From Sphingobium yanoikuyae (lineage in GTDB: Bacteria; Pseudomonadota; Alphaproteobacteria; Sphingomonadales; Sphingomonadaceae), in assembly GCF_034424525.1 (NCBI RefSeq), contig NZ_CP139979.1, positions 806,001 to 870,000 on the forward strand: a DNA stretch of 64,000 nt. Reading direction: 5' to 3'. The notes below the pieces were generated by a model. That model was not told the DNA's origin. It saw only the letters and a list, made by a program, of their open reading frames with translations, and ran no database searches. The first letter of the stretch is position 1. Every line of letters starts with the position of its first letter. Position numbers and translations under genes: made by a program. This document shows, piece after piece, positions 1-64,000 of this stretch.

Positions 1-510
1 CGTAGTGTGGATGCTTTGGAGCGGGCCGGACTGATTGACGGTGCTGTCTATCACAACGCGATGCTTCCTGCTGGCGATGCAAAATCCAGACGCGCCTTGC
101 GAGCATCTTGGTTCGCGCGAGCCGCCGAGTTTGTGGATGGTTGCGATCTTATATTTGTAGATCCCGACAACGGCCTTGAACCAGCGACCTATAGTGTCGG
201 ATCTGCCAAGGCCGGTAAAAGTGTGGCTTTGGCAGAATTAAAGGCGTTGCAACGAGATGGTCGGACCATTGTGGTCTATCACCATCATACAAGGATGCCA
301 GGCGGCAACATCGTGGAGTTGATGCACTGGGGTGAGCGCCTCGCGGAATTGGGTTTTAAGGTTGATGCGCTCAGGTCGGCAGTGGGAACTGCGCGAGCAT
401 TTTTCCTTTTAGACGCCACTCCTGAATTGCGGCAGCGAGCTACTGAGTTCGCGCGGCATTGGGGAGGGAAAGTCACTTGGCACCCTGCATTGGATGGTCG
501 AAGGTCGTAG
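1..510 (+). CDS. Hypothetical protein, probably 5'-truncated by the window edge
   Basis: The frame is open from base 1 and the first possible start is a GTG at 7, so the true start may lie outside the window. About 167 residues are visible, with no signal peptide or membrane segment. A DPDNGLE motif sits in a hydrophobic strand context (LIFVDPDNGLEP, about residues 48-60), followed by a YHHHTRMPGG stretch near residue 91. An acidic motif after a beta strand is reminiscent of nucleotide-binding or methyltransferase-like folds, but I do not recognise the family. Base composition is clearly less GC-rich than the next genes, with T- and A-ending codons, which suggests acquired DNA. It ends 85 bases before the next gene. 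Confidence 0.55.
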   Translation, partial: RSVDALERAGLIDGAVYHNAMLPAGDAKSRRALRASWFARAAEFVDGCDLIFVDPDNGLEPATYSVGSAKAGKSVALAELKALQRDGRTIVVYHHHTRMPGGNIVELMHWGERLAELGFKVDALRSAVGTARAFFLLDATPELRQRATEFARHWGGKVTWHPALDGRRS

Positions 511-595
511 CATTTCCGTCATATTCGGTGCGGAGTTGTAACAGAGCGGCGCTAAGGATTCGGCCTCAAGGACAACAGCCCTTGAGGACGTAGAC

Positions 596-1459
596 ATGGA
601 CGCCATCACGCGCTTGCCCTTCCTGAGCGAACTGGAAGAGGGGGCTGACGACCGCTTCCACATCCCCGAGCGGGAAGGCGCGCGTCGCCGCTATCGCACC
701 ATCTGGATTTCCGACATCCATCTGGGCACGCGCGGCTGCAACGCCACGATGCTGATCGATTTCCTGGACAGCGTCGACAGCGACACCATCTATCTGGTCG
801 GCGACATCATCGACGGCTGGCGGCTCAAGAAGCGCTTCTACTGGCCGGCCGCGCATAATGACGTGCTGTGGCGGATCATGAAGCGGGCCAAGCGCGGCAC
901 CCGTGTCGTCTATATCCCCGGCAATCATGACGAGATGTTCCGCCAGTTCACCGGCATGAATTTCGGCGGGGTCGAAATCCGTCGCAAGGCGATCCACGAG
1001 ACCGCCGACGGGCGCAAGCTGCTGGTGCTGCATGGCGACGAGTTCGACACGATCATGCTGGCGCATCGCTGGCTCGCCTTCGTGGGGGACGCGGCATACA
1101 CCACCCTGATGCGCCTCAACGTGGTGGTCAACGCGGTGCGCCAGCGCATGGGCCTGCCCTATTGGTCACTGTCCAAGATGGCCAAGCACAAGGTCAAGAA
1201 TGCCGTGTCCTTCATCTCCCGCTTCGAGGAAGTGGTGGCGCATGAAGCCGGCGCGCGCGGCGTCGACGGCGTGGTGTGCGGCCATATCCACAATGCCGAG
1301 ATGCGCGAGATCGAGGGCATCGAATATTATAATGATGGCGACTGGGTGGAGGGCTGCACCGCGCTGGTCGAACATGCCAGCGGCGCGATGGAGGTGCTGC
1401 ACTGGGCCGACGAGATCGCCAAGCGCGGCGAAAAGACGCCGGCGCTGATGGCGGCCTGA
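596..1459 (+). CDS. Calcineurin-like metallophosphoesterase, LpxH/COG2908 type
   Basis: A 287-residue cytoplasmic protein of the UDP-2,3-diacylglucosamine pyrophosphatase-like metallophosphatase family. The metal-binding blocks are all visible: SDIHLG (residues 39-44), GDIIDGW (69-75), GNHDE (109-113), LHGDEFD (about 147-153) and GHIHN (about 229). The ATG at 596 gives about 35 residues before the first metal motif. The stop is 14 bases before the next start, so it forms an operon with the glycosyltransferase. In LPS-producing bacteria LpxH cleaves UDP-diacylglucosamine during lipid A synthesis. Sphingomonads generally carry glycosphingolipids instead of LPS, so a different nucleotide-linked envelope substrate is plausible here. 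Family is secure; substrate is not. Confidence 0.85.
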   Translation: MDAITRLPFLSELEEGADDRFHIPEREGARRRYRTIWISDIHLGTRGCNATMLIDFLDSVDSDTIYLVGDIIDGWRLKKRFYWPAAHNDVLWRIMKRAKRGTRVVYIPGNHDEMFRQFTGMNFGGVEIRRKAIHETADGRKLLVLHGDEFDTIMLAHRWLAFVGDAAYTTLMRLNVVVNAVRQRMGLPYWSLSKMAKHKVKNAVSFISRFEEVVAHEAGARGVDGVVCGHIHNAEMREIEGIEYYNDGDWVEGCTALVEHASGAMEVLHWADEIAKRGEKTPALMAA

Positions 1460-1473
1460 CGCGGAGACGGGCC

Positions 1474-2502
1474 ATGCGGATCGCGATCGTCACCGACGCC
1501 TGGACGCCGCAGGTCAATGGCGTGGTGCGCACGCTGCAGACGATCCAGGCCGAACTGGAGAATATGGGCCATGAGGTGAAGGTGATCTCGCCCGATCTCT
1601 ACGGCTCCATTCCCTGTCCGACCTATCCGGAAATCCGGCTGGCGCTGGTGCGATCGGGCGTGGTGGGGCAGGCGATCGCCGCCTTCCGTCCCGATGCCGT
1701 CCATCTGGCGACCGAAGGGCCGCTCTGCTTTGCCGCCCGGCGCTGGTGCCTGCGCGGCAACGTGCCCTTCACCACTGCCTATCACACCCATTTCCCCGAT
1801 TATGTGTCGCAGCGCACCGGCCTGCCGGCGGCCTGGTTCTGGCGCTATATTCGCTGGTTCCATGGTCCGGCGCAGGCGGTGCTGGTGTCGACCCGGTCGG
1901 TGCGGCATCAGTTACGCGCCCATGGCGTCGCCAATGTCCGCAAATGGGGCAGGGGCGTGGACCTCAAGACCTTTGCCGGGGATGTCGCCCCCTCGGCCCT
2001 GCTGGCGGACCTGCCGCGCCCGATCCAGCTCTATGTCGGCCGGGTCGCGGTCGAGAAGAATCTGGAAGCCTTTCTGGCGAGCGAGCATCCCGGAACCAAG
2101 CTGATCGTCGGCGACGGCCCGGCGCGCGGGGCGCTGGAGCGGGCCTATCCCGATGCCCGTTTCCTGGGCGCGCAGTTCGGCGCCGATCTGGCGGCGATCT
2201 ATGCCGGCGCCGACGTGTTCGTCTTCCCCAGCCGCACCGACACGTTCGGGCTGGTGATGATCGAGGCGCTGGCCGCCGGCACGCCGGTCGCGGCCTATCC
2301 GGTCACCGGGCCGATCGATATCGTCACGCCGGAAACCGGTGCCATGTCCGAGCGGCTGGAGGATGCCATCGCCGCCGCGCTGCTGTGCGATCGGGCTGCC
2401 TGTGCCGCCTATGGCCGCAGCTTTAGCTGGGAACGCAGCGCGCAGGAATTCCTGGCCGGATTGCATCCGATCGATCCGGTGGTGATGGACAGCGCCGCCT
2501 GA
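1474..2502 (+). CDS. Glycosyltransferase family 4 (GT-B fold)
   Basis: 342 residues. The N-terminus MRIAIVTDAWTPQVNGVVRT is the typical GT4 start with the PQVNGV acceptor-side loop. The C-terminal donor domain has YVGRVAVEKNLE (about 189-200) and FPSRTDTFGLVMIEALAAG (about 251-270), the EX7E-type nucleotide-sugar site. It resembles the MgtA/SqdX-like mannosyl- or sulfoquinovosyl-type transferases that act on lipids at the inner membrane, but donor and acceptor cannot be read from the sequence. It is tightly linked to the upstream phosphoesterase, and the pair is a likely two-gene envelope glycolipid unit. A GC hairpin follows at 2552. Confidence 0.85.
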   Translation: MRIAIVTDAWTPQVNGVVRTLQTIQAELENMGHEVKVISPDLYGSIPCPTYPEIRLALVRSGVVGQAIAAFRPDAVHLATEGPLCFAARRWCLRGNVPFTTAYHTHFPDYVSQRTGLPAAWFWRYIRWFHGPAQAVLVSTRSVRHQLRAHGVANVRKWGRGVDLKTFAGDVAPSALLADLPRPIQLYVGRVAVEKNLEAFLASEHPGTKLIVGDGPARGALERAYPDARFLGAQFGADLAAIYAGADVFVFPSRTDTFGLVMIEALAAGTPVAAYPVTGPIDIVTPETGAMSERLEDAIAAALLCDRAACAAYGRSFSWERSAQEFLAGLHPIDPVVMDSAA

Positions 2503-2551
2503 CGCTTTTCCTTGCCGCACGCCCCGCGATGCTCTATCCCTGACATGTCGT

Positions 2552-2584
2552 GGCCGCCCTGCTTGGGCGGCCCTTATCGTTTTT
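2552..2584 (+). terminator. GC-rich hairpin between glycosyltransferase and trcR
   Basis: The stem GGCCGCCC (2552-2559) pairs with GGGCGGCC (2565-2572) around a 5-base loop, and a run of T lies 8 bases further on at 2580-2584. It fits a terminator for the upstream two-gene operon. Because it also lies only 20-50 bases before trcR, it could instead sit in the trcR leader and act as an attenuator. Confidence 0.55.
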
Positions 2585-2602
2585 AGAGCCGGAGAAGACC
2601 CC

Positions 2603-3301
2603 GTGTCCCAGCCCCTCATGCCCCATGCGACCGCCAGCTGGCTGGTCGACAATAGCGCTCTGAGCTTTGACCAGATCGCGGAATTTTGCGGGCTCCACAT
2701 CCTGGAAGTCCAGGCCATCGCCGATGACACCGCCGGCATCAAATATACCGGTCGCGATCCGGTGCGCGCCCATGAAATCACCATGGATGAAATCCACAAG
2801 GGCGAGAGCAATCCCGACTACAAGCTCAAGATGCTCAAGGGCCCCGAGCCGGTCCGCCGCACCAAGGGGCCGCGCTACACCCCGGTCAGCAAGCGCCAGG
2901 ACAAGCCCGATGGCATCGCCTGGATCCTGCGCAACCATCCGGAGATTTCGGACGGCGCGATCGGCAAGCTGATCGGCACCACCCGCACCACCATCGCCGC
3001 GATCCGCGATCGCAGCCACTGGAACATCTCCAACATCACGCCCAAGGATCCGGTGACGCTGGGCCTGTGCTCGCAGCGCGAACTGGATGCGCTGGTCAGC
3101 AAGGCGGCGAAGAAGGCCGGCATCGAGATGCCGACCGATTCGCGTCTGGATGGCGATCGCGAGGCGCTGATCGAGGAACTGCGCCGCGAGCGCGAGGATA
3201 ATGCGCGCCGCATCGAGCAGGCGCTCAAGAGCGAGTCCGAGCTGATTTCGGGCGCCGCGACCATCCTCGATCCGTTCAGCAGCAACAAGGGCGAGGTCTG
3301 A
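2603..3301 (+). CDS. trcR: Cell-cycle transcriptional regulator TrcR (DUF1013)
   Basis: 232 residues matching the alphaproteobacterial DUF1013 family: MSQPLMP start, FDQIAEFCGLH helix (about 24-34), then IGTTRTTIAAIRDRSHWN (about 132-149), a helix-turn-helix-like segment, and a basic coiled C-terminal tail rich in Arg and Glu (about 195-220). In this family the protein is a conserved cell-cycle regulator associated with RNA polymerase. The start is GTG at 2603, preceded by GGAGAAG with suitable spacing and giving the expected family N-terminus. It stands alone between a hairpin and a strong terminator, so it is probably monocistronic. Confidence 0.88.
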   Translation: MSQPLMPHATASWLVDNSALSFDQIAEFCGLHILEVQAIADDTAGIKYTGRDPVRAHEITMDEIHKGESNPDYKLKMLKGPEPVRRTKGPRYTPVSKRQDKPDGIAWILRNHPEISDGAIGKLIGTTRTTIAAIRDRSHWNISNITPKDPVTLGLCSQRELDALVSKAAKKAGIEMPTDSRLDGDREALIEELRREREDNARRIEQALKSESELISGAATILDPFSSNKGEV

Positions 3302-3356
3302 AGACGTAGCGTCATCCGACGCTCTTTCCGACCCGCTGCAATGCAGCATTTTCAAG

Positions 3357-3387
3357 GGCCGCGCCGGCTTTCCGGCGCGGCCTTTTT
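3357..3387 (+). terminator. Intrinsic terminator of trcR
   Basis: A perfect 11-bp stem GGCCGCGCCGG / CCGGCGCGGCC with a 4-base loop is followed directly by TTTTT. It sits 55 bases after the trcR stop. Confidence 0.92.
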
Positions 3388-3406
3388 GCTACAATCCAAA
3401 CACAGG

Positions 3407-3449
3407 TTGACGCTTGCGTAAAGCGCTCGGGCCACTTACACTTCTGTAA
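3407..3449. promoter_or_regulatory. Two inverted repeats upstream of the acyl-CoA ligase gene
   Basis: TTGACGC-TT-GCGTAAA (3407-3422) is an imperfect palindrome with 6 of 7 arm positions matching. TTACA-CTTC-TGTAA (3436-3449) is a perfect palindrome that ends at the base before the ATG. The first resembles in form the TTGACG/TTACG-type sites of regulators of fatty-acid or branched-chain amino-acid catabolism (LiuR/FadP-like), which would suit this gene. That link is an inference from general form only. Confidence 0.4.
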
Positions 3450-5171
3450 ATGGAGAGCAGAGAAAAGATCTGGCGCGAGCATTATCAGCACCCTACGCCG
3501 TGGGAGCAGACGTTCCCGCCGATGTCGATGGGGGACATGGTAACGCAGAGCGCCACCGCCCACCCGCAGGCCCACATGATCGACTTCATGGGGCGCAAGT
3601 TCAGCTATGGCGCGATGATGGACGACATCAGGCGCATCGCCTGCGGATTGCAGGCCATGGGCGTGAAGAAGGGGGATCGGGTCGGTCTCTACCTGCCCAA
3701 CACCCCCCATTATGTCGCGGCCTATTATGGCGCGCTGCTGGCCGGCGCGATCGTCGTCAACTTCTCCCCCCTCTACACCGCCGCCGAACTGGAGCATCAG
3801 GTCGAGGATAGCGGCACCAAGATCCTGTTCACTTTGTCGGCCAAGGCACTGCTGCCGACCGCGCTCAAGGTGCTGGACAATAGCAGCCTCGAAAAGCTGG
3901 TTGTCGGTTCGATCGCCGAGGTGCTGCCGACTGCCAAGAGCATCCTCTTCCGCCTGTTCAAGCGCGGCGAGACGACGCCGCTGCCGCATGATCCGCGCGT
4001 CATCCGCTACGACCGGATGATCGCCAATTCCGGCGAATGCATCGTGGCCGACATCGATCCGGTCAACGACGTCGCGCTGCTGCAATATACCGGCGGCACC
4101 ACTGGGACGCCCAAGGGCGCGATGCTGACCCACCAGAATCTGACCGCCAATGCGCGCCAGGCGCAGGGGATCGACCCGCATGCGGGCGAGGGCGACGACC
4201 GCATCATCGCGGTGCTGCCCTTCTTCCACGTCTTCGCCAATACCTGCACGCTGAACCGGACCGTGATGAATGGTGGCGAGATGGTGATGCTGCCCCGGTT
4301 CGAGGCGGTGCAGGTGCTTTCGGCGGTGCAGCGGACCAAGGCGACGTCGCTGCCCGGCGTGCCGACCATGTATCAGGCGCTGCTTGATCATCCGGCCCTG
4401 CCGAACATCGATTTCTCGTCGCTGCGCACCTGCATTTCGGGCGGCGCGCCGCTGCCGATGGAGGTGAAGCAGAAGTTCGAGGCGGTGACCGGTGCGCGCC
4501 TGATCGAAGGCTATGGCCTCACCGAAACCAGCCCGATCGTCTGCGCCAATCCCTATGAGGGGCTGAACAAGACCGGCACCGTCGGCCAGCCCGTGCCGGG
4601 CACCCACGTCAAGATCGTCAGCCGCGAGGATCCGACCCAGCCCCCGCCAGAAGGCGAGCCGGGCGAACTGATGTTTGCTGGTCCGCAGATCATGAAGGGC
4701 TATTGGAACCGGCCGGACGCGGACGCGCAGGTGTTCGTGGGCGAGTTCCTGCGCACCGGGGACGTTGGCGAGGTCGATGACGACGGCTATGTGCGGATCG
4801 TCGACCGGCTCAAGGACATGATCGCCGTCGGCGGCTTCAAGGTGTTCCCGAGCCAGGTGGAATCGGTCCTCTATCATCATGAATCGGTGAAGGAGGCGCT
4901 GGTGATCGGCGTGCCCGATCGCTATCGCGGCGAGCAGCCCAAGGCGTTCGTGACCCTGAACGAAGGCGCGACCATCGACGGGCCGGGCCTCAAGGACTGG
5001 CTCAATCCGCAACTGGGCAAGCATGAGCGGGTCTGCGAGGTCGAGGTGCGGGCCAGCTTGCCCAAGACTCTGGTCGGCAAGCTGTCGCGCAAGGAACTGG
5101 TCGCCGAAGAACGGGCCAAGGCCGAACAGGCGATGGCGCAGAATGCGGCGCAGACTGGAACCGCGGCCTGA
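3450..5171 (+). CDS. Long-chain fatty acid-CoA ligase (FadD type)
   Basis: 573 residues, normal for an ANL-superfamily acyl-CoA synthetase that activates fatty acids with ATP and CoA. Motifs appear in order: the P-loop-like YTGGTTGTPKGAMLTH (about 213-228), YGLTETSP (about 355-362), RTGDVGEVDDDGY (about 436-448) and the hinge and C-domain DRLKDMIAVGGFKVFPSQVE (about 452-471). A C-terminal KTLVGKLSRKEL holds the expected catalytic lysine. There is no signal peptide. The start ATG at 3450 directly follows a palindrome. msrA begins 45 bases downstream, so the two may be co-transcribed. Confidence 0.9.
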   Translation: MESREKIWREHYQHPTPWEQTFPPMSMGDMVTQSATAHPQAHMIDFMGRKFSYGAMMDDIRRIACGLQAMGVKKGDRVGLYLPNTPHYVAAYYGALLAGAIVVNFSPLYTAAELEHQVEDSGTKILFTLSAKALLPTALKVLDNSSLEKLVVGSIAEVLPTAKSILFRLFKRGETTPLPHDPRVIRYDRMIANSGECIVADIDPVNDVALLQYTGGTTGTPKGAMLTHQNLTANARQAQGIDPHAGEGDDRIIAVLPFFHVFANTCTLNRTVMNGGEMVMLPRFEAVQVLSAVQRTKATSLPGVPTMYQALLDHPALPNIDFSSLRTCISGGAPLPMEVKQKFEAVTGARLIEGYGLTETSPIVCANPYEGLNKTGTVGQPVPGTHVKIVSREDPTQPPPEGEPGELMFAGPQIMKGYWNRPDADAQVFVGEFLRTGDVGEVDDDGYVRIVDRLKDMIAVGGFKVFPSQVESVLYHHESVKEALVIGVPDRYRGEQPKAFVTLNEGATIDGPGLKDWLNPQLGKHERVCEVEVRASLPKTLVGKLSRKELVAEERAKAEQAMAQNAAQTGTAA

Positions 5172-5216
5172 TTGCTCCTATCTAGCGCGCCAAAGCTGGA
5201 TAAGGATTATCGATAT

Positions 5217-5750
5217 ATGGCGCAGGAAATCGCAACGCTGGCCGGTGGCTGCTTCTGGTGTACGGAAGCAGTCTACCAGACGCTCAAGGGCGTGGAATCG
5301 GTCCAGAGCGGCTATATCGGCGGGACCAAGGTCGATCCGACCTATGAGGAGGTCTGCACCGGCAATACCGGCCATGCCGAAGCGATCCGTATCGCCTTCG
5401 ACCCGGCCGTCATCAGCTATGCCGACCTGCTCGACATCTTCTTCGCCACCCACAATCCGACGACGCTGAACCGCCAGGGCAACGACATCGGGACGCAGTA
5501 TCGCTCGGCGATCTTCCCCCATTCGGCCGAGCAGCAGGCCGAGGCGCTGGCCGGCATCGCGCGGGCGCAGGTGGACCAGGTCGATCCGGTCGTGACCGCG
5601 ATCGAGGCGGACGCCCCCTGGTATCCGGCCGAGGATTATCACCAGAAATATTGGGAACGGGTCGGCGACCAGAATCCCTATTGCATGGCGGTGATCCCGC
5701 CCAAGCTGGCCAAGCTGCGCAAGGGTTTTGCCGCCCGCATCGAGGAATAA
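5217..5750 (+). CDS. msrA: Peptide-methionine (S)-S-oxide reductase
   Basis: A 177-residue MsrA that reduces methionine-S-sulfoxide in proteins. The catalytic GGCFWC motif is at residues 10-15, with Cys12 the nucleophile. Further family blocks are GYIGGTKVDPTYEEVCTGNTGHAEA (about 36-60) and HNPTTLNRQGNDIGTQYRS (about 78-96). I chose the ATG at 5217 over the upstream in-frame start at 5172 because AAGGA lies at 5202-5206 with proper spacing and the motif then falls where the family has it. It follows the acyl-CoA ligase closely on the same strand. Confidence 0.93.
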   Translation: MAQEIATLAGGCFWCTEAVYQTLKGVESVQSGYIGGTKVDPTYEEVCTGNTGHAEAIRIAFDPAVISYADLLDIFFATHNPTTLNRQGNDIGTQYRSAIFPHSAEQQAEALAGIARAQVDQVDPVVTAIEADAPWYPAEDYHQKYWERVGDQNPYCMAVIPPKLAKLRKGFAARIEE

Positions 5751-5863
5751 TCCTCGGTCTGGCCGATTTCCCGACGGCTCGTCCCGTTTCGCCGCGTTCT
5801 TAGTCTATGGTTAATGTCGACCATGGCAGATGCAGCGCAACGGACGAGTCGGGGGACTTCGAA

Positions 5864-6130
5864 ATGACGAAGACGATCATGCTGCTGGCGCCGGCGATGC
5901 TGTTGATGCTGCCGGGCTGTATTGCCAGGACCGCGGTGGATATCGTGACCCTGCCGGTGCGCGCAGGTGCGCAGGCGGCCGACTGGGCGACGACCAGCCA
6001 GGACGAGGCCGACCGCAACTATGGCCGCAAGATGCGCAAGCAGGAGGCCGAGGAAGGCAAGGCGCGCAAGAAGGCCGACGAACAGCGCCGCCGCGAATGC
6101 CGCAAGGCCGGCTACGATAATTGCGGCTGA
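5864..6130 (+). CDS. Small lipoprotein with charged C-terminus
   Basis: 88 residues starting at ATG 5864, preceded by GGGGGA. The N-terminus is a lipoprotein signal ending in the lipobox LPGC, with Cys19 as the lipidation site. After a short hydrophobic linker comes a strongly charged, probably helical region (DEADRNYGRKMRKQEAEEGKARKK) and two further Cys near the end. The mature protein would be a short anchored helix on the periplasmic side of a membrane. I know no function for it. An ATGGTTAA sequence (reverse TTAACCAT, a CtrA-like half-site) lies at 5807-5814. Confidence 0.7.
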   Translation: MTKTIMLLAPAMLLMLPGCIARTAVDIVTLPVRAGAQAADWATTSQDEADRNYGRKMRKQEAEEGKARKKADEQRRRECRKAGYDNCG

Positions 6131-6144
6131 GCCGGACCGACCGG

Positions 6145-7101
6145 TCAGGCCGCGGCGCGGCGTAGCCGGTCGTTGATGGCGGTGCCGATCCCCTCGTCGG
6201 GAATGGGCGCGACCGCGATCCGCTCCTGGGTGCTGGCATCGGCGACGTGCAGCGCGGCGAACAGATTGGCCGCCGCCTCGCGCAGGTCCGCGTCAACGCT
6301 CAGGTTCAGATGGCAGGGCATCAGCCCGAAGCCGATCAGATATTCGTCCTTCTCCGCCCGCAGCGCGTTGAGCCGCACCGGCTTCGACGGCGCATAATGG
6401 CTTTCGAGCTGGCCGGGCGCCTCGATCTTCGCATTGTCCTTCCCCGTGATGACCGGCAGGCCGCTGGCCTCCTCCAGCATCGCGGCCGTGACCGGGCCGG
6501 GGCGCAGCAGGCGGATGCGGTCCGCTTCGGGGGCGGCGATGGTCGATTCCAGCCCTTCGCTGGTCGGGCCTTCGTCCAGGATCATGCGGATCTTGCCGTT
6601 GAGGCTCGCCAGCACATGCTCGGCCCGGCTGGGGCTGATCGATCCGCTGCGATTGGCCGAAGGCGCAGCCAGCGGCCTACCACTCTCGCGGATCAGCGCG
6701 CGCATCGCCGGATGGGCCGGCAGGCGCAGCGCCACGGTCGGCAGGCCGGCCATCACCAGCGGCGACAGGCCGCTATCGGCCCGCACCGGCAGCACCATGG
6801 TCAGCGCGCCCGGCCAGAAGCGGGCGGCAAGCTGTTCGGCCTGGGGCGAGAAATCGGCCAGCCGCCGCGCCATCTCCATGTCGGCGACATGGACGATCAG
6901 CGGGTTGAAGCTGGGCCGCCCCTTGGCGCTGTAGATGCCCGCGACCGCCTGGGAATCGGTGGCATCGGCCGCCAGGCCGTAGACGGTTTCGGTGGGAACG
7001 GCGACGGGCTCGCCGGCGCGGATCAGCAAGGCTGCCTCGCGAAGCGCTTCCGCGCCATAGCGGCAGACCCTGGTGGAAAAGGCTGGATTTGGGATAGTCA
7101 C
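6145..7101 (-). CDS. L-threonylcarbamoyladenylate synthase (Sua5/YrdC/YwlC)
   Basis: 318 residues. It makes threonylcarbamoyl-AMP from threonine, bicarbonate and ATP for the t6A modification of ANN-decoding tRNAs. The YrdC domain covers about residues 15-205, with PTETVYGLAADA (36-47), SAKGRPSFNPLIVHV (58-72) and SANRSGSISP. The Sua5 C-terminal domain follows after the SHYAPSKPVRL linker. I chose GTG at 7101, which gives VTIPNPAFST and a normal Sua5 length. The open frame extends about 66 codons further upstream but into sequence with no family similarity. It is divergent from the DUF815 gene. Confidence 0.9.
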   Translation of the reverse strand: MTIPNPAFSTRVCRYGAEALREAALLIRAGEPVAVPTETVYGLAADATDSQAVAGIYSAKGRPSFNPLIVHVADMEMARRLADFSPQAEQLAARFWPGALTMVLPVRADSGLSPLVMAGLPTVALRLPAHPAMRALIRESGRPLAAPSANRSGSISPSRAEHVLASLNGKIRMILDEGPTSEGLESTIAAPEADRIRLLRPGPVTAAMLEEASGLPVITGKDNAKIEAPGQLESHYAPSKPVRLNALRAEKDEYLIGFGLMPCHLNLSVDADLREAAANLFAALHVADASTQERIAVAPIPDEGIGTAINDRLRRAAA

Positions 7102-7211
7102 GACCCCCGCGATATAGACCCCGGAACGCTGCAGTAAAAGGCCATTGCGACAGTGACATGACATTGTTGGCAAAGCTTGCCGCAACGGCGCGGCCCGGCT
7201 AATCCCGCGCC

Positions 7212-8027
7212 ATGAACGACGCCCTGCTGACCCGTATCGCCGAAGCGCTGGAACGGCTCGCGCCGCCGCCGGCTTCCTCTGCCGACCTTGCGGCTGCACC
7301 CGCCTATGTGTGGGACGGGGTGGCGATCCGCGCTGTGGATGCGTTCGACCCGGTGGATTATGATCTGCTGACCGGTATCGATGCGCAGAAGAGCGCGCTG
7401 CTGGACAATAGCCGTCGTCATGCCGCCGGCCATGCCGCGCATGACGTGTTGCTGTGGGGCGCGCGCGGCACCGGCAAGTCGGCGACCGTGGCCTCGGTGG
7501 TCGGCAAGCTGCAGGCGGAAGGGCAGGACATCGCCCTGCTGCAATGCGCGATCGACGAACTGGCCAGCCTGCCGGCGCTCTTCACCCTGCTGCGCAGCAC
7601 GACCCGGCCCTTCATCCTGTTCCTCGACGATCTGGGCTTTGACGAAGGCGTGGGCGATGCCCGCGCGCTGCGCTCGCTGCTCCAGGGCGGCACCGCTGCG
7701 CGCCCGGCCAATGTCCGCCTCTATGTGACGTCCAACCGCCGCCATATCGTGCCGCGCAACCTGTCGGAACAGGATGATCCGATCAATCCGCGCGACGTGG
7801 TCGATGACAAGATGGCGCTGTCGGACCGGTTCGGCCTCAGCCTCGGCTTCCATGCGCTTGACCAGGACGCCTATGTCGCCATTGTCGAGGGCTATGCGCA
7901 GGCGCTGGGCCTCAGCGTCGAGCCGCTCGACGCGATCCAGTGGGCAACCCAGCGGGGCAGCCGCTCGGGCCGCGTTGCCTGGCAATATGTGGTCGAACTT
8001 GCCGGCCGTCACGGCCTTTCGGTCTGA
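7212..8027 (+). CDS. DUF815-family AAA+ ATPase
   Basis: 271 residues, cytoplasmic. The Walker A motif GARGTGKS is at 83-90 and the Walker B motif ILFLDDLGF at about 135-143. A sensor-like VTSNRRHIVP follows at about 175-184, then the family block DDKMALSDRFGLSLGF. These are the hallmarks of the DUF815 branch of AAA+ ATPases, whose cellular role is not established. It begins 110 bases from the divergent Sua5 gene and converges with a small gene to its right; no terminator is evident between those two. Confidence 0.85.
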   Translation: MNDALLTRIAEALERLAPPPASSADLAAAPAYVWDGVAIRAVDAFDPVDYDLLTGIDAQKSALLDNSRRHAAGHAAHDVLLWGARGTGKSATVASVVGKLQAEGQDIALLQCAIDELASLPALFTLLRSTTRPFILFLDDLGFDEGVGDARALRSLLQGGTAARPANVRLYVTSNRRHIVPRNLSEQDDPINPRDVVDDKMALSDRFGLSLGFHALDQDAYVAIVEGYAQALGLSVEPLDAIQWATQRGSRSGRVAWQYVVELAGRHGLSV

Positions 8028-8046
8028 TCCCCTCTTGGTCTGATTC

Positions 8047-8403
8047 TCAGTCGCCGTCCTTTTCGGCGAGGCTCAGAAATTCGTTGACCAGTCGGTCCAG
8101 TTCTTTGCGGCAACGCGGCGGATCGACGGCGGTGTCGCACAGTGGCGCGGCATCGGCCATCGTCTTGATGACGCGGGCCAGGCTTAGCGTGTCGCTGTGA
8201 CGCTGGCGGTGGGCGAGGGCGGCGAAGGTGTTGAAATACATTTCCGCTAACCGACGATCATGCTCCAGATCATAGCCTTGTCGTCGGTCCGGCTGGCCCA
8301 GCGCTTCCATGCGCAAGTGATGAAGGGATCGCCGCGCGCTGTCCGCCCGCAGCTGATATAGCTCCGCCGGTTCGATCGGTTTCATCTTGGACGCCTGTCG
8401 CAT
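8047..8403 (-). CDS. Hypothetical protein, small helical
   Basis: 118 residues with no signal peptide or membrane segment. It is rich in Arg, Leu and Ala and predicted helical by eye. Residues about 30-65 (LRMEALGQPDRRQGYDLEHDRRLAEMYFNTFAAL) look like paired helices, and there are two Cys near 92 and 100. An alternative start at 8385 (MKPIEPAEL) gives 112 residues; neither start has a strong ribosome-binding site. I do not recognise the family. Codon use matches the neighbours, which supports a real gene. Confidence 0.6.
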   Translation of the reverse strand: MRQASKMKPIEPAELYQLRADSARRSLHHLRMEALGQPDRRQGYDLEHDRRLAEMYFNTFAALAHRQRHSDTLSLARVIKTMADAAPLCDTAVDPPRCRKELDRLVNEFLSLAEKDGD

Positions 8404-8514
8404 CGCGTATCAGCGCGCGAACGGGGCAATATATCCCGGCTGTTGCCCGGCCGAAATTAAGCGTCTGGTCTTGCGAACAAGTTTTTTTCAACGCTCCGGC
8501 CGGGCGCGCCATGA

Positions 8515-9843
8515 TTATTGGGCGCGGGTCACCCGCCAGACGACACCGCCGACATCGTCCGCCACCAGCAGTGCGCCCTTGGCGTCCACGGTCACGTCGA
8601 CCGGGCGGCCACGCGCCGCGCCCTGTGCGTCGAGAAATCCGGTCAGCACGTCGGTCGGCTTGGCCTTGCCGACTTCGCCATTATCCTCGAACGGAATGAA
8701 CACGACCTTGTAGCCGGCGGCCGGCTTGCGGTTCCAGCTGCCATGCAGGCCGACAAAGGCGCCATTGCCATAGGCGGCGCCAAGCTGCGCATCCTTGGAG
8801 AAGCTCAAGCCCAGCGGCGCGACATGATTGCCCAGCGCATAGTCGGGGCGCTTGGTATATTCGCGGATTTCCGGCCGCTGCGGCTGGACCCGGCGATCCT
8901 CATAGCCGCCCCAGTAATTCCACGGCCAGCCATAGAAGGCACCGAATTCGACGCGGGTCAGATAGTCGGGGACCAGGTCGCCGCCCAGCATGTCGCGCTC
9001 ATTGACCACGCCCCACAGCACGCCGCTCCTGGGTTCGAACGCCAAGCCGACCGGGTTGCGCAGGCCCGACGCATAGATGCGATAGTCGCCGGTCTTGGGA
9101 TTGACCTCCAGCACGGCGGCGCGGTTCGCTTCGCTTTCCAGACCATTTTCGCCGATATTGCTGTTCGATCCGACGCCGACATAGAGCAGCCCGTTGGGGC
9201 CGACGGTCAGGCTGCGGGTCCAGTGCATGTTCGGTGCCTGGGCAGGCAGGTTCAGAATCTTCCGCCCCTTGTCGCTGATCTTGGTCTCGCCTTCCTTATA
9301 GGGGAAGGCCATCAGCGCATTGGTGTTGGCGACATAGAGGGTGTCGCCGATCAGCGCCATGCCATAGGGCGAGTAGAGGCCGCTCAGGAACACCGTCTTG
9401 GTGTCCGCCTTGCCGTCGCCATCGGTGTCGCGCAGCAGGCTGATGCGGTCGGGCGAGGGGACGCCGGCGCCGGCCTTGTTCATCAGGAAATTCATCACCC
9501 GGCTGACGATGCCGGTCTGCGGGCGCGGCTGGCTGTTGGTCTCGGCCGTCAATATGTCGCCATTGGGCAGGCGCAGCAGCGATCGCGGATGGCTCAGCCC
9601 CTCGGCGAAGCGCTCGACCACCAGTCCCTTGGCGGCGACCGGCTTTTCCCCGGCCTTCCACGGCTTCACTTCGGCGATGTTGACCGTCGGGAAAAACTCG
9701 TTGCGCGGCGTGGTGAAGCGCGGTTCCCGGCCGACATCGGCACCGGCCGGCAACTGGGCCGTGTCGCCCTGCGCGAAATAGAGGAAGGCGCCGCCGGCAA
9801 TGACCAGCGCGACGAGGGGGATGGCGATGAAATGCTTCTTCAT
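8515..9843 (-). CDS. PQQ-type sugar (sorbosone/glucose) dehydrogenase-like, membrane-anchored beta-propeller
   Basis: 442 residues. The ATG at 9843 gives MKKHFIAIPLVALVIAGGAFLYFA, one N-terminal membrane anchor with the rest periplasmic. The propeller repeats include RSLLRLPNGDILTAE, DTDGDGKAD, MALIGDTLYVANTNAL, GLLYVGVGSNSNIGENG, YASGLRNPVGLAFEP, GWPWNYWGGYEDRRV and FVGLHGSWNRKPAAGYKV, the typical order of the GSDH/sorbosone dehydrogenase family. Such enzymes oxidise sugars with pyrroloquinoline quinone as cofactor. No PQQ synthesis gene is in the window, so activity depends on genes elsewhere. An alternative start 12 codons upstream is unlikely. Confidence 0.85.
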   Translation of the reverse strand: MKKHFIAIPLVALVIAGGAFLYFAQGDTAQLPAGADVGREPRFTTPRNEFFPTVNIAEVKPWKAGEKPVAAKGLVVERFAEGLSHPRSLLRLPNGDILTAETNSQPRPQTGIVSRVMNFLMNKAGAGVPSPDRISLLRDTDGDGKADTKTVFLSGLYSPYGMALIGDTLYVANTNALMAFPYKEGETKISDKGRKILNLPAQAPNMHWTRSLTVGPNGLLYVGVGSNSNIGENGLESEANRAAVLEVNPKTGDYRIYASGLRNPVGLAFEPRSGVLWGVVNERDMLGGDLVPDYLTRVEFGAFYGWPWNYWGGYEDRRVQPQRPEIREYTKRPDYALGNHVAPLGLSFSKDAQLGAAYGNGAFVGLHGSWNRKPAAGYKVVFIPFEDNGEVGKAKPTDVLTGFLDAQGAARGRPVDVTVDAKGALLVADDVGGVVWRVTRAQ

Positions 9844-9904
9844 GTCGCCACATCTATGCGGCGATGCGACGCCCGGCAAGGCGCTCCGTTGCGCGGGTGG
9901 TTAG

Positions 9905-10075
9905 TTAAGCTTTTCGTTCGCGCAGCCACAGCAGCAGGGCGATCAGGATGCCGGCCCCGGTGCCGACCAGCAGGCCGATGCTGGGCTGGCCCAGCAGGCC
10001 GCCGCCGATCGCCCCGGTCATGATCAGCAATGCGATGATGGCGCCCGCGCCGGTCGGATTCTTCGCCTTGTTCAT
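9905..10075 (-). CDS. Small two-helix membrane protein
   Basis: 56 residues from ATG 10075, which is preceded on the minus strand by AAGGA. Two hydrophobic segments (GAIIALLIMTGAIGGGLLG and SIGLLVGTGAGILIALLLWL) are linked by a short turn, and the protein ends in RERKA. This is a hairpin inner-membrane protein with a glycine-zipper-like pattern. The function is unknown. It lies 61 bases upstream of the sugar dehydrogenase-like gene on the same strand and could be co-transcribed with it. Confidence 0.65.
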   Translation of the reverse strand: MNKAKNPTGAGAIIALLIMTGAIGGGLLGQPSIGLLVGTGAGILIALLLWLRERKA

Positions 10076-10299
10076 GGCCCATCCTTGCCATGGCCCGCCG
10101 CCCATGGCCAGTCGCTTGTCGTCCGCGTCTCGCCTGTCCCGGATCGGAACGGTGGGCGTCCCGAAATGGCGCGCCTGTCCCGCTGCGGGACTTGGCTAAC
10201 CGGCCGTTCACCCTCGTCATCGGCCTGCTGCGCCAAAGCGCCAAACTGGCATGGGGGTTGATAGGGGAGGGGAAAGGGCGCGCAAAAATCGGGGGTCGC

Positions 10300-10509
10300 A
10301 TGCACATGCCATATCTTTCGGATCGAAAGAGCTATGAGGATGCGACGGAACTGATCGCGACCTTCGGCGCCAATGCCGGCTATGAGGCGGCGGCGCGGGC
10401 CGATCGCAGCCGCGACCTCGGCAATCACATCCATTTCTGCCACTGGCGCCAGATCGAGCGGCTGATCGTGCTGCTCGCCCATCACCAGCCGCTTGGCACG
10501 ATCCACTGA
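10300..10509 (+). CDS. Hypothetical small soluble protein
   Basis: 69 residues from ATG 10300. MHMPYLSDRKSY is followed by an amphipathic helix (EDATELIATFGANAGYEAAARADRSRDLG) and a short His/Trp-rich segment (NHIHFCHWRQIERLIVLLAHH). There is no signal peptide. Small proteins of this general type are common in sphingomonads, but I cannot give a family. The same frame is open back to 10090, but no better start with a ribosome-binding site is visible. A strong terminator follows immediately. Confidence 0.6.
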   Translation: MHMPYLSDRKSYEDATELIATFGANAGYEAAARADRSRDLGNHIHFCHWRQIERLIVLLAHHQPLGTIH

Positions 10510-10521
10510 TCGTCTGAAAGC

Positions 10522-10561
10522 AAAAGGGCCGGGGCGTCATGGAACGCTCCGGCCCTTTTTG
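10522..10561. terminator. Bidirectional terminator between convergent genes
   Basis: AAAAGGGCCGGGGCGT (10522-10537) pairs with ACGCTCCGGCCCTTTT (10544-10559) with one G-T wobble and a 6-base loop. A-rich and T-rich flanks allow use in both directions. It separates the small plus-strand gene from argC. Confidence 0.9.
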
Positions 10562-10580
10562 CTGTCTGGCTGGCGGCGTT

Positions 10581-11525
10581 TTAGAGCCGCAGCCCGGCGG
10601 TCTCCGGCAGGCCGGCCAGGATATTGAGATTCTGCACGGCGGCACCCGCCGCCCCCTTGCCCAGATTGTCGAGCGTGGCGACCAGACGCGCCTGGCCGCT
10701 CTGCGCATTGCCGAACACCGACAGTGACAGGCGGTCGGTCGCGCCGACATGCTCGACCTCAATCTGTGCCATGGCTTCGCTGTCGGCCAGCGGCGTCACG
10801 CCGACGATCGGCGACCCTGCATAGGCGGCGGCCAGCGCGGCATGGATGTCCGCCGGGGATGGCGTGCCGGGCATGGCGCGCAGTTGCAACGGCACTTCCA
10901 CCAGCATGCCGCGATAGGCATTGGCGACGGCCGGCGCGAACAGCGGCGGATGGGCCAGGCCCGAATAGCGGGTCATTTCCGGTACATGCTTGTGCGCCAG
11001 GCTCAGGCCATAGGCGCGGAAGGCGGTCGGGGCGCCCTCGGCGCCCTCATATTCGGCGATCATCGCCTTGCCGCCACCCGAATAGCCCGACGCGCCCGAT
11101 ACCGTCACCGGCCAGTCGGCCGGCAGCAGGCCGGCCAGTACCAGCGGACGGACCAGGCCCAGGAAGCCGGTCGGCCAGCAGCCGGGATTGGCGACGAAGC
11201 GGCTGTTGGCCAGTCGCTCGCGATGGCCCGGCTCCAGTTCGGGGAAGCCATAGGTCCAGCCGTCGGCGACGCGGTGCGCGGTCGATGCGTCGATCACGCG
11301 GGTGTTGTCATTGTCGATCATCGACACGGATTCGCGCGCGGCATCGTCGGGCAGGCACAGGATCACGATATCGGCCGCGTTCAGCGCGTCGCGCCGGGCC
11401 GCCATGTTGCGGCGATCCTTCTCGTCGACCGTGATCAGCGACAGTTCGGGCCGGTCGGCCAGGCGATCGGCAATCTCGATGCCGGTGGTGCCATGGCCGC
11501 CGTCGATGAAGATCTTCGTGGTCAC
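10581..11525 (-). CDS. argC: N-acetyl-gamma-glutamyl-phosphate reductase (type 2)
   Basis: 314 residues. It reduces N-acetylglutamyl phosphate to the semialdehyde with NADPH in arginine synthesis. The N-terminal FIDGGHGTTGIEIADRL (6-22) is the short-type nucleotide-binding start. NPGCWPTGF holds the catalytic Cys116, and SGASGYSGGGKAMIAEY and HKHVPEM follow as expected. The length fits the shorter argC type found in alphaproteobacteria. Its ATG overlaps the stop of the NlpC/P60 gene by 4 bases (ATGA), so the two are translationally coupled although functionally unrelated. Confidence 0.92.
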   Translation of the reverse strand: MTTKIFIDGGHGTTGIEIADRLADRPELSLITVDEKDRRNMAARRDALNAADIVILCLPDDAARESVSMIDNDNTRVIDASTAHRVADGWTYGFPELEPGHRERLANSRFVANPGCWPTGFLGLVRPLVLAGLLPADWPVTVSGASGYSGGGKAMIAEYEGAEGAPTAFRAYGLSLAHKHVPEMTRYSGLAHPPLFAPAVANAYRGMLVEVPLQLRAMPGTPSPADIHAALAAAYAGSPIVGVTPLADSEAMAQIEVEHVGATDRLSLSVFGNAQSGQARLVATLDNLGKGAAGAAVQNLNILAGLPETAGLRL

Positions 11526-12430
11526 AGGGCAATCCTCCGCCGCGCGATGATCGGCTGTTCATGGTCGGGCGCCAGCCGGGCGACGACATCGGCCAGCGGC
11601 TCGACCACCACGGCCATCCAATGGGCGTTGGCGTGCAGCATATGGGTGGCGTCGGTCATGATCCCGACATGGCCGGGGAAGAAGATCAGGTCGCCGCGCT
11701 GCAACGGCACGCTCGCCTCGATCGGCGCGCCAATGCCCTCGCACTGCAGGTCGGTGTCGCGCGGTACGGCGATGCCGCATTCGCCCAGCGCAACCTGCAC
11801 CAGGCCCGAACAGTCGACGCCGCGATGGCCACGGCCGCCCCAGACATAGGGCTGGCCCAGATAGCGCTGCGCCACCGCGACCCAGTCGCTTTCCGGCGAG
11901 TCGAGCGGGGCGGCATGGCGGCCATGGATGAAGCCGTCGCCGGTCGCGAGGAAGCTGTCCTCGGTCTCGCCGCCGAAGCGGGCGCCCAGCGGCCAGTGAT
12001 CGGCGATCGGCGCCTTGATGTCGGCGCGGCTGAACAGCGGCGCGCTCTGGTTGACGATGCGGTGGCTGACCGCCTCCTTCACGTCCAGCGCGTCGCGGCG
12101 GATATAGCCGACATAGCCGTCATGCCCGCAAAAGCCCCAGGCCCAGTCGGTCGTGACGTCGAGCGCATGGAAGCTTTCGCCGCGCAGCAATTCGCTGACC
12201 GCCTCGGCATTGTGCGAGGGCTGGGACAGGATCGGCGCGCCGGGCGCCACGCAGGTCAGTTCGACCGCGCGCGCATAATGGGCGGAAAAGAGCACGCCGG
12301 CGAGCGAGATGTCCGCAAGGTCGCCACGCGCCGCATGGACGCGGTGGTCGAGCGCTACGGATCTGCCGTCCAGCTTGAACCGGGTTCTTTCAGGCGGTGC
12401 GTTCCGCGTGGTGTTGATCTGGCCTGTCAT
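11522..12430 (-). CDS. NlpC/P60-family cysteine peptidase with SH3-like N-terminal domain
   Basis: 302 residues. The NlpC/P60 domain occupies the last third. YVWGGRGHRGVDCSGLVQ carries the catalytic Cys, PGHVGIM the His, and HANAHW the third polar residue. The N-terminal half, with DWAWGFCGHDGYVGYIRRD, resembles the SH3b-like domain of gamma-D-glutamyl-diamino-acid peptidases. No signal peptide is seen, so it probably acts on recycled muropeptides in the cytoplasm. The ATG at 12430 lies inside the end of marR, a 41-base overlap; no usable start is seen just downstream. The stop overlaps the argC start. Confidence 0.85.
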   Translation of the reverse strand: MTGQINTTRNAPPERTRFKLDGRSVALDHRVHAARGDLADISLAGVLFSAHYARAVELTCVAPGAPILSQPSHNAEAVSELLRGESFHALDVTTDWAWGFCGHDGYVGYIRRDALDVKEAVSHRIVNQSAPLFSRADIKAPIADHWPLGARFGGETEDSFLATGDGFIHGRHAAPLDSPESDWVAVAQRYLGQPYVWGGRGHRGVDCSGLVQVALGECGIAVPRDTDLQCEGIGAPIEASVPLQRGDLIFFPGHVGIMTDATHMLHANAHWMAVVVEPLADVVARLAPDHEQPIIARRRIAL

Positions 12431-12797
12431 CGCGCGCGGTTCCTGCGATGAAATGGTGAAAGGCGTCAAGGAATTCCGCGCCCTTCGACGTGCGGGTGAT
12501 GAAAATATTGCGCCGATCGGCCGCATCCCGCTCTCGTCGGAGATAGCCGAGCGCCGAAAGCTTGTTCAGCGCGCGGGTGATGACCGGCTTGGACACATGC
12601 AACTGTTCGGCCAGGCCGCGCACCGTATGCGGGCCATCGCCGATATAGACGGTCAGCATCAGGGCCATCTGGCGGTTGGTGAGGTCGGGTTTTCCCGACC
12701 GCACATAATCCACCAGGGTCCGCATCCACTGGCTGAGCGGCTGTATGCCGGGACGGTCGATCTGGGCGGCCTGTTGCGGGGAAGCGAGCGCGTTCAT
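12390..12797 (-). CDS. MarR-family transcriptional regulator
   Basis: 135 residues, a normal MarR length. The winged helix runs from DLTNRQMALMLTVYI through TVRGLAEQLHVSKPVITRALNKLSALGYL (about 56-84) into the wing RERDAADRRNIFITRTSKG (about 87-105). It sits between an M17 peptidase gene and the NlpC/P60 gene, all on the minus strand, and its 3' end overlaps the NlpC/P60 start by 41 bases. It may regulate this small peptide-recycling cluster, but no operator was found. Confidence 0.88.
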   Translation of the reverse strand: MNALASPQQAAQIDRPGIQPLSQWMRTLVDYVRSGKPDLTNRQMALMLTVYIGDGPHTVRGLAEQLHVSKPVITRALNKLSALGYLRRERDAADRRNIFITRTSKGAEFLDAFHHFIAGTARDDRPDQHHAERTA

Positions 12798-12859
12798 GCC
12801 CCCCTAACGCATGATAGCCAATCCGGTTGCGTAACGGATCGCAGGATATTGCAGTTTGG

Positions 12860-14257
12860 CTATCGCGCGCCGTCATAGCGCTGCTGGAGCAGGCGGAAGA
12901 CCGCGCGCAGGCCCAGCGCCTCGCCGCCCTTGGGCCGGCCCGGACGGGCCGCCGGTCGCCAGGCGAAGGTGTCGAGGTGAATCCAGGCCGTGCCCTCCGG
13001 CACGAAACGCTGCAGGAACAGGGCGGCGGTCACCGCGCCGGCAAAGCCACCTTCGCCGGCATTGTTCATGTCGGCAATGTCGGACTTCAGCATGTCATAA
13101 TAGCCATCCCACAGCGGCAGGCGCCAGGTCGGGTCGTCGACCGCCGTGCCGGCCGCCGCAATGTCGCTCGCCAGCGCCTCGTCATTGGTGAACAGCGCCG
13201 GCAGATCCGGGCCGACAGCGACGCGCGCCGCGCCGGTCAGGGTCGCGAAATCCACGATCAGCTCGGGCTTTTCCTCGCCCGCGCGGGTCAGCGCATCGCC
13301 CAGCACCAGCCGCCCTTCGGCGTCGGTATTGCCGATCTCCACGGTCAGCCCCTGCCGGCTGCGCAATATGTCGCCGGGGCGGAAGGCATTGCCGCTGATG
13401 GCATTTTCGGCGGTCGGCACCAGCAGGTGCAGCCGCACTGGCAGGCGCGCGCCGATGATCAGCCGGGCCAGCGCGATCGCATGGGCCGCGCCGCCCATAT
13501 CCTTCTTCATCAGGCGCATGCCCGATGATGGCTTGATGTCGAGGCCGCCGCTGTCGAAGCAGATGCCCTTGCCGACCACGGCGATGCGCGGCGCGGCGGG
13601 GTCGCCCCAGGCCATTTCGATGAGGCGCGGGGCAAAACTCTTGTCCGCCGCCTTGCCGACGGCATGGATCATCGGGAAACCCTGCTCCAGCGCGTCGCCG
13701 CGCGTCACCTGCACCTCGCCGCCATGGGCCTGCGCCAACTGGCGCACGGCATCTTCCAGATCCTGCGGCCCCATGTCGGCGGCCGGCGTGTTCACCAGGT
13801 CGCGGACCAGCGCCACCGCTTCGGCCTGCTGCACGATCGCCTCGATCCGGGCGACGTCGCCGGTCAGCAACACGCGCGGCCCGGCCGCGCCTTCATCCTT
13901 GCGATAGCGTTCGAACCGATATTGCGCCGTCAGCCAGCCCAGCGCCGCCGCGCCGGTGCTGCCCTCGGTCAGGCGATAGCTGCCTTCGGGCAGGCTCTCG
14001 GCCAATCTGGCCAGGCACCAACTGCCGAGCGCGTCGCGCTTGGCCACGCCCGCCACGACTGACCAGTCGCTCTGTCCCTCGCCGGGGACGATCGCATATT
14101 CGTTCGGCTTGGCGTGGAATTTCTGGGCGCTGATCAGGGCGCGGACCCGCTCGGGCTGGGCGGTGAACCAGGCGTCCAGTTCGGCCGCTTCGATCAGCTG
14201 GATGGAACGGGCGGGCTGGCCATTATCGGCTTTGAGCAGGTCGGCAAATTCGGTCAT
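12860..14257 (-). CDS. M17 leucyl aminopeptidase family protein
   Basis: 465 residues. The M17 catalytic domain shows VGKGICFDSGGLDIKPSSGMR with the metal-binding Lys and Asp, the MKKDMGGAAHA block, and the family signature NTDAEGRLVLGDAL. It releases N-terminal amino acids from peptides in the cytoplasm using two metal ions. I chose ATG 14257 (MTEFADLL); the frame is open 48 codons further but that part looks like intergenic sequence. It begins the minus-strand run M17-marR-nlpC-argC. M17 and NlpC/P60 genes are often neighbours in alphaproteobacteria, consistent with muropeptide or peptide recycling. Confidence 0.9.
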   Translation of the reverse strand: MTEFADLLKADNGQPARSIQLIEAAELDAWFTAQPERVRALISAQKFHAKPNEYAIVPGEGQSDWSVVAGVAKRDALGSWCLARLAESLPEGSYRLTEGSTGAAALGWLTAQYRFERYRKDEGAAGPRVLLTGDVARIEAIVQQAEAVALVRDLVNTPAADMGPQDLEDAVRQLAQAHGGEVQVTRGDALEQGFPMIHAVGKAADKSFAPRLIEMAWGDPAAPRIAVVGKGICFDSGGLDIKPSSGMRLMKKDMGGAAHAIALARLIIGARLPVRLHLLVPTAENAISGNAFRPGDILRSRQGLTVEIGNTDAEGRLVLGDALTRAGEEKPELIVDFATLTGAARVAVGPDLPALFTNDEALASDIAAAGTAVDDPTWRLPLWDGYYDMLKSDIADMNNAGEGGFAGAVTAALFLQRFVPEGTAWIHLDTFAWRPAARPGRPKGGEALGLRAVFRLLQQRYDGAR

Positions 14258-14412
14258 GCACAGGGATGTAGGAGAAAGCGCTCCACATGGGAACGGGCCA
14301 TTTTTGCATCTTCTTTCGCCCCGGTGGAAACCCGGCCGGCCGTCAGGGCATTTGCCTATTGCGGCTGGAGTGCCTAGGTTCCAGCCTATAATAAACGGCA
14401 AGGAGAGTAGCC

Positions 14413-14613
14413 ATGATCCGTTCCGACAATAGCGGCCTGCAGGCGCTGCGCGCCCGCGCCTATGCGTTGGCCGAAAGCGGCCAGTTCGCCAACGCCCATG
14501 CGGTCGAGCAGGCGCTGGTGGCCGAAGGCTGGCCCAATATCCATCGCGCGCTCGCCGGCGACTATGCGCGCAAGGCGATCAGCGAACGCTGTCTGACGGC
14601 CAAGCCGCACTGA
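14413..14613 (+). CDS. Hypothetical 66-residue protein
   Basis: Start ATG 14413, preceded by AAGGAGAG, a strong ribosome-binding site. The protein is soluble and helical (LQALRARAYALAESGQFANAHAVEQALVAEGW looks like a TPR-like helix pair) and ends CLTAKPH. The stop TGA shares one base with the ATG of the next lipoprotein gene (TGATG), which indicates translational coupling. No function is recognised. Confidence 0.7.
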   Translation: MIRSDNSGLQALRARAYALAESGQFANAHAVEQALVAEGWPNIHRALAGDYARKAISERCLTAKPH

Positions 14614-15455
14614 TGCGGGCAGGGTGGGGGAACGGGACGACGGGGCTGCTGCTCGCAGCCCTGTTGCTGTCCGGCTGCTCGAAATCGACTGAGGATGACA
14701 CGCCCGGCGGCAACATGCCCGCCAATGCGACGATGCGCGCCTTTGTCGACCGCATGGCCGGCACCACGCGACCCGCTGCCCCACCCGCCAAACCATTCGA
14801 GCAGTCGGACAAGACCGAACTGCTGGAATTTCTCTACGCCTATCCGGCGCAGGCGGCGGCGATCCCTACGCTGGTCGATCGTTTCGCCAGGGCCATGGCG
14901 GAGAACAAGGCCGATGCGCTCAAGATGGCGACGCAGGACCGGGATTCGGCGAAAAAGGCCGGCTTCCCCTTCCACGCCCACAGCCGCGAGACGCGCTGGA
15001 GCGTGATGGCGGATACGCCGCGCTTCCTGGCGCTCGAATCCGCCAATTACATGTATACCGGCGGCGCCCATGGCATGACCGGCTATGAAGCGCTGCTGTG
15101 GGACAAGGAACGGCGGCGCGAGACCGATTTCGGCGCGTTGCTGACCTCCGAACCGGCCTTTGCAACGGCCATCCACGACAATTTCTGCAAAGCGCTGGAC
15201 CAAGCGCGGGCGGAAAAGCGCGGCGCGCCGGTGGTGCCGGGCGATGACGACTTCACCAAATGCATCGATCCGATGAAACAGGTGCTGGCGCCGACATCGC
15301 GCGACGGCAAGTTGATCGACGGCATTCAGATGACGATCGGCCCCTATGGCGCCGGCCCCTATGCCGAGGGCAGCTATGACATCAAGCTGCCGGTCGACGC
15401 CGCGATCTACAAGGTGATCAAGACCGAATATCAGGACGCGTTCGTCAGGCCCTGA
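14613..15455 (+). CDS. DUF4163/DUF3298 (RsiV-like) lipoprotein
   Basis: 280 residues. The N-terminus is a lipoprotein signal with lipobox LLSGC (Cys at about 22). The C-terminal half shows the PdaC/RsiV-type pair of domains: SANYMYTGGAHGMTGYEALLWD (DUF4163-like edge, about 145-166), ETDFGALL, and IGPYGAGPYAEGSYDIKLP (about 246-264), the DUF3298 end. Relatives in Firmicutes bind lysozyme (RsiV) or modify peptidoglycan. In proteobacteria the role is undefined; a periplasmic binding role is plausible. It is coupled to the preceding 66-residue protein and converges on rimO with only 18 bases between. Confidence 0.8.
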   Translation: MRAGWGNGTTGLLLAALLLSGCSKSTEDDTPGGNMPANATMRAFVDRMAGTTRPAAPPAKPFEQSDKTELLEFLYAYPAQAAAIPTLVDRFARAMAENKADALKMATQDRDSAKKAGFPFHAHSRETRWSVMADTPRFLALESANYMYTGGAHGMTGYEALLWDKERRRETDFGALLTSEPAFATAIHDNFCKALDQARAEKRGAPVVPGDDDFTKCIDPMKQVLAPTSRDGKLIDGIQMTIGPYGAGPYAEGSYDIKLPVDAAIYKVIKTEYQDAFVRP

Positions 15456-15473
15456 TATCCGGTTCTCGTTAGG

Positions 15474-16841
15474 TCAGACGGGCACGCCATACAGGTCGTG
15501 ATCATCGGCATCCTCGATCAGTACGTCGAACATGTCGCCCGCCTTGCGGCCTTCGCCGACGTCGCGCAGGAAGACATTACCGTCGATTTCCGGCGCGTCA
15601 GCCTGGCTGCGCGCGGTGGCGCCGATGCTGCCATCTTCCTCGTCCGGCTCGCCGACCTCGTCGATGATCACCGGCATGACCCGGCCGACCTTGGCCTGCA
15701 GCTTAGCGGCGCTGATCGCGGCGGTCTTTTCCATGATCCGCTGATAGCGTTCTTCCTTGACCTCTTCGGGCACCGCGCCCGGCAGGTCGTTGGCGGCAGC
15801 GCCCTCGACCGGCTCGAAGCGGAAGGCGCCGACGCGGTCGAGCTGCGCCTCGTCCAGCCAGTCGAGCAGATACTGGAAGTCCGCCTCGGTCTCGCCGGGG
15901 AAGCCGACGACGAAGCTGGAACGGATCGCGATGTCGGGGCAGATGTCGCGCCACTTGCGGATGCGATCCAGCACCTTGGCTTCATTGGCCGGGCGCTTCA
16001 TCGCCTTGAGCACGCTCGGCGAAGCATGCTGGAAGGGAATGTCGAGATAGGGCGTCAGCAGCCCTTCGGCCATCAGCGGGATGACATGGTCGACATGGGG
16101 ATAGGGGTAGACATAATGGAGGCGGACCCAGGGAGCGACGCCGTCCGCCGTGCGCAGCTGGCCCAGCTCGCGCGCCATATCGGTCATATGGGCGCGGACC
16201 TCGCGGCCCTTCCACATGCGCGGCTCATGGCGGGTGTCGACGCCATAGGCCGAGGTATCCTGGCTGATGACCAGCAATTCCTTGGTGCCGGCCGCGACCA
16301 GCTTTTCCGCCTCGCGCAGCACCGCGTCGATGCGCCGCGACACCAGGTCGCCGCGGATCGAGGGGATGATGCAGAAGGAGCAGCGATGATTGCAGCCCTC
16401 TGAAATCTTCAGATAGCTGTAGTGACGCGGGGTGAGCTTGAGGCCACCTTCGGGCACCAGGTCGACAAAGGCGTTGGGGATGGGCGGCGACGCTTCATGC
16501 ACCGCATTGACCACCTGCTCATATTGATGTGCGCCGGTGACGGCCAGCACCTGCGGGAATTTCGCGCGGATCACGTCCGCTTCGTCGCCCATGCAGCCGG
16601 TCACAATGACGCGGCCATTTTCGGCCATGGCCTCGCCGATCGCCTCGAGCGATTCTTCCTTGGCGGAATCGAGGAAGCCGCAGGTGTTGACCAGCACGAC
16701 GTCGGCGCCGGCATAGTCGGCGGACATCTGATAGCCGTCGGAACGCAGCTTGGTCAGGATACGTTCGGAGTCGACCAGGTTCTTCGGACAGCCGAGCGAA
16801 ACCATGCCGATCTTCGGCGCGTCTGGGATTTTGGTTGCCAT
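15474..16841 (-). CDS. rimO: Ribosomal protein S12 methylthiotransferase RimO
   Basis: 455 residues. This radical-SAM enzyme adds a methylthio group to an aspartate of ribosomal protein S12. The N-terminal MTTase domain starts with [17 protein letters not shown]. The radical-SAM cluster motif [15 protein letters not shown] lies near residue 150, and [14 protein letters not shown] and [11 protein letters not shown] follow. A C-terminal TRAM domain ends the protein. The [10 protein letters not shown] motif separates RimO from the tRNA enzyme MiaB. I chose ATG 16841 ([10 protein letters not shown]); an upstream in-frame ATG at 16880 adds 13 unlike residues. Confidence 0.94.
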
Positions 16842-16897
16842 GATCGGCGCGCACATAGGGATTTTTGCGCCAAATGTCACGGGGTAGCCGAAAAGAC

Positions 16898-16926
16898 AAA
16901 GGGCGCGCCCAAATGGACGCGCCCTT
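16898..16926 (-). terminator. Intrinsic terminator of the TonB-dependent receptor gene
   Basis: AAGGGCGCG / CGCGCCCTT arms surround a 10-base loop. On the minus strand the hairpin is followed by a T-rich stretch (TTTGTCTTTT). It lies 25 bases beyond the receptor stop and just upstream of rimO. Confidence 0.8.
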
Positions 16927-16950
16927 CGTTCTAGCTAAGCCCTTGATCCG

Positions 16951-19779
16951 TTACATCTTGTAGGACAGGCGGATGTAACCGAACTGGCCCGGCACATCAT
17001 AGGTGGTCGGATCGAAATTGGCGCTGTCGCAGGTGAAGCAGGCCGGCGGATCCTTGTCGAACAGGTTGTTGACGCCGATCGTCAGCCGGGTGCGATGGTC
17101 AAGCCAGGCCGGCGAGAAATAGGCCTGCATGTCGCCATAGAAGGTCGATCCCATGACATGGCCGTCGCTCTCCGTCACCTTGCTGATATAGCGGCCGGTG
17201 AAGGAAACGCCCCAGGCGTCGGCCGAATAGTCGAGCGTGGTGGTCGCCTTGAAGCGAGGATAGGCCTGGTCGACCGAACCGCAGCGTTCGGTGCCGGCGC
17301 ATTTGATGGTCGGTGCATTGAGCTCGGCCGGGGCCTTGATGTCATAGCTCAGCAGATAGGCGGCGTTGACCGTCAGGCCGACCGTGCCTTCGCCCACCGG
17401 CTTGGAGCGATAGATCAAAGATCCGTCGATGCCGTCGGTGTTGATGGCGTTGAGATTCTGCAGCGTGGCGTCGATGCCGGCGACCAGACCGCTGGGCGTG
17501 CGGCTGATCGAGGCGCAACTGACCGGATCGGCATCGAAGGCGCAGCGGCGCAGGGTCAGCGTCGCAGGCACCGAGTCGATCGCGTTCTTGAGGCGGATAT
17601 TATAATAATTGACCTCAAGGCTGAGCGCGCTGGCAAAGCCGTTGCGTGCCCAGGCCGGGCTGTAGACCATGCCGGCGGTCCAGGTCTTGGCGGTTTCCGG
17701 TTTCAGGTTGGTCGAGCCGCTGGAAAAGACGCCCAACTGGCCACCGGTCGGCTCGTCATAGCTGCCATCGGCCGGCACGCCATTGGCAATGCAGTTGGCG
17801 CGCACGGTGGCGTTGGTCTGGAAGGAGCCGCCGTTCGCGCTGGTGCAGGGATCGTTGATCGTCTGGTCGGTGCGCGACCGGCCGGCATACATTTCGCCGA
17901 TGCTCGGCGCGCGCAGGCTTTCGGCATAGCCGCCGCGCAGCAGCAGGTCGCTGACCGGCTTCCACAGGCCCGACACGGTGAAGGTCGTGTTGCTGCCGAA
18001 GCTGCTATAGTTGGAATGGCGCACCGCGCCGTCCAGTTCCAGCTTCTGGAAGAAGGGCTTGTCCGCAAGCAACGGAATGCGGATTTCGCCATAGACTTCA
18101 TCGACATTGAAGCTGCCGGCGGCCGGGCTGGTCGGCACGTCGGCGCCCAGGCCCGCCGTGATGATCGGGTCGGGGGTGTAGCTGGCGCGCTGGTTGCGAT
18201 GCTCGTAGCCGACGGCGAAGCCGACCGCGCCGCCCGGCAGGTCGAACAATTCGCCCGACAGGTTGGCGGTGGCGTCCCACAATTCCTGCGTGCTGCGATC
18301 CTTCTGGTCGAAGGTCACATAGTCGAGCATGGCCTGGGTGATCGACCCGGCCCCGCCGAAGATGTTGAACGGCACGCAATCGCCGGTGCAGCCCGCGACC
18401 GGACCGAGTGCCTGGGCCAGCTTGGCGGCGTTCAGGTTGCCGGTGAACACCTGATGCGCGTCATTGCTGCCATACATGCCGTTGACGTCCCAATACCATG
18501 TCTTGTCGCCGACCCCGAAGGAGCCTTCGAGCGTCGATTGCATGGTGAAGGTGTCGACATCCTGGCTGAAGATACGCGGGCCGCCCTCGACGAAGCGACG
18601 GGCGATCAGCGAATAGGTCGCCGGCTCGCCATTGGCACCCGACGACAAGGTGAAGCCGAACGGATTATAGGGATTGGTCGCATCGATGCTGATCGTGTCG
18701 AGCAGATTGCCGTTGCCCGCATCCGGGCCGACGAACAGCGGCAGCGGTGCGGCCTGGGTGGTCGAACTGCGATGCTGATAGACCAGCCGCGTGCGCAGGC
18801 TGACATTGTCGGAAAATTCGAATTTGGCGTTGAGGAAGCCGCCATAGCGTTCCGAGGGCGTCAGCAGATAATTTTCCGGCGCGAAATTATAGCGATCGGC
18901 CGAGGTGAAATTCTTGAAGTCTCCCGGATAGGTCGGGCGCCCGCTGACCGGCGCGATCAGCGTCAGATCCTCGTCGCCGATCATGAAACGGCCATTGGGC
19001 GTGGCACCGGAACAGCCACCGATCGGGTCGGCGCAGTTCGTCTGGCCCGGATTGGGGAAGCGGGAGATGGAACGATCGGCGGTGCGGACGCTCTGCTGCT
19101 TCACATAATTGCCGCCAAAGACGATCGACACCCGATCGGACTGAAGGCCATAGCTGGCGTTGAGGTCATAGGTTTCGCCATCGCCCTGTTCGTAGGTGCC
19201 GAACTGGGCGGACAGGTCGAGGCCCTTCTGCGACTGTTTGGTAATGATGTTGACGACGCCGGCAACCGCGTCGGAGCCATAGAGCGGGGAGGCGCCCGAC
19301 TGCAGCACCTCGACCCGTTCGATCATGCTGGCAGGGATGGAGTTCAAGTCGACCGATGCGGGAATGCCGCCGGCGGCCGATCCGTTCACATAGCGCATGC
19401 CGTCGACCAGGATCAGCGTGCGCTTGGCGCCCAGGTAACGCAGGTCGATTTCGGCCGAGCCGGAACTGACGCCGGTGCCGTCGGGCGGGCCGCCGATATT
19501 GCCGGCATTGTTGACCTTGGTGTTGAGGCCGCCGCCAGCGCTCGGAATGCGCTGCAGCACGTCGGCGATGGAGGAAAGGCCGGTCCGCGCGATCGCTTCC
19601 TGATCGACCGTGACGATCGGCTTGTCCTGGTCCAGCGGATTCTGGCGGATGCGCGATCCGGTGACGATGATGGCCCCGGCATCCTCGGCCTGCGGCGCGG
19701 CGGATTGGGCGAAAGACGGTGCATTATAAAGGAAGGCGGACAGCAGAACGCCGGTTTTCAGGACATTTTTCAAGCGCAT
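16951..19779 (-). CDS. TonB-dependent outer-membrane receptor
   Basis: 942 residues. The signal peptide ends at about APSFAQ (residues 20-25), and a TonB-box-like GAIIVTGSRI follows at about 35-44. The plug domain includes SIADVLQRIPSAGGG, LRYLGAKRTLILVDGMRYV and ERVEVLQSGASPLYGSDAVAGVVNI. A 22-strand-type barrel ends in FGYIRLSYKM, with the terminal aromatic-containing strand expected for BAM recognition. The many Cys pairs in extracellular-loop regions are typical of large sphingomonad receptors. The substrate is unknown. It is monocistronic, with a terminator after it and an inverted repeat about 110 bases upstream. Confidence 0.92.
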   Translation of the reverse strand: MRLKNVLKTGVLLSAFLYNAPSFAQSAAPQAEDAGAIIVTGSRIRQNPLDQDKPIVTVDQEAIARTGLSSIADVLQRIPSAGGGLNTKVNNAGNIGGPPDGTGVSSGSAEIDLRYLGAKRTLILVDGMRYVNGSAAGGIPASVDLNSIPASMIERVEVLQSGASPLYGSDAVAGVVNIITKQSQKGLDLSAQFGTYEQGDGETYDLNASYGLQSDRVSIVFGGNYVKQQSVRTADRSISRFPNPGQTNCADPIGGCSGATPNGRFMIGDEDLTLIAPVSGRPTYPGDFKNFTSADRYNFAPENYLLTPSERYGGFLNAKFEFSDNVSLRTRLVYQHRSSTTQAAPLPLFVGPDAGNGNLLDTISIDATNPYNPFGFTLSSGANGEPATYSLIARRFVEGGPRIFSQDVDTFTMQSTLEGSFGVGDKTWYWDVNGMYGSNDAHQVFTGNLNAAKLAQALGPVAGCTGDCVPFNIFGGAGSITQAMLDYVTFDQKDRSTQELWDATANLSGELFDLPGGAVGFAVGYEHRNQRASYTPDPIITAGLGADVPTSPAAGSFNVDEVYGEIRIPLLADKPFFQKLELDGAVRHSNYSSFGSNTTFTVSGLWKPVSDLLLRGGYAESLRAPSIGEMYAGRSRTDQTINDPCTSANGGSFQTNATVRANCIANGVPADGSYDEPTGGQLGVFSSGSTNLKPETAKTWTAGMVYSPAWARNGFASALSLEVNYYNIRLKNAIDSVPATLTLRRCAFDADPVSCASISRTPSGLVAGIDATLQNLNAINTDGIDGSLIYRSKPVGEGTVGLTVNAAYLLSYDIKAPAELNAPTIKCAGTERCGSVDQAYPRFKATTTLDYSADAWGVSFTGRYISKVTESDGHVMGSTFYGDMQAYFSPAWLDHRTRLTIGVNNLFDKDPPACFTCDSANFDPTTYDVPGQFGYIRLSYKM

Positions 19780-19887
19780 ATTCTACCCCTCAAAAATCAG
19801 ACCTGAGGGGGAGTGTTGCCATTCTATGACAGCAAGGCAATTGGCCGCATGCTGCGCTGCACCGTTGGTAGCACGAATTTTGCCCTA

Positions 19888-19905
19888 TGTTGCTGTGACG
19901 CAACA
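19888..19905. promoter_or_regulatory. Inverted repeat upstream of TonB-dependent receptor
   Basis: TGTTGC-N6-GCAACA is a perfect 6-bp inverted repeat in the 155-base gap between the receptor gene and the K+ channel gene, about 109 bases before the receptor ATG. It is a plausible operator for an unidentified regulator. Confidence 0.4.
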
Positions 19906-19934
19906 AACATGTTCAGTCTGTCGCTGATTTGAAC

Positions 19935-20993
19935 CTATTGATCGTCGGGGCGGGGCGTGGCGCCGGTTTCTTCCACGATCTCGATGATGCAGTCGCCCGT
20001 CTGGAGCCGCTTTGCGCCTTCCTCCCAGAAGCCGATCGGATGGTCGCCGCGATAGATGCGCACGCCAAGCCCCGTACCGATCGCCGAAAGCGGCTGGCCG
20101 ATTTCCTGCGGCAGGACCGGCCGTTCGTGCAGCTTCACCCGGCCGCCCGAGGCGGCGAGATCGGCCATATAGTCGGCAATATGCTTGCCGCTGGTGCTGC
20201 CGGCCAGCAGCAGCCCGGCAAAGCTGACCGGGTTGATAACCGTGGTGGCGCCGGCCTGGCGCGCGGGCACTTCATTATCCTCGTTGCGCACGACAATGCT
20301 GATCGGCAGGCGCGGCGCCAGATGGCGCGCAGTGAGCGTAATCAGGATCGACGTGTCGTCGCGCCCGGCCGACACGATCATCGTGCGGGCACGGTGGATG
20401 GCGACATCCTTCAGCGTCTTGTCGCGCGTGCTGTCGCCGCACAGCACGTTGCAGCCCAGCGCCTCGGCATGGTCCAGCGCTTTCTCGCTGCCGTCGATCA
20501 CCACGATCTCGCGCGGGTCGGTGCCGCGCGCCAGCAGTTCGTTTACCGCCTCCTGGCCGCTGGTGCCGAAACCGGTGACGACGATATGATTGTGCAGATC
20601 GGCCTGAATGCGTGCCATGCGCCACCTGTAGAGGATGTTGCGGAAGAAGAGATTATAGGCGGTGCCGAGGAAAATGATCCAGACGAACAGCCGGATCGGC
20701 GTGACGAAGATGGATTCGAACAGGCGCGCTTCGGGCGAGACCGGCACGATATCGCCATAGCCGACCGTGGTGACGGTGACCGTGGTGAAATAGAGCACGT
20801 CGATGAAGCTGATCTGGTCGTCATAATTGTCCTTGAGACCGTCGCGCCCGAACCAGTGGAGCGCCAGCACGATCGCGATCAGGCCAAAGACCAGCACCAC
20901 CCGCCAGGCGAGGTCCGCCCAGACCGGCAGTGCCGATCGCCGCCGCAGAAAGCCGGCCATGGGCGATGCCGAAGGCGGCGGCGCGATCTTCAT
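19935..20993 (-). CDS. Potassium channel with RCK (TrkA-N) domain
   Basis: 352 residues. The first membrane helix is at about 29-46, the pore helix and selectivity filter TVTTVGYGD at about 74-81, and the second helix at about 100-120. The cytoplasmic part has a Rossmann RCK domain beginning HIVVTGFGTSGQEAV (about 134-148), with VIDGSEKALDHAEALGC and GDSTRDKTLKDVAI, and a TrkA-C-like end. This is an MthK-like two-helix K+ channel gated by a ligand bound to RCK. Its start overlaps the stop of the LytM lipoprotein gene by 4 bases (ATGA), so it is the last gene of the serS-surE-lytM-channel run. Confidence 0.92.
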   Translation of the reverse strand: MKIAPPPSASPMAGFLRRRSALPVWADLAWRVVLVFGLIAIVLALHWFGRDGLKDNYDDQISFIDVLYFTTVTVTTVGYGDIVPVSPEARLFESIFVTPIRLFVWIIFLGTAYNLFFRNILYRWRMARIQADLHNHIVVTGFGTSGQEAVNELLARGTDPREIVVIDGSEKALDHAEALGCNVLCGDSTRDKTLKDVAIHRARTMIVSAGRDDTSILITLTARHLAPRLPISIVVRNEDNEVPARQAGATTVINPVSFAGLLLAGSTSGKHIADYMADLAASGGRVKLHERPVLPQEIGQPLSAIGTGLGVRIYRGDHPIGFWEEGAKRLQTGDCIIEIVEETGATPRPDDQ

Positions 20994-22120
20994 GGGGTGG
21001 GCAATTGGGTCATGGGATTGATCGGCACCCGGTCCTTGCGCAGCTCGAAATGCAGTTTCGGCTTGCTGGCATAGCCTGTGTCACCGCTGAGGCCAATCAC
21101 CTGGCCCTTCGTCACCTTCTGCCCGCGCACCACGTCGATCCGGTTGGCATGGCCATAGGCGCTGACCCAGCCGCTGCCATGGGTGATGAGGATGAGGCCG
21201 CCGAACACCGCGATGCTGTCGCCGGCATAGGCGACGACGCCGTCCGCTGCCGCCCGGATCGGCGTGCCGATCGGCGCGGCAATGTCGATGCCGTTATTCT
21301 TGGCGCCGCTTTCGCCGGGGCCGAAGCGTGACAGGATATTGCCCTTGAGCGGCCAGGCGAATTGGCCGGAAAAGCCGCCGGGCTGGGCGATCGGCACATT
21401 GGAGGGCAGGGGGCGGGGCTGGGCCTTGGCCACCGTGCGCGGCTTCTCCTCGGCGACGGCGGGCTGGCCGCCGGTCAGCACGTCGTCAATGTCGATGCGG
21501 AAGGCGGCGGCGCGCTGCTCCAGGCTGGATGCGGGCGCCCGCGCCGGCTGCGCCGTCACCGGGGCGGCCGGCATCTCGCCGCCGGGCAGCAGCAGCCGCT
21601 GCCCGCGCCGCAGCACATAGGGTTCGGAGAGGCCATTGATGTCGACAATGTCGCTCCACCGCACGCCATAGGCCACGGCGATGGCGATGCCGGTCTCCCC
21701 CTCTGCCACCGCATGATAGCGCCCGCCGGGGATCGACAGGCTCTGCCCCGGTTGCAGCGCATAGGGCGGCGCCAGCCCATTGGCCCGCGCGATCGCGTCC
21801 GATCCCGCGCCGGTGCGGTTGCCGATGCCGCGCAGCGTGTCGCCCGGCTGCACGCTGTAGAGGCTGGCGGCCACCGTCCGCGCATTCGCGGTCACCTGCT
21901 GCGCCGTCCAGACCGGTTTGCGCTCGATCATCTGCGGTTCGGGCCTGATCGGTTGCGGCGGCATGCTGGGCGATGGTGGAATGGCGGGCGCCGGCTGGAC
22001 CGGGGGCAAGGGTGCGGCATAGGGCGCGCTGTCCTGCACCGGGGCAGGGATACAACCCGCCAGCAGCAGCGGCAGCGGCGCCATGGGCAGCCAGCGCCGC
22101 CCCCTTGAATGTCCAGCCAT
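20990..22120 (-). CDS. NlpD-like lipoprotein: two LysM domains plus degenerate LytM (M23) domain
   Basis: 376 residues. The lipobox LLLAGC places the lipidated Cys at 23, after which comes a Pro-rich linker. LysM 1 is at about 92-135 (YSVQPGDTLRGIGNRTG) and LysM 2 at about 137-180 (HAVAEGETGIAIAVAYG). The C-terminal M23 fold (about 250-370) has NNGIDIAAPIGTPI where active enzymes have a zinc-binding His, and KLHFELRK where they have HxH. Two metal ligands are therefore replaced, as in E. coli NlpD, which activates amidases instead of cutting peptidoglycan. It follows surE, the usual nlpD position, and overlaps the channel gene. Confidence 0.9.
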   Translation of the reverse strand: MAGHSRGRRWLPMAPLPLLLAGCIPAPVQDSAPYAAPLPPVQPAPAIPPSPSMPPQPIRPEPQMIERKPVWTAQQVTANARTVAASLYSVQPGDTLRGIGNRTGAGSDAIARANGLAPPYALQPGQSLSIPGGRYHAVAEGETGIAIAVAYGVRWSDIVDINGLSEPYVLRRGQRLLLPGGEMPAAPVTAQPARAPASSLEQRAAAFRIDIDDVLTGGQPAVAEEKPRTVAKAQPRPLPSNVPIAQPGGFSGQFAWPLKGNILSRFGPGESGAKNNGIDIAAPIGTPIRAAADGVVAYAGDSIAVFGGLILITHGSGWVSAYGHANRIDVVRGQKVTKGQVIGLSGDTGYASKPKLHFELRKDRVPINPMTQLPTP

Positions 22121-22143
22121 ATGGTCTCCCCCCGGAGCGTTAA

Positions 22144-22908
22144 TCAGTCCGAAAATGCCTGCGCCGTCGCCGCCAGCGCGCCATCCTGCGTCAGGTCATA
22201 ATGAAGCGGCGTCACCGCGATATAGTCTTCTGCGATGGCCGCCAGATCGGTCCCCTCCGGCGCGGAATCGCTGCGGCCCAGGCCAAACCAGTAATAGCGA
22301 TAGCCCCGCGGGTCGGTGCCCTCGATGATCTTGGTCCGGTCGATGTCATGGAAGCCCTGCCGCACCACGCGCACGCCCTTGACCCTGTCCGGGTCGATCG
22401 CGGGGAAATTGACGTTGAACAGCAGGCGCGGGCTGGCCGGCATCGCGATCAGCGGGCGCAGCACCCGCTCGCCCCAGGCCTCTGCCGCAGCAAAGGGCAC
22501 GGCGTCGCCCATCGCCTCGCGGGCATAGACCTGGCTCAGCGCGATCGACTTGATGCCGGAAATCGCGCCCTCCATCGCGGCGGCGACGGTGCCTGAATAG
22601 GTCACGTCCTCGGCCAGGTTGGCGCCGCGATTGACGCCCGACAGGACCAGGTCCGGTTTCGCGTCCTTCATCAGATGGCCGACCGCCATCATCACCGCGT
22701 CGGTCGGCGTGCCGGTGACGCTATAATGCTTCTCGCCATGCTTGCGGATGCGCAGCGGCCGGGTCAGCGTCAGGCTGTGGCCCGCGCCCGACTGCTCTTC
22801 GCTGGGCGCGACGATCCAGATATCGTCGGACAGGGTGCGGGCGATCGCCTCCAGCACCTTCAGCCCCGGCGCATGGACGCCATCGTCATTGGTGAGGAGG
22901 ATGCGCAT
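22144..22908 (-). CDS. surE: 5'/3'-nucleotidase SurE
   Basis: 254 residues, the full family length. The N-terminal RILLTNDDGVHAPGLKVLE (2-20) holds the paired Asp metal ligands. VAPSEEQSGAGHSLTL (about 34-49) and LVLSGVNRGANLAEDVTYSGTVAAA (about 86-110) complete the SurE fold. It dephosphorylates nucleoside monophosphates, and in some bacteria short polyphosphate. It sits 15 bases after serS, in the conserved alphaproteobacterial order serS-surE-nlpD; the pcm gene that often lies between surE and nlpD is absent. Confidence 0.95.
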   Translation of the reverse strand: MRILLTNDDGVHAPGLKVLEAIARTLSDDIWIVAPSEEQSGAGHSLTLTRPLRIRKHGEKHYSVTGTPTDAVMMAVGHLMKDAKPDLVLSGVNRGANLAEDVTYSGTVAAAMEGAISGIKSIALSQVYAREAMGDAVPFAAAEAWGERVLRPLIAMPASPRLLFNVNFPAIDPDRVKGVRVVRQGFHDIDRTKIIEGTDPRGYRYYWFGLGRSDSAPEGTDLAAIAEDYIAVTPLHYDLTQDGALAATAQAFSD

Positions 22909-22923
22909 CGCCCGTTCCCTTGC

Positions 22924-24730
<1,807 letters not shown>

Positions 24731-24753
24731 GCGGGAAATCCTGTCGGTAAAAG

Positions 24754-24782
24754 AAAAGGGCGGCCCCAGGGCCGCCCTTTTT
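24754..24782 (+). terminator. Intrinsic terminator after the host-attachment family gene
   Basis: AAAAGGGCGGC (24754-24764) pairs with GCCGCCCTTTT (24771-24781), a short loop between, and the T run follows. The A-rich left side lets it also serve the minus-strand gene ending at 24803. Confidence 0.9.
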
Positions 24783-24802
24783 GGTTCTCGGACAGTGCCG
24801 GC

Positions 24803-25699
24803 TCAGATATTGCCGGTACGGATGATCGGGATCGGCTTGGCCGGGCCATGGCCCTCGATCGACAGCTCCGTATTGCGATCGGCCAGGCGCTTGCGCATCA
24901 GCAGTGCGGCGGCACCGGCGCCAAACAGCAGTACCATCGGCGGCGCCGGCACATCGGTCGGCGGCGGCGGCGCGGGAGGCGGCGGCGTGCCCGAAGAGGT
25001 GCCCGACGATGTCGAGGTCGACGTCGAACTGCTGGTCGAGCTGCTCGACGACGTGCTGCCGAAGCTCGACGATCCGGTCGAGGTCGAACTGGACGTGGAA
25101 GTCGATGTCGCGCCCGACGAGGAAGAGGTAGACGTCGATGTGGACGTAGAGGTCGATGTCGATGTGGAGGTCGACGTCGAGGTCGTCGTGGTCGACGTCG
25201 TGCCGCTGGAGGTCGACGTCGGCGGGGTCGGCGAATCCGAACCGCTGGTCGTCGATGTCGGCGGCGTGGGCGAGTTGGAACCGCTCGAACCGGTCGAACC
25301 GGTGGTGGAGATCACCACCGTGCCGCCACCGCTGCTACCGCCACCAAAGAAGCCGCCGATGAAACCGCTGCTGCCGCCAAAGCCGCTGCTGCCGCCGATC
25401 GGCGCTGCGGTCGGGGTCGGCCCGCCAGCCATCAGGGGCAAAGCGGCCTGCACCGGCGGCGGGGGCAGCGGGATGGGCGGCGACGGCGTGGTCACGGTCA
25501 AGCGGATCGGGGCGGGCTTCTTGGCCGGCGGGCGCTTGGCCGTGGCCAGGACGCGCTGGCGCGGCTTGGCCTTCACACTCTTGGTGCTGTAGACCGTTGC
25601 CGGACGCGCATTTTCCGCCACATGGACGGCGCCCCCGCCAATGATGGCGCCGCCACAAGTGCAGGCGCACAATTTTGCCAAAGCCATCCGAACCGACAT
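24803..25699 (-). CDS. Ser/Thr-rich low-complexity surface-type protein with PEP-CTERM-like C-terminal segment
   Basis: 298 residues from ATG 25699 (MSVRMALAKLCACTCGGAIIGGG), with a hydrophobic N-terminal segment. A basic Lys/Arg/Pro linker follows (about 35-65), then a Pro-rich part and a Gly/Ser-rich part. From about residue 155 to 250 it is almost only Ser, Thr and Gly with alternating ST dipeptides. Then come PPPPAPPPPTD, a VPAPP motif and one hydrophobic helix (MVLLFGAGAAALLM) closed by RKR, the layout of PEP-CTERM sorting signals. A further 21-residue tail follows the basic cluster, unlike classical PEP-CTERM ends. It is probably exported and perhaps O-glycosylated. The longer open frame back to 26053 is not supported. 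Confidence 0.65.
   Translation of the reverse strand: MSVRMALAKLCACTCGGAIIGGGAVHVAENARPATVYSTKSVKAKPRQRVLATAKRPPAKKPAPIRLTVTTPSPPIPLPPPPVQAALPLMAGGPTPTAAPIGGSSGFGGSSGFIGGFFGGGSSGGGTVVISTTGSTGSSGSNSPTPPTSTTSGSDSPTPPTSTSSGTTSTTTTSTSTSTSTSTSTSTSTSTSSSSGATSTSTSSSTSTGSSSFGSTSSSSSTSSSTSTSTSSGTSSGTPPPPAPPPPTDVPAPPMVLLFGAGAAALLMRKRLADRNTELSIEGHGPAKPIPIIRTGNI
25010..25310. repeat. Degenerate hexanucleotide tandem repeat coding for Ser-Thr runs
   Basis: On the plus strand the bases are variants of GTCGAC / GTCGAT / GTGGAG repeated dozens of times, densest at about 25120-25210. Read on the minus strand this gives the (Ser-Thr)n block of the gene at 24803-25699. Such a tract can change length by slippage. 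Confidence 0.8.
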
Positions 25700-26112
25700 A
25701 GGATCTTCTCTAGTCCTGTTTACCCATTCGCGCCATCGGACCCTTCCGTAGCGTGAACCCTGCCATTCCCTACTGCATACCAACGCAAAATAAAGCGTTA
25801 ACTGCAAGGGCATTAACCATCTTTGCGCCGTAAAAGGTCCGAAAAACCGGGTGTTTGAGTCAATCGCAATGGTTAACGTGTCATTGTGGAACGTTAAGGA
25901 TGGGCTGCATGAACATCCGGATGGCGAGATCGGGGAAAACCCTGATGGAGTCGCGCTGTCCGTTCCGGGTGCGTCAGCTGGCCTAGGGGATGCGCCGGAG
26001 TGCGCATTGTCCGCTTGTATCGCCTCGTCGCGGTGGCTATGAGGCCCGCTCAAACAAAAGTCATGGGCGCCCGGAACTTACAGCGCCGGGGCCTCTCGAG
26101 TCGGAGAGCCAG
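25700..26112. promoter_or_regulatory. 413-base divergent promoter region with CtrA-like half-sites
   Basis: This gap lies between the Ser/Thr-rich protein gene (minus) and dksA (plus). It is AT-richer than the flanks at about 25770-25900. It contains TTAACCAT at 25813-25820 and its reverse ATGGTTAA at 25869-25876, which match the half-site form often used by CtrA in alphaproteobacteria. GTTAAC-containing sequence occurs at 25796-25802 as well. The full TTAA-N7-TTAA spacing is not present. I see no gene here; a 63-codon open frame at 25851-26042 looks spurious. Confidence 0.35.
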
Positions 26113-26577
26113 ATGGCATCGGTACTGAATTCCGATAAAGACGGTGTGAAGCCGCCAAAATCGACCGTAACACTCCCGGACGATTATCGTCCGTCGGCTG
26201 ACGAAGAATTCATGAACCCCCTGCAGCAGGAATATTTCCGGCAGCGTCTCTGGGACTGGAAGAAACAGATCCTGTCCGAAGCGGAAGGCACGCTCGCTGT
26301 GCTGCAGAATGAACCGCTGCGCGAACCCGACCTCAACGACCGCGCATCGAGCGAGACCGACTGGTCGATCGAGCTGCGCACCCGCGACCGCCAGCGCAAG
26401 CTGATCTCCAAGATCGACGCGGCGCTCCGCCGTATCGATGAAGGCGAATATGGCTATTGCGAAGTCACCGGCGAGCCGATCTCGCTGGGCCGGCTGGAAG
26501 CCCGTCCGATCGCGACCATGACGGTCGAGGCGCAGGAGCGACACGAGCGTCAGGAAAAAGTCTCCCGCGACGATTAA
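26113..26577 (+). CDS. dksA: RNA polymerase-binding transcription factor DksA, zinc-finger residues mostly lost
   Basis: 154 residues from ATG 26113, preceded by GGAGAG. The N-terminal coiled coil spans about 35-110 (YFRQRLWDWKKQILSEAEGTL, then NDRASSETDWSIELRTRDRQRKLISKIDAALRRI). The globular end has EGEYGYCEVTGEPISLGRLEARP and MTVEAQERHE. The canonical four-Cys zinc site is reduced to one Cys (GYC), with Thr, Thr and Gln/Ala in the other positions, as in zinc-independent DksA variants. It binds in the RNA polymerase secondary channel and works with ppGpp in the stringent response. A PilZ gene follows. Confidence 0.93.
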   Translation: MASVLNSDKDGVKPPKSTVTLPDDYRPSADEEFMNPLQQEYFRQRLWDWKKQILSEAEGTLAVLQNEPLREPDLNDRASSETDWSIELRTRDRQRKLISKIDAALRRIDEGEYGYCEVTGEPISLGRLEARPIATMTVEAQERHERQEKVSRDD

Positions 26578-26653
26578 CCCCCTGCGGCGGTTAACCCTTT
26601 CTCCATGTCGCATGACTATCCTGTTGGCCAAGTGTCATTTTGCGGGAATAGTC

Positions 26654-27022
26654 ATGGACAAGGAAACGGGAAATTCTGATCGGGGACCGGCTCGTTCCGC
26701 GCCGCGCGACAGCCTGTTCCTGCTCACCAGTCTCAGTACGATCGATGGCGTCGATCTGGGAAAGGCGCGCGTGCGCAATCTGTCGGCCACCGGCCTGATG
26801 GCGGATTGCGAACGCGCCATCCCCGCCGGCACGCGGCTTCGCCTCGAACTGCGCGGAGTCGGCCTGGTCGAGGGGGCGGTCGCCTGGTCGCGCGATGACA
26901 AGATCGGCTTTGCCTTCGACGCGCCGATCGACCCGCAACTGGCGCGCAAGCCGGTCGCCAACGGTGTGTCGCGGCAGGCGTTGCCGGATTATCTGCGTTC
27001 CGCGACGATCACGCGCCGCTGA
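26654..27022 (+). CDS. PilZ-domain protein
   Basis: 122 residues from ATG 26654. The PilZ domain covers most of the protein: VRNLSATGLMADCERAIPAGTRLRLEL (about 42-68) corresponds to the second half of the c-di-GMP binding motif (D/NxSxxG, here NLSATG), and VEGAVAWSRDDKIGFAF to the following barrel strands. The usual RxxxR part before it is only suggested by the Arg residues near 11-18 (PARSAPRDS). It probably senses cyclic di-GMP or is a degenerate relative. It follows dksA by 76 bases and has its own terminator. Confidence 0.82.
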   Translation: MDKETGNSDRGPARSAPRDSLFLLTSLSTIDGVDLGKARVRNLSATGLMADCERAIPAGTRLRLELRGVGLVEGAVAWSRDDKIGFAFDAPIDPQLARKPVANGVSRQALPDYLRSATITRR

Positions 27023-27046
27023 TGTCGATGATATGAATGGGTTGGC

Positions 27047-27081
27047 AAAAGGCCCCGCCGGTTCGCCGCGCGGGGCTTTTT
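27047..27081 (+). terminator. Intrinsic terminator of the PilZ gene
   Basis: GGCCCCGC (27051-27058) pairs with GCGGGGCT (27070-27077) with one G-U pair, followed by TTTTT. It lies 25 bases after the stop. Confidence 0.85.
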
Positions 27082-27263
27082 CATATGCGACCTGTTCAAT
27101 GCTGCCGTACCGCTTCCAATTGGGACCGGGTGTTGGCCGAAGGCTGCCACGTTGGACGCCTGTCATCGCCAGGTCATCTTCCCCGGCTAGGCGTCATCCG
27201 CTGCACTATGTCGAAAATCTGGCCGGGTTTCCGGCTGGATCGATGCGCTGCGTCCCGCTGGCA

Positions 27264-27297
27264 GGAAAATGGCCGGTCCGGTGATCCGGCCCCGGCC
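27264..27297 (-). terminator. Possible terminator of the DUF465 gene
   Basis: On the minus strand GGCCGG-rich arms (27271-27276 with 27286-27297) form a GC hairpin followed by ATTTTCC. The T run is short, so this is tentative. The rest of the 27082-27316 gap shows nothing recognisable. Confidence 0.4.
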
Positions 27298-27316
27298 TTT
27301 TCCGTGCGGAATGGGC

Positions 27317-27475
27317 TTAATGTCGGCCCTGCATCTCTTCCTTGACCCGCAATTTCTGCTTCTTCAGCGAGGCGACGAGAATGTCGTCGGGCATCGGCCG
27401 ACTCGACTCGGCCTTGATCCGGGCTTCGAGCCCGGCATGCTTTGCGGAAAGAGCTGAAACGTGGGAATTTTCCAT
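27317..27475 (-). CDS. DUF465 (YdcH-like) small protein
   Basis: 52 residues from ATG 27475 (MENSHVSALSAKHAGLEARI). It is a single helical hairpin with the family core LSAKHAGLEARIKAESSRPMPDD followed by the KKQKLRVKEEM end. DUF465 proteins are short, highly charged and of unknown function, common in alphaproteobacteria. A longer frame back to 27517 lacks support. It is divergent from a second DUF465-type gene 142 bases away. Confidence 0.82.
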   Translation of the reverse strand: MENSHVSALSAKHAGLEARIKAESSRPMPDDILVASLKKQKLRVKEEMQGRH

Positions 27476-27616
27476 GACATTCTCCTTACGAGGGTGATGG
27501 ATGACGAAGTAGATCATGATTCGGCGAACCTGTCTCGCGATGATTCGCGCTTTGCGATAGGCCGTCGGTAAAATTGCGATGGCCCGCGCGCCTGCGCCGG
27601 GCTATCAGGAGAGGCT

Positions 27617-27841
27617 ATGTTGGGTTCGGAAGGCGGGGGCTTGGTGAGCCGCGAAGACATTATGCGCCGGTTGGAGTTGCTGCGGGTCGAGCATCGTGAT
27701 CTCGATGCCGCGATCGCGGCGCTGGTCGATGGCGGGGTGGGCGACCAGATGCAGGTCGCGCGCCTCAAGAAGCGCAAGCTGCGGCTGCGCGATGAGATCG
27801 TTGCGCTCGAAGACGCGCTGGTCCCGGACATCATCGCCTGA
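27617..27841 (+). CDS. Second DUF465-type small protein
   Basis: 74 residues from ATG 27617, preceded by AGGAGAGG. After an 8-residue Gly-rich lead the helical hairpin reads LELLRVEHRDLDAAIAALVDGG, then QVARLKKRKLRLRDEIVALEDALVPDIIA, the same layout as DUF465. The matching K(K/R)xKLRxxxE segment is shared with the divergent neighbour, so the two are probably distant paralogues. The function is unknown. Confidence 0.78.
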   Translation: MLGSEGGGLVSREDIMRRLELLRVEHRDLDAAIAALVDGGVGDQMQVARLKKRKLRLRDEIVALEDALVPDIIA

Positions 27842-27946
27842 TGCGTCCGCCGCGTCGCAAAATTGCGGGACTGCGGCGTAAAGCGATCCCAAATGGGACA
27901 GGCGGGCTTCCGGCGCCATCCACGGCCCTGACTATCGCATCGCGAT

Positions 27947-28432
27947 ATGTCAGCTAGGCCTATGCGCAACGCAGCCGCCCTTGATCCCGGCCTTCATCGC
28001 CGCCTTGTCGATGGCCTCTATATGGAGGCGATGGTGATGGCGGATGAGGCGCGCTCCTATTTCGACGCGGATGAGGCCGGGCAGTTTGCCGCCGACGATC
28101 CGCTGCGCCGCGTGTCCTTCGCCTGTGAATCGCTCAAGGTGACGACCCGGCTGATGCACATCATCGCCTGGCTGCTCAGTCAGCGCGCCTGGCAGCGTGG
28201 CGAGATTGGCGATGCGGATGTGGCCGATGAGAAATATCGGCTCGGCCGCGCCACCGCCACCGATCCGGGCATTGCCGGCGACTTCCCCTTCGCCGCCCGA
28301 TCGCTGATCGAGGCGAGCCAGGAGCTTTATGGCCGGGTGGCGCGGCTGGAGGAACGGATGCTGTCGCCGGACGCGCCGCTGGCCGACAGTCCGGCCCGCG
28401 CACTCATGGATCGGCTCAACACCGCCTTCTGA
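27947..28432 (+). CDS. DUF1465 family protein, RcdA-type ClpXP adaptor
   Basis: 161 residues. Family blocks seen are LVDGLYMEAMVMADEARSYFD (about 21-41), FACESLKVTTRLMHIIAWLLSQRAW (about 62-86) and FPFAARSLIEASQELYGRVARLEERM (about 113-138), forming a three-helix bundle. In Caulobacter RcdA helps deliver CtrA to the ClpXP protease during the cell cycle. I call it DUF1465 with confidence; equivalence in function to RcdA is inferred. An alternative start is ATG 27962. It precedes tamA by 62 bases on the same strand. Confidence 0.85.
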   Translation: MSARPMRNAAALDPGLHRRLVDGLYMEAMVMADEARSYFDADEAGQFAADDPLRRVSFACESLKVTTRLMHIIAWLLSQRAWQRGEIGDADVADEKYRLGRATATDPGIAGDFPFAARSLIEASQELYGRVARLEERMLSPDAPLADSPARALMDRLNTAF

Positions 28433-28494
28433 CCATTGGGCCATGGCCATCTCTTGGCTGGCATAATCGCCCCGACTTGGTCTAGACCGGTTGC

Positions 28495-30579
28495 ATGACC
28501 CATGGCTTGCGGACAGGGCGCCGCTTTCCCGTTGATCCGCGCGCCGCAGGGCTATGTCTCTTGTCCCTGGCGCTTTGCACCGCCGGCACTGCGTTCGCGC
28601 AGGCGGCCCAGCCTGCGCCTGATCCCGCTGCCGATCCCGCCAGCCCGCCGGTCGACCCGTCCGCATCGCTCGATGCCATGCCCGACATCGGCATCGACTG
28701 GCCCGACATGGGCCAGCCCGATACGGTCGCCCCGCTGCCGGAGGATCCGGTTGCGGCCAGCGAACCCGACATGGCCGATCAGCCGACACAGCAGGCCGAC
28801 GCCGCCGCCGATACCGGCCCGGCCGAGGAGGTCGTCACCTTCACCGACGCCGGGGAGGAGCGCAAATATGGCGTCACCCTGCGCGGTATCGAGGCGATCG
28901 GCGACAATCAGATCACGACCCGCTTCGACAGTCTCTCGGTGCTGCACCAGTCGGAGGGGAAGGCCGCCAACCTTGCCCAGATCAACCGCCGGGTGAAGGA
29001 AGACAGCGACCTGCTCGACCGGCTGCTGCGCGCCGACGGCTATTATGCCGCGCGGGTGCGCGGCAGCGTAGCGCCGCCGCCGGCCGGCAGCGACAAGCTG
29101 TCCGTCATCTTCGATGTCACGCCGGGGCCGCTTTATGTCCTCGACACGGTGGAGATTGCCGGCCTCGCCGAAACCGGCCCACGGGAGGAGACGCTGCGCG
29201 GCGCCTTCTCGATGAAGTCGGGCGATCCGATCAACGCCGACCGCATCCTTGCGGGCCAGACCGCGCTGGCGACGGCGCTGGGCGAAAATGGCTATCCCTT
29301 TGCCAGGGTGGACGAACCCGAAGTGCGGATCGACCATGAAGCGCGCAATGGCGATCTCGACATCATCGTCACGCCGGGCGGCTATCGCAGCTTCGGCCAG
29401 ATATTGCTCGACAATGACGATGTGTTCAGCGCCCGCCATCTCCAGCGCATGGCCCGCTTCGAACCCGGCGAAACCTACCGCGCCACCGATGTGGAGGATC
29501 TGCGCCGCGCCATCGTCACCACCGGCCTCGTCTCGTCCGTCACCCTGACGCCGAAGGATGCGGGCGATGGCGAACATGTCGACCTGGATGTCGATCTGCG
29601 CCCGGCGCCGATGCGCACCATTGCGGGCGAACTGGGCTATGGCACGGGCGAAGGCTATCGCGCGGAAGTCAGCTGGCAGCATCGCAATCTCTTCCCGCCC
29701 GAAGGATCGCTCACCCTGCGCGGCGTGCTCGGCACACAGGAACAGACGGCGCAGGCCACCTATCGCCGCAACAATTTCCGCGAGCGCGACCATGTGCTGA
29801 CCGGGCTTGTCTCCTACAGCAATATCCGCCGCGACGCCTATGACGCGCGCACCATCACCCTGTCGGGCGGGCTGGAGCGGCAGACCAACATCCTGTTCCA
29901 GAAGCATTGGGTCTGGCGCGTCGGTGCCGAACTCATCGCCTCGGACGAAGCGGACGCCTTTTCCGGCGGCAGCCGCCGCACCTTCTTCATCGGCGCGGTG
30001 CCGCTCAGCCTCACCTATGATGGCAGCGACGACCTGCTCAACCCCAGCAAGGGCTTCCGCCTCGGCGGCCGCCTCAGCCCCGAACTCTCCTTTCAGGGTT
30101 CGACCTTCGGCTATGCCAAGGCGCAGGTCGACGCCAGCGCCTATCAGCCGATCAATGATCGTGTCGTGCTCGCCGGGCGCACCCGGCTTGGCACCATCCT
30201 CGGCTCCACCGTCGATCGCATCGCGCCGTCGCGGCGCTTCTATGCCGGCGGCGGCGCGTCGGTGCGCGGCTATGGCTATCAGGCGATCGGCCCGCGCTAC
30301 GGCCCGGACGATGATCCGGTCGGCGGCAAGAGCCTGATCGAATTTTCGGCCGAAGCACGCATCCGCTTCGGCAATTTCGGCGTCGTGCCCTTCCTCGACG
30401 CGGGCAATATCTCCACGACTTTCCTGCCGCGCTTCCGCGACCTGCGCGTCGGCACCGGGCTTGGCGTGCGCTATTATAGCAGCTTCGGCCCGATCCGCGT
30501 CGATGTCGGCACGCCGATCAATCCGCAGCCGGGCGATGCCAAGGTCGCCGTCTATGTCTCGCTGGGGCAGGCCTTCTGA
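28495..30579 (+). CDS. tamA: TamA, Omp85-family outer-membrane translocation/assembly protein
   Basis: 694 residues. The signal peptide ends near GTAFAQ (about 31-36). An acidic, Pro-rich linker (about 37-110) is followed by POTRA-type repeats (about 120-360; for example VIFDVTPGPLYVLDTVEIAG, and YRSFGQILLDNDDVFSARHL). The 16-strand Omp85 barrel has the conserved FYAGGGASVRGYGYQAIGPR loop (about 582-601) and ends YVSLGQAF with a terminal Phe. With TamB it moves lipids or assembles outer-membrane proteins. The stop shares a base with the tamB start (TGATG). Confidence 0.93.
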   Translation: MTHGLRTGRRFPVDPRAAGLCLLSLALCTAGTAFAQAAQPAPDPAADPASPPVDPSASLDAMPDIGIDWPDMGQPDTVAPLPEDPVAASEPDMADQPTQQADAAADTGPAEEVVTFTDAGEERKYGVTLRGIEAIGDNQITTRFDSLSVLHQSEGKAANLAQINRRVKEDSDLLDRLLRADGYYAARVRGSVAPPPAGSDKLSVIFDVTPGPLYVLDTVEIAGLAETGPREETLRGAFSMKSGDPINADRILAGQTALATALGENGYPFARVDEPEVRIDHEARNGDLDIIVTPGGYRSFGQILLDNDDVFSARHLQRMARFEPGETYRATDVEDLRRAIVTTGLVSSVTLTPKDAGDGEHVDLDVDLRPAPMRTIAGELGYGTGEGYRAEVSWQHRNLFPPEGSLTLRGVLGTQEQTAQATYRRNNFRERDHVLTGLVSYSNIRRDAYDARTITLSGGLERQTNILFQKHWVWRVGAELIASDEADAFSGGSRRTFFIGAVPLSLTYDGSDDLLNPSKGFRLGGRLSPELSFQGSTFGYAKAQVDASAYQPINDRVVLAGRTRLGTILGSTVDRIAPSRRFYAGGGASVRGYGYQAIGPRYGPDDDPVGGKSLIEFSAEARIRFGNFGVVPFLDAGNISTTFLPRFRDLRVGTGLGVRYYSSFGPIRVDVGTPINPQPGDAKVAVYVSLGQAF

Positions 30580-33500
30580 TGGCCACGCCGCCGCCCGACA
30601 GCCAGCCACCCGTGCCGCCGCCGCCCGCCGCGCCGCCGCGCCGCCGCGCCTGGGACGGGCGCTGGCAGCGCTGGCTGGCGGGCGCACTGGCGCTCGCGCT
30701 GCTGGTCGTGGTGGCGACGCTGGCCTGGCTCGACAGCGCGCCCGGACACCGCTTCCTCGTCTCGCGCATCGCCGCCGTCAGCCCGCCCTCGGGCCTGCGC
30801 ATCCATGTCGACCGGATCGAGGGCAGCATCTATCGCAAGGCGGTGCTGCGCGGCCTCGTCCTGTCCGATCCCAAGGGCCGCTTCTTCGACGCGCCGCGGG
30901 TGGAGCTGGACTGGTGGCCCTTCGCCTGGCTCTCCAACCGGCTCGACATCGACCGGCTGGTGATCCCGCAGGCGACCCTGCACAAACTGCCCAAGCTCAA
31001 TCCCAGCGAGCGGCAGGGGCCGATCCTGCCGGGCTTCGACATCCGCCTGATGCAGTTCTCGGTCGATCGGCTGACGGTCGCGCCCGCCGTCACCGGCAAG
31101 GTCGAACTGGCGACCCTGTCGGGCGATGCCGACATTCGTGGCGGTCGCGCGATCATCGACCTGTCGGCCCGCGTCATCGGCGCGGAGGATGCGCTGAACC
31201 TCACGCTCGACAGCCGGCCCGACGATGACCGGTTCAACCTGGCAGTCACTGTCAACGCGCCCAGGGGCGGCGTGCTGGCGGCGATGGCCGGCCTCAATCA
31301 GGACGGCAATCTGCGCATCAGCGGCAAGGGGCGATGGACCCGGTGGGATGGTCGCCTCGCCGCCACCCTGGCCGGCAATCCCGTCGCCGACCTGAAACTC
31401 GGCGCGCGCAGCGGCGCCTACACCATCCAGGGCACGATCGAGGGCAGCGCCATTCCCGGCAAGGGCCTGCTGCCGCGCCTCGCGTCGCCGCGCCTGACCA
31501 TCGGCGCGCAGGGGACGCTGGCCGACCGGGTGGTCGATGGCAGGCTCACGCTGCGCTCGGCGGCGATCGACATGGTCGCCGACGGCGCCATCGACCTGCG
31601 CAACAACGCCTTCGACAATCTGCGCGTCGACATGAACCTCGCCCGGCCTGAAGCGCTGCTCAAGGATATGCGCGGCCGCGACGTGGTGGCGAAGGTCCGG
31701 CTCGACGGTCCGTTCGCCGGCTTCGGCTATGAATATCTGCTCACCGCGCGCCAGCTTGCCTTCGGCAAGACCCAGATCAACGATGTCCGCATCGACGGCA
31801 AGGGGCGTCAGGCGAAAAGCGGGCCGGTGCTGCTGCCGGTCCGGCTGCGCGCCCGCAGCCTCGACGGGCAGGGCGATCTGGTTGCCGGCATCGTCCGCAA
31901 TTTCGCGCTCGACGGCGTGCTGCAGCTCAAGGGGCAGCAGATCGCCAGCAACCCCATGCCTTTCCGGTCGGACCGCCTGAACGGCAAGCTGCTGGTCATG
32001 GCCGACCTCAAGAGCGGCCGCTATGATGTCGGCATTGACGGCCGGATCAGCGGCCTCTTCATTCGCGGCCTCGGCATTGTCGATCTGGACTCGAAACTGC
32101 GTGCGGCCCCCGGCGCCAATGGCGCCTTCGGCCTGTCGGGCAATGCCGTGGCCAAGGTCCGCCGGCTCGACAATGCCTTCCTCAAGGGGCTGGGCGGCGG
32201 CCTGCCCACGGTCCGCAGCGCGCTCGCCCTGCTGCCCGGCGGCGAGATCGGCTTCTCCAACATGAAGCTCGACGCGCCGCTCATCAGCCTCAATGCCAAG
32301 GGCGTGCGCCACCGCGACGGCACCGTCCATCTCGAAGGCAATGGGAGCCACAAGCAATATGGCCCGGTCGATGTCGTGCTCGATGGCAAGATCGACCGGC
32401 CGATCGTCCATGTCCAGCTTGCGCGGCCGATGGATGCGCTCGGCCTGCGCGACGTGCGCGGCGAATTTCTGCCCGGCGCCGACGGCAATTACAGCTTCAC
32501 CGCCAATGGCGGATCGACGCTCGGCCCGTTCACCGGGGAAGGCCGCATCTTGCTGCCGCCGGGCGGCCAGGCGGTGGTCCGCGTCGCGCGCATCGCGGTC
32601 TCGGGCGTCACCGCCAGCGGCGACATCCGCCCCGTCACTGGCGGGCTCGACGGCCAGTTGCTGGTCGCCGGCCCGGTCAGCGGCACGATCGGTTTCCAGC
32701 CGGTCGGCGGCATCCAGCAGTTGAAGCTCGATCTCGACGCCAATGACGCCAGCTTCGACGGCCCTTCGACCATCGCCGTGCGGCGCGGCTCGCTCGATGC
32801 CACCATCCTGCTCGATCCCGACGGCACCTCGATCAACGCCACGGCCCAGGCACGCGGGCTGCGCGTCGGCGGCATGCTGCTTGGTCGGCTCGATGCCACT
32901 GCTGCGCTGGTCGACGGACGCGGCAAGGTCTCGGGCAATCTCTCGGGCCAGCGCGGCCGCCTGTTCGACCTCAAGGGCGAGGCCCAGGTCGATCTCGACC
33001 GGGTCCGCCTGTCGGCCAGCGGCACGATCGACAAGCGGCCGATCCGCCTGACCCGCGCGGCGCTCTTCACCCGTGCGGAGGATGGCTGGCGCCTGTCGCC
33101 CGCGACCATCAGCTATGCCGGCGGCACGCTGCAACTGGCGGGCGAACTGGGCGGCGAAACCACCCGGATAGAAGCGCGCGCGCAGAAGATGCCGCTCGCC
33201 CTGCTGGACATCGCCTATGACAATCTGGGGCTGGGCGGCATGGCCACCGGCACCTTGAGCTACAGCCGTCCGCGCGGCGGCCTGCCGACCGGCAAGGCGG
33301 AACTGCGCATCCGTGGCCTGTCCCGCTCGGGCCTGTCCCTCAGCTCCCGCCCGGTCGATGTCGGCGTCAACGCCGTGCTGACCCTCGACCGGCTCGCCAC
33401 CCGCATGGTCTTCGTCGCCGACGGCCAGACCATCGGCCGCGGTCAGGCGCTGCTCACTCCGCTCATCTCGACCGGCAGCCTGGTCGAACGGCTCAACGGC

Positions 33501-34784
33501 GCGCCGCTGATCGCGCAGCTGCGCTTCAACGGCACCGCCGACACGCTCTGGCGCCTCACCGGCGTGGAGATTGTCGACATTGCCGGCCCTGTCAGCGTCA
33601 CCGCCGACGCGCATGGCACGCTTGCCGATCCGGTCATCACCGGCTCGCTCGCGACCGACAATGCCGCGCTCAACAGCCCGGTCACCGGCATGCGCTTGCG
33701 CAACGTCAAGGCGCGCGCCCGGTTCGCCGGGGCGCAACTGGTCTTCTCCAGCTTCACCGCCAATGCCCAGAATGGCGGCAGCGTGACCGGCACCGGCAAT
33801 TTCACCTTCAACGGCATTGGCGGCGTCGGCATGGACCTCGCCTTCCAGGCGGACAATGCCGCGCTGCTGGAACGCGACGATATCGCCGCCACCGTCACCG
33901 GCCCGCTCACCATCCGCTCCGACGGCAAGGGCGGCGAGATTGGCGGCGACGTCACCCTCAACAGGAGCCGCTTCACCATGGGGCGCGCCGCCGCCGTCGC
34001 CCAAATCCCCGAACTCAAGGTGGTCGAGATCAACCGGCGCGGCGAGGAGATTGAACGTCCCCGCGCGACCGTCCCCTGGACCATGGCGGTCAAGGCGCGG
34101 GCGCGCAATCGCCTGACCGTGACCGGCCTGGGGCTCGACAGCGAATGGCGCGCCGATCTCAATATCGGCGGCACCGTCACCAATCCGGCGATCGCCGGTC
34201 GGGCCGAACTGGTGCGTGGCAATTATGAATTTGCCGGCCGCCGCTTCGAACTGCGCGAGGGGCGCATCCAGTTCGACGGCAAGACCCCGGTCAACCCGAC
34301 GCTCGACATCGATGCGGAGGCGGACGTCAGCGACCTCACCGCCACCATCCATGTCGGCGGCACCGGCCTCAAGCCCGACATCAGCTTCAACTCCGTGCCC
34401 TCGCTGCCGCAGGACGAACTGCTCTCGCGCATCCTGTTCGGCACCTCGATCACCAACCTGTCCGCGCCTGAAGCGCTCCAGCTCGCCTCGGCGGTCGGCT
34501 CGCTCCAGGGCGAGGGTGGGCTTGATCCGATCAATGCGGTGCGCAAGGCGGCGGGCCTGGATCGTCTGCGCATCATCGCGGCCGATCCGACCCAGGGGCA
34601 GGGCACTTCGCTCGCCGCCGGCAAATATCTGACCCGCAAGACCTATGTCGAACTGATCAGCGACGGGCAGGGCTATAGCGCCACCCGGATGGAATATCAG
34701 GTGACACGCTGGCTGTCCCTGCTAGGCGCCATTTCCACCCTCGGCCGCCAGAGCGCCAACCTGCGTATTTCCAAGGATTATTGA
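30579..34784 (+). CDS. tamB: TamB, translocation/assembly module (DUF490/AsmA-like)
   Basis: 1401 residues. A Pro-rich cytoplasmic start precedes one membrane helix ([20 protein letters not shown], about 29-48). Then comes a very long beta-taco/helical-repeat region of repeating ID, LNG and RLD strands that spans the periplasm. The C-terminal DUF490 domain holds [38 protein letters not shown], then [13 protein letters not shown] and VGKYLTRK-like strands. Proteins of this kind form a hydrophobic groove for lipid transport between the membranes and dock on TamA. It is fused by a 1-base overlap to tamA. The very long antisense open frame here is a shadow. Confidence 0.94.
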
Positions 34785-34785
34785 C

Positions 34786-36180
<1,395 letters not shown>

Positions 36181-36242
36181 AGGAAGGCGGCCTCATTTCG
36201 TCGCTCCCGGCCCACGGGAACGCGCCGAACTGAGCGGCTTTC

Positions 36243-36258
36243 GTGGCATTAATGCCAC
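36243..36258. promoter_or_regulatory. Perfect 16-bp palindrome upstream of the outer-membrane protein gene
   Basis: GTGGCATTAATGCCAC is fully self-complementary. It lies 63 bases after the serine lyase stop and 100 bases before the next ATG. Without a T run it is more likely an operator than a terminator; the regulator is unknown. Confidence 0.5.
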
Positions 36259-36357
36259 ATTATCAGCTGTTTATCTGAGGTTCATGAAACAAATATGACC
36301 GCTCCGGCTTGAGCGTCTCACCCCCAAGGGGAAGAGAAAGACAACGGAGTGATGTTT

Positions 36358-37011
36358 ATGCGTAAGTTGATGGTCGCCACTTTGCTGGCCGGTGGTGCAG
36401 TTGCCGCGCCGGCGCTCGCACAGGATGCCACCCCGACCTTCACCGGCCCGCGCGTCGAAGCGATCCTGGGCTATGACCATACCGGGGCCGGCAGCTCGAT
36501 CGACAATGATAATGGCAGCGACGATCAGAAGATCGACGGCCTGCTCTATGGTGTCGGCGCGGGTTATGACGTGAATGTCGGCGGCGCCGTCGTCGGCGTC
36601 GAGGGCGAGTTCACCGACTCCACCGCCAAGAGCAGCCGCAACGATTTCACCGACCAGTTCGGTTATGGCCGCGTCAAGCAGGGCCGCGATCTCTATATCG
36701 GTGCCCGCGCCGGTATCCTCGCCGATCCCTCGACCCTCATCTATGTGAAGGGCGGCTACACCAACACCAAACTCGGCGTGCTGGCCGGCGACACCAACCA
36801 GGTCACCGACACCTCGTTCAAGCTCGACGGCTGGCGCGTCGGCGGCGGCGTGGAGCGCGCGCTCAACGCCAACACCTTCGCCAAGATCGAATATCGCTAC
36901 TCCAAATATGACAGCGCCCATATCGACTTCATGGATGGCTCGACCAGCAGCGAATTCGACGTCGACACCGACCGCCATCAGGTCGTCGCCTCGGTCGGCT
37001 GGCGCTTCTAA
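36358..37011 (+). CDS. Outer-membrane beta-barrel protein (Omp25/OmpA-like porin family)
   Basis: 217 residues from ATG 36358, which is 8 bases after CGGAG; upstream in-frame GTG 36349 and ATG 36352 are too close to that site. The signal peptide MRKLMVATLLAGGAVAAPALA ends at AQD. An eight-strand barrel follows: GPRVEAILGYDH, YGVGAGYDVNVGGAVVGVEGEFTD, LYIGARAGILADPSTLIYVKGGYTN, GWRVGGGVERAL, FAKIEYRYSKYDS, and the terminal VVASVGWRF with C-terminal Phe. It resembles the Omp25/Omp31 immunoreactive porin-like group of alphaproteobacteria, with a structural or protective role. A strong terminator follows. Confidence 0.88.
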   Translation: MRKLMVATLLAGGAVAAPALAQDATPTFTGPRVEAILGYDHTGAGSSIDNDNGSDDQKIDGLLYGVGAGYDVNVGGAVVGVEGEFTDSTAKSSRNDFTDQFGYGRVKQGRDLYIGARAGILADPSTLIYVKGGYTNTKLGVLAGDTNQVTDTSFKLDGWRVGGGVERALNANTFAKIEYRYSKYDSAHIDFMDGSTSSEFDVDTDRHQVVASVGWRF

Positions 37012-37021
37012 AACGATAGGG

Positions 37022-37056
37022 AAAAAAGGGGCCGGTCACCGATCGGCCCCTTTTTT
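37022..37056 (+). terminator. Intrinsic terminator of the outer-membrane protein gene
   Basis: AAAAAAGGGGCCG pairs with CGGCCCCTTTTTT around a 9-base loop, with the T run included. It lies 11 bases after the stop and can act in both directions. Confidence 0.93.
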
Positions 37057-37107
37057 GCAGCATCCGCCCATTGCCTCTATCAGCCGCCCTGCGGGGATGT
37101 TACTTAC

Positions 37108-37536
37108 ATGGTTGTGAGTAACGCGATTCCCCACCTGTACCCGGTTGGCATCCAGCCCGACGACATCGACTTCATGGGTCATGTCAACAATGCCAGCTAT
37201 CTGAAGTGGGTGCAGGATGCCGTGCTCGACCATTGGCGCGCGCTCGCCCCGGCCGAGGCGGTGGCCCAGCATCTCTGGGTCGCGCTCAAGCATGAGATCA
37301 CCTATCGCAAGCCCACCTTCCTGGACGATGAGGTGATCGCCACCGTCCTCCTCGAAAAGGTGCAGGGCGCCCGTGCCTTCTATGAAACGGTGATCCGCCG
37401 TGGCGAGGAAGTGCTGGCCGAGGTCAAGTCGAGCTGGTGCTGCGTCGATGCCTCCACCCTGCGCCCGGCCCGCATTGCCCGCGAAGTGATGCAGCATTTC
37501 TTCGCGCCCGACGACAGCGGCACCACCGCCGACTGA
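37108..37536 (+). CDS. Hotdog-fold acyl-CoA thioesterase (4HBT family)
   Basis: 142 residues. The active-site block DDIDFMGHVNNASYLKW (about 18-34) is the 4-hydroxybenzoyl-CoA thioesterase/FadM signature with the catalytic Asp and the HVNN turn. The strands VALKHEITYRKPTFLDDEVIATVLLE and RRGEEVLAEVKSSWCCVD complete the hotdog fold. It hydrolyses acyl-CoA thioesters in the cytoplasm, most likely of fatty-acyl or aromatic acyl type. It stands alone after the terminator. Confidence 0.88.
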   Translation: MVVSNAIPHLYPVGIQPDDIDFMGHVNNASYLKWVQDAVLDHWRALAPAEAVAQHLWVALKHEITYRKPTFLDDEVIATVLLEKVQGARAFYETVIRRGEEVLAEVKSSWCCVDASTLRPARIAREVMQHFFAPDDSGTTAD

Positions 37537-37724
37537 TCCCATTATGTGAATGGCATGGTTGCAGCGTGGGAACGCGCTTGACCCTTGCCCGGATGTTTGC
37601 ATTAGTCCGACAAATAAAGGGCCGGTGACGGGGCGGCGAAGCGCGCCCTCCGCTGCGGCCCTGTCGGCGAAGCGCGTCTGTCGATCATCATGCGCTCGCC
37701 CGATGGATGAGGGAGAGGGTGTTG

Positions 37725-38843
37725 ATGCGGTGGCCATCGGGAATGAGATATCTGGGGTTTGGCCTGCTGCTGGGCAGCGCCACCATGGCGATCGCGGCCC
37801 CCGCCACGCCGCCGCGCCAACTCGACATCGTCAAGCGCATCGCCAAGGCCAAGCCGGAAGCGAAGGATGAGGCCAGCGCCCGGACGTCCTATCTCCTCGT
37901 CTATTTCAAGGACGAGACCCACTCGCTGCATTTCGCGACCTCGGCGGATGGCTACAGCTTCACCGACGTCAATGACGGTGCGCCGGTCCTCAATGGCCGC
38001 GACGTCGCCGAACAGAAGGGCATCCGCGATCCCTATATCATGCGCGGTCCCGACAATGCCTTCTACCTCGCCATGACCGACCTGCATATTTTCGCCAGGC
38101 GCGAAGGGCTGCGGGATACCGACTGGCAGCGGCCGACCGACAGCTATGGCTGGGGCAATAACCGCTCGATGATCTTCATGAAATCCTATGATCTCACCCA
38201 TTGGACGCTCGCGTCCGTGACCATAGATCAGTTGTTCAAGTCGACCGCCAATGCGGGCACCGCCTGGGCGCCGGAAATGATCTATGATCCCGACAAGCGC
38301 AAGATCATGGTCTATTTCAGCACCCGCAACGGCAAGGAAACGGACCATATGGTCTATGCCTATGCGGACGATGCCTTCACCACGCTGACCAGCGAACCGC
38401 GCGACCTGTTCACCTATCCCAAGCCCGGCATCGGCACGATCGACGGCGACATCACCAAGGTTGGCGACCGCTACCGCCTCTTCTATGTCGCGCATGACAA
38501 GCCCGGCCATCTGCGTCAGGCGACCTCATCGCGCATGGATGGCGGCTATGTCTTCGATCCTGCCAAGATCGACCCGGAAACGGTCGGCACCGAAGCGCCC
38601 AATCTGTGGCGGCGCCACGGCACCGACACCTATGTGCTGATGTATGATGTGTTCGGCGCCAAGCCGGTCAACAATATGGGCTTTTCGGAGACGGAGGATT
38701 TCGTCCATTTCCGCGACATCGGCCATTTCAACGCGCCGGGATCGCCGATGAAGGCGACCAACTTCACCCAGCCCAAGCATGGCGCCGTCATCCCGATCAC
38801 CCCGGCGGAAGCGGAGCGGCTGAAGACCTTCTTCCGGAAATAA
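37725..38843 (+). CDS. Glycoside hydrolase family 43-like protein, exported
   Basis: 372 residues from ATG 37725, chosen because GGGAGAGG lies 6 bases upstream; ATG 37707 and 37743 are alternatives. The signal peptide is MRYLGFGLLLGSATMAIAA. The five-blade propeller motifs are GIRDPYIM with the catalytic base Asp102, GTAWAPEMIYD, GTIDGDITKV and VGTEAPNLWRRHG with the likely acid Glu. GH43 enzymes remove arabinose or xylose from plant polysaccharides. It lies apart from the xylan cluster and no LacI-type operator was seen before it. The convergent pyrF starts 57 bases later. Confidence 0.83.
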   Translation: MRWPSGMRYLGFGLLLGSATMAIAAPATPPRQLDIVKRIAKAKPEAKDEASARTSYLLVYFKDETHSLHFATSADGYSFTDVNDGAPVLNGRDVAEQKGIRDPYIMRGPDNAFYLAMTDLHIFARREGLRDTDWQRPTDSYGWGNNRSMIFMKSYDLTHWTLASVTIDQLFKSTANAGTAWAPEMIYDPDKRKIMVYFSTRNGKETDHMVYAYADDAFTTLTSEPRDLFTYPKPGIGTIDGDITKVGDRYRLFYVAHDKPGHLRQATSSRMDGGYVFDPAKIDPETVGTEAPNLWRRHGTDTYVLMYDVFGAKPVNNMGFSETEDFVHFRDIGHFNAPGSPMKATNFTQPKHGAVIPITPAEAERLKTFFRK

Positions 38844-38853
38844 GGGCAGGGGA

Positions 38854-38892
38854 GGATCGCACCGGATCGGCTCAGCGCCGCCGATGCGATCC
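38854..38892. terminator. Possible hairpin between convergent GH43 and pyrF genes
   Basis: GGATCGCA (38854-38861) pairs with TGCGATCC (38885-38892), and a second GC stem can form inside. There is no T run, so terminator function is uncertain. Confidence 0.35.
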
Positions 38893-38899
38893 ACCATCC

Positions 38900-39574
38900 C
38901 TACAGCGTCGCTTCGATCGCGCGCGCCGCCTGGTCGGGGTCTTCGGCCTGGCTGATCGGGCGACCGATCACCAGCATCGACGCGCCCCGGTCCAGCGCCT
39001 CGCGCGGGGTCACGGCGCGCTTCTGGTCGCCCATCGCGCCGCCCGCCGGGCGCACACCGGGCACGACGAAATAGCCGTCGGGCCAGATTTTCTTGACCAG
39101 CGCGACTTCCTCGCCGGAACAGACGATGCCGTCCAGGCCGGCGTCCCGCGCCAGTTCGGCGAGCCGTGTCACCTGCTCCTCGGCCGCGCCATTGACGCCA
39201 ATTTCATTAAGGTCGCCATTGTCGAGGCTGGTAAGCACCGTCACCGCCACCACCTTGGTCTTGGTGCCGGCCGCTGCCTTCGCATCCTCCAACATCGCCC
39301 GGCCACCGGCCGCATGGACCGTCAGCACCGCCGGCTCCAGCCCGTGCAGCGCCTGCACCGCCTTGGCCACCGTATTGGGAATGTCGTGCAGCTTGAGGTC
39401 GAGGAAGATCGGCAGGCCGAACTTCATCATCTCATGCACGCCATGATGGCCATTGGCGCAGAAGAACTCCAGCCCCAGCTTCAGCCCGCCGACATGGTTG
39501 CGGACCTGCCCGGCCAGATGCTGGGCCTTGGCAAGGTCGGGCGTGTCGATGGCGACATAGATCGGGCTGCTCAT
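38900..39574 (-). CDS. pyrF: Orotidine 5'-phosphate decarboxylase
   Basis: 224 residues from ATG 39574 (MSSPIYVAIDTPDLAKA). It converts OMP to UMP, the last step of pyrimidine synthesis. The active-site DLKLHDIPNTVAKAV (about 64-78) carries the Lys-Asp pair, and the phosphate-binding end has VPGVRPAGG and LVIGRPISQAEDP. The start overlaps the stop of the lapA-like gene by 4 bases (ATGA), so the two are coupled. The open frame continues upstream but only through lapA in another frame. Confidence 0.95.
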   Translation of the reverse strand: MSSPIYVAIDTPDLAKAQHLAGQVRNHVGGLKLGLEFFCANGHHGVHEMMKFGLPIFLDLKLHDIPNTVAKAVQALHGLEPAVLTVHAAGGRAMLEDAKAAAGTKTKVVAVTVLTSLDNGDLNEIGVNGAAEEQVTRLAELARDAGLDGIVCSGEEVALVKKIWPDGYFVVPGVRPAGGAMGDQKRAVTPREALDRGASMLVIGRPISQAEDPDQAARAIEATL

Positions 39575-39918
39575 GCTTGTCCTGTAGGGGTAAGGGGCGA
39601 CGGCGTGGCGTCGGGCAAGATCGGGGTGGTCACCGTCGCAGGCGTCACGGGTGTGGCCGGCGCGGCGGAAGCGGTCGCGGCGACCAGCGCACGCTCGGTG
39701 CTCTCCAGGCGGCGCTTCATGCGCCAGCGCGTCGCGCGGGCCATGATCCAGAAGGGCATGGCGCCCAGCAGGAATGCGCCGATCAGAAGCACCGGCAATT
39801 TGGTTTCCATCACCATGTCGCCCCACAGGCGCACGGTCACGGGGACATAGTTCGCCATGCAGAAGAAGGCGAGGGCGACGGCGATGACGACCCAGAAGGC
39901 AGTCCGCAGAAATTGCAT
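39571..39918 (-). CDS. LapA-domain (DUF1049) membrane protein
   Basis: 115 residues. The first membrane helix is FLRTAFWVVIAVALAFFCMANY (3-24), then a short periplasmic loop VPVTVRLWGDMVMETKLP, a second helix VLLIGAFLLGAMPFWIMA and a basic RATRWRMKRRLESTERAL segment. This is the LapA/YciS layout, linked in other bacteria with lipopolysaccharide assembly control. The Ala/Pro/Thr-rich tail (TPVTPATVTTPILPD) looks disordered. In alphaproteobacteria the lapA-pyrF pair is common, and here it is overlapped by 4 bases. Confidence 0.85.
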   Translation of the reverse strand: MQFLRTAFWVVIAVALAFFCMANYVPVTVRLWGDMVMETKLPVLLIGAFLLGAMPFWIMARATRWRMKRRLESTERALVAATASAAPATPVTPATVTTPILPDATPSPLTPTGQA

Positions 39919-39986
39919 CGGCGATCCTCTCGCTGCTGATAGGGCGGTCAGCCTAGGCGATTTTGGCGAAAGGCGAAAGCGCCTGT

Positions 39987-40844
39987 TCAGATTTCGCGGA
40001 CGGCGACCATCATCGACAGGCTTTGCGTGGCGCCCGGCGCCAGCATCGCCATGCCTTCAGGCCGGTTGATCGCGTCCGGCATATGGCTGACCGGCTCCAG
40101 GCAGAAGAAGTCGCCAGCGGGCGGGCGGAAGACATGCAGCCAGTCCGAACCCTCAGCCGTCAAGGTCAGGCGGATGCCGTCGCCCCGGTCGACCACCGCC
40201 ACATGGTCCCAGCCGCCATGGACATTGTCGATCAGGCTGTCGCCGGTCACGCGCGCACCCTGCGACCAGTCGCCCAGCGCGTCGGCCGGCACTTCCCGTT
40301 CGGGCAGCATGTCGGGGGATGAGAGCCAGAGCGTGTCGGCGTGGAAGCGCAGCATCGTGTCGCCGTCCAGCGCAAAATAGGGATGGAAGCCAAGGCCGCA
40401 GGGCATCGGGCTGTCGCCCAGATTCTGCACCAGCAGCGTGACGTCCAGCGCATCCTCGCTCAGCCGCACATGCTGCTGCGCGCGCCAGGCCCAGGGCCAG
40501 CCCGCATCGCCGTCATGCGTCTGCTCCAGCCTGACGTCATGGCCCGACTGCTCCAGCACATGCCAGGGGCGCTGCCAGCCAAAGCCATGGATGCTGTGGG
40601 GATGATCGCCGAAATTGAGCGGCAACTGATAGCTTCGCCCGTCCACGCTATAGCGCCCATGGGCGATGCGGTTGGCATAGGGCACCAGCGGGAAGCTGGC
40701 CATGTCCAGCGGATCATGGCTGTCCTGCGGCGCGCGGCGCAGCAGGGCCACGCCGTCGCGATCGAAGGACAGGATCGATCCGCCGACATCCGGGGCGAGC
40801 GCGCAACTGAGCGCGCCCGCCTTCAGGGTGACGATCTTGCTCAG
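39987..40844 (-). CDS. Aldose 1-epimerase, probable CTG start
   Basis: About 285 residues if translated from CTG 40844. It interconverts alpha and beta anomers of sugars such as xylose or galactose. The fold markers are SFPLVPYANRIAHGRY, GDHPHSIHGFGWQRPW with the substrate His, GLGFHPYFALDG and DFFCLEPVSHMPDAI with the acid Glu. The first canonical start is GTG 40751, but that would remove the conserved N-terminal strands (VTLKAGALSCALAPDVGG). In-frame sequence upstream has no ATG, GTG or TTG. A CTG sits exactly where an ATGA overlap with the sugar-porter stop would be (CTGA at 40844-40841). It is the last gene of the xylose operon. Confidence 0.82.
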   Translation of the reverse strand: MSKIVTLKAGALSCALAPDVGGSILSFDRDGVALLRRAPQDSHDPLDMASFPLVPYANRIAHGRYSVDGRSYQLPLNFGDHPHSIHGFGWQRPWHVLEQSGHDVRLEQTHDGDAGWPWAWRAQQHVRLSEDALDVTLLVQNLGDSPMPCGLGFHPYFALDGDTMLRFHADTLWLSSPDMLPEREVPADALGDWSQGARVTGDSLIDNVHGGWDHVAVVDRGDGIRLTLTAEGSDWLHVFRPPAGDFFCLEPVSHMPDAINRPEGMAMLAPGATQSLSMMVAVREI

Positions 40845-42253
40845 CCGACCATGTCCTCAAGCTCGCGGCCCTTGGTCTCATGGACCATGGCGCGCACGAA
40901 GAAGAAGGAAATGGCGGCAAACAGGGCGTAGCCGGTATAGGTCACGACCAGGCCCGGCGACACGGCGAGCGAGGGGAAGCTGACCGAGATCGCGGCATTG
41001 GCGATCCACTGGGCAAAGCCGGCGACGGCCAGGCCCGAACCACGGATCTGGTTGGGGAACATCTCGCCCAGCATCACCCACATGATCGGACCCCAGCTCA
41101 GGTTGAAGAAGATCACGTAGAGGTTCGCCGCGATCAGCGCCATCAGGCCATTATGGCCCGGCAGCACCACGCCGCCATCCGCGCCGGTGACGGCGGTGGA
41201 GAAGGCATAGGCAACAATCGCCAGCGTCACCGCCATGCCGGCAGACCCGATCAGCAACAGCGGCTTGCGGCCGATCTTGTCGACCAGCATGATCGTGCCC
41301 AGGCACGCGCCGATCGACAGCACGCCCGACAGGATGTTGATCTGCAGCGCATTATCCTCGGAAAAGCCGACGGCTTCCCACAGGGTGGCGCCATAATAGA
41401 AGACGACATTGATGCCGACCAACTGCTGGAAGACGGCGAGGCCAATGCCGGCCCACACGATCGGGCGCACCTTGCCGCTGGCCTTGTCGATCAGGTCGCT
41501 CAGCTTGGGGCGGTGATGATCGGCGGCCAGGCTGGCGCGGATCTCGCCGACCTTGCGATTGGCTTCCTCGGCACCGAACAGCTTGGTCAGGACCGCGCGG
41601 GCGCGTTCGTCCTGGCCGCGCGCGACCAGATAGCGGGGGCTTTCCGGGATCACCAGCAGCGCCAGGAAATAGATGGCGGCCGGGATCGCCTGCAGCCAGA
41701 ACATCCAGCGCCAGGCCGGGAAGTCGAGCCACAAGGGCGCGGTCGAACCGCCGGCATAGCGGGCCAGCACGAAATTGGCGACGAAGGCGCCAGTGAGGCC
41801 GGAAATGATCATCACCTGCTGCACGCTCGACAGCCGGCCGCGGATCGAGGCGGGGGTGACTTCGGAGATATAGACCGGCGAGATGACGCTCGCCGCGCCC
41901 ACGCCCAGGCCGCCGATGATGCGGGCGATGATGAAGATGGCGGAGGAACCGGCGGCACCGGCCAGCAGCGCGCTCACCAGGAACAGGATCGCCGCCAGCA
42001 TCATCACGCCGCGACGGCCGATGATGTCGGCCATGCGGCCTGCGCCGAACGCGCCGATCGACGACCCGACCAGGATCGCGCCGACATTGACGCCGATGCC
42101 CAGCTTGCCCAGGTCGAAGGCGGCTTCCAGCCCCTTCTGGGTGCCGTTGATGACGCCCGAATCATAACCGAACATGAAACCGCCGATCGTGGCGACGGCC
42201 ACGATCGCTGCGATGAAGGCCATATTGACCTTCCCGGCGCTCCCCTCACTCAT
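40841..42253 (-). CDS. Sugar porter family MFS transporter (XylE/GalP type)
   Basis: 470 residues with 12 membrane helices. The sugar-porter signatures are all present: GGFMFGYDSGVINGT in helix 1 (about 24-38), GRMADIIGRRGVM, the PESPRYLVARGQ motif after helix 6 (about 207-218), and PNQIRGSGLA late in the second half. It moves a monosaccharide, most likely xylose given the neighbours, together with a proton across the inner membrane. It lies 29 bases after the SMP-30 gene, and its stop overlaps the presumed start of the epimerase. Confidence 0.9.
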   Translation of the reverse strand: MSEGSAGKVNMAFIAAIVAVATIGGFMFGYDSGVINGTQKGLEAAFDLGKLGIGVNVGAILVGSSIGAFGAGRMADIIGRRGVMMLAAILFLVSALLAGAAGSSAIFIIARIIGGLGVGAASVISPVYISEVTPASIRGRLSSVQQVMIISGLTGAFVANFVLARYAGGSTAPLWLDFPAWRWMFWLQAIPAAIYFLALLVIPESPRYLVARGQDERARAVLTKLFGAEEANRKVGEIRASLAADHHRPKLSDLIDKASGKVRPIVWAGIGLAVFQQLVGINVVFYYGATLWEAVGFSEDNALQINILSGVLSIGACLGTIMLVDKIGRKPLLLIGSAGMAVTLAIVAYAFSTAVTGADGGVVLPGHNGLMALIAANLYVIFFNLSWGPIMWVMLGEMFPNQIRGSGLAVAGFAQWIANAAISVSFPSLAVSPGLVVTYTGYALFAAISFFFVRAMVHETKGRELEDMVG

Positions 42254-42282
42254 CTGCTTGTCCTTCCAGCTCTCTATTTCTT

Positions 42283-43158
42283 CTATATCGTGGCGACATG
42301 GCCCGGCAGCCCCGCGACGCCGGCGTCGAAGGCGAACAGATCGCCCGCCAGGGGCTGTTCTGTCAACGCTGTCACATCCAGTCCCTTGCGCGCCGTCGTG
42401 GCATAGGCCGTCATCAGGTCCGGGCCGCCAAAGGCGATCTTGGTGATGTTGGCGACGGGGAAGCGGATTTCCCGCATCAGCCGCCCGGCCGGGTCATAGC
42501 GGCGCACCGCCCATCCGCCGAACAGCCCAGTCCACAGGCAGCCTTCGGCATCGACCGTGGGGCCGTCGGGATAGCCCGCGCCATCCTCGATCCGCGTGAA
42601 CAGGGTGGCGGCGCCGGCGACGCCATCGGCATCGACCGGGCATTGCCAGATGGCGCGGCCCAGCGTGTCGGTATGATAGAGGATGCGCCCGTCAGGCGAG
42701 AGGGCAGGGCCGTTGGTGATCGACACGGCGGCCAGCCCGCTCTCGACCAGGTCGCCGCGATGCAGCCGATAGAAACGGCCGCTTTCCTCTGCCTCGGCAT
42801 CGTCCATCGACCCGAACCACAGGGCGCCGCCGGGCGCCACCGTGGCGTCGTTCAGCCGGTTGCCCGGCCGATGCGCTTCGGGCGCGTGGAGCAGGGTGAA
42901 GGCGCCGCTCCTGGGATCGAAGCGATGCACGCCCGATTGCAGGCCGACCGCGAACAGGCCGTCGTCGGTCGGTACGATCCAGCCGACCTGGCCCGGCGTG
43001 GTCCAGCTCTTGGACACGTCCAGCGCCGGGTCGAAGCGGTGGATCGCATGGCCCTTGATGTCGACGAACCACAAGGCCGCCTCGCGTTCGACCCAGATCG
43101 GCCCTTCGCCCAGTATCGCCCCGACCGACAGGACGCTGCGCGGTGCGGCGTCGCGCAT
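42283..43158 (-). CDS. SMP-30/gluconolactonase family, probable xylonolactonase
   Basis: 291 residues from ATG 43158. The propeller motifs are GEGPIWVEREAALWFVDI with the metal-binding Glu (about 16-33), NRLNDATVAPGGALWFGSMDD (about 103-123), ITNGPALSPDGRILYHTDT (about 149-167) and DGPTVDAEGCLWTGL. Such enzymes open sugar lactones. Between a XylB-like dehydrogenase and a sugar porter, D-xylono-lactone is the likely substrate (a xylC role). The start follows the xylB stop by one base (TGAGATG). An earlier in-frame start at 43212 lies within xylB and is less likely. Confidence 0.87.
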   Translation of the reverse strand: MRDAAPRSVLSVGAILGEGPIWVEREAALWFVDIKGHAIHRFDPALDVSKSWTTPGQVGWIVPTDDGLFAVGLQSGVHRFDPRSGAFTLLHAPEAHRPGNRLNDATVAPGGALWFGSMDDAEAEESGRFYRLHRGDLVESGLAAVSITNGPALSPDGRILYHTDTLGRAIWQCPVDADGVAGAATLFTRIEDGAGYPDGPTVDAEGCLWTGLFGGWAVRRYDPAGRLMREIRFPVANITKIAFGGPDLMTAYATTARKGLDVTALTEQPLAGDLFAFDAGVAGLPGHVATI

Positions 43159-43159
43159 C

Positions 43160-43918
43160 TCAGCGCCAGCCGGCGTCGATGAAATAGTCATGGCCGGTGC
43201 AATAGCGCGCATCGTCCGACGACAGGAACATGGCCAGCGCGGCGACGTCGACCGGCAGGATGCGGCCGTCCAGGCACTGGGCCGCGACGATCTCGGCCTC
43301 GCCTTCGGGCGTGTACCATTTTTCCTGGCGCAGCGTCTTCACATTGCCCGGAATGATGGTGTTGACGCGGATATTGTCGCGGCCAAGGTCGCGGGCCAGG
43401 CTGCGCGTCAGCCCCTCGATCGCCGCCTTGGCGGTCTGGTAGAGGATGAGGTCGGGCAGGGCCAGGTGCCAGCTGATCGAACCGAAGTTCAGGATCACGC
43501 CGCCGCCCGCGCGCTTCATCGCCGGGATTGCCGCCTGTGCCGCGAAGAACTGGTGGCGCAGATTGACCGCCATCCGCTCGTCCCAATAGGCCTGGGTCAC
43601 GTCCTCGATCGCATGGCGATCGTCATTGGCGGCGTTGTTGATCAGGATGTCGATCCCGCCCAGTTCCGCCTCGACCCGCGCCATCATCGCCTGCAGCGCG
43701 TTGATGTCGCGCAGGTCGCAGGCGTGGAAGATCGGGGTGAAGGCGCAGCCGCTCAGCCGTGCGGCTAGCGCCTCGCTCTCGGGGATGGCGATGTCGCAGA
43801 AGGCGACATGCGCGCCCTGCATCGAATAGGCTTCGACCAGCCCTTCGCCGATGCCGCTGCCGCCGCCGCTGATGAAGACCCGCTTGCCCTTCAGGCTCGG
43901 GTAGATGGCGCGGCTCAT
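43160..43918 (-). CDS. xylB: NAD-dependent D-xylose 1-dehydrogenase, XylB-like SDR
   Basis: 252 residues. The start MSRAIYPSLKGKRVFISGGGSGIG and the blocks NDDRH, NFGSISWHLALPDL, LYQTAKAAIEGLTRSLARDLG, PGNVKTLRQEKWYTPEGEAEIVAAQCL and CTGHDYFIDAGWR closely follow what I recall of Caulobacter XylB. GGGSGIG (18-24) binds NAD; Ser in NFGSIS, Tyr and Lys in YQTAK are the SDR catalytic residues. It oxidises D-xylose to xylonolactone, the first step of the oxidative xylose pathway. Its ATG overlaps the xylX stop by 4 bases, so the operon is translationally coupled. Confidence 0.88.
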   Translation of the reverse strand: MSRAIYPSLKGKRVFISGGGSGIGEGLVEAYSMQGAHVAFCDIAIPESEALAARLSGCAFTPIFHACDLRDINALQAMMARVEAELGGIDILINNAANDDRHAIEDVTQAYWDERMAVNLRHQFFAAQAAIPAMKRAGGGVILNFGSISWHLALPDLILYQTAKAAIEGLTRSLARDLGRDNIRVNTIIPGNVKTLRQEKWYTPEGEAEIVAAQCLDGRILPVDVAALAMFLSSDDARYCTGHDYFIDAGWR

Positions 43919-45066
43919 GCAGTTTCTTTCTGGTCGACGGCCGAGAGCAGACCGCGCCCGGCAAGATTGGTCATCAGCGCGGCCAGGCCGAAGGTCCAGG
44001 GTGCGGCGTCCTTCGACGTCACCACCGGGTTGATCAGCTTGCCCAGGCGCGGGGTGGAGATGGCAACGATGTCACCGACCTTGTGCGTAAAGCCGCGGCC
44101 TTCCTCGTCACGGTCCTGCACGGGCGCGAACAGCGTGCCCAGGAACAGGGCGAAGCCATCGGGATATTGATGTTCCGACAGGGTCTGGCGCACCAGTTCC
44201 AGCGGATCGCGGCTGATCTGGTCCATCCGGCTCGTGCCTTCGAGCATATAGCCTTCCGGCCCCTCGATGGTCAGGCCGACTTCGGCATTGCGCACATCGT
44301 CGATGGTGAAATCGCCGTCGAACAGGCGGACGAGCGGGCCGAGCGAGCAGGACGCATTATTGTCCTTCGCCTTGCCCAGCAGCAGGGCGGAGCGCCCTTC
44401 GAAATCGCGCAGGTTGACGTCATTGCCCAGCGTCGCGCCCACGGCCTGGCCATCGGCATTGACCAGCAGCACGACCTCGGGCTCGGGATTGTTCCAGGTG
44501 GAATCGGACCGGATGCCGATTTCCGCCATCGGGCCGACCGTCGCCAGCACCGGCGCCTTGGTGAAGACTTCCGCGTCCGGGCCGATCGCGACTTCCAGAT
44601 ATTGCGACCACAGGCCGTCCTCGATCAGCGCGGCCTTGAGCGCTGCGGCTTCCTCGGTGCCCGGCACCACGGCGCGGATCGATCCGCCGACCCGCTCTTC
44701 CAGGCGGCCACGGATTTCGGCGGCAGCGCCGGCATCGCCGCGCGCCCGTTCCTCGATCACGCGCTCCAGCGCCGACAGGGCAAAGGTCACGCCGCATGCC
44801 TTGACGCATTGCAGGTCGACCGGGCTCAGCAGCGCCGCTTCGATCGCGTCCAGATCGCCGATCTTCTCGCCATCGGTGGCGGCGACGAAGGGCAGCTTCT
44901 CGACCAGCTGGGCGCTGGTCGGCGCGATCGCGCTCATGTCGTAAACGATGCCCTGCGACACCAGGATCGGGCTCGGGCCCGCGTTCGTCTGGATGCGGCC
45001 CAGGAAAAGCCCGGTCCGCCAGTCATGCGGCAGACAGTCAAGCAAGGCGGTATCCCCCGGCATCAT
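43915..45066 (-). CDS. xylX: FAH-family dehydratase, XylX-like (2-keto-3-deoxy-xylonate dehydratase)
   Basis: 383 residues. The fumarylacetoacetate hydrolase fold is seen in VTFALSALERVIEERARGDAG (about 94-114), DGLWSQYLEVAIGPDAEVFTKAP, DSTWNNPEPEVVLLV with metal-binding Glu residues, GNDVNLRDFEGRSALLLGKAKDNNASCSLGP and YPDGFALFLGTLFAPVQDRD. These match my recollection of Caulobacter XylX, which makes alpha-ketoglutarate semialdehyde. Two adjacent ATGs (45066 and 45063) follow AGGAGA. It is the first gene of the operon, with a LacI-type operator 27-40 bases upstream. Confidence 0.87.
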   Translation of the reverse strand: MMPGDTALLDCLPHDWRTGLFLGRIQTNAGPSPILVSQGIVYDMSAIAPTSAQLVEKLPFVAATDGEKIGDLDAIEAALLSPVDLQCVKACGVTFALSALERVIEERARGDAGAAAEIRGRLEERVGGSIRAVVPGTEEAAALKAALIEDGLWSQYLEVAIGPDAEVFTKAPVLATVGPMAEIGIRSDSTWNNPEPEVVLLVNADGQAVGATLGNDVNLRDFEGRSALLLGKAKDNNASCSLGPLVRLFDGDFTIDDVRNAEVGLTIEGPEGYMLEGTSRMDQISRDPLELVRQTLSEHQYPDGFALFLGTLFAPVQDRDEEGRGFTHKVGDIVAISTPRLGKLINPVVTSKDAAPWTFGLAALMTNLAGRGLLSAVDQKETA

Positions 45067-45092
45067 CTTCTCCTATGCACCTGGTTGTTGAT

Positions 45093-45106
45093 TGATAGCG
45101 CTACCA
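45093..45106. promoter_or_regulatory. LacI-type operator of the xylose operon
   Basis: TGATAGCGCTACCA is a near-perfect palindrome centred on CG, typical of LacI-family sites. On the minus strand a TTGACT -35 element (45130-45125) lies 24 bases before the operator, which would therefore cover the -10 and start region of xylX. The same 14-mer recurs before the TonB receptor gene at 63707 and a variant lies at 51939. Confidence 0.82.
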
Positions 45107-45286
45107 ACATGGAAGGGCGGTGCAAGTCAAGACCCCCTGATGAAAATCGCTCGCAGCGGCGGGGCGTCGGGGCTTTGCTGGCTGCGGGTCAGGCGTCATG
45201 GCGTGCGCATGGCACGGCGAATTTCCGGCCTTGCCGCTACGTCAGCCCTTTTCAGTCCCGCCGGGCTGCGGCATAGAAGGGGGACT

Positions 45287-45472
45287 ATGAAGAAGAACCA
45301 AGAGAGCGTGCCGGACGCCGGCGCAGAAGCCCTCCAGCCAGAGGATAATGCCCCCGATCTCGCCGATGCGGCGCGCAAGTCCGCCGGAAAGGCCGTGTGG
45401 ATGGGCACTGCCGTGGGCATCGGCTCGGCCGCGATCGTCGCCGCCCTGCTCTATACCAAGAAGCGTCGCTGA
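45287..45472 (+). CDS. Small single-helix membrane protein
   Basis: 61 residues from ATG 45287, preceded by AGGGGG. An acidic N-terminal half (ESVPDAGAEALQPEDNAPDLADAARK) is followed by one membrane helix (AVWMGTAVGIGSAAIVAALLY) and a basic end TKKRR. The function is unknown. The gene is divergent from xylX with 180 bases between starts; apart from the xylX promoter and operator this gap shows nothing clear. Confidence 0.65.
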   Translation: MKKNQESVPDAGAEALQPEDNAPDLADAARKSAGKAVWMGTAVGIGSAAIVAALLYTKKRR

Positions 45473-45514
45473 ACCCGTCGGGGCTTGTTCCCGGCCCCGC
45501 GACCATCCGCCATC

Positions 45515-45551
45515 AAAAAAAAGGAGGCGGCATGTTCTGTGACATGCCGCC
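45515..45551 (-). terminator. Intrinsic terminator of the EF-hand gene
   Basis: GGCGGCATG (45526-45534) pairs with CATGCCGCC (45543-45551) around an 8-base loop. Eight A on the plus strand (45515-45522) give the T run on the minus strand. It lies 60 bases beyond the EF-hand stop. Confidence 0.88.
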
Positions 45552-45611
45552 CCGGTGCGACCCGCTTGGGGTTCTGTATTTTCCCTGCCTTCGTGACGGG
45601 AAGGGAAATAT

Positions 45612-46025
45612 TTATGCGCCCGCGCTGCCGCTCAGATAGCTGATCAGTTCGGGCTTGCTGACCGATATGCTCTTGTCGGCATCGGCAGTGGTGAAGGCGC
45701 CGCTGGCCCAGGCAGTGACTTCGGCCGGCGGCAGCGTCTTGCCGGTGGCCTTCATCTCCTGATCCTTGAGGGCCACCATCCAGCGCGAAAACTCGCCCTG
45801 GTCCAGTTGTCCGTCCTTGTTCGTGTCATAGGCCGGGAATTCCGACTCGACGATCGCGGCGACCGAATTGGCCGGGTTTGCCGGCTGCGCGGCCTGCGGT
45901 TCGGCCGGGCTCGCGGGCGCGGCCGGCTGTGCGGCCTGCGCTGCCGGATCGGCCGGCGCAGCCTGCTGCGCCAATGCGGGCGCTGCGACCATCATGGCGC
46001 TCGTCAGAAGCAAGGTGCGGATCAT
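45612..46025 (-). CDS. Exported EF-hand protein
   Basis: 137 residues from ATG 46025. The signal peptide MIRTLLLTSAMMVAAPALA ends at AQQ. An Ala/Pro/Gln-rich spacer follows (about 21-58). The first EF-hand loop is DTNKDGQLDQGEF (about 71-83), a good calcium site with Asp, Asn, Asp, Gln, Leu and Glu in the right positions. A second, weaker loop is DADKSISVSKPEL (about 116-128). It is a periplasmic calcium-binding protein of unknown role. It is divergent from purB across 287 bases that show no further feature beyond likely promoters. Confidence 0.82.
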   Translation of the reverse strand: MIRTLLLTSAMMVAAPALAQQAAPADPAAQAAQPAAPASPAEPQAAQPANPANSVAAIVESEFPAYDTNKDGQLDQGEFSRWMVALKDQEMKATGKTLPPAEVTAWASGAFTTADADKSISVSKPELISYLSGSAGA

Positions 46026-46312
46026 GGCGACATCCTTTATATCATTGAAACGCGCAGGGCCTGCATTGGGCGCCTGCTTTGGCTTCATGCCTTAATTGCC
46101 ATCACATAATACATGAAGACTAGAAAAAGTTCCTGAACATCGGTTCATCTACGCATTTGGACTTATGAAATGCTTCGGTTCGACTGTCTTTGCTTGGATA
46201 ATTGCGGCCGGATGAGGCACGCGCGGGGCAGGGGAGCCTCCTCAATTGCCCCAAAGGGCGCAGGCTGCTAGGCGGCGCGGCAATATCCACCCTCCAGCCG
46301 CAGGATTCGCCC

Positions 46313-47629
46313 ATGGTCCCCCGCTATTCCCGTCCCGCAATGACCGCCCTCTGGGAGCCGGAAGCCCGCTTCAAGATCTGGTTCGAGATCGAGGCGCACG
46401 CGACCGAGAAGCTGGGCGAACTGGGCGTTGTCCCGCCGTCGGCCGCCAAGGCGCTGTGGGACTGGTGGGCCACCAACCCCGCGATCGACGTGCCCGCGAT
46501 CGACGCGATCGAAGCCGTCACCAAGCATGACGTCATCGCCTTCCTGACCTGGGTCGCCGAACAGGTGGGCGACGAAGCCCGCTTCATGCACCAGGGCATG
46601 ACCAGTTCCGACGTGCTCGACACCTGCCTTGCCGTGCAGTTGACCCGCGCCGCCGACCTGCTGATCGAGGATCTCGACAAGCTGCTCGACGTCATCAAGC
46701 GCCGCGCCTTCGAACATAAGCTGACCCCGACCATCGGCCGCAGCCACGGCATCCATGCCGAACCGGTCACCTTCGGCCTCAAGATGGCGGAAGCCTATGC
46801 CGAATTTTCGCGCTGCAAGACCCGCCTGATCGCGGCCCGCGAGGAAGTCGCCACCTGCGCCATTTCGGGCGCGGTCGGCACCTTCGCCAATATCGATCCG
46901 CGCGTCGAGGAACATGTGGCGCAAAAGCTCGGCCTCGCGATCGAGCCGGTCTCGACCCAGGTGATCCCGCGCGATCGCCACGCCATGTTCTTCGTCACCC
47001 TGGGCGTCATCGCCAGCTCGATCGAGCGCCTCGCCGTCGAGGTCCGCCACCTGCAGCGCACCGAAGTGCTGGAGGCCGAGGAATATTTCTCGCCCGGCCA
47101 GAAGGGCTCGTCGGCCATGCCGCACAAGCGCAATCCGGTCCTCACCGAAAATCTCACCGGTCTCGCCCGCATGGTGCGCAGCTATGCGCTGCCCGCCATG
47201 GAAAATGTGGCGCTGTGGCATGAGCGCGACATCTCGCACTCGTCGGTCGAGCGTTATATCGGCCCCGACGCCACCATCACCCTCGACTTCGCGCTCGGCC
47301 GCCTGACCGGCGTTATCGACAAGCTGCTCGTCTACCCCGAGCGGATGATGAAGAATCTCGACAAGATGGGCGGCCTGGTCCACTCGCAGCGCGTGCTGCT
47401 GGCACTGACCCAGGCCGGCGTCAGCCGCGAAGACAGCTATCGCTACGTCCAGCGCAACGCGATGAAGGTCTGGGAATCCGACGGCCAGCTCTCGCTGCTC
47501 GAACTGCTCAAGGCCGACGAAGATGTCGCCAAGGCATTGAGCGCCCAGGAAATCGAGGACAAGTTCAACCTCGACTATCACTTCAAGCAGGTCGACACCA
47601 TCTTCGCCCGCGTCTTCGGCGAAGCCTGA
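46313..47629 (+). CDS. purB: Adenylosuccinate lyase
   Basis: 438 residues from ATG 46313 (MVPRYSRPAMTALWEP), the usual family start. It cleaves SAICAR and adenylosuccinate in purine synthesis. Blocks seen are MTSSDVLDTCLAVQL (about 100-114), GRSHGIHAEPVTFGLK (about 142-157) with a catalytic His, and the fumarase/ASL signature GSSAMPHKRNPVLTENL (about 264-280). The frame is open back to 46202 without similarity. A strong terminator follows. It interrupts the sugar genes as an ordinary housekeeping gene. Confidence 0.96.
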   Translation: MVPRYSRPAMTALWEPEARFKIWFEIEAHATEKLGELGVVPPSAAKALWDWWATNPAIDVPAIDAIEAVTKHDVIAFLTWVAEQVGDEARFMHQGMTSSDVLDTCLAVQLTRAADLLIEDLDKLLDVIKRRAFEHKLTPTIGRSHGIHAEPVTFGLKMAEAYAEFSRCKTRLIAAREEVATCAISGAVGTFANIDPRVEEHVAQKLGLAIEPVSTQVIPRDRHAMFFVTLGVIASSIERLAVEVRHLQRTEVLEAEEYFSPGQKGSSAMPHKRNPVLTENLTGLARMVRSYALPAMENVALWHERDISHSSVERYIGPDATITLDFALGRLTGVIDKLLVYPERMMKNLDKMGGLVHSQRVLLALTQAGVSREDSYRYVQRNAMKVWESDGQLSLLELLKADEDVAKALSAQEIEDKFNLDYHFKQVDTIFARVFGEA

Positions 47630-47662
47630 CACTGAGGCGGCCATTGCCGCGCGACACTGAAG

Positions 47663-47699
47663 AAAAGGGCGCCCGACCACCCGGTCCGGCGCCCTTTTT
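47663..47699 (+). terminator. Intrinsic terminator of purB
   Basis: AAAAGGGCGCC (47663-47673) pairs with GGCGCCCTTTT (47688-47698), followed by T. It lies 34 bases after the stop. Confidence 0.92.
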
Positions 47700-47776
47700 C
47701 GTTCCTGCGAGCATGGCGAAGTCACGACGATAACGGGTTTTGACCGCTGACGACCCAATGCTGCCCGCTCTATCTT

Positions 47777-47866
47777 CGTCACCCTGAACTTGTTTCAGGG
47801 TCCATTCCTCCCAATAGACCAATGGCTTGTTAGGCTTGATAGATGCTGAAAAAAGTTCAGCATGAC
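47777..47866. repeat. Short palindromic dispersed-repeat-like element
   Basis: The outer ends are related inverted copies: CGTCACCCTGAACTTGTTTCAGGG (from 47777) and the reverse complement of the right end, CGTCATGCTGAACTTTTTTCAGCA (ending 47866). Each arm also folds on itself (CCCTGAA/TTCAGGG and TGCTGAA/TTCAGCA). Its two-hairpin, about 90-bp form is like the REP-type intergenic repeats common in sphingomonads. It is non-coding and lies in the 367-base gap between purB and the next gene. Confidence 0.65.
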
Positions 47867-47996
47867 GTAGGTGGAATGGCCGCAACCCACCCTCGATCGC
47901 TGTCCACAGAGCCGATCGCTACAAAGCGATCCCCGTAGCGGCCTGTCCGCTTATGGCCGGAAAAGCTGCCCAGCGCGACACGACCATTGCTTGCCG

Positions 47997-48323
47997 TTAA
48001 TTGGACGGCTCCAAGTCGCCATAAAGCGGCCTAAACTCATTCCAACTTTCATCCGCAAGATTGGATCGCATCTGCTTATCGAAGTCATGGATCGTGACGG
48101 CAGATGCCATCATCGTGCTATGCCCGACAGACAAAGCCTGCTTTGCGTTGATCCACATTGCCTGATGGAATGACCATGCAGCAATCTGGAGCCAGTCATC
48201 GCTACCGAACTGATCCTCCAATGGCCAATATATCGCATTCAGATCATCACCTGATGTCGAAATTTCGGAAGGCCACAAAATCTTTACACGTTCGTATAGG
48301 TCTTGAGGCTTGATCGTGGTCAC
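47997..48323 (-). CDS. Hypothetical protein, lower-GC
   Basis: 108 residues. The start is GTG 48323, preceded on the minus strand by AGGAGA. The protein is soluble and Trp-rich (KILWPSEI, YWPLEDQFGSDDWLQIAAWSFHQAMW), with SVGHSTMMASAVTIHDFDKQM in the middle. No signal peptide or known domain is recognised. Its codon use and base composition are clearly less GC-rich than purB and the LacI gene on either side, suggesting acquisition. The 240 bases between it and the LacI gene show no supported feature. Confidence 0.6.
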   Translation of the reverse strand: MTTIKPQDLYERVKILWPSEISTSGDDLNAIYWPLEDQFGSDDWLQIAAWSFHQAMWINAKQALSVGHSTMMASAVTIHDFDKQMRSNLADESWNEFRPLYGDLEPSN

Positions 48324-48563
48324 TGCATTCTCCTGAACGAAGTCGGGAAGGCGGACGTTATGTCAGCTATGGCTGATCCGTCCACCAGAACCCGACCATC
48401 CGCTACCCACCCAGCCCTGTCCTACACCCCGCACACCCTGCTACACCGGCCCAAGGCTCTTTCCCATCGTCCGCGCACCATCCATCCTCGCATGAAGATT
48501 TCCAACGTGCGCACGAAAATGTCGCAATGTGCGGGAAATATGCGAAGTTAAGCGCGGCCGATC

Positions 48564-49637
48564 CTATTTTCGGCCCTTATGCTTGGGGCGCAGCCGCGGC
48601 GCCGCGTCGGACTGGCGGCGGACCAATTCATAGTCCAGCAGCATGTGCGGCGGGCCATCCTCGCTCTGGGCGCGGCGGCCCTTGATATGGCGCACCAACA
48701 GGTCGACCGCCGCCCGCGACATGGCGCTGATCGGCTGGCGGATGGTGGTCAGTTCCGGCCAGATGGTGGTGGCAAGCGAGGTATCGTCGAAGCCGCAGAC
48801 GGTGAGGTCGCCCGGCACGTCCAGCCCGTTGCGATGGGCGATCGCCACCGTCGCGGCGGCCATGTCGTCATTGCTGGCGAAGATGGCGGTCGGCGGATTG
48901 TCCCGCGCCAATATATGCTCGGCTGCATCCAGCCCGGATCGGTAGGTGAAGAAACCCTGTTCCACCAGCGCATCGTCCAGCGCGATGCCGGCTTCGCCCA
49001 GCGCGCGGATATAGCCCTGATAACGTTCCTCGCTGGCGCTCAGGTTCGGATGCCCCTTGATGAAGCCGATGCGGTTATGGCCAAGGCCAATCAGGTGCCG
49101 GGTCATTTCATAGGCCGCGCCCCGGTCGTCGATGCTGACCGCGGCCAGGCTGGCCGGCGCATGGCCGTTCGCCACCACGACGGCGGGGATGCCCGCCTCG
49201 CGCAGCGCATCGATCATCGCTTGATGGTCGCACAGCGGCGGCGGCAGCACGACGCCGTCGATCCGGCCGCGCACCAGATGGTCGACCACCGCCTTGATCG
49301 CGGTCTGCTCGTCCCATTTCTCGACGACCAGGTCGATGCCCGCGCGGCTCGACTGGTCGAGGCTCCCGACCAGGAATTCCGACAGATAGGATGCAGACGG
49401 GTTGGAATAGAGCAGGCCGATCCGCGTCTCGTCGCCGCCCGCCAGGCTGCGCGCGGCGGCGCTGGGGGAGTAGTTGAGCGCGGCGATCGCCGCCTCCACC
49501 TTCTCCTTGGTCGCCGCCCGCACCACCTGTTCACCGTTGATTACCCGCGACACCGTCATCGGCGACACGCCGGCATGTTTCGCCACATCGTTGATGGTGG
49601 GCGCGTTGCGCTGGCGGCGGGAACTTCTGGCTTCCAT
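48564..49637 (-). CDS. LacI-family transcriptional regulator, probable xylan/xylose regulator
   Basis: 357 residues. The helix-turn-helix and hinge run from TINDVAKHAGVSPMTVSRVINGEQVV (about 14-39) to AAIAALNYSPSAAARSLAGG. The periplasmic-binding-like effector domain contains RIGLLYSNPSASYLSEFLVG, GRIDGVVLPPP, GHNRIGFIKGHP, AIFASNDDMAAATV and LTVCGFDDTSLATTIWPELTTIRQP. It is the only LacI protein in the window, and LacI-type palindromes are found before xylX, between GH67 and GH3, and before the TonB receptor. It lies 74 bases downstream of GH67 on the same strand, so it is probably co-transcribed and autoregulated. The effector is likely a xylose or xylo-oligosaccharide derivative. Confidence 0.9.
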   Translation of the reverse strand: MEARSSRRQRNAPTINDVAKHAGVSPMTVSRVINGEQVVRAATKEKVEAAIAALNYSPSAAARSLAGGDETRIGLLYSNPSASYLSEFLVGSLDQSSRAGIDLVVEKWDEQTAIKAVVDHLVRGRIDGVVLPPPLCDHQAMIDALREAGIPAVVVANGHAPASLAAVSIDDRGAAYEMTRHLIGLGHNRIGFIKGHPNLSASEERYQGYIRALGEAGIALDDALVEQGFFTYRSGLDAAEHILARDNPPTAIFASNDDMAAATVAIAHRNGLDVPGDLTVCGFDDTSLATTIWPELTTIRQPISAMSRAAVDLLVRHIKGRRAQSEDGPPHMLLDYELVRRQSDAAPRLRPKHKGRK

Positions 49638-49711
49638 CAGTTTTTCGGGGCCTTCGACATGGGACTAAACCTCTCTGCTAGCGGGATCATTGCGCAAGCT
49701 TAAGTAAAATC

Positions 49712-51856
49712 TCATTTCGGATGCCCCGGCGCATAGGGGAAGCTCAGCGCCTTGTACCAGTCGAGCGGATGGGCGGGCGCCGCGCTGCCGGCGGGCAGGG
49801 GGCGGCCGGACACCGACTGGAAATAGGCGATGCAGGCGTCGCGCCACCATTGGGCTTCGCGATGCTGGATCGCCAGGAAGGTCTCGACCTGCGCGAAGCG
49901 CTCGGCATCGACCTGGGGCTTGAGCTTGGCCCAATCCCGCTGCATAGCTGCCACCGTTTCGACGCCCCGGTCATAATGGTGGATGAGGCCGTCCCACAGC
50001 GTCTCGCCCGATTGCAGGCGATAATCCCAGGGCAGATGGTGGAACCACAGTAGCTCGCGTTCCGGCGTGGTCTTCGGATTGTCGAGCAGCTTGGCCAGCG
50101 CCGGCGCATATTGGCCGGTGGCATTGCTGCCCGTCCTGGTCCGGTCAAAACCGATGCCCTGCTTGTCGGCCTTGTGATAGTAGACCGGGTTCCATTCGGG
50201 CCGCGCCAGTTCGGACACCCAGGGGGCGGGGCCATAATGATGGCCGGTGCCCATGATATGGGCCAGGCCCAGCGGCGTCATATAGTCGACCGCCGCCTCG
50301 CGCGATCCCATCATCATCGCGACGATCGGTGCAACCACCCTGGGATCGGGGGAGAAGGTCTGCGCCGCCCATTCGCGCGCGACAGCCTCGGCGGTCAGGT
50401 CGGTGTCCCACGCCATGCGGCCGAACGCATACCAGTCCGCCTGGTTGAAGATCGATCCGCTCCAGTCACGGTCGACGCCGATATTGGCAACCCCGGCGAT
50501 GCCGGTCAGCTTGTGGCCTTCCAGCGATCCGTCGATCACCTTGGCGACGGTCGATCCCTTGCCTTTGGCCAGCGTATCGCTCTTCAGCGTCTCCTCGAAC
50601 AGCGTGCCGAGATAGGTAAGGTGGGTCGACTGGCCCAGATATTCCTTGGTGATCTGGAATTCCATCATCAGCGGCGTCTTGGGCATCGCGCCGAACAGCG
50701 GGTGGAAGGGTTCGCGCGGCTGGAAATCGATCGCGCCATTCTTCACCTGGACGATGACATTGTCGGCGAACTGGCCGTCGAGCGGCTTGAAGTCGCTATA
50801 GGCCTGCTTGGCGCGATCGTCGGGATTGTCATGGGCATAGACGAAGGCGCGCCACATCACGATGCCGCCATGCGGCTTGACCGCGGCCGCCAGCATGTTG
50901 GCGCCGTCGGCATGGGTGCGCTTGTAATCCTGCGGGCCGGGCTGGCCCTCGCTGTTCGCCTTCACCAGGAAGCCGCCGAAATCGGGGATCGCCTTGTAGA
51001 TCTCGTCGGCCTTGGCTTTCCACCAGGCGGCGACCGCCGGATCGAGCGGGTCGGCGCTTTTCAGGCCATCCAGTTCCATCGGCGCGGTCCATTTGACCGA
51101 CAGATAGACCTTGATGCCATAGGGGCGGAACAGGTCGGCCAGCGCCGCCGCCTTGGCGATATAGGCGGCGGTCAGGCTGTCCGACTTCGCATTCACATTG
51201 TTGAGCACCGTGCCGTTGATGCCCAGCGAGGCGTTGGCGCGGGCATAGTCGGTATAGCGCGGCCCCTTATAATCGGGCAGGCGCCACCAGTCCCAGATCG
51301 ACTGGCCGGCATAGCCGCGCTCGACCGTGCCATCCAGATTGTCCCAATGGTTGAGCAGGCGCAGGCCGATGCGCGGCGCGCTGCGCATATCGATCCGGTC
51401 GAGCGCCGCGCCGGTGCGGGCAAGGCGCAGCCACGCATAGGCGCCGTGCAGCACGCCGACATCGGTCGCGCCGGCAATCACGGTCACCGGCTTGCCGACG
51501 ACCGTCATGGTGCGAATCGCATAACCGTCAGGCCCCAGGCCGTCGGTCGGCACCAATGGCTTGTCCTGCTGCGCGGCCGATTGCAGCAGGATCGCACCTT
51601 GCTGCACTGTTGCTGTCAGGGGCACGGTGGCGCCGGTAAGCCCGGCAATGCCGCGCTGCAATTCCTGCCTTGCGATCGTCAGGGTAGGGCTGGTCCCGCC
51701 GACAATGCTGCGCGCGTTGGCCCCAATTTGTTGGGCAGCGGCGGCATCGGCCGGCACGTTGCGCAGCCACAGATCATAGCCATCCTCGGCCCAGGCGCGC
51801 GGCGCGCCGATCAAAAGGGCGCTGGCCATGATCCAGCAAAATAGGCGCGCAAACAT
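49712..51856 (-). CDS. GH67 alpha-glucuronidase, exported
   Basis: 714 residues from ATG 51856. The signal peptide MFARLFCWIMASALLIGAPRAWA ends before EDGYDLWLRN. An N-terminal GH67 domain is followed by the (beta/alpha)8 catalytic domain with RIGLRLLNHWDNLDGTVERGYAG, VKANSEGQPGPQDYKRTHADGANMLA (about 295-320) and HPLFGAMPKTPLMMEFQITKEYLG. A C-terminal helical domain has LLWFHHLPWDYRLQSGETLWDGL. It removes 4-O-methyl-glucuronic acid from the non-reducing end of xylo-oligosaccharides. It shares the operator at 51939 with the divergent GH3 gene. The start 10 codons upstream would spoil the signal peptide. Confidence 0.93.
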   Translation of the reverse strand: MFARLFCWIMASALLIGAPRAWAEDGYDLWLRNVPADAAAAQQIGANARSIVGGTSPTLTIARQELQRGIAGLTGATVPLTATVQQGAILLQSAAQQDKPLVPTDGLGPDGYAIRTMTVVGKPVTVIAGATDVGVLHGAYAWLRLARTGAALDRIDMRSAPRIGLRLLNHWDNLDGTVERGYAGQSIWDWWRLPDYKGPRYTDYARANASLGINGTVLNNVNAKSDSLTAAYIAKAAALADLFRPYGIKVYLSVKWTAPMELDGLKSADPLDPAVAAWWKAKADEIYKAIPDFGGFLVKANSEGQPGPQDYKRTHADGANMLAAAVKPHGGIVMWRAFVYAHDNPDDRAKQAYSDFKPLDGQFADNVIVQVKNGAIDFQPREPFHPLFGAMPKTPLMMEFQITKEYLGQSTHLTYLGTLFEETLKSDTLAKGKGSTVAKVIDGSLEGHKLTGIAGVANIGVDRDWSGSIFNQADWYAFGRMAWDTDLTAEAVAREWAAQTFSPDPRVVAPIVAMMMGSREAAVDYMTPLGLAHIMGTGHHYGPAPWVSELARPEWNPVYYHKADKQGIGFDRTRTGSNATGQYAPALAKLLDNPKTTPERELLWFHHLPWDYRLQSGETLWDGLIHHYDRGVETVAAMQRDWAKLKPQVDAERFAQVETFLAIQHREAQWWRDACIAYFQSVSGRPLPAGSAAPAHPLDWYKALSFPYAPGHPK

Positions 51857-51899
51857 TCGGTCCTCTCCCCCTTGGCCCGCAGGCAATTTTTTGGTGCAT

Positions 51900-51952
51900 T
51901 GCCAACGGTGGCATTGACAAGCAGCTCTTGGGTCGTGATGGTAACGCTATCA
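51900..51952. promoter_or_regulatory. Shared promoter/operator region between GH67 and GH3
   Basis: TGGTAACGCTATCA (51939-51952) is a variant of the LacI-type palindrome. A plus-strand TTGACA (51914-51919) lies 25 bases before it, nearly the same spacing as at the xylose operon, so the operator would cover the -10 region. A second inverted repeat, TGCCA-ACGG-TGGCA (51900-51913), overlaps the start of the -35 element. The site lies 83 bases before the GH67 ATG on the other strand. Confidence 0.75.
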
Positions 51953-52006
51953 GTTGATCGGCGGCAAGCAAAAAGGAAAGCCGCGACAAAATTGGAGAGG
52001 GGCGTC

Positions 52007-54382
52007 GTGATCCGGTCAGTTCAGTTTTTGTGCGCAGCATCAGCGCTGTCGCTGGTGATGGCGGCGCCGCTCACGTCCGTTACGGCCGCGCCCGTGACCA
52101 GCCAGTCGGCCCGCCCGCTTTACAAGGATGCGTCCGCCCCGATCGAGGCGCGCGTCGATGATCTGCTGGCGCGCATGACGCTGGATGAAAAGATCGCCCA
52201 GATCACCACTGTCTGGACTGACAAGGTGAAGCTGCTGGACGCGCAGGGCGAACTGGACCCCGGCAAGCTCAGTCCGACCTTCCCCAGCGGCATCGGCCAT
52301 TTCACCCGTCCGTCGGACGGTCGTGGCAGTTTCAGCCCGCGCGTCGTGCCCGGCCGCGATCCGCGCCGCACCGTCGCGCTGGTCAACGGCCTGCAGAAAT
52401 GGGCGATGACGCAGACGCGGCTCGGCATCCCGATCCTGTTCCATGAAGAAGGGCTGCACGGCTATGCCGCCGTTGGCGCCACCAGTTTCCCCCAGTCGAT
52501 CGCCATGGCGTCGAGCTGGGATCCGGCCATGCTGCGCCAGGTCAATCAGGTGATCGCCCGCGAAATCCGCGCGCGCGGCGTGCCGATGGTGCTCTCGCCC
52601 GTGGTCGACATCGCCCGCGACCCGCGCTGGGGCCGGATCGAGGAAACCTATGGCGAGGATCCCTATCTGGTCGGCGAAATGGGCGTTGCGGCGGTGGAGG
52701 GGCTGCAAGGCGTTGGCCGTTCGCGCACGCTCCAGCCCAATCATGTCTTCGCCACGCTCAAGCATCTGACCGGCCATGGCCAGCCGGAAAGCGGCACCAA
52801 TATCGGCCCAGCGCCGGTGTCGGAACGGGAATTGCGCGAGAATTTCTTCCCGCCCTTCGAACAGGTGGTGAAGCGCACCGGCATCGAGGCGGTGATGGCC
52901 AGCTATAACGAGATTGATGGCGTGCCCAGCCACGCCAATCGCTGGCTGCTGGACAATGTGCTGCGTCAGGAATGGGGCTTTCGCGGCGCCGTCGTCTCCG
53001 ATTATTCGGCCGTCGATCAGTTGATGAGCATCCACCATATCGCCGCCAATCTGGAAGAGGCGGCGATGCGCGCGCTCGATGCCGGCGTCGATGCGGACCT
53101 GCCCGAGGGCCTGTCCTATGCCACGCTCGGCAAGCTGGTGCGCGAGGGCAAGGTCAGCGAGGCGAAGGTCGATCTCGCCGTGCGCCGCATGCTGGAGTTG
53201 AAGTTCCGCGCCGGCCTGTTCGAAAATCCCTATGCCGACGCCAATGCGGCCGCTGCGATCACCAACAATGAAGATGCCCGCGCGCTCGCCCGCACCGCCG
53301 CGCAGCGTTCCATAACCCTGCTCAAGAATGACGGCATGCTGCCGCTGAAGCCCGAAGGCACGATCGCGGTGATCGGCCCCAGCGCGGCGGTCGCGCGGCT
53401 GGGCGGCTATTATGGTCAGCCGCCGCACAGCGTCTCGATCCTGGAAGGGATCAAGGCGCGGGTCGGCACCAAGGCGAACATCGTCTTCGCTCAGGGCGTG
53501 AAGATCACCGAGGATGACGACTGGTGGGCCGACAGCGTCACCAAGTCGGACCCGGCCGAAAACCGCAAGCTGATCGCCCAGGCGGTCGAGGCGGCGCGCA
53601 ATGTCGACCGCATCATCCTGACCTTGGGCGACACCGAACAGTCGAGCCGCGAAGGCTGGGCCGACAATCATCTGGGCGACCGCCCCAGCCTCGACCTCGT
53701 CGGCGAGCAGCAGGAACTGTTCGATGCGCTGAAAGCGCTGGGCAAGCCGATCACCGTCGTCCTCATCAACGGCCGCCCGGCCTCCACGGTGAAGGTCAGC
53801 GAACAGGCCAACGCCATCCTCGAAGGCTGGTATCTGGGCGAGCAGGGCGGCAATGCCGTGGCCGACATCCTGTTCGGCGACGTCAATCCGGGCGGCAAGC
53901 TGCCCGTCACCGTGCCGCGATCGGCGGGCCAGTTGCCGCTCTTCTACAATATGAAGCCCTCGGCCCGGCGCGGCTATCTGTTCGACACCACCGACCCGCT
54001 CTATCCCTTCGGCTTCGGCCTCAGCTACACCAGCTTCAGCCTGTCGGCGCCGCGCCTGTCCGCCACCAGGATCGGCACCGGCGGCAAGACCAGCGTCTCG
54101 GTGGATGTCCGCAACACCGGTGCGCGGGAAGGGGACGAGGTCGTCCAGCTCTATATCCGCGACAAGGTCAGCTCCGTCACCCGCCCGGTCAAAGAGCTGA
54201 AGGGCTTCCAGCGCGTGACGCTCAAGCCCGGCGAGAGCCGCACCATCACCTTCACGGTCGGTCCCGAGGCGCTGCAAATGTGGAACGACCAGATGCGCCG
54301 CGTCGTCGAACCCGGCGATTTCGAGATCATGACCGGCAACAGCTCGGTCGCGCTCCAGTCCACCACCCTGACGGTGCAATAA
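52007..54382 (+). CDS. GH3 beta-xylosidase/beta-glucosidase-like enzyme, Sec-exported
   Basis: 791 residues. GTG 52007 follows GGAGAGG and gives a standard signal peptide (IRSVQFLCAASALSLVMAAPLTSVTA). The GH3 N-domain has KDASAPIEARVDDLLARMTLDEKIAQI, the substrate pocket HEEGLHGY, and DPRWGRIEETYGEDPYL, and the nucleophile Asp332 in GAVVSDYSAV. The C-domain (HGSWxx-type glucosyl domain) has LLKNDGMLPLKPEGTIAVIG and LGDTEQSSREGW. A fibronectin-III-like end has VSVDVRNTGAREGDEVVQLYIRD. In this context cleavage of xylo-oligosaccharides to xylose is likely. The next GH3 gene begins 3 bases after the stop. Confidence 0.92.
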   Translation: MIRSVQFLCAASALSLVMAAPLTSVTAAPVTSQSARPLYKDASAPIEARVDDLLARMTLDEKIAQITTVWTDKVKLLDAQGELDPGKLSPTFPSGIGHFTRPSDGRGSFSPRVVPGRDPRRTVALVNGLQKWAMTQTRLGIPILFHEEGLHGYAAVGATSFPQSIAMASSWDPAMLRQVNQVIAREIRARGVPMVLSPVVDIARDPRWGRIEETYGEDPYLVGEMGVAAVEGLQGVGRSRTLQPNHVFATLKHLTGHGQPESGTNIGPAPVSERELRENFFPPFEQVVKRTGIEAVMASYNEIDGVPSHANRWLLDNVLRQEWGFRGAVVSDYSAVDQLMSIHHIAANLEEAAMRALDAGVDADLPEGLSYATLGKLVREGKVSEAKVDLAVRRMLELKFRAGLFENPYADANAAAAITNNEDARALARTAAQRSITLLKNDGMLPLKPEGTIAVIGPSAAVARLGGYYGQPPHSVSILEGIKARVGTKANIVFAQGVKITEDDDWWADSVTKSDPAENRKLIAQAVEAARNVDRIILTLGDTEQSSREGWADNHLGDRPSLDLVGEQQELFDALKALGKPITVVLINGRPASTVKVSEQANAILEGWYLGEQGGNAVADILFGDVNPGGKLPVTVPRSAGQLPLFYNMKPSARRGYLFDTTDPLYPFGFGLSYTSFSLSAPRLSATRIGTGGKTSVSVDVRNTGAREGDEVVQLYIRDKVSSVTRPVKELKGFQRVTLKPGESRTITFTVGPEALQMWNDQMRRVVEPGDFEIMTGNSSVALQSTTLTVQ

Positions 54383-54385
54383 GCC

Positions 54386-56764
54386 ATGATGATGACCCGC
54401 TTCGCCCGTCGCCAGGCGCTCGGCCTGCTCGCCTCCACCTCCGCGCTCGCCGCCGCCCCGCTGGCAGCGAAGGGGAAGGGCGGTCCGCTCTACAAGGATG
54501 CTTCCGCCCCCATCGACCTGCGCGTGCGCGACCTGCTCGGCCGCATGACCTTGGAGGAAAAGGTCGGCCAGATCATCGCGCTCTGGGCGACCAAGGCCGA
54601 CATCATGGACGATCTCATTTTCTCGCCGGCCAAGGCGAGCAAGGCCTATCCGGTGAGCTTCGGCCAGATCACCCGCCCGTCCGACCGGCGCGGCGCGCCC
54701 AACGGATCGACCCAGGCCGGCGGCGTCGGTGCGCGCTGGCGCACCCCGGCCGATACCGTCGCCTTCATCAATGCCGTCCAGAAATGGGCGGTAGAGGACA
54801 CCCGCCTCGGCATTCCGATCCTCTTCCACGAGGAATCGCTCCACGGCTACATGGCGACCGACGCCACCATGTTCCCGATGGCGATCGGCCTTGCCGGCAG
54901 TTTCGACCGCCAGCTGATGACCGATGTCCAGTCGGTTATCGCGCGCGAAGTGCGTGCACGCGGCGTCCATCTCGCGCTTTCGCCGGTGGTCGACATCGCC
55001 CGCGACCCGCGCTGGGGCCGGATCGAGGAGACTTTTGGCGAAGACCCCTATCTCTGCGGCGAGATGGGCGTCGCCGCCGTGCTGGGCCTGCAGGGGGAGG
55101 GCAAGCAGATCGGCCCGGACAAGGTCATGGCCACGCTCAAGCATATGACCGGCCATGGCCAGCCGCAGGCGGGCGAGAATATCGCGCCCGCGCCGATCAG
55201 CGAGCGCGAACTGCGCGAGAATTTCTTCCCGCCCTTCCGTCAGGTGGTGAAACGCACCGGCATCGCCGCCGTCATGCCCAGCTATAACGAAATTGACGGC
55301 GTCCCCAGCCACCAGAACAAGTGGCTGCTCGGCGATATCCTGCGCGGCGAATGGCATTTCGATGGCGCCGTGGTCAGCGATTATGGCGCCGTCCCCGAGC
55401 TCGACACCATCCACCATGTCCAGCCCGACCTGGAGGCGACGGCCCGTGCCGCGCTCCGCGCCGGGGTCGATTGCGAGCTGCCCGATGGCCTGGCCTATCG
55501 CACGCTCGTGGAGCAGGTCCGCGCCGGAAAAGTGCCCCTTGAGGCCGTCAACCTCGCCTGCACGCGCATGTTGACGCTCAAGTTCCGCGCGGGCCTGTTC
55601 GAAAATCCCTGGCCGCGCGCCGATTATGATGCGCTCACCGGCAATGCGGAGGCGCGCGCGCTCGCGCTCAAGGCGGCGCACAAGTCGATCGTGCTGCTGA
55701 AGAATGACGGCACCTTGCCGCTCAAGCCCGGCGCCCATCGCAAGGTGGCCGTGATCGGCCCCAATGCCGCGATCGCGCGGCTGGGCGGCTATTCCTCGAT
55801 CCCGCGCCAGGCGGTCTCGCTGCTCGACGGGGTGAAGGCGAAGCTCGGCAACCGGGCGGACATCGTCCATGCCCAGGGCGTCTTCATCACCCAGAGCGAG
55901 GACCGCTCGGTGGACGAAGTGCTGCTGGCCGATCCGGCGAAGAACCGCCAGCTGATCGCCGAAGCGGTCGAGGTTGCGAAGACCGCCGACATCATCCTGC
56001 TGGCCATCGGCGACACCGAACAGACCAGCCGCGAAGGCTTTGCCAAAAACCATCTGGGCGATCGCACCAGCCTCGATCTGGTCGGTGAGCAGAATGATCT
56101 GTTCGCCGCGATGAAGGCGACTGGGAAGCCGGTGGTGGTGTGCGCCATCAACGGCCGCCCGCCCAGCTATCCTGCCGTGGTCGATGGCGCCAATGCGCTG
56201 ATCGAATGCTGGTATCCGGGGCAGGAGGGCGGCACGGCGATGGCCGACATATTGTTCGGAGACGTCAATCCGGGTGCCAAGCTGCCCGTCACCGTCGCGC
56301 GCGACGCCGGCCAGATCCCGATCTTCTACAACCGCAAGCCATCCTCTCGGCGCGGCTATCTCTTCGCCGACACCAGCCCGCTTTTCCCGTTCGGCTTCGG
56401 CCTCAGCTACACCAAATTCGCCTTCGGTCCGCCGCGCCTGTCGGCCAGCCGCATCGGGGTCGGCGGCGACGTGACGGTGGAGGTCGATGTCCGCAATGTC
56501 GGCACTGTCGCGGGCGAAGAGGTGGTGCAGCTCTATGTCCATGACCAGACCGCCTCGGTCACCCGCCCGCTCAAGGAGTTGAAGGGCTTCGAACGGATCG
56601 CGCTGGCGCCGGGCGAAAGCCGCACCGTGCGCCTGACGATCGGCCCGGAAGCCTTCGCGCTGTGGAATCTCGACATGCGCGAAGTGGTCGAACCCGGCCT
56701 GTTCGACATCATGGTCGGGCCGGACAGCGCCACGCTTCAGACGGCTACATTGGAAATCGTCTGA
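54386..56764 (+). CDS. GH3 beta-xylosidase-like enzyme, Tat-type signal
   Basis: 792 residues, a tandem paralogue of the preceding enzyme with the same domain order. The N-terminus TRFARRQALGLLASTSALAAAPLAA has a twin-arginine signal (RRQALGLLA), unlike its neighbour. Pocket residues are HEESLHGYMATDATMFP and DPRWGRIEETFGEDPYL, and the nucleophile is Asp332 in GAVVSDYGAV, the same position as in the neighbour. LLKNDGTLPLKPGA and AIGDTEQTSREGF follow, then the fibronectin-III-like end VEVDVRNVGTVAGEEVVQLYVHD. It differs at several pocket positions, so substrate preference may differ. Three ATGs in a row open the gene. Confidence 0.92.
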   Translation: MMMTRFARRQALGLLASTSALAAAPLAAKGKGGPLYKDASAPIDLRVRDLLGRMTLEEKVGQIIALWATKADIMDDLIFSPAKASKAYPVSFGQITRPSDRRGAPNGSTQAGGVGARWRTPADTVAFINAVQKWAVEDTRLGIPILFHEESLHGYMATDATMFPMAIGLAGSFDRQLMTDVQSVIAREVRARGVHLALSPVVDIARDPRWGRIEETFGEDPYLCGEMGVAAVLGLQGEGKQIGPDKVMATLKHMTGHGQPQAGENIAPAPISERELRENFFPPFRQVVKRTGIAAVMPSYNEIDGVPSHQNKWLLGDILRGEWHFDGAVVSDYGAVPELDTIHHVQPDLEATARAALRAGVDCELPDGLAYRTLVEQVRAGKVPLEAVNLACTRMLTLKFRAGLFENPWPRADYDALTGNAEARALALKAAHKSIVLLKNDGTLPLKPGAHRKVAVIGPNAAIARLGGYSSIPRQAVSLLDGVKAKLGNRADIVHAQGVFITQSEDRSVDEVLLADPAKNRQLIAEAVEVAKTADIILLAIGDTEQTSREGFAKNHLGDRTSLDLVGEQNDLFAAMKATGKPVVVCAINGRPPSYPAVVDGANALIECWYPGQEGGTAMADILFGDVNPGAKLPVTVARDAGQIPIFYNRKPSSRRGYLFADTSPLFPFGFGLSYTKFAFGPPRLSASRIGVGGDVTVEVDVRNVGTVAGEEVVQLYVHDQTASVTRPLKELKGFERIALAPGESRTVRLTIGPEAFALWNLDMREVVEPGLFDIMVGPDSATLQTATLEIV

Positions 56765-56767
56765 TGG

Positions 56768-56834
56768 TATTGGCCTGACCAATATCGTTGAAGGCAAATT
56801 GATTATCGCCTATGGCCATTATTGGTCATACCAG
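56768..56834. promoter_or_regulatory. Two palindromes before manD, GntR-type operator candidates
   Basis: TATTGG-CCTGA-CCAATA (56768-56784) and TTGGT-CAT-ACCAG (56822-56834) both lie between the GH3 stop and the manD ATG. The second fits the TNGT-Nx-ACNA form recognised by FadR-subfamily GntR regulators such as UxuR/ExuR. They differ from the LacI-type sites of the other units. No GntR gene is in the window. Confidence 0.55.
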
Positions 56835-56850
56835 TTTTAGGGGAGCATCC

Positions 56851-58062
56851 ATGCCCAAGATTACCGGCGCCAAGGTCATTGTCACCTGCCCTGGCCGCAA
56901 TTTCGTCACCCTCAAGATCGAGACCGAAGAGGGCGTCTATGGTCTGGGCGATGCGACCCTCAACGGCCGCGAACTGTCCGTCGCCTCCTATCTGCAGGAC
57001 CATGTCATTCCCTGCCTGATCGGTCGGGACGCGCACCAGATCGAGGATATCTGGCAATATCTCTACAAGGGCGCCTATTGGCGCCGCGGCCCGGTGACGA
57101 TGTCGGCCATCGCCGCCGTCGATACCGCGCTCTGGGATATCAAGGGCAAGATTGCCGGCCTGCCGGTCTATCAGCTGCTCGGCGGTGCCAGCCGTGAAAG
57201 CGTCATGGTCTATGGCCATGCCAATGGCACGACGATCGAGGATACGGTCAAGGTCGCGCTGGAATATCAGGCCCAGGGCTACAAGGCGATCCGCATCCAG
57301 TGCGGCGTCCCCGGCATGGCGTCGACCTATGGCGTGTCGAAGGACAAATATTTCTACGAACCCGCCGACGCCGACCTGCCGACCGAAAATGTCTGGAACA
57401 CCAGCAAATATCTCCGCATCGTCCCCGAACTGTTCAAGGCCGCGCGCGAGGCGCTGGGCTGGGACGTGCATCTGCTGCACGACATCCATCATCGCCTGAC
57501 CCCGATCGAGGCCGGTCGCTTGGGCAAGGATCTGGAACAATATCGCCCCTTCTGGCTGGAAGATGCGACCCCGGCGGAAAATCAGGATGCGTTCAAGCTG
57601 ATCCGCCAGCACACCACCACGCCGCTGGCCGTGGGCGAGATCTTCAACTCGATCCATGATTGCCGCGAACTGATCCAGAACCAGCTGATCGACTATATCC
57701 GCGCCACAGTGGTCCATGCCGGCGGCATCAGCCATCTGCGCAAGATCGCGAACCTCGCCGATCTCTATCAGGTCCGCACCGGCTGCCATGGCGCGACCGA
57801 CCTGTCGCCGGTCTGCATGGCCGCCGCGCTTCACTTCGACCTGTCAGTGCCCAATTTCGGGGTGCAGGAATATATGCGCCACACGCCCGAGACCGACGCC
57901 GTCTTCCCCCATGCCTATACGTTCGAAAACGGCGCCATGCATCCGGGCGACAAGCCGGGCCTGGGCGTCGACATCGACGAAGAACTGGCCGCCAAATATG
58001 AATATAATCGCGCCTTCCTGCCGGTGAACCGGCTCGAAGACGGCACCATGTTCAACTGGTGA
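56851..58062 (+). CDS. manD: D-mannonate dehydratase ManD (enolase superfamily)
   Basis: 403 residues from ATG 56851, preceded by AGGGGAG. The capping domain [22 protein letters not shown] leads into a barrel with [26 protein letters not shown] (about 97-122), YGHANG, and the metal-binding series [24 protein letters not shown] and VGEIFNS. The late blocks [11 protein letters not shown] and NFGVQEYM are typical of ManD proteins. It dehydrates D-mannonate to 2-keto-3-deoxygluconate, the step after UxuB in glucuronate breakdown, so it links the glucuronic acid released by GH67 to central metabolism. Confidence 0.9.
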
Positions 58063-58091
58063 TCGCTTGACCTGCTTTGGCCACTCCACTC

Positions 58092-58180
58092 CGTCATCCC
58101 CGCGAAAGCGGGGATCCATCTCCTGCCATAGCCCCAATCGCGAGGTCCGGAGGTGGATTCCCGCGTTCGCGGGAATGACG
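58092..58180. repeat. Dispersed-repeat-like element with inverted ends
   Basis: The 27-base ends are inverted copies with few differences: left CGTCATCCCCGCGAAAGCGG... (58092-58118) and right ...CCGCGTTCGCGGGAATGACG (58154-58180). Each arm folds into its own hairpin (CCCCGCGAAAGCGGGG; CCCGCGTTCGCGGG). It fills the gap between manD and the MFS gene. Very similar elements are widespread in alphaproteobacterial intergenic DNA. The hairpins may also modulate read-through. Confidence 0.75.
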
Positions 58181-58200
58181 AAACATTGTCGGAGTGGCCA

Positions 58201-59475
58201 ATGACCACCATCCCCAAACCGTCCGGAAAAGTCCGCTGGATCGTCTGCGGCCTGCTCTTTGCGGCGGTGGTGCTGAGCTATATCGACCGGCTTGTCCTGC
58301 CGACGCTCAAGCCCGATCTGCAGGCCCGCTATGGCTGGAGCGAGAGCGGCTATGCCGATCTCGCCATCTGGTTCCAGGCCGGATACGGCATCGCCTATGT
58401 CGCCTTCGGCCGGCTGATCGACCGGATCGGCGCGCGGGCCGGCTATGCGCTGGCGGTCGGCCTGTGGACGGTCGGCCATGTCATGCACATCTTCTTCACC
58501 TCGACCGCCGGCATGCTGTTCGCCCGCATCCCACTGGCAATTGGTGAGGCGGGGACATTCCCGGCGGCGATCGCCGCCACCAATGAATGGTTTCCCAAGA
58601 AGGAACGCGCCTTCGCCATCGGCATCTTCAATGCCGGCTCCAATGTCGGCGCGATCCTGACGCCGCTGATCGTCCCGGTCATTGCGGTCACGCTGGGCTG
58701 GCGCTGGGCCTTCATCCTCACCGGCCTGCTGACGGTCTTCTGGCTCGCCGCCTGGCTGACCTTCTACCGTCGCCCGCGCGAGAAGAAGGGGCTGAGCGCC
58801 GAGGAACTGGCCTGGATCGAGGCGGACCCGCAGGAACCGGCCCGTCCGGTCAAGTGGCGCACCCTGTTCCGCTATCGCCAGACCTGGGCCTATATGACCT
58901 CGCGCTTCCTGATCGATCCGGTCTGGTGGACCTTCCTCTTCTGGCTGCCCGATTTCTTCAACAAGCAATATGGCGTGAAGATGCTGGACTTCGGCCCGCC
59001 GCTGATCGCCGTCTATCTGCTGGCCGATGTCGGTTCGGTCGCGGGCGGCTGGCTGTCGTCACGGCTGATGGGCCGGGGTATGAACATCAACCGCGCCCGC
59101 AAGACGGCGATGTTCTGCGCCGGGCTTTGCGCCCTGCCGATCGCCTTTGCCGCACAGGCGCCCAGCATGTGGATTGCGGTCGGCCTGATCGGTCTCGCCT
59201 GCGCCGGGCATCAGGGCTTTTCGGCCAATGTCTATGCCTTGCCGGGCGATCTCTTCCCGCGCTGGATGGCGGGGTCGGTGGTCGGCCTTGGCGGGCTGGC
59301 CGGCGCGATCGGCGGCATGCTGATGGCCAAGTTCGCCGGCATCATCCTGGAAACCGTCGGCAGCTTCCAGCCGATCTTCATCGTCGCATCCTGTGCCTAT
59401 TTGCTGGCGCTGCTGGTGCTGCACCTTATCGTCCCGCGCTATGCGCCCGTGACTCTCTCGCAAGAGGCTGCCTGA
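58201..59475 (+). CDS. MFS transporter, anion:cation symporter family (hexuronate type)
   Basis: 424 residues from ATG 58201 (MTTIPKPSGKVRW); the frame also reads back through the repeat element to 58153 but that is not a likely start. Twelve membrane helices are visible. The first half has SYIDRLVLPTLKPDL, GRLIDRIGARAGYALAVGLW and RIPLAIGEAGTFPAAIAATNEWFPKKERAFAIGIFNAGSNVGA, the ACS-family pattern seen in ExuT-like hexuronate porters. Placement between manD and uxuB supports glucuronate or aldobiouronate uptake across the inner membrane. The uxuB-like gene begins 4 bases after the stop. Confidence 0.87.
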   Translation: MTTIPKPSGKVRWIVCGLLFAAVVLSYIDRLVLPTLKPDLQARYGWSESGYADLAIWFQAGYGIAYVAFGRLIDRIGARAGYALAVGLWTVGHVMHIFFTSTAGMLFARIPLAIGEAGTFPAAIAATNEWFPKKERAFAIGIFNAGSNVGAILTPLIVPVIAVTLGWRWAFILTGLLTVFWLAAWLTFYRRPREKKGLSAEELAWIEADPQEPARPVKWRTLFRYRQTWAYMTSRFLIDPVWWTFLFWLPDFFNKQYGVKMLDFGPPLIAVYLLADVGSVAGGWLSSRLMGRGMNINRARKTAMFCAGLCALPIAFAAQAPSMWIAVGLIGLACAGHQGFSANVYALPGDLFPRWMAGSVVGLGGLAGAIGGMLMAKFAGIILETVGSFQPIFIVASCAYLLALLVLHLIVPRYAPVTLSQEAA

Positions 59476-59479
59476 TCCT

Positions 59480-60940
59480 GTGACCCGTCTATCGTCCGCC
59501 ACGCTCGCCGGCCTGCCCGCCGATATCGTCCGTCCCGGCTATGACCGCACGGCGGTTCGCCCCGGCGTCGTCCATCTCGGCATCGGCGCCTTCAACCGCG
59601 CGCATCAGGCGGTCATCTTCGATGATGCGCTGACCGCCGGCGACCTGCGCTGGGGCGTGATCGCCGCGTCGCTGCGCTCACCCGGCGTGCGCGACCAGAT
59701 GATGCCGCAGGACTGCCTCTACACCATGCTGGTGCGCGACGGATCGGCCGAGCAGGCGCGCATCATCGGTGTAGTGAGCGAGGTACTGGTCGCGCCGGAA
59801 GACCCGGCCGCATTGGTCCCCGCGCTCGCCGCGCCCGACACCCATATCGTCACCCTCACCGTGACCGAGAAGGGCTATAAGCTCGACCCCGCGACCGGCG
59901 CCCTGATTGAGGGCGATCCCCAGCTCGCCGCCGACCTTGCCTCGCTCGCCGCGCCGCAGACTGCGCCCGGCTTCCTCGTCGCCGCGCTCGCCGCGCGACG
60001 GGCCGCGGGCCTGCCGCCCTTTACCGCGATCAGCTGCGACAATCTGCCGCACAATGGCACCCGGCTGCGCAACGCCGTGCTGGCGCTCGCCGCCCGGCAC
60101 GACCCGGCGCTGGCCGATTGGATCGCGGCGGAAGGGGCCTTCCCCGAAACCATGGTCGACCGCATCGTCCCCGCCACCACCGACGCCGACATCGCCGCGC
60201 TCGCCGACCGGCTCGGCGTGGAAGACCAGGCGATGGTCAAGACCGAACCCTTCCTGCAATGGGTGATCGAGGATAAATTCTGCGGTCCGCGCCCCGATTT
60301 CGGCGCCGGGGTTCAGGTCACCGCCGCCGTCGCCCCCTGGGAGGAGGCGAAGCTGCGCCTGCTCAACGGCGCGCATAGCGGCATCGCCTATCTCGGCGGC
60401 CTCGCCGGCATCGACCATGTCCATGAAGTGCTGGCGCTGCCCGAAGCCCGGCATTTCGTCGAAAGTCTGTGGGACGAGGCGCAGACCACGCTGTCGCCGC
60501 CGCCCGAACTGGACGTCGCCGCCTATCGCCGCGAGCTGATGGCGCGCTTCGACAATCCGACCCTGCAGCATCGCACCCGCCAGATCGCGATGGATGGCTC
60601 GCAAAAGCTGCCCCAGCGCCTGCTCGCTACCATCGCGGCGCGGCTGTCGGCAGGGCAGGGGATCGATGCCCTGTCGCTCGCCGTCGCCGCCTGGGTCCGC
60701 TGGCAGGCCGGCGTCGATGACCGGGGCGAAGCGCATGTCGTCGACGATCCGCTCGCCGCTGCCATCGCGGCCCGCCTTGCCGACGCCCCTTCCACCGAGG
60801 CTCGGGTCGACGCGATCCTCGCCTTCGACGCCGTGGTGCCCGCCGACCTTGCCGGCAACGCCGCCTTCCGCGCCGCGCTGATCCGCTGGCTCGCCATCCT
60901 CGAAGCCGACGGCGCCCGCGCCGCGCTCGCCCAGCTCTGA
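59480..60940 (+). CDS. D-mannonate oxidoreductase / fructuronate reductase (mannitol dehydrogenase family)
   Basis: 486 residues starting at GTG 59480. The nucleotide-binding start VHLGIGAFNRAHQAVIFDDAL is at about 31-51. NLPHNGTRLRNAVLA, KTEPFLQWVIEDKFC and KLRLLNGAHSGIAYLGGLAGI (with the catalytic Lys-Asn-His region) are the long-chain polyol dehydrogenase marks. Next to manD, the likely reaction is NADH-dependent fructuronate to mannonate (UxuB), though mannitol or arabinitol oxidation cannot be excluded from sequence alone. The GH2 gene starts 11 bases after the stop, so manD-porter-uxuB-GH2 may form one unit. Confidence 0.86.
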   Translation: MTRLSSATLAGLPADIVRPGYDRTAVRPGVVHLGIGAFNRAHQAVIFDDALTAGDLRWGVIAASLRSPGVRDQMMPQDCLYTMLVRDGSAEQARIIGVVSEVLVAPEDPAALVPALAAPDTHIVTLTVTEKGYKLDPATGALIEGDPQLAADLASLAAPQTAPGFLVAALAARRAAGLPPFTAISCDNLPHNGTRLRNAVLALAARHDPALADWIAAEGAFPETMVDRIVPATTDADIAALADRLGVEDQAMVKTEPFLQWVIEDKFCGPRPDFGAGVQVTAAVAPWEEAKLRLLNGAHSGIAYLGGLAGIDHVHEVLALPEARHFVESLWDEAQTTLSPPPELDVAAYRRELMARFDNPTLQHRTRQIAMDGSQKLPQRLLATIAARLSAGQGIDALSLAVAAWVRWQAGVDDRGEAHVVDDPLAAAIAARLADAPSTEARVDAILAFDAVVPADLAGNAAFRAALIRWLAILEADGARAALAQL

Positions 60941-60951
60941 CGGAGCCCCTG

Positions 60952-63633
60952 ATGAAGACCCTGCGCACCATCCTGCTCGCCTCCTGCCTGCTCAGCCCCG
61001 CCGCCCTGCTGGCAGCGCCGCGCGACAGCGTCTCGATCAGTCGCGACTGGCGCTTCACCAAGGGCGATCCTGCCGGCCTGACCGAGGATCTGCGCTATGA
61101 TGTACGCCCGCCCATTGAGGATGCCGGCGACGGCAAGGTGGCCGATGCCCGCCCCGACGCGGCGGTGCGGGTGGACGATAGCGGCGCGCGCGTGCTCAAG
61201 CCCTGGATATTGCCCAGCGCCAATCCCTTCATCGCCGATCCCGCCAAGCATCACACCCGGCCCGCCGGCAATCCGGGCGGCACCGTCTCCTATGTCCAGC
61301 CCGGCTTCGACGACAGCGGCTGGACCCATGTCGACCTGCCGCACGACTGGGCGATCGCCGGCCCCTTCATCAAGGACGGCCCCTATGGCGGCATGGGCCG
61401 CCTGCCCAGCTGGAGCATTGGCTGGTATCGCAAGGCGCTGACCATCCCCGCCAGCGACAAGGGCAAGTCGATCTTCCTCGATGTCGAAGGGGCGATGTCC
61501 TACGCCACCGTCTGGCTCAATGGAAAGCTCGTCGGCGGCTGGCCCTATGGCTATAACAGCTTCCGCCTCGACCTTACCCCCTATGCGGTGCCGGGCGGCC
61601 AGAACCAGCTCGTGATCCGCCTCGACAATCCGCAGGCTTCGGCGCGCTGGTATCCGGGCGGCGGCCTCTATCGCGACATCTATCTCACCACCACCAACAA
61701 GGTCCATGTCGGCCAGTGGGGCAGCATCGTCCGCACACCGCAGGTCAGCAAGGCGCAGGCCAGCGTGGACCTCAGCCTCACTCTCGACAATGACGGCGAC
61801 ACCCCGGCGCAGGTCGAGGTCGCGACCGCCCTCTATGCGATCGATGCCAGCGGCAAGCGCATCGGCCGCCCCGTCGCCAGCATCGCCCGCCAGTCCACCA
61901 GCATCGCCCCCCATGGCAAGGCGGAGCTGAAGGGCAGCACGATCCTCAGCAACCCGCGCCTCTGGGGCCCGCCGCCCACGCAAGCGCCCAACCGCTATGT
62001 CGCCGTCTCGACCGTGACCCAAGGCGGCAAGCTGATCGACAGCTACGAAACCCGCTTCGGCGTGCGCGACATCAAGTTCGATCCCGACAAGGGCGTGATC
62101 GTCAATGGCGAGCAGATCCCGCTGCGCGGCGTCAACAATCATCATGATCTCGGCGCGATCGGCGCCGCCTTCAACGCCCGCGCGGCCGAGCGCCAGCTCG
62201 AAATATTGCGCGAGATGGGCACCAACGCCGTGCGCATGAGCCACAACCCGCCCGCGCCCGAACTGCTCGAACTCACCGACCGCATGGGCTTCCTGGTGAT
62301 GGACGAGGTGTTCGACAGCTGGGAAAAGAAGAAGACCCCGCACGATTTCCACCTGATCTTTCCGGATTGGCATGAGGCCGACGCGCGCGCCATGCTGCGC
62401 CGCGACCGCAACCATCCCTCGATCATCATCTGGAGCATCGGTAATGAGGTCGGCGAACAATATGATGGCGAGGCGGGGGCGAAGATCGGCCGCGAACTGG
62501 TCGCCATCGCCCATCAGGAAGACCCGACCCGCCCCGCCACCAGCGCGATGAACTATGCCAAGGCGGACATGCTGCTGCCCACCACCGTGGACGTCATCAG
62601 CCTCAATTATCAGGGCGCCGGCATTCGCGGCATCGTCGGCCAATATCCTGCCTTCCGCGCGAAATTCCCGGACAAGCTTATCCTGTCCACCGAAAGCGCA
62701 TCGGCCCTGTCCAGCCGCGGCGAATATATGTTCCCGGTCTCCGGCTCCATCAGCGGCCCGGTCCGCCCCTGGTCGGGCGGTAATCCCGACACGCATCAGG
62801 TATCCGCCTATGAGATGCACGCCGCCGATTTCGGCTCCTCGCCCGACCGGGTCTGGGCCGCCGATGACCAGAATCCCTATGTCGCGGGCGAGTTCGTCTG
62901 GACCGGCTTCGATTATCTCGGCGAACCGACCCCCTATTACACGTCGCGCAGTTCCTATTCCGGCATCCTCGATCTCGCCGGATTCCCCAAGGACCGCTTC
63001 TGGCTCTACCAGGCACGCTGGCGGCCGGACCTCCAATTCGCGCATATCCTGCCGCACTGGACCTGGCCTGATCGCGTCGGCCAGATCACGCCGGTCCATG
63101 TCTTCTCCTCGGCCGACGAGGCGGAACTGTTCGTCAACGGCAAGTCGCAGGGCAAGGTCAAGAAGCGCGATTATGAATATCGCTTCCGTTGGGACTATGT
63201 CGTCTATGAACCGGGCGAGGTGAAGGTCGTCACCTGGAAGAAGGGCCAGCCCTGGGCGACCGAGACGATCCGCACCGTGGGCGAGGCGGCGAAACTGTCG
63301 CTGACCGCCGATCGCTCCGCCATCGCCGATGATGGTCGTGACCTCAGTTTCGTGACGCTCAAGGTCCTCGACAAGGACGGCAATGTCGTCCCCGCCGCCA
63401 AGCAGGACATCCGCTTCTCCATCGAGGGACCGGGCGAGATCATTGCCACCGATAATGGCGACCCGACCGATCTGACCGCCTTTCCCTCGCATGATCGCAA
63501 GGCATTCAACGGCTTGGCGCTGGTCATCGTGAAGGCAAAGCCAGGCGAAAAGGGCCGGGTGACCGTTCGCGCCAGCGCGCCGGGCCTGACCGCGGCGCAG
63601 GCCATCATCAGCACAAATGCCACAGTCCGCTGA
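60952..63633 (+). CDS. GH2 glycosidase, exported (beta-galactosidase/glucuronidase type)
   Basis: 893 residues. The signal peptide MKTLRTILLASCLLSPAALLAAP is followed by a jelly-roll sugar-binding domain (WTHVDLPHDWAI, YRKALTIP, VWLNGKLVGGWPYGYNSFRLDLTPY), an Ig-like domain, and a catalytic barrel beginning FGVRDIKFDPDKGVIVNGEQIPLRGVNNHHD. The acid/base is Glu499 in IWSIGNEVGEQ and the nucleophile is probably Glu581 in LSTESAS. DUF4982-like and Ig-like domains finish the chain (VHVFSSADEAELFVNGKSQG; SFVTLKVLDKDGN). An extra stretch at about 40-90 lies inside the first domain. Substrate is a beta-linked galactose or uronic acid side group. Confidence 0.88.
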   Translation: MKTLRTILLASCLLSPAALLAAPRDSVSISRDWRFTKGDPAGLTEDLRYDVRPPIEDAGDGKVADARPDAAVRVDDSGARVLKPWILPSANPFIADPAKHHTRPAGNPGGTVSYVQPGFDDSGWTHVDLPHDWAIAGPFIKDGPYGGMGRLPSWSIGWYRKALTIPASDKGKSIFLDVEGAMSYATVWLNGKLVGGWPYGYNSFRLDLTPYAVPGGQNQLVIRLDNPQASARWYPGGGLYRDIYLTTTNKVHVGQWGSIVRTPQVSKAQASVDLSLTLDNDGDTPAQVEVATALYAIDASGKRIGRPVASIARQSTSIAPHGKAELKGSTILSNPRLWGPPPTQAPNRYVAVSTVTQGGKLIDSYETRFGVRDIKFDPDKGVIVNGEQIPLRGVNNHHDLGAIGAAFNARAAERQLEILREMGTNAVRMSHNPPAPELLELTDRMGFLVMDEVFDSWEKKKTPHDFHLIFPDWHEADARAMLRRDRNHPSIIIWSIGNEVGEQYDGEAGAKIGRELVAIAHQEDPTRPATSAMNYAKADMLLPTTVDVISLNYQGAGIRGIVGQYPAFRAKFPDKLILSTESASALSSRGEYMFPVSGSISGPVRPWSGGNPDTHQVSAYEMHAADFGSSPDRVWAADDQNPYVAGEFVWTGFDYLGEPTPYYTSRSSYSGILDLAGFPKDRFWLYQARWRPDLQFAHILPHWTWPDRVGQITPVHVFSSADEAELFVNGKSQGKVKKRDYEYRFRWDYVVYEPGEVKVVTWKKGQPWATETIRTVGEAAKLSLTADRSAIADDGRDLSFVTLKVLDKDGNVVPAAKQDIRFSIEGPGEIIATDNGDPTDLTAFPSHDRKAFNGLALVIVKAKPGEKGRVTVRASAPGLTAAQAIISTNATVR

Positions 63634-63637
63634 AAAT

Positions 63638-63651
63638 TAATAACGTTACCA
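63638..63651. promoter_or_regulatory. Upstream LacI-like site before the last TonB receptor
   Basis: TAATAACGTTACCA keeps the AACGTT centre and the TACCA half of the LacI-type site but has a weaker left half. It is 20 bases upstream of the -35 element and 69 bases, centre to centre, from the strong site at 63707. Confidence 0.5.
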
Positions 63652-63670
63652 TTTTCGCCCGTCCCATATC

Positions 63671-63720
63671 TTGACAATTGGGACGGGCGCTTTAATGGTC
63701 TGCATCTGATAGCGCTACCA
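63671..63720 (+). promoter_or_regulatory. Promoter and LacI-type operator of the TonB receptor gene
   Basis: TTGACA (63671-63676), a 16-base spacer and TAATGG (63693-63698) form a sigma-70-like promoter. TGATAGCGCTACCA (63707-63720) lies just downstream, over the probable transcription start, and is identical to the xylose operon operator. Binding there would block transcription. Confidence 0.8.
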
Positions 63721-63766
63721 GATACGCCCACCGGATAGTCGGGGGCAGCGCTCGGGGAGAGGTTGT

Positions 63767-64000
63767 ATGAACATTTCACGCCACAATAATATCCGTGCGG
63801 CCCTGTTCGCCGCATCCGCCTTCGGCGCGCTGGGCCTGGCCCAGGCCGCCGCCGCGCAGGATGCCGCTGCACCGGCCGAAGCCGCCGCCGCGCCGCAGGA
63901 CAGCGAAACCGCCGACATCGTCGTCACCGGCATCCGCGCCTCGCTGGAAAGCGCCACCAACGCCAAGAAAAATGCGGTTGCGTTTGGCGACTCGATCTTC
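63767..64000 (+). CDS. TonB-dependent receptor, N-terminal part (cut by window end)
   Basis: 78 residues are visible. The signal peptide MNISRHNNIRAALFAASAFGALGLAQAAAAQ is followed by an Ala-rich spacer, the TonB-box-like DIVVTGIRASLESATNAKKNA and the beginning of a plug domain. The start ATG 63767 follows GGGGAGAGG. ATNAKKNA before the plug is common in sphingomonad and Caulobacter carbohydrate receptors. Its operator ties it to the xylan genes, so it is the likely outer-membrane importer of xylo-oligosaccharides. Confidence 0.88.
   Translation, partial: MNISRHNNIRAALFAASAFGALGLAQAAAAQDAAAPAEAAAAPQDSETADIVVTGIRASLESATNAKKNAVAFGDSIF

Follow-up and report, generated by a model that had tools for sequence, protein, structure and literature searches.

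A glucuronoxylan island of Sphingobium yanoikuyae with a xyl-box-like operator and a putative second operator at its GH67/GH3 promoter

The Ashwell pathway of glucuronate comprises uxaC, uxuB and uxuA. The genome of S. yanoikuyae likewise specifies UxaC, a UxuB-type dehydrogenase and a mannonate dehydratase, but this last step falls to an enolase-type ManD, and uxaC lies at another locus in the clade to which the stretch analysed here belongs. On the side of xylose, the sections available to us of two studies of Caulobacter and Xanthomonas describe a LacI-type repressor, XylR, and a 14-base palindrome, the xyl-box, that control xylan and xylose genes (PMC10380989, PMC7748154). A palindrome has also been described at TonB-receptor promoters, and the CUT loci with TonB receptors resemble our locus in that receptor, glycosidases, inner-membrane porter and regulator stand together; here, in contrast, the genes for endoxylanase and UxaC lie at other places in the genome, an arrangement resembling the multipartite systems that this work likewise proposes (PMC1790865). 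The palindrome described below, X, resembles the xyl-box TGGTAGCGCTAACA in the consulted parts of PMC7748154 and PMC10380989, a likeness that covers the operator and membership of the LacI family. Unlike the XylR regulon, our locus has the GH67 island next to an operon for xylose oxidation, and its clade carries an extra operator, U, at one promoter. A related idea, with XynR and XylR, comes from another phylum in the accessible portion of a study on Caldicellulosiruptorales (PMC12285236). No design in which two repressors combine xylose with hexuronate control was found in the literature searched, and the string "Sphingomon" is absent from the main text of PMC4052901. What follows concerns a xylan locus of known kind, plus a regulatory twist.

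A glucuronoxylan island beside a xylose operon

All the island genes named by the initial annotation of the window (the whole 64-kb stretch of DNA) were recovered by profile matches. The block from LacI to GH2 spans 48564-63633 and is followed by the start of a TonB receptor:

48564..49637, minus strand: LacI-family regulator, probable XylR (LacI HTH and periplasmic-binding-type domains)
49712..51856, minus strand: GH67 alpha-glucuronidase (PF07488, PF07477, PF03648; signal peptide read by eye)
52007..54382, plus strand: first GH3 copy, beta-xylosidase-like (PF00933, PF01915, PF14310; scanned on 51872-54382)
54386..56764, plus strand: second GH3 copy, beta-xylosidase-like (GH3 domains; D332 within VVSDY)
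56851..58062, plus strand: D-mannonate dehydratase ManD (NF043051, 750 bits, cut-off 550)
58201..59475, plus strand: MFS porter, hexuronate by context (PF07690)
59480..60940, plus strand: UxuB-type oxidoreductase, mannitol dehydrogenase family (PF01232, PF08125)
60952..63633, plus strand: GH2, beta-galactosidase of GalB type (NF041463, 1468 bits, cut-off 900)
63767..64000, plus strand: start of TonB-dependent receptor, running on to a position equal to 66637

Residues 24-710 of the GH67 protein align with the alpha-glucuronidase 1gqi (825 bits), and E303, D377 and E405 occupy the places of E292, D365 and E393, which we take to be the catalytic residues of the Cellvibrio enzyme; the domain set of GH67, three in number, and its catalytic residues are thus complete. 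The top solved relative of the first GH3 enzyme is 7zb3, "Beta-xylosidase", with D332 again within VVSDY. ManD passes its curated family cut-off and matches 3thu over residues 1-403 (868 bits); GH2 passes that of GalB, with 9bey as solved relative. Just the first 78 codons of the receptor lie inside the window, the full gene (L003:767-3637) encoding 956 aa that score 631 bits with TIGR01782 (cut-off 310). Two of the earlier names go further than the profile scores of their genes. The best NCBIfam match of the porter, the D-galactonate transporter TIGR00893, scores 218 bits, under the cut-off of 395 and short of an ExuT-type assignment, and the oxidoreductase scores 383 bits with "fructuronate reductase" NF011611, under the cut-off of 603 and short of a UxuB assignment; "hexuronate porter" and "UxuB" are thus presumptive labels. 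Antisense reading frames at 48579-49703 and 50111-51844, both on the plus strand, gave no family match in the profile scan, and other long ones, e.g., 52040-56797 on the minus strand, were taken as high-G+C artefacts. The same gene grouping recurs among related genomes, which argues against a chance assembly.

On the other side of the LacI gene lies the xylose operon:

40841..42223, minus strand: XylE-like sugar porter (PF00083 on 40841-42253)
42283..43158, minus strand: xylonolactonase-like protein (SMP-30/gluconolactonase; PF08450, 256 bits on 42283-43212)
43160..43918, minus strand: D-xylose 1-dehydrogenase XylB (NF053674, 445 bits, cut-off 400)
43915..45066, minus strand: XylX-like FAA-hydrolase family protein (PF01557, 25.7 bits, barely above the cut-off of 23.9)

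The porter passes the sugar porter family cut-off (337 vs 238) and stays under that of the XylE equivalog. The position of the XylX-like protein beside XylB suggests a 2-keto-3-deoxyxylonate dehydratase.

As the initial annotation had remarked, neither an endoxylanase nor a glucuronate isomerase (UxaC) is encoded within the window. Its suggestion that the missing genes might follow position 64000 proved wrong; the receptor is followed instead by a GDSL esterase, a short gene and PutA, and searches of the downstream sequence and of the genome itself placed the pathway genes at least 0.8 Mb off. The sole UxaC match lies 3.4 Mb along the contig at C1:4280281 (570 bits, cut-off 387), and three GH10 matches were found at C1:2019906, 1629801 and 3786458, the nearest 0.8 Mb away. 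GH115 and Eda (225 bits, cut-off 156) are also present, and the KdgK candidate scores 266 bits, under its cut-off of 400. Absence of the remaining pathway genes, the outcome named beforehand as speaking against the annotation, was not observed, with KdgK as a candidate below cut-off. The alignment of GH67 to 1gqi, the ManD score and the GH10, UxaC, GH115 and Eda genes together give good support to the predicted role in glucuronoxylan use. The GH2 enzyme, previously read as a pathway step, scores as a beta-galactosidase and occurs in 5/20 fetched related islands, and so does not appear to be a core step.

A xyl-box-like operator at three promoters

The pattern X, TGGTARCGYTAYCA, was defined from a single site, seen at 51939, and the general form of operators of the LacI family. 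It has exactly three exact matches in the 5.5-Mb genome:

45093..45106, no strand: X operator upstream of xylX, exact match
51939..51952, no strand: X operator in the GH67/GH3 divergent promoter, exact match
63707..63720, no strand: X operator before the TonB receptor, exact match (one-mismatch copy at 63638-63651)

Since the pattern came from the 51939 site, the fall of the remaining exact matches at the xylose-operon and receptor promoters supports X. Three promoters of xylan or xylose genes thus carry exact sites of a xyl-box-like palindrome, and a LacI-family regulator is linked to xylose genes, its relatives at 61-63% being found near xylX in three other loci (L078, L080, L081). The island had earlier been treated as separate, a view at odds with an operator common to it and to the xylose operon at 40841-45066.

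Conservation was followed with a wider X pattern in two samples. In a manual selection of 20 Sphingobium islands, drawn from the 44 other genomes of the genus with GH67 and totalling 400 kb, we counted 34 sites, where 20 Markov resamplings averaged 0.0. Sites stand at GH67/GH3 in 18 of these 20 islands, the exceptions being L204 and L214, where X is absent, and before the receptor in 16/16 islands having it in range; one island, L201, has X and no LacI within the fetched stretch. Among the best 80 of 589 loci, 33 have X no farther than 250 bases upstream of GH67 and 47 lack it in that range; upstream of xylX, X falls within the same distance in 28 of the 32 related loci holding that gene. The two samples overlap and are not independent (L198/L017, L207/L013, L204/L024 and L212/L023, with contigs of equal size). 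Because X recurs in relatives, the island and the xylose operon look, from their sequences, like one XylR-type regulon.

Allowing up to one mismatch, X is not commoner genome-wide than its reversed control (7+9 vs 10+12). Outside the locus, one-mismatch sites occur at six places (691105, 1107792, 1217672, 2024297, 3407846 and 4541079); the site at 2024297 stands some 115 bases ahead of a GH43 gene that is in line with a GH10 (L010), and the others may be due to chance. None of the three PF00920 dehydratases in the genome has X at up to one mismatch, so that the co-regulation predicted from X covers part of the xylose route rather than the whole of it.

Absence of the island uxaC and a putative second operator

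In the sister genome L211, the island holds uxaC between the porter gene and uxuB, and lacks U. The window clade lacks this uxaC. In the GH67 tree the clade plus L211 has a support of 1.0 and the clade itself 0.999, a topology from which we infer that uxaC was probably lost in this clade. The UxaC that the genome does have represents a different type and neighbours a second LacI (L009:7185-8219). In the UxaC tree it belongs to a group of 11 sequences, all uxaA-linked (support 0.949); as exceptions, the uxaA-linked L129 groups with the island type and the island sequence L043 with the other type. The features that bear on the loss and on U are:

59476..59483, plus strand: porter-uxuB junction where L211 has uxaC; CTGTGACCCG, at and just ahead of the uxuB start, equals the uxaC end in L211
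51900..51913, no strand: putative U operator TGCCAACGGTGGCA, directly adjoining the predicted -35 box
51914..51919, plus strand: TTGACA, the -35 box predicted by eye for the GH3 operon

Taken alone, the junction is weak evidence of a deletion scar; just two of its bases, CT, lie outside uxuB itself, which lowered our confidence in the overall explanation.

Exact U (TGCCAACGSTGGCA) occurs twice in the genome, at 51900 and between uxaC and a uxaA-like gene. Across 94 genomes U has 54 sites, fewer than the 96 of the reversed control; 20 of them lie upstream of a UxaC match (20/74 matches, the other 54 being without U nearby) and four upstream of GH67 (4/45). It is only the placement of U that is non-random, not its abundance. 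U accompanies GH67 in 0/31 genomes with linked uxaC vs 4/12 with uxaC elsewhere, and every one of the four genomes in the window clade retains it at GH67/GH3. Its confinement at GH67 to this one clade makes the pattern a single evolutionary event. A general rule by which GH67 acquires U whenever uxaC lies elsewhere was rejected, since 8/12 such genomes are without U; three of the eight, L201, L202 and L203, truly have no uxaC in the fetched stretch. Several others have GH67 and uxaC on different draft contigs, and in G026 uxaC stands beside an island-type porter (L131), so that "unlinked" is there an assembly effect. In support of the predicted -35 box, CATTGACA is retained in 19/19 aligned promoters. 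Two repressors may gate the island, judging from this arrangement.

One or two repressors for a two-sugar polymer

We consider it probable, with some reserve, that the island forms the half of a Sphingobium xylan-utilisation regulon that handles debranching and uptake. The TonB receptor would take in xylo-oligosaccharides; in the periplasm GH67 would strip (methyl)glucuronate and the GH3 enzymes free xylose, which would enter the adjacent xylose-oxidation operon, while glucuronate would pass through the MFS porter to UxaC, UxuB and ManD. On chemical grounds, atom mapping puts the 4-O-methyl group of wood glucuronate on the very oxygen that mannonate dehydratase takes away, so that ManD might release methanol from 3-O-methyl-mannonate. 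A XylR-type LacI, most likely the island-encoded one, is predicted to repress island, xylose operon and receptor via X, which appears to lie over or just downstream of the predicted -10 region. The lost island uxaC would have been replaced by the other-type copy 3.4 Mb along the contig, with its own LacI neighbour and U, and we predict that another repressor works from the U that lies against the -35 box of GH67/GH3. More tentatively, the promoter might work as a coincidence detector, with XylR on X at -10 and a hexuronate-sensing LacI on U at -35; full opening would need both backbone and side-chain sugars, and the second control would have been gained with the loss of the island uxaC and dependence on the distant copy. 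If the mannitol-dehydrogenase-family gene of the island were the sole one in the genome, it might act on galacturonate too, which would be a further reason for U.

A serious, though not the favoured, possibility is a plain xylan locus controlled by XylR only. U at 51900 would then have arisen neutrally from the conserved GGCATTGACA lying around the -35 box, and no protein would bind it. Half of U did pre-exist, as GGCATTGACA is found in 18/19 aligned promoters, and both the restriction of U at GH67 to one clade and its failure to outnumber the control fit this account; against it, one of the two exact genomic sites falls here and the other at uxaC/uxaA, all four clade genomes have retained U, and the 20 islands hold four sites, including one next to an island uxaC, where a Markov model expects 0.05. 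Alternatively, the island LacI could sense glucuronate instead of xylose or xylo-oligosaccharides, as the ManD, porter and UxuB-type genes of the operon might suggest. We regard such a hexuronate-first locus as unlikely, since X also precedes the xylose dehydrogenase operon, recurs at xylX in 28 of the 32 loci holding that gene among the best 80 of 589, and relatives of the regulator itself sit near xylX. Very improbable is a locus for galactan or galactosylated hemicellulose led by the GH2 beta-galactosidase; its GalB score agrees with that function, but the gene is limited to the five islands noted above (all five lying outside the window, four of them being the clade, its sister and one other), whereas X is found in 18/20.

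Under the favoured reading of a xylan regulon with a second repressor, a catalogue of enzymes becomes a regulon open to testing. The locus is moreover a candidate example of gene loss from an operon that is made good by a different type of the gene elsewhere, with the operator of the substitute acquired by the promoter and both changes falling on one tree branch. Should the second site be functional, this would show how two scattered loci of Sphingobium are tied together for the use of a two-sugar polymer.

Island enzymes and a dispersed pathway

The initial annotation had correctly spotted a xylan locus, of a kind that proves widespread, and family matches bear out the gene content it claimed: LacI, GH67, two GH3 enzymes, ManD, an MFS porter, a UxuB-type dehydrogenase, and GH2. 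The window spans positions 806001-870000 of contig C1 in a 5.53-Mb genome (G000), with these features:

37743-38843, + strand, GH43-like protein near the xylose operon (27.7 bits, just under the Pfam cut-off of 32.2)
40841-45066, xylose-oxidation operon, directly upstream of the island
45093, predicted operator X (xyl-box-like), upstream of xylX
49712-51856, - strand, GH67
51900, predicted operator U (palindrome), GH67/GH3 promoter
51939, X site, GH67/GH3 promoter
52007-54382, + strand, first GH3
56851-58062, ManD
58096-58178, intergenic inverted repeats CCCCGCGAAAGCGGGG and CCCGCGTTCGCGGG in the manD/porter gap, perhaps a dispersed intergenic repeat
63707, X site upstream of the receptor
63767, start of the TonB receptor, which extends beyond the window end

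GH67 shares 96% identity in the best segment with that of Sphingobium scionense (L017) and conserves E303, D377, and E405 at positions aligned to the catalytic residues of 1gqi. Both GH3 enzymes carry the Asp of the VVSDY motif and have a beta-xylosidase as best solved relative. ManD exceeds its family cut-off and matches 3thu over its full length, while GH2 exceeds the GalB beta-galactosidase cut-off, with 9bey as a structural relative. The porter and dehydrogenase bear putative names drawn from family and context. Signal peptides were seen by eye in GH67, both GH3s, GH2, the receptor, and the esterase, so glycosidase action would be periplasmic. Atom mapping places the 4-O-methyl group of wood glucuronate on the oxygen eliminated by mannonate dehydratase; by this reasoning, ManD could release methanol.

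It had been suggested that the missing pathway genes may lie past 64000; instead, a GDSL esterase follows the receptor, with a short gene and PutA next. UxaC has a single match in the genome, at C1:4280281, neighbored by a LacI and a UxaA-like dehydratase that matches the NCBIfam galactarate dehydratase family under the cut-off. There are three GH10 matches, the nearest 0.8 Mb off in what looks by eye like a polysaccharide-synthesis cluster, and one, at 2.02 Mb, accompanied by GH43. GH115 lies at 4.38 Mb, Eda (exceeding its cut-off) at 1.33 Mb, and a KdgK candidate (under its cut-off) at 2.78 Mb. The pathway can thus be assembled genome-wide, with KdgK as its weakest point. The polysaccharide locus at 2.02 Mb (L010:248-19997) combines a LacI, GH10, GH43, a GH28-like protein, and a sulfatase with a pair of large genes that by eye encode putative outer-membrane receptors; it adjoins transposase and integrase genes and may be mobile.

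Predicted operator X and the xylose operon

The upstream operon encodes a xylose dehydrogenase (over its family cut-off), lactonase-like and XylX-like proteins, and a sugar porter. The X pattern was derived from a single site, TGGTAACGCTATCA at 51939, and loosened according to the general form of LacI operators. Exact matches number three genome-wide: the GH67/GH3 promoter and the sites upstream of xylX and the receptor. The wider pattern occurs at the GH67/GH3 promoter in 18 of 20 fetched Sphingobium islands and before the receptor in all 16 with that gene in range; across the 20 (400 kb), 34 sites were counted, against an average of 0.0 when the sequence was resampled. These islands were hand-chosen from 44 and overlap with the best 80 of at least 589 loci, among which wider X precedes GH67 in 33 (including 13 of the 15 whose titles name Sphingobium) and xylX in 28 of the 32 holding it. 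At one mismatch, X showed no excess over the reversed control across the whole genome; at 2.02 Mb, one such site precedes GH43 and GH10.

X overlaps or lies after the -10 region predicted by eye, as expected of a repressor site. In sequence it comes near the xyl-box TGGTAGCGCTAACA, the binding site of XylR, a LacI-type repressor that xylose releases (PMC10380989, PMC7748154). A palindrome common to the xylose regulon of Caulobacter and to promoters of TonB receptors in Xanthomonas has also been reported (PMC1790865). Judged from these predicted sites, the island and the neighboring xylose operon appear to form one regulon. In two fetched islands, L212 and L217, the LacI is a different one (50-51%) and X takes the shifted form TGTTAACGCTATCA; regulator and operator may have changed together there.

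Predicted operator U and the probable loss of island uxaC

The palindrome TGCCAACGCTGGCA is flanked by the predicted starts of uxaC and of its uxaA-like neighbor, and the sole other exact genome match to TGCCAACGSTGGCA is that at 51900; U abuts TTGACA. The wider pattern, TGCCAVCGBTGGCA, is rarer than its reversed control overall (54 versus 96 sites across 94 same-genus genomes), so the evidence for U lies in its placement. Twenty of the 54 sites precede a UxaC match by 80-93 bases (20 of 74 UxaC matches, one a gene fragment), and four lie upstream of GH67, all in the window clade (the window, L198, L199, and L200). U thus marks GH67 in 4 of 12 genomes with uxaC elsewhere, 0 of 31 with linked uxaC, and 0 of 2 without any; the eight other genomes with uxaC elsewhere, some of them assembly breaks, have no U at GH67. 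In some relatives, U stands just before uxaC inside the island (L021:2515; porter/uxaC gap in L216 and L131), which suggests separate control of the glucuronate step.

By eye, the LacI beside uxaC and that of the 2.01-Mb locus have SIRTVSRVLN in common, whereas the island LacI has SPMTVSRVIN. A U-type palindrome at the 2.01-Mb locus (C1:2015190) lies within the start of a receptor reading frame and spells part of its signal peptide, and may have arisen by chance. Position thus makes the LacI beside uxaC the candidate regulator of U.

UxaC lies inside 13 of the 20 fetched islands and is absent from seven: those of the three close relatives of the window (L198, L199, and L200) and four others (L201-L204). 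G038, sister to the window clade, has its only UxaC within its island (L211), and the GH67 tree supports clade plus sister at 1.0 and the window clade at 0.999. The L211 uxaC has CTGTGA as its last bases, which overlap the start of uxuB, and in the window CTGTGA comes right after the porter stop codon; since all but two of these bases belong to uxuB, it is the tree that carries the argument for deletion. The window UxaC clusters with ten other uxaA-linked sequences (support 0.949); elsewhere in that tree, two sequences break the island/uxaA division. Gain of U and loss of uxaC fall on one branch, which makes their link a single coincidence.

We infer a two-repressor logic at the GH67/GH3 promoter. 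Beyond the earlier reading, predicted operators point to an apparent single regulon with the xylose operon, and the main promoter of the window clade bears the predicted operator of the distant locus now providing the uxaC step that the island has lost.
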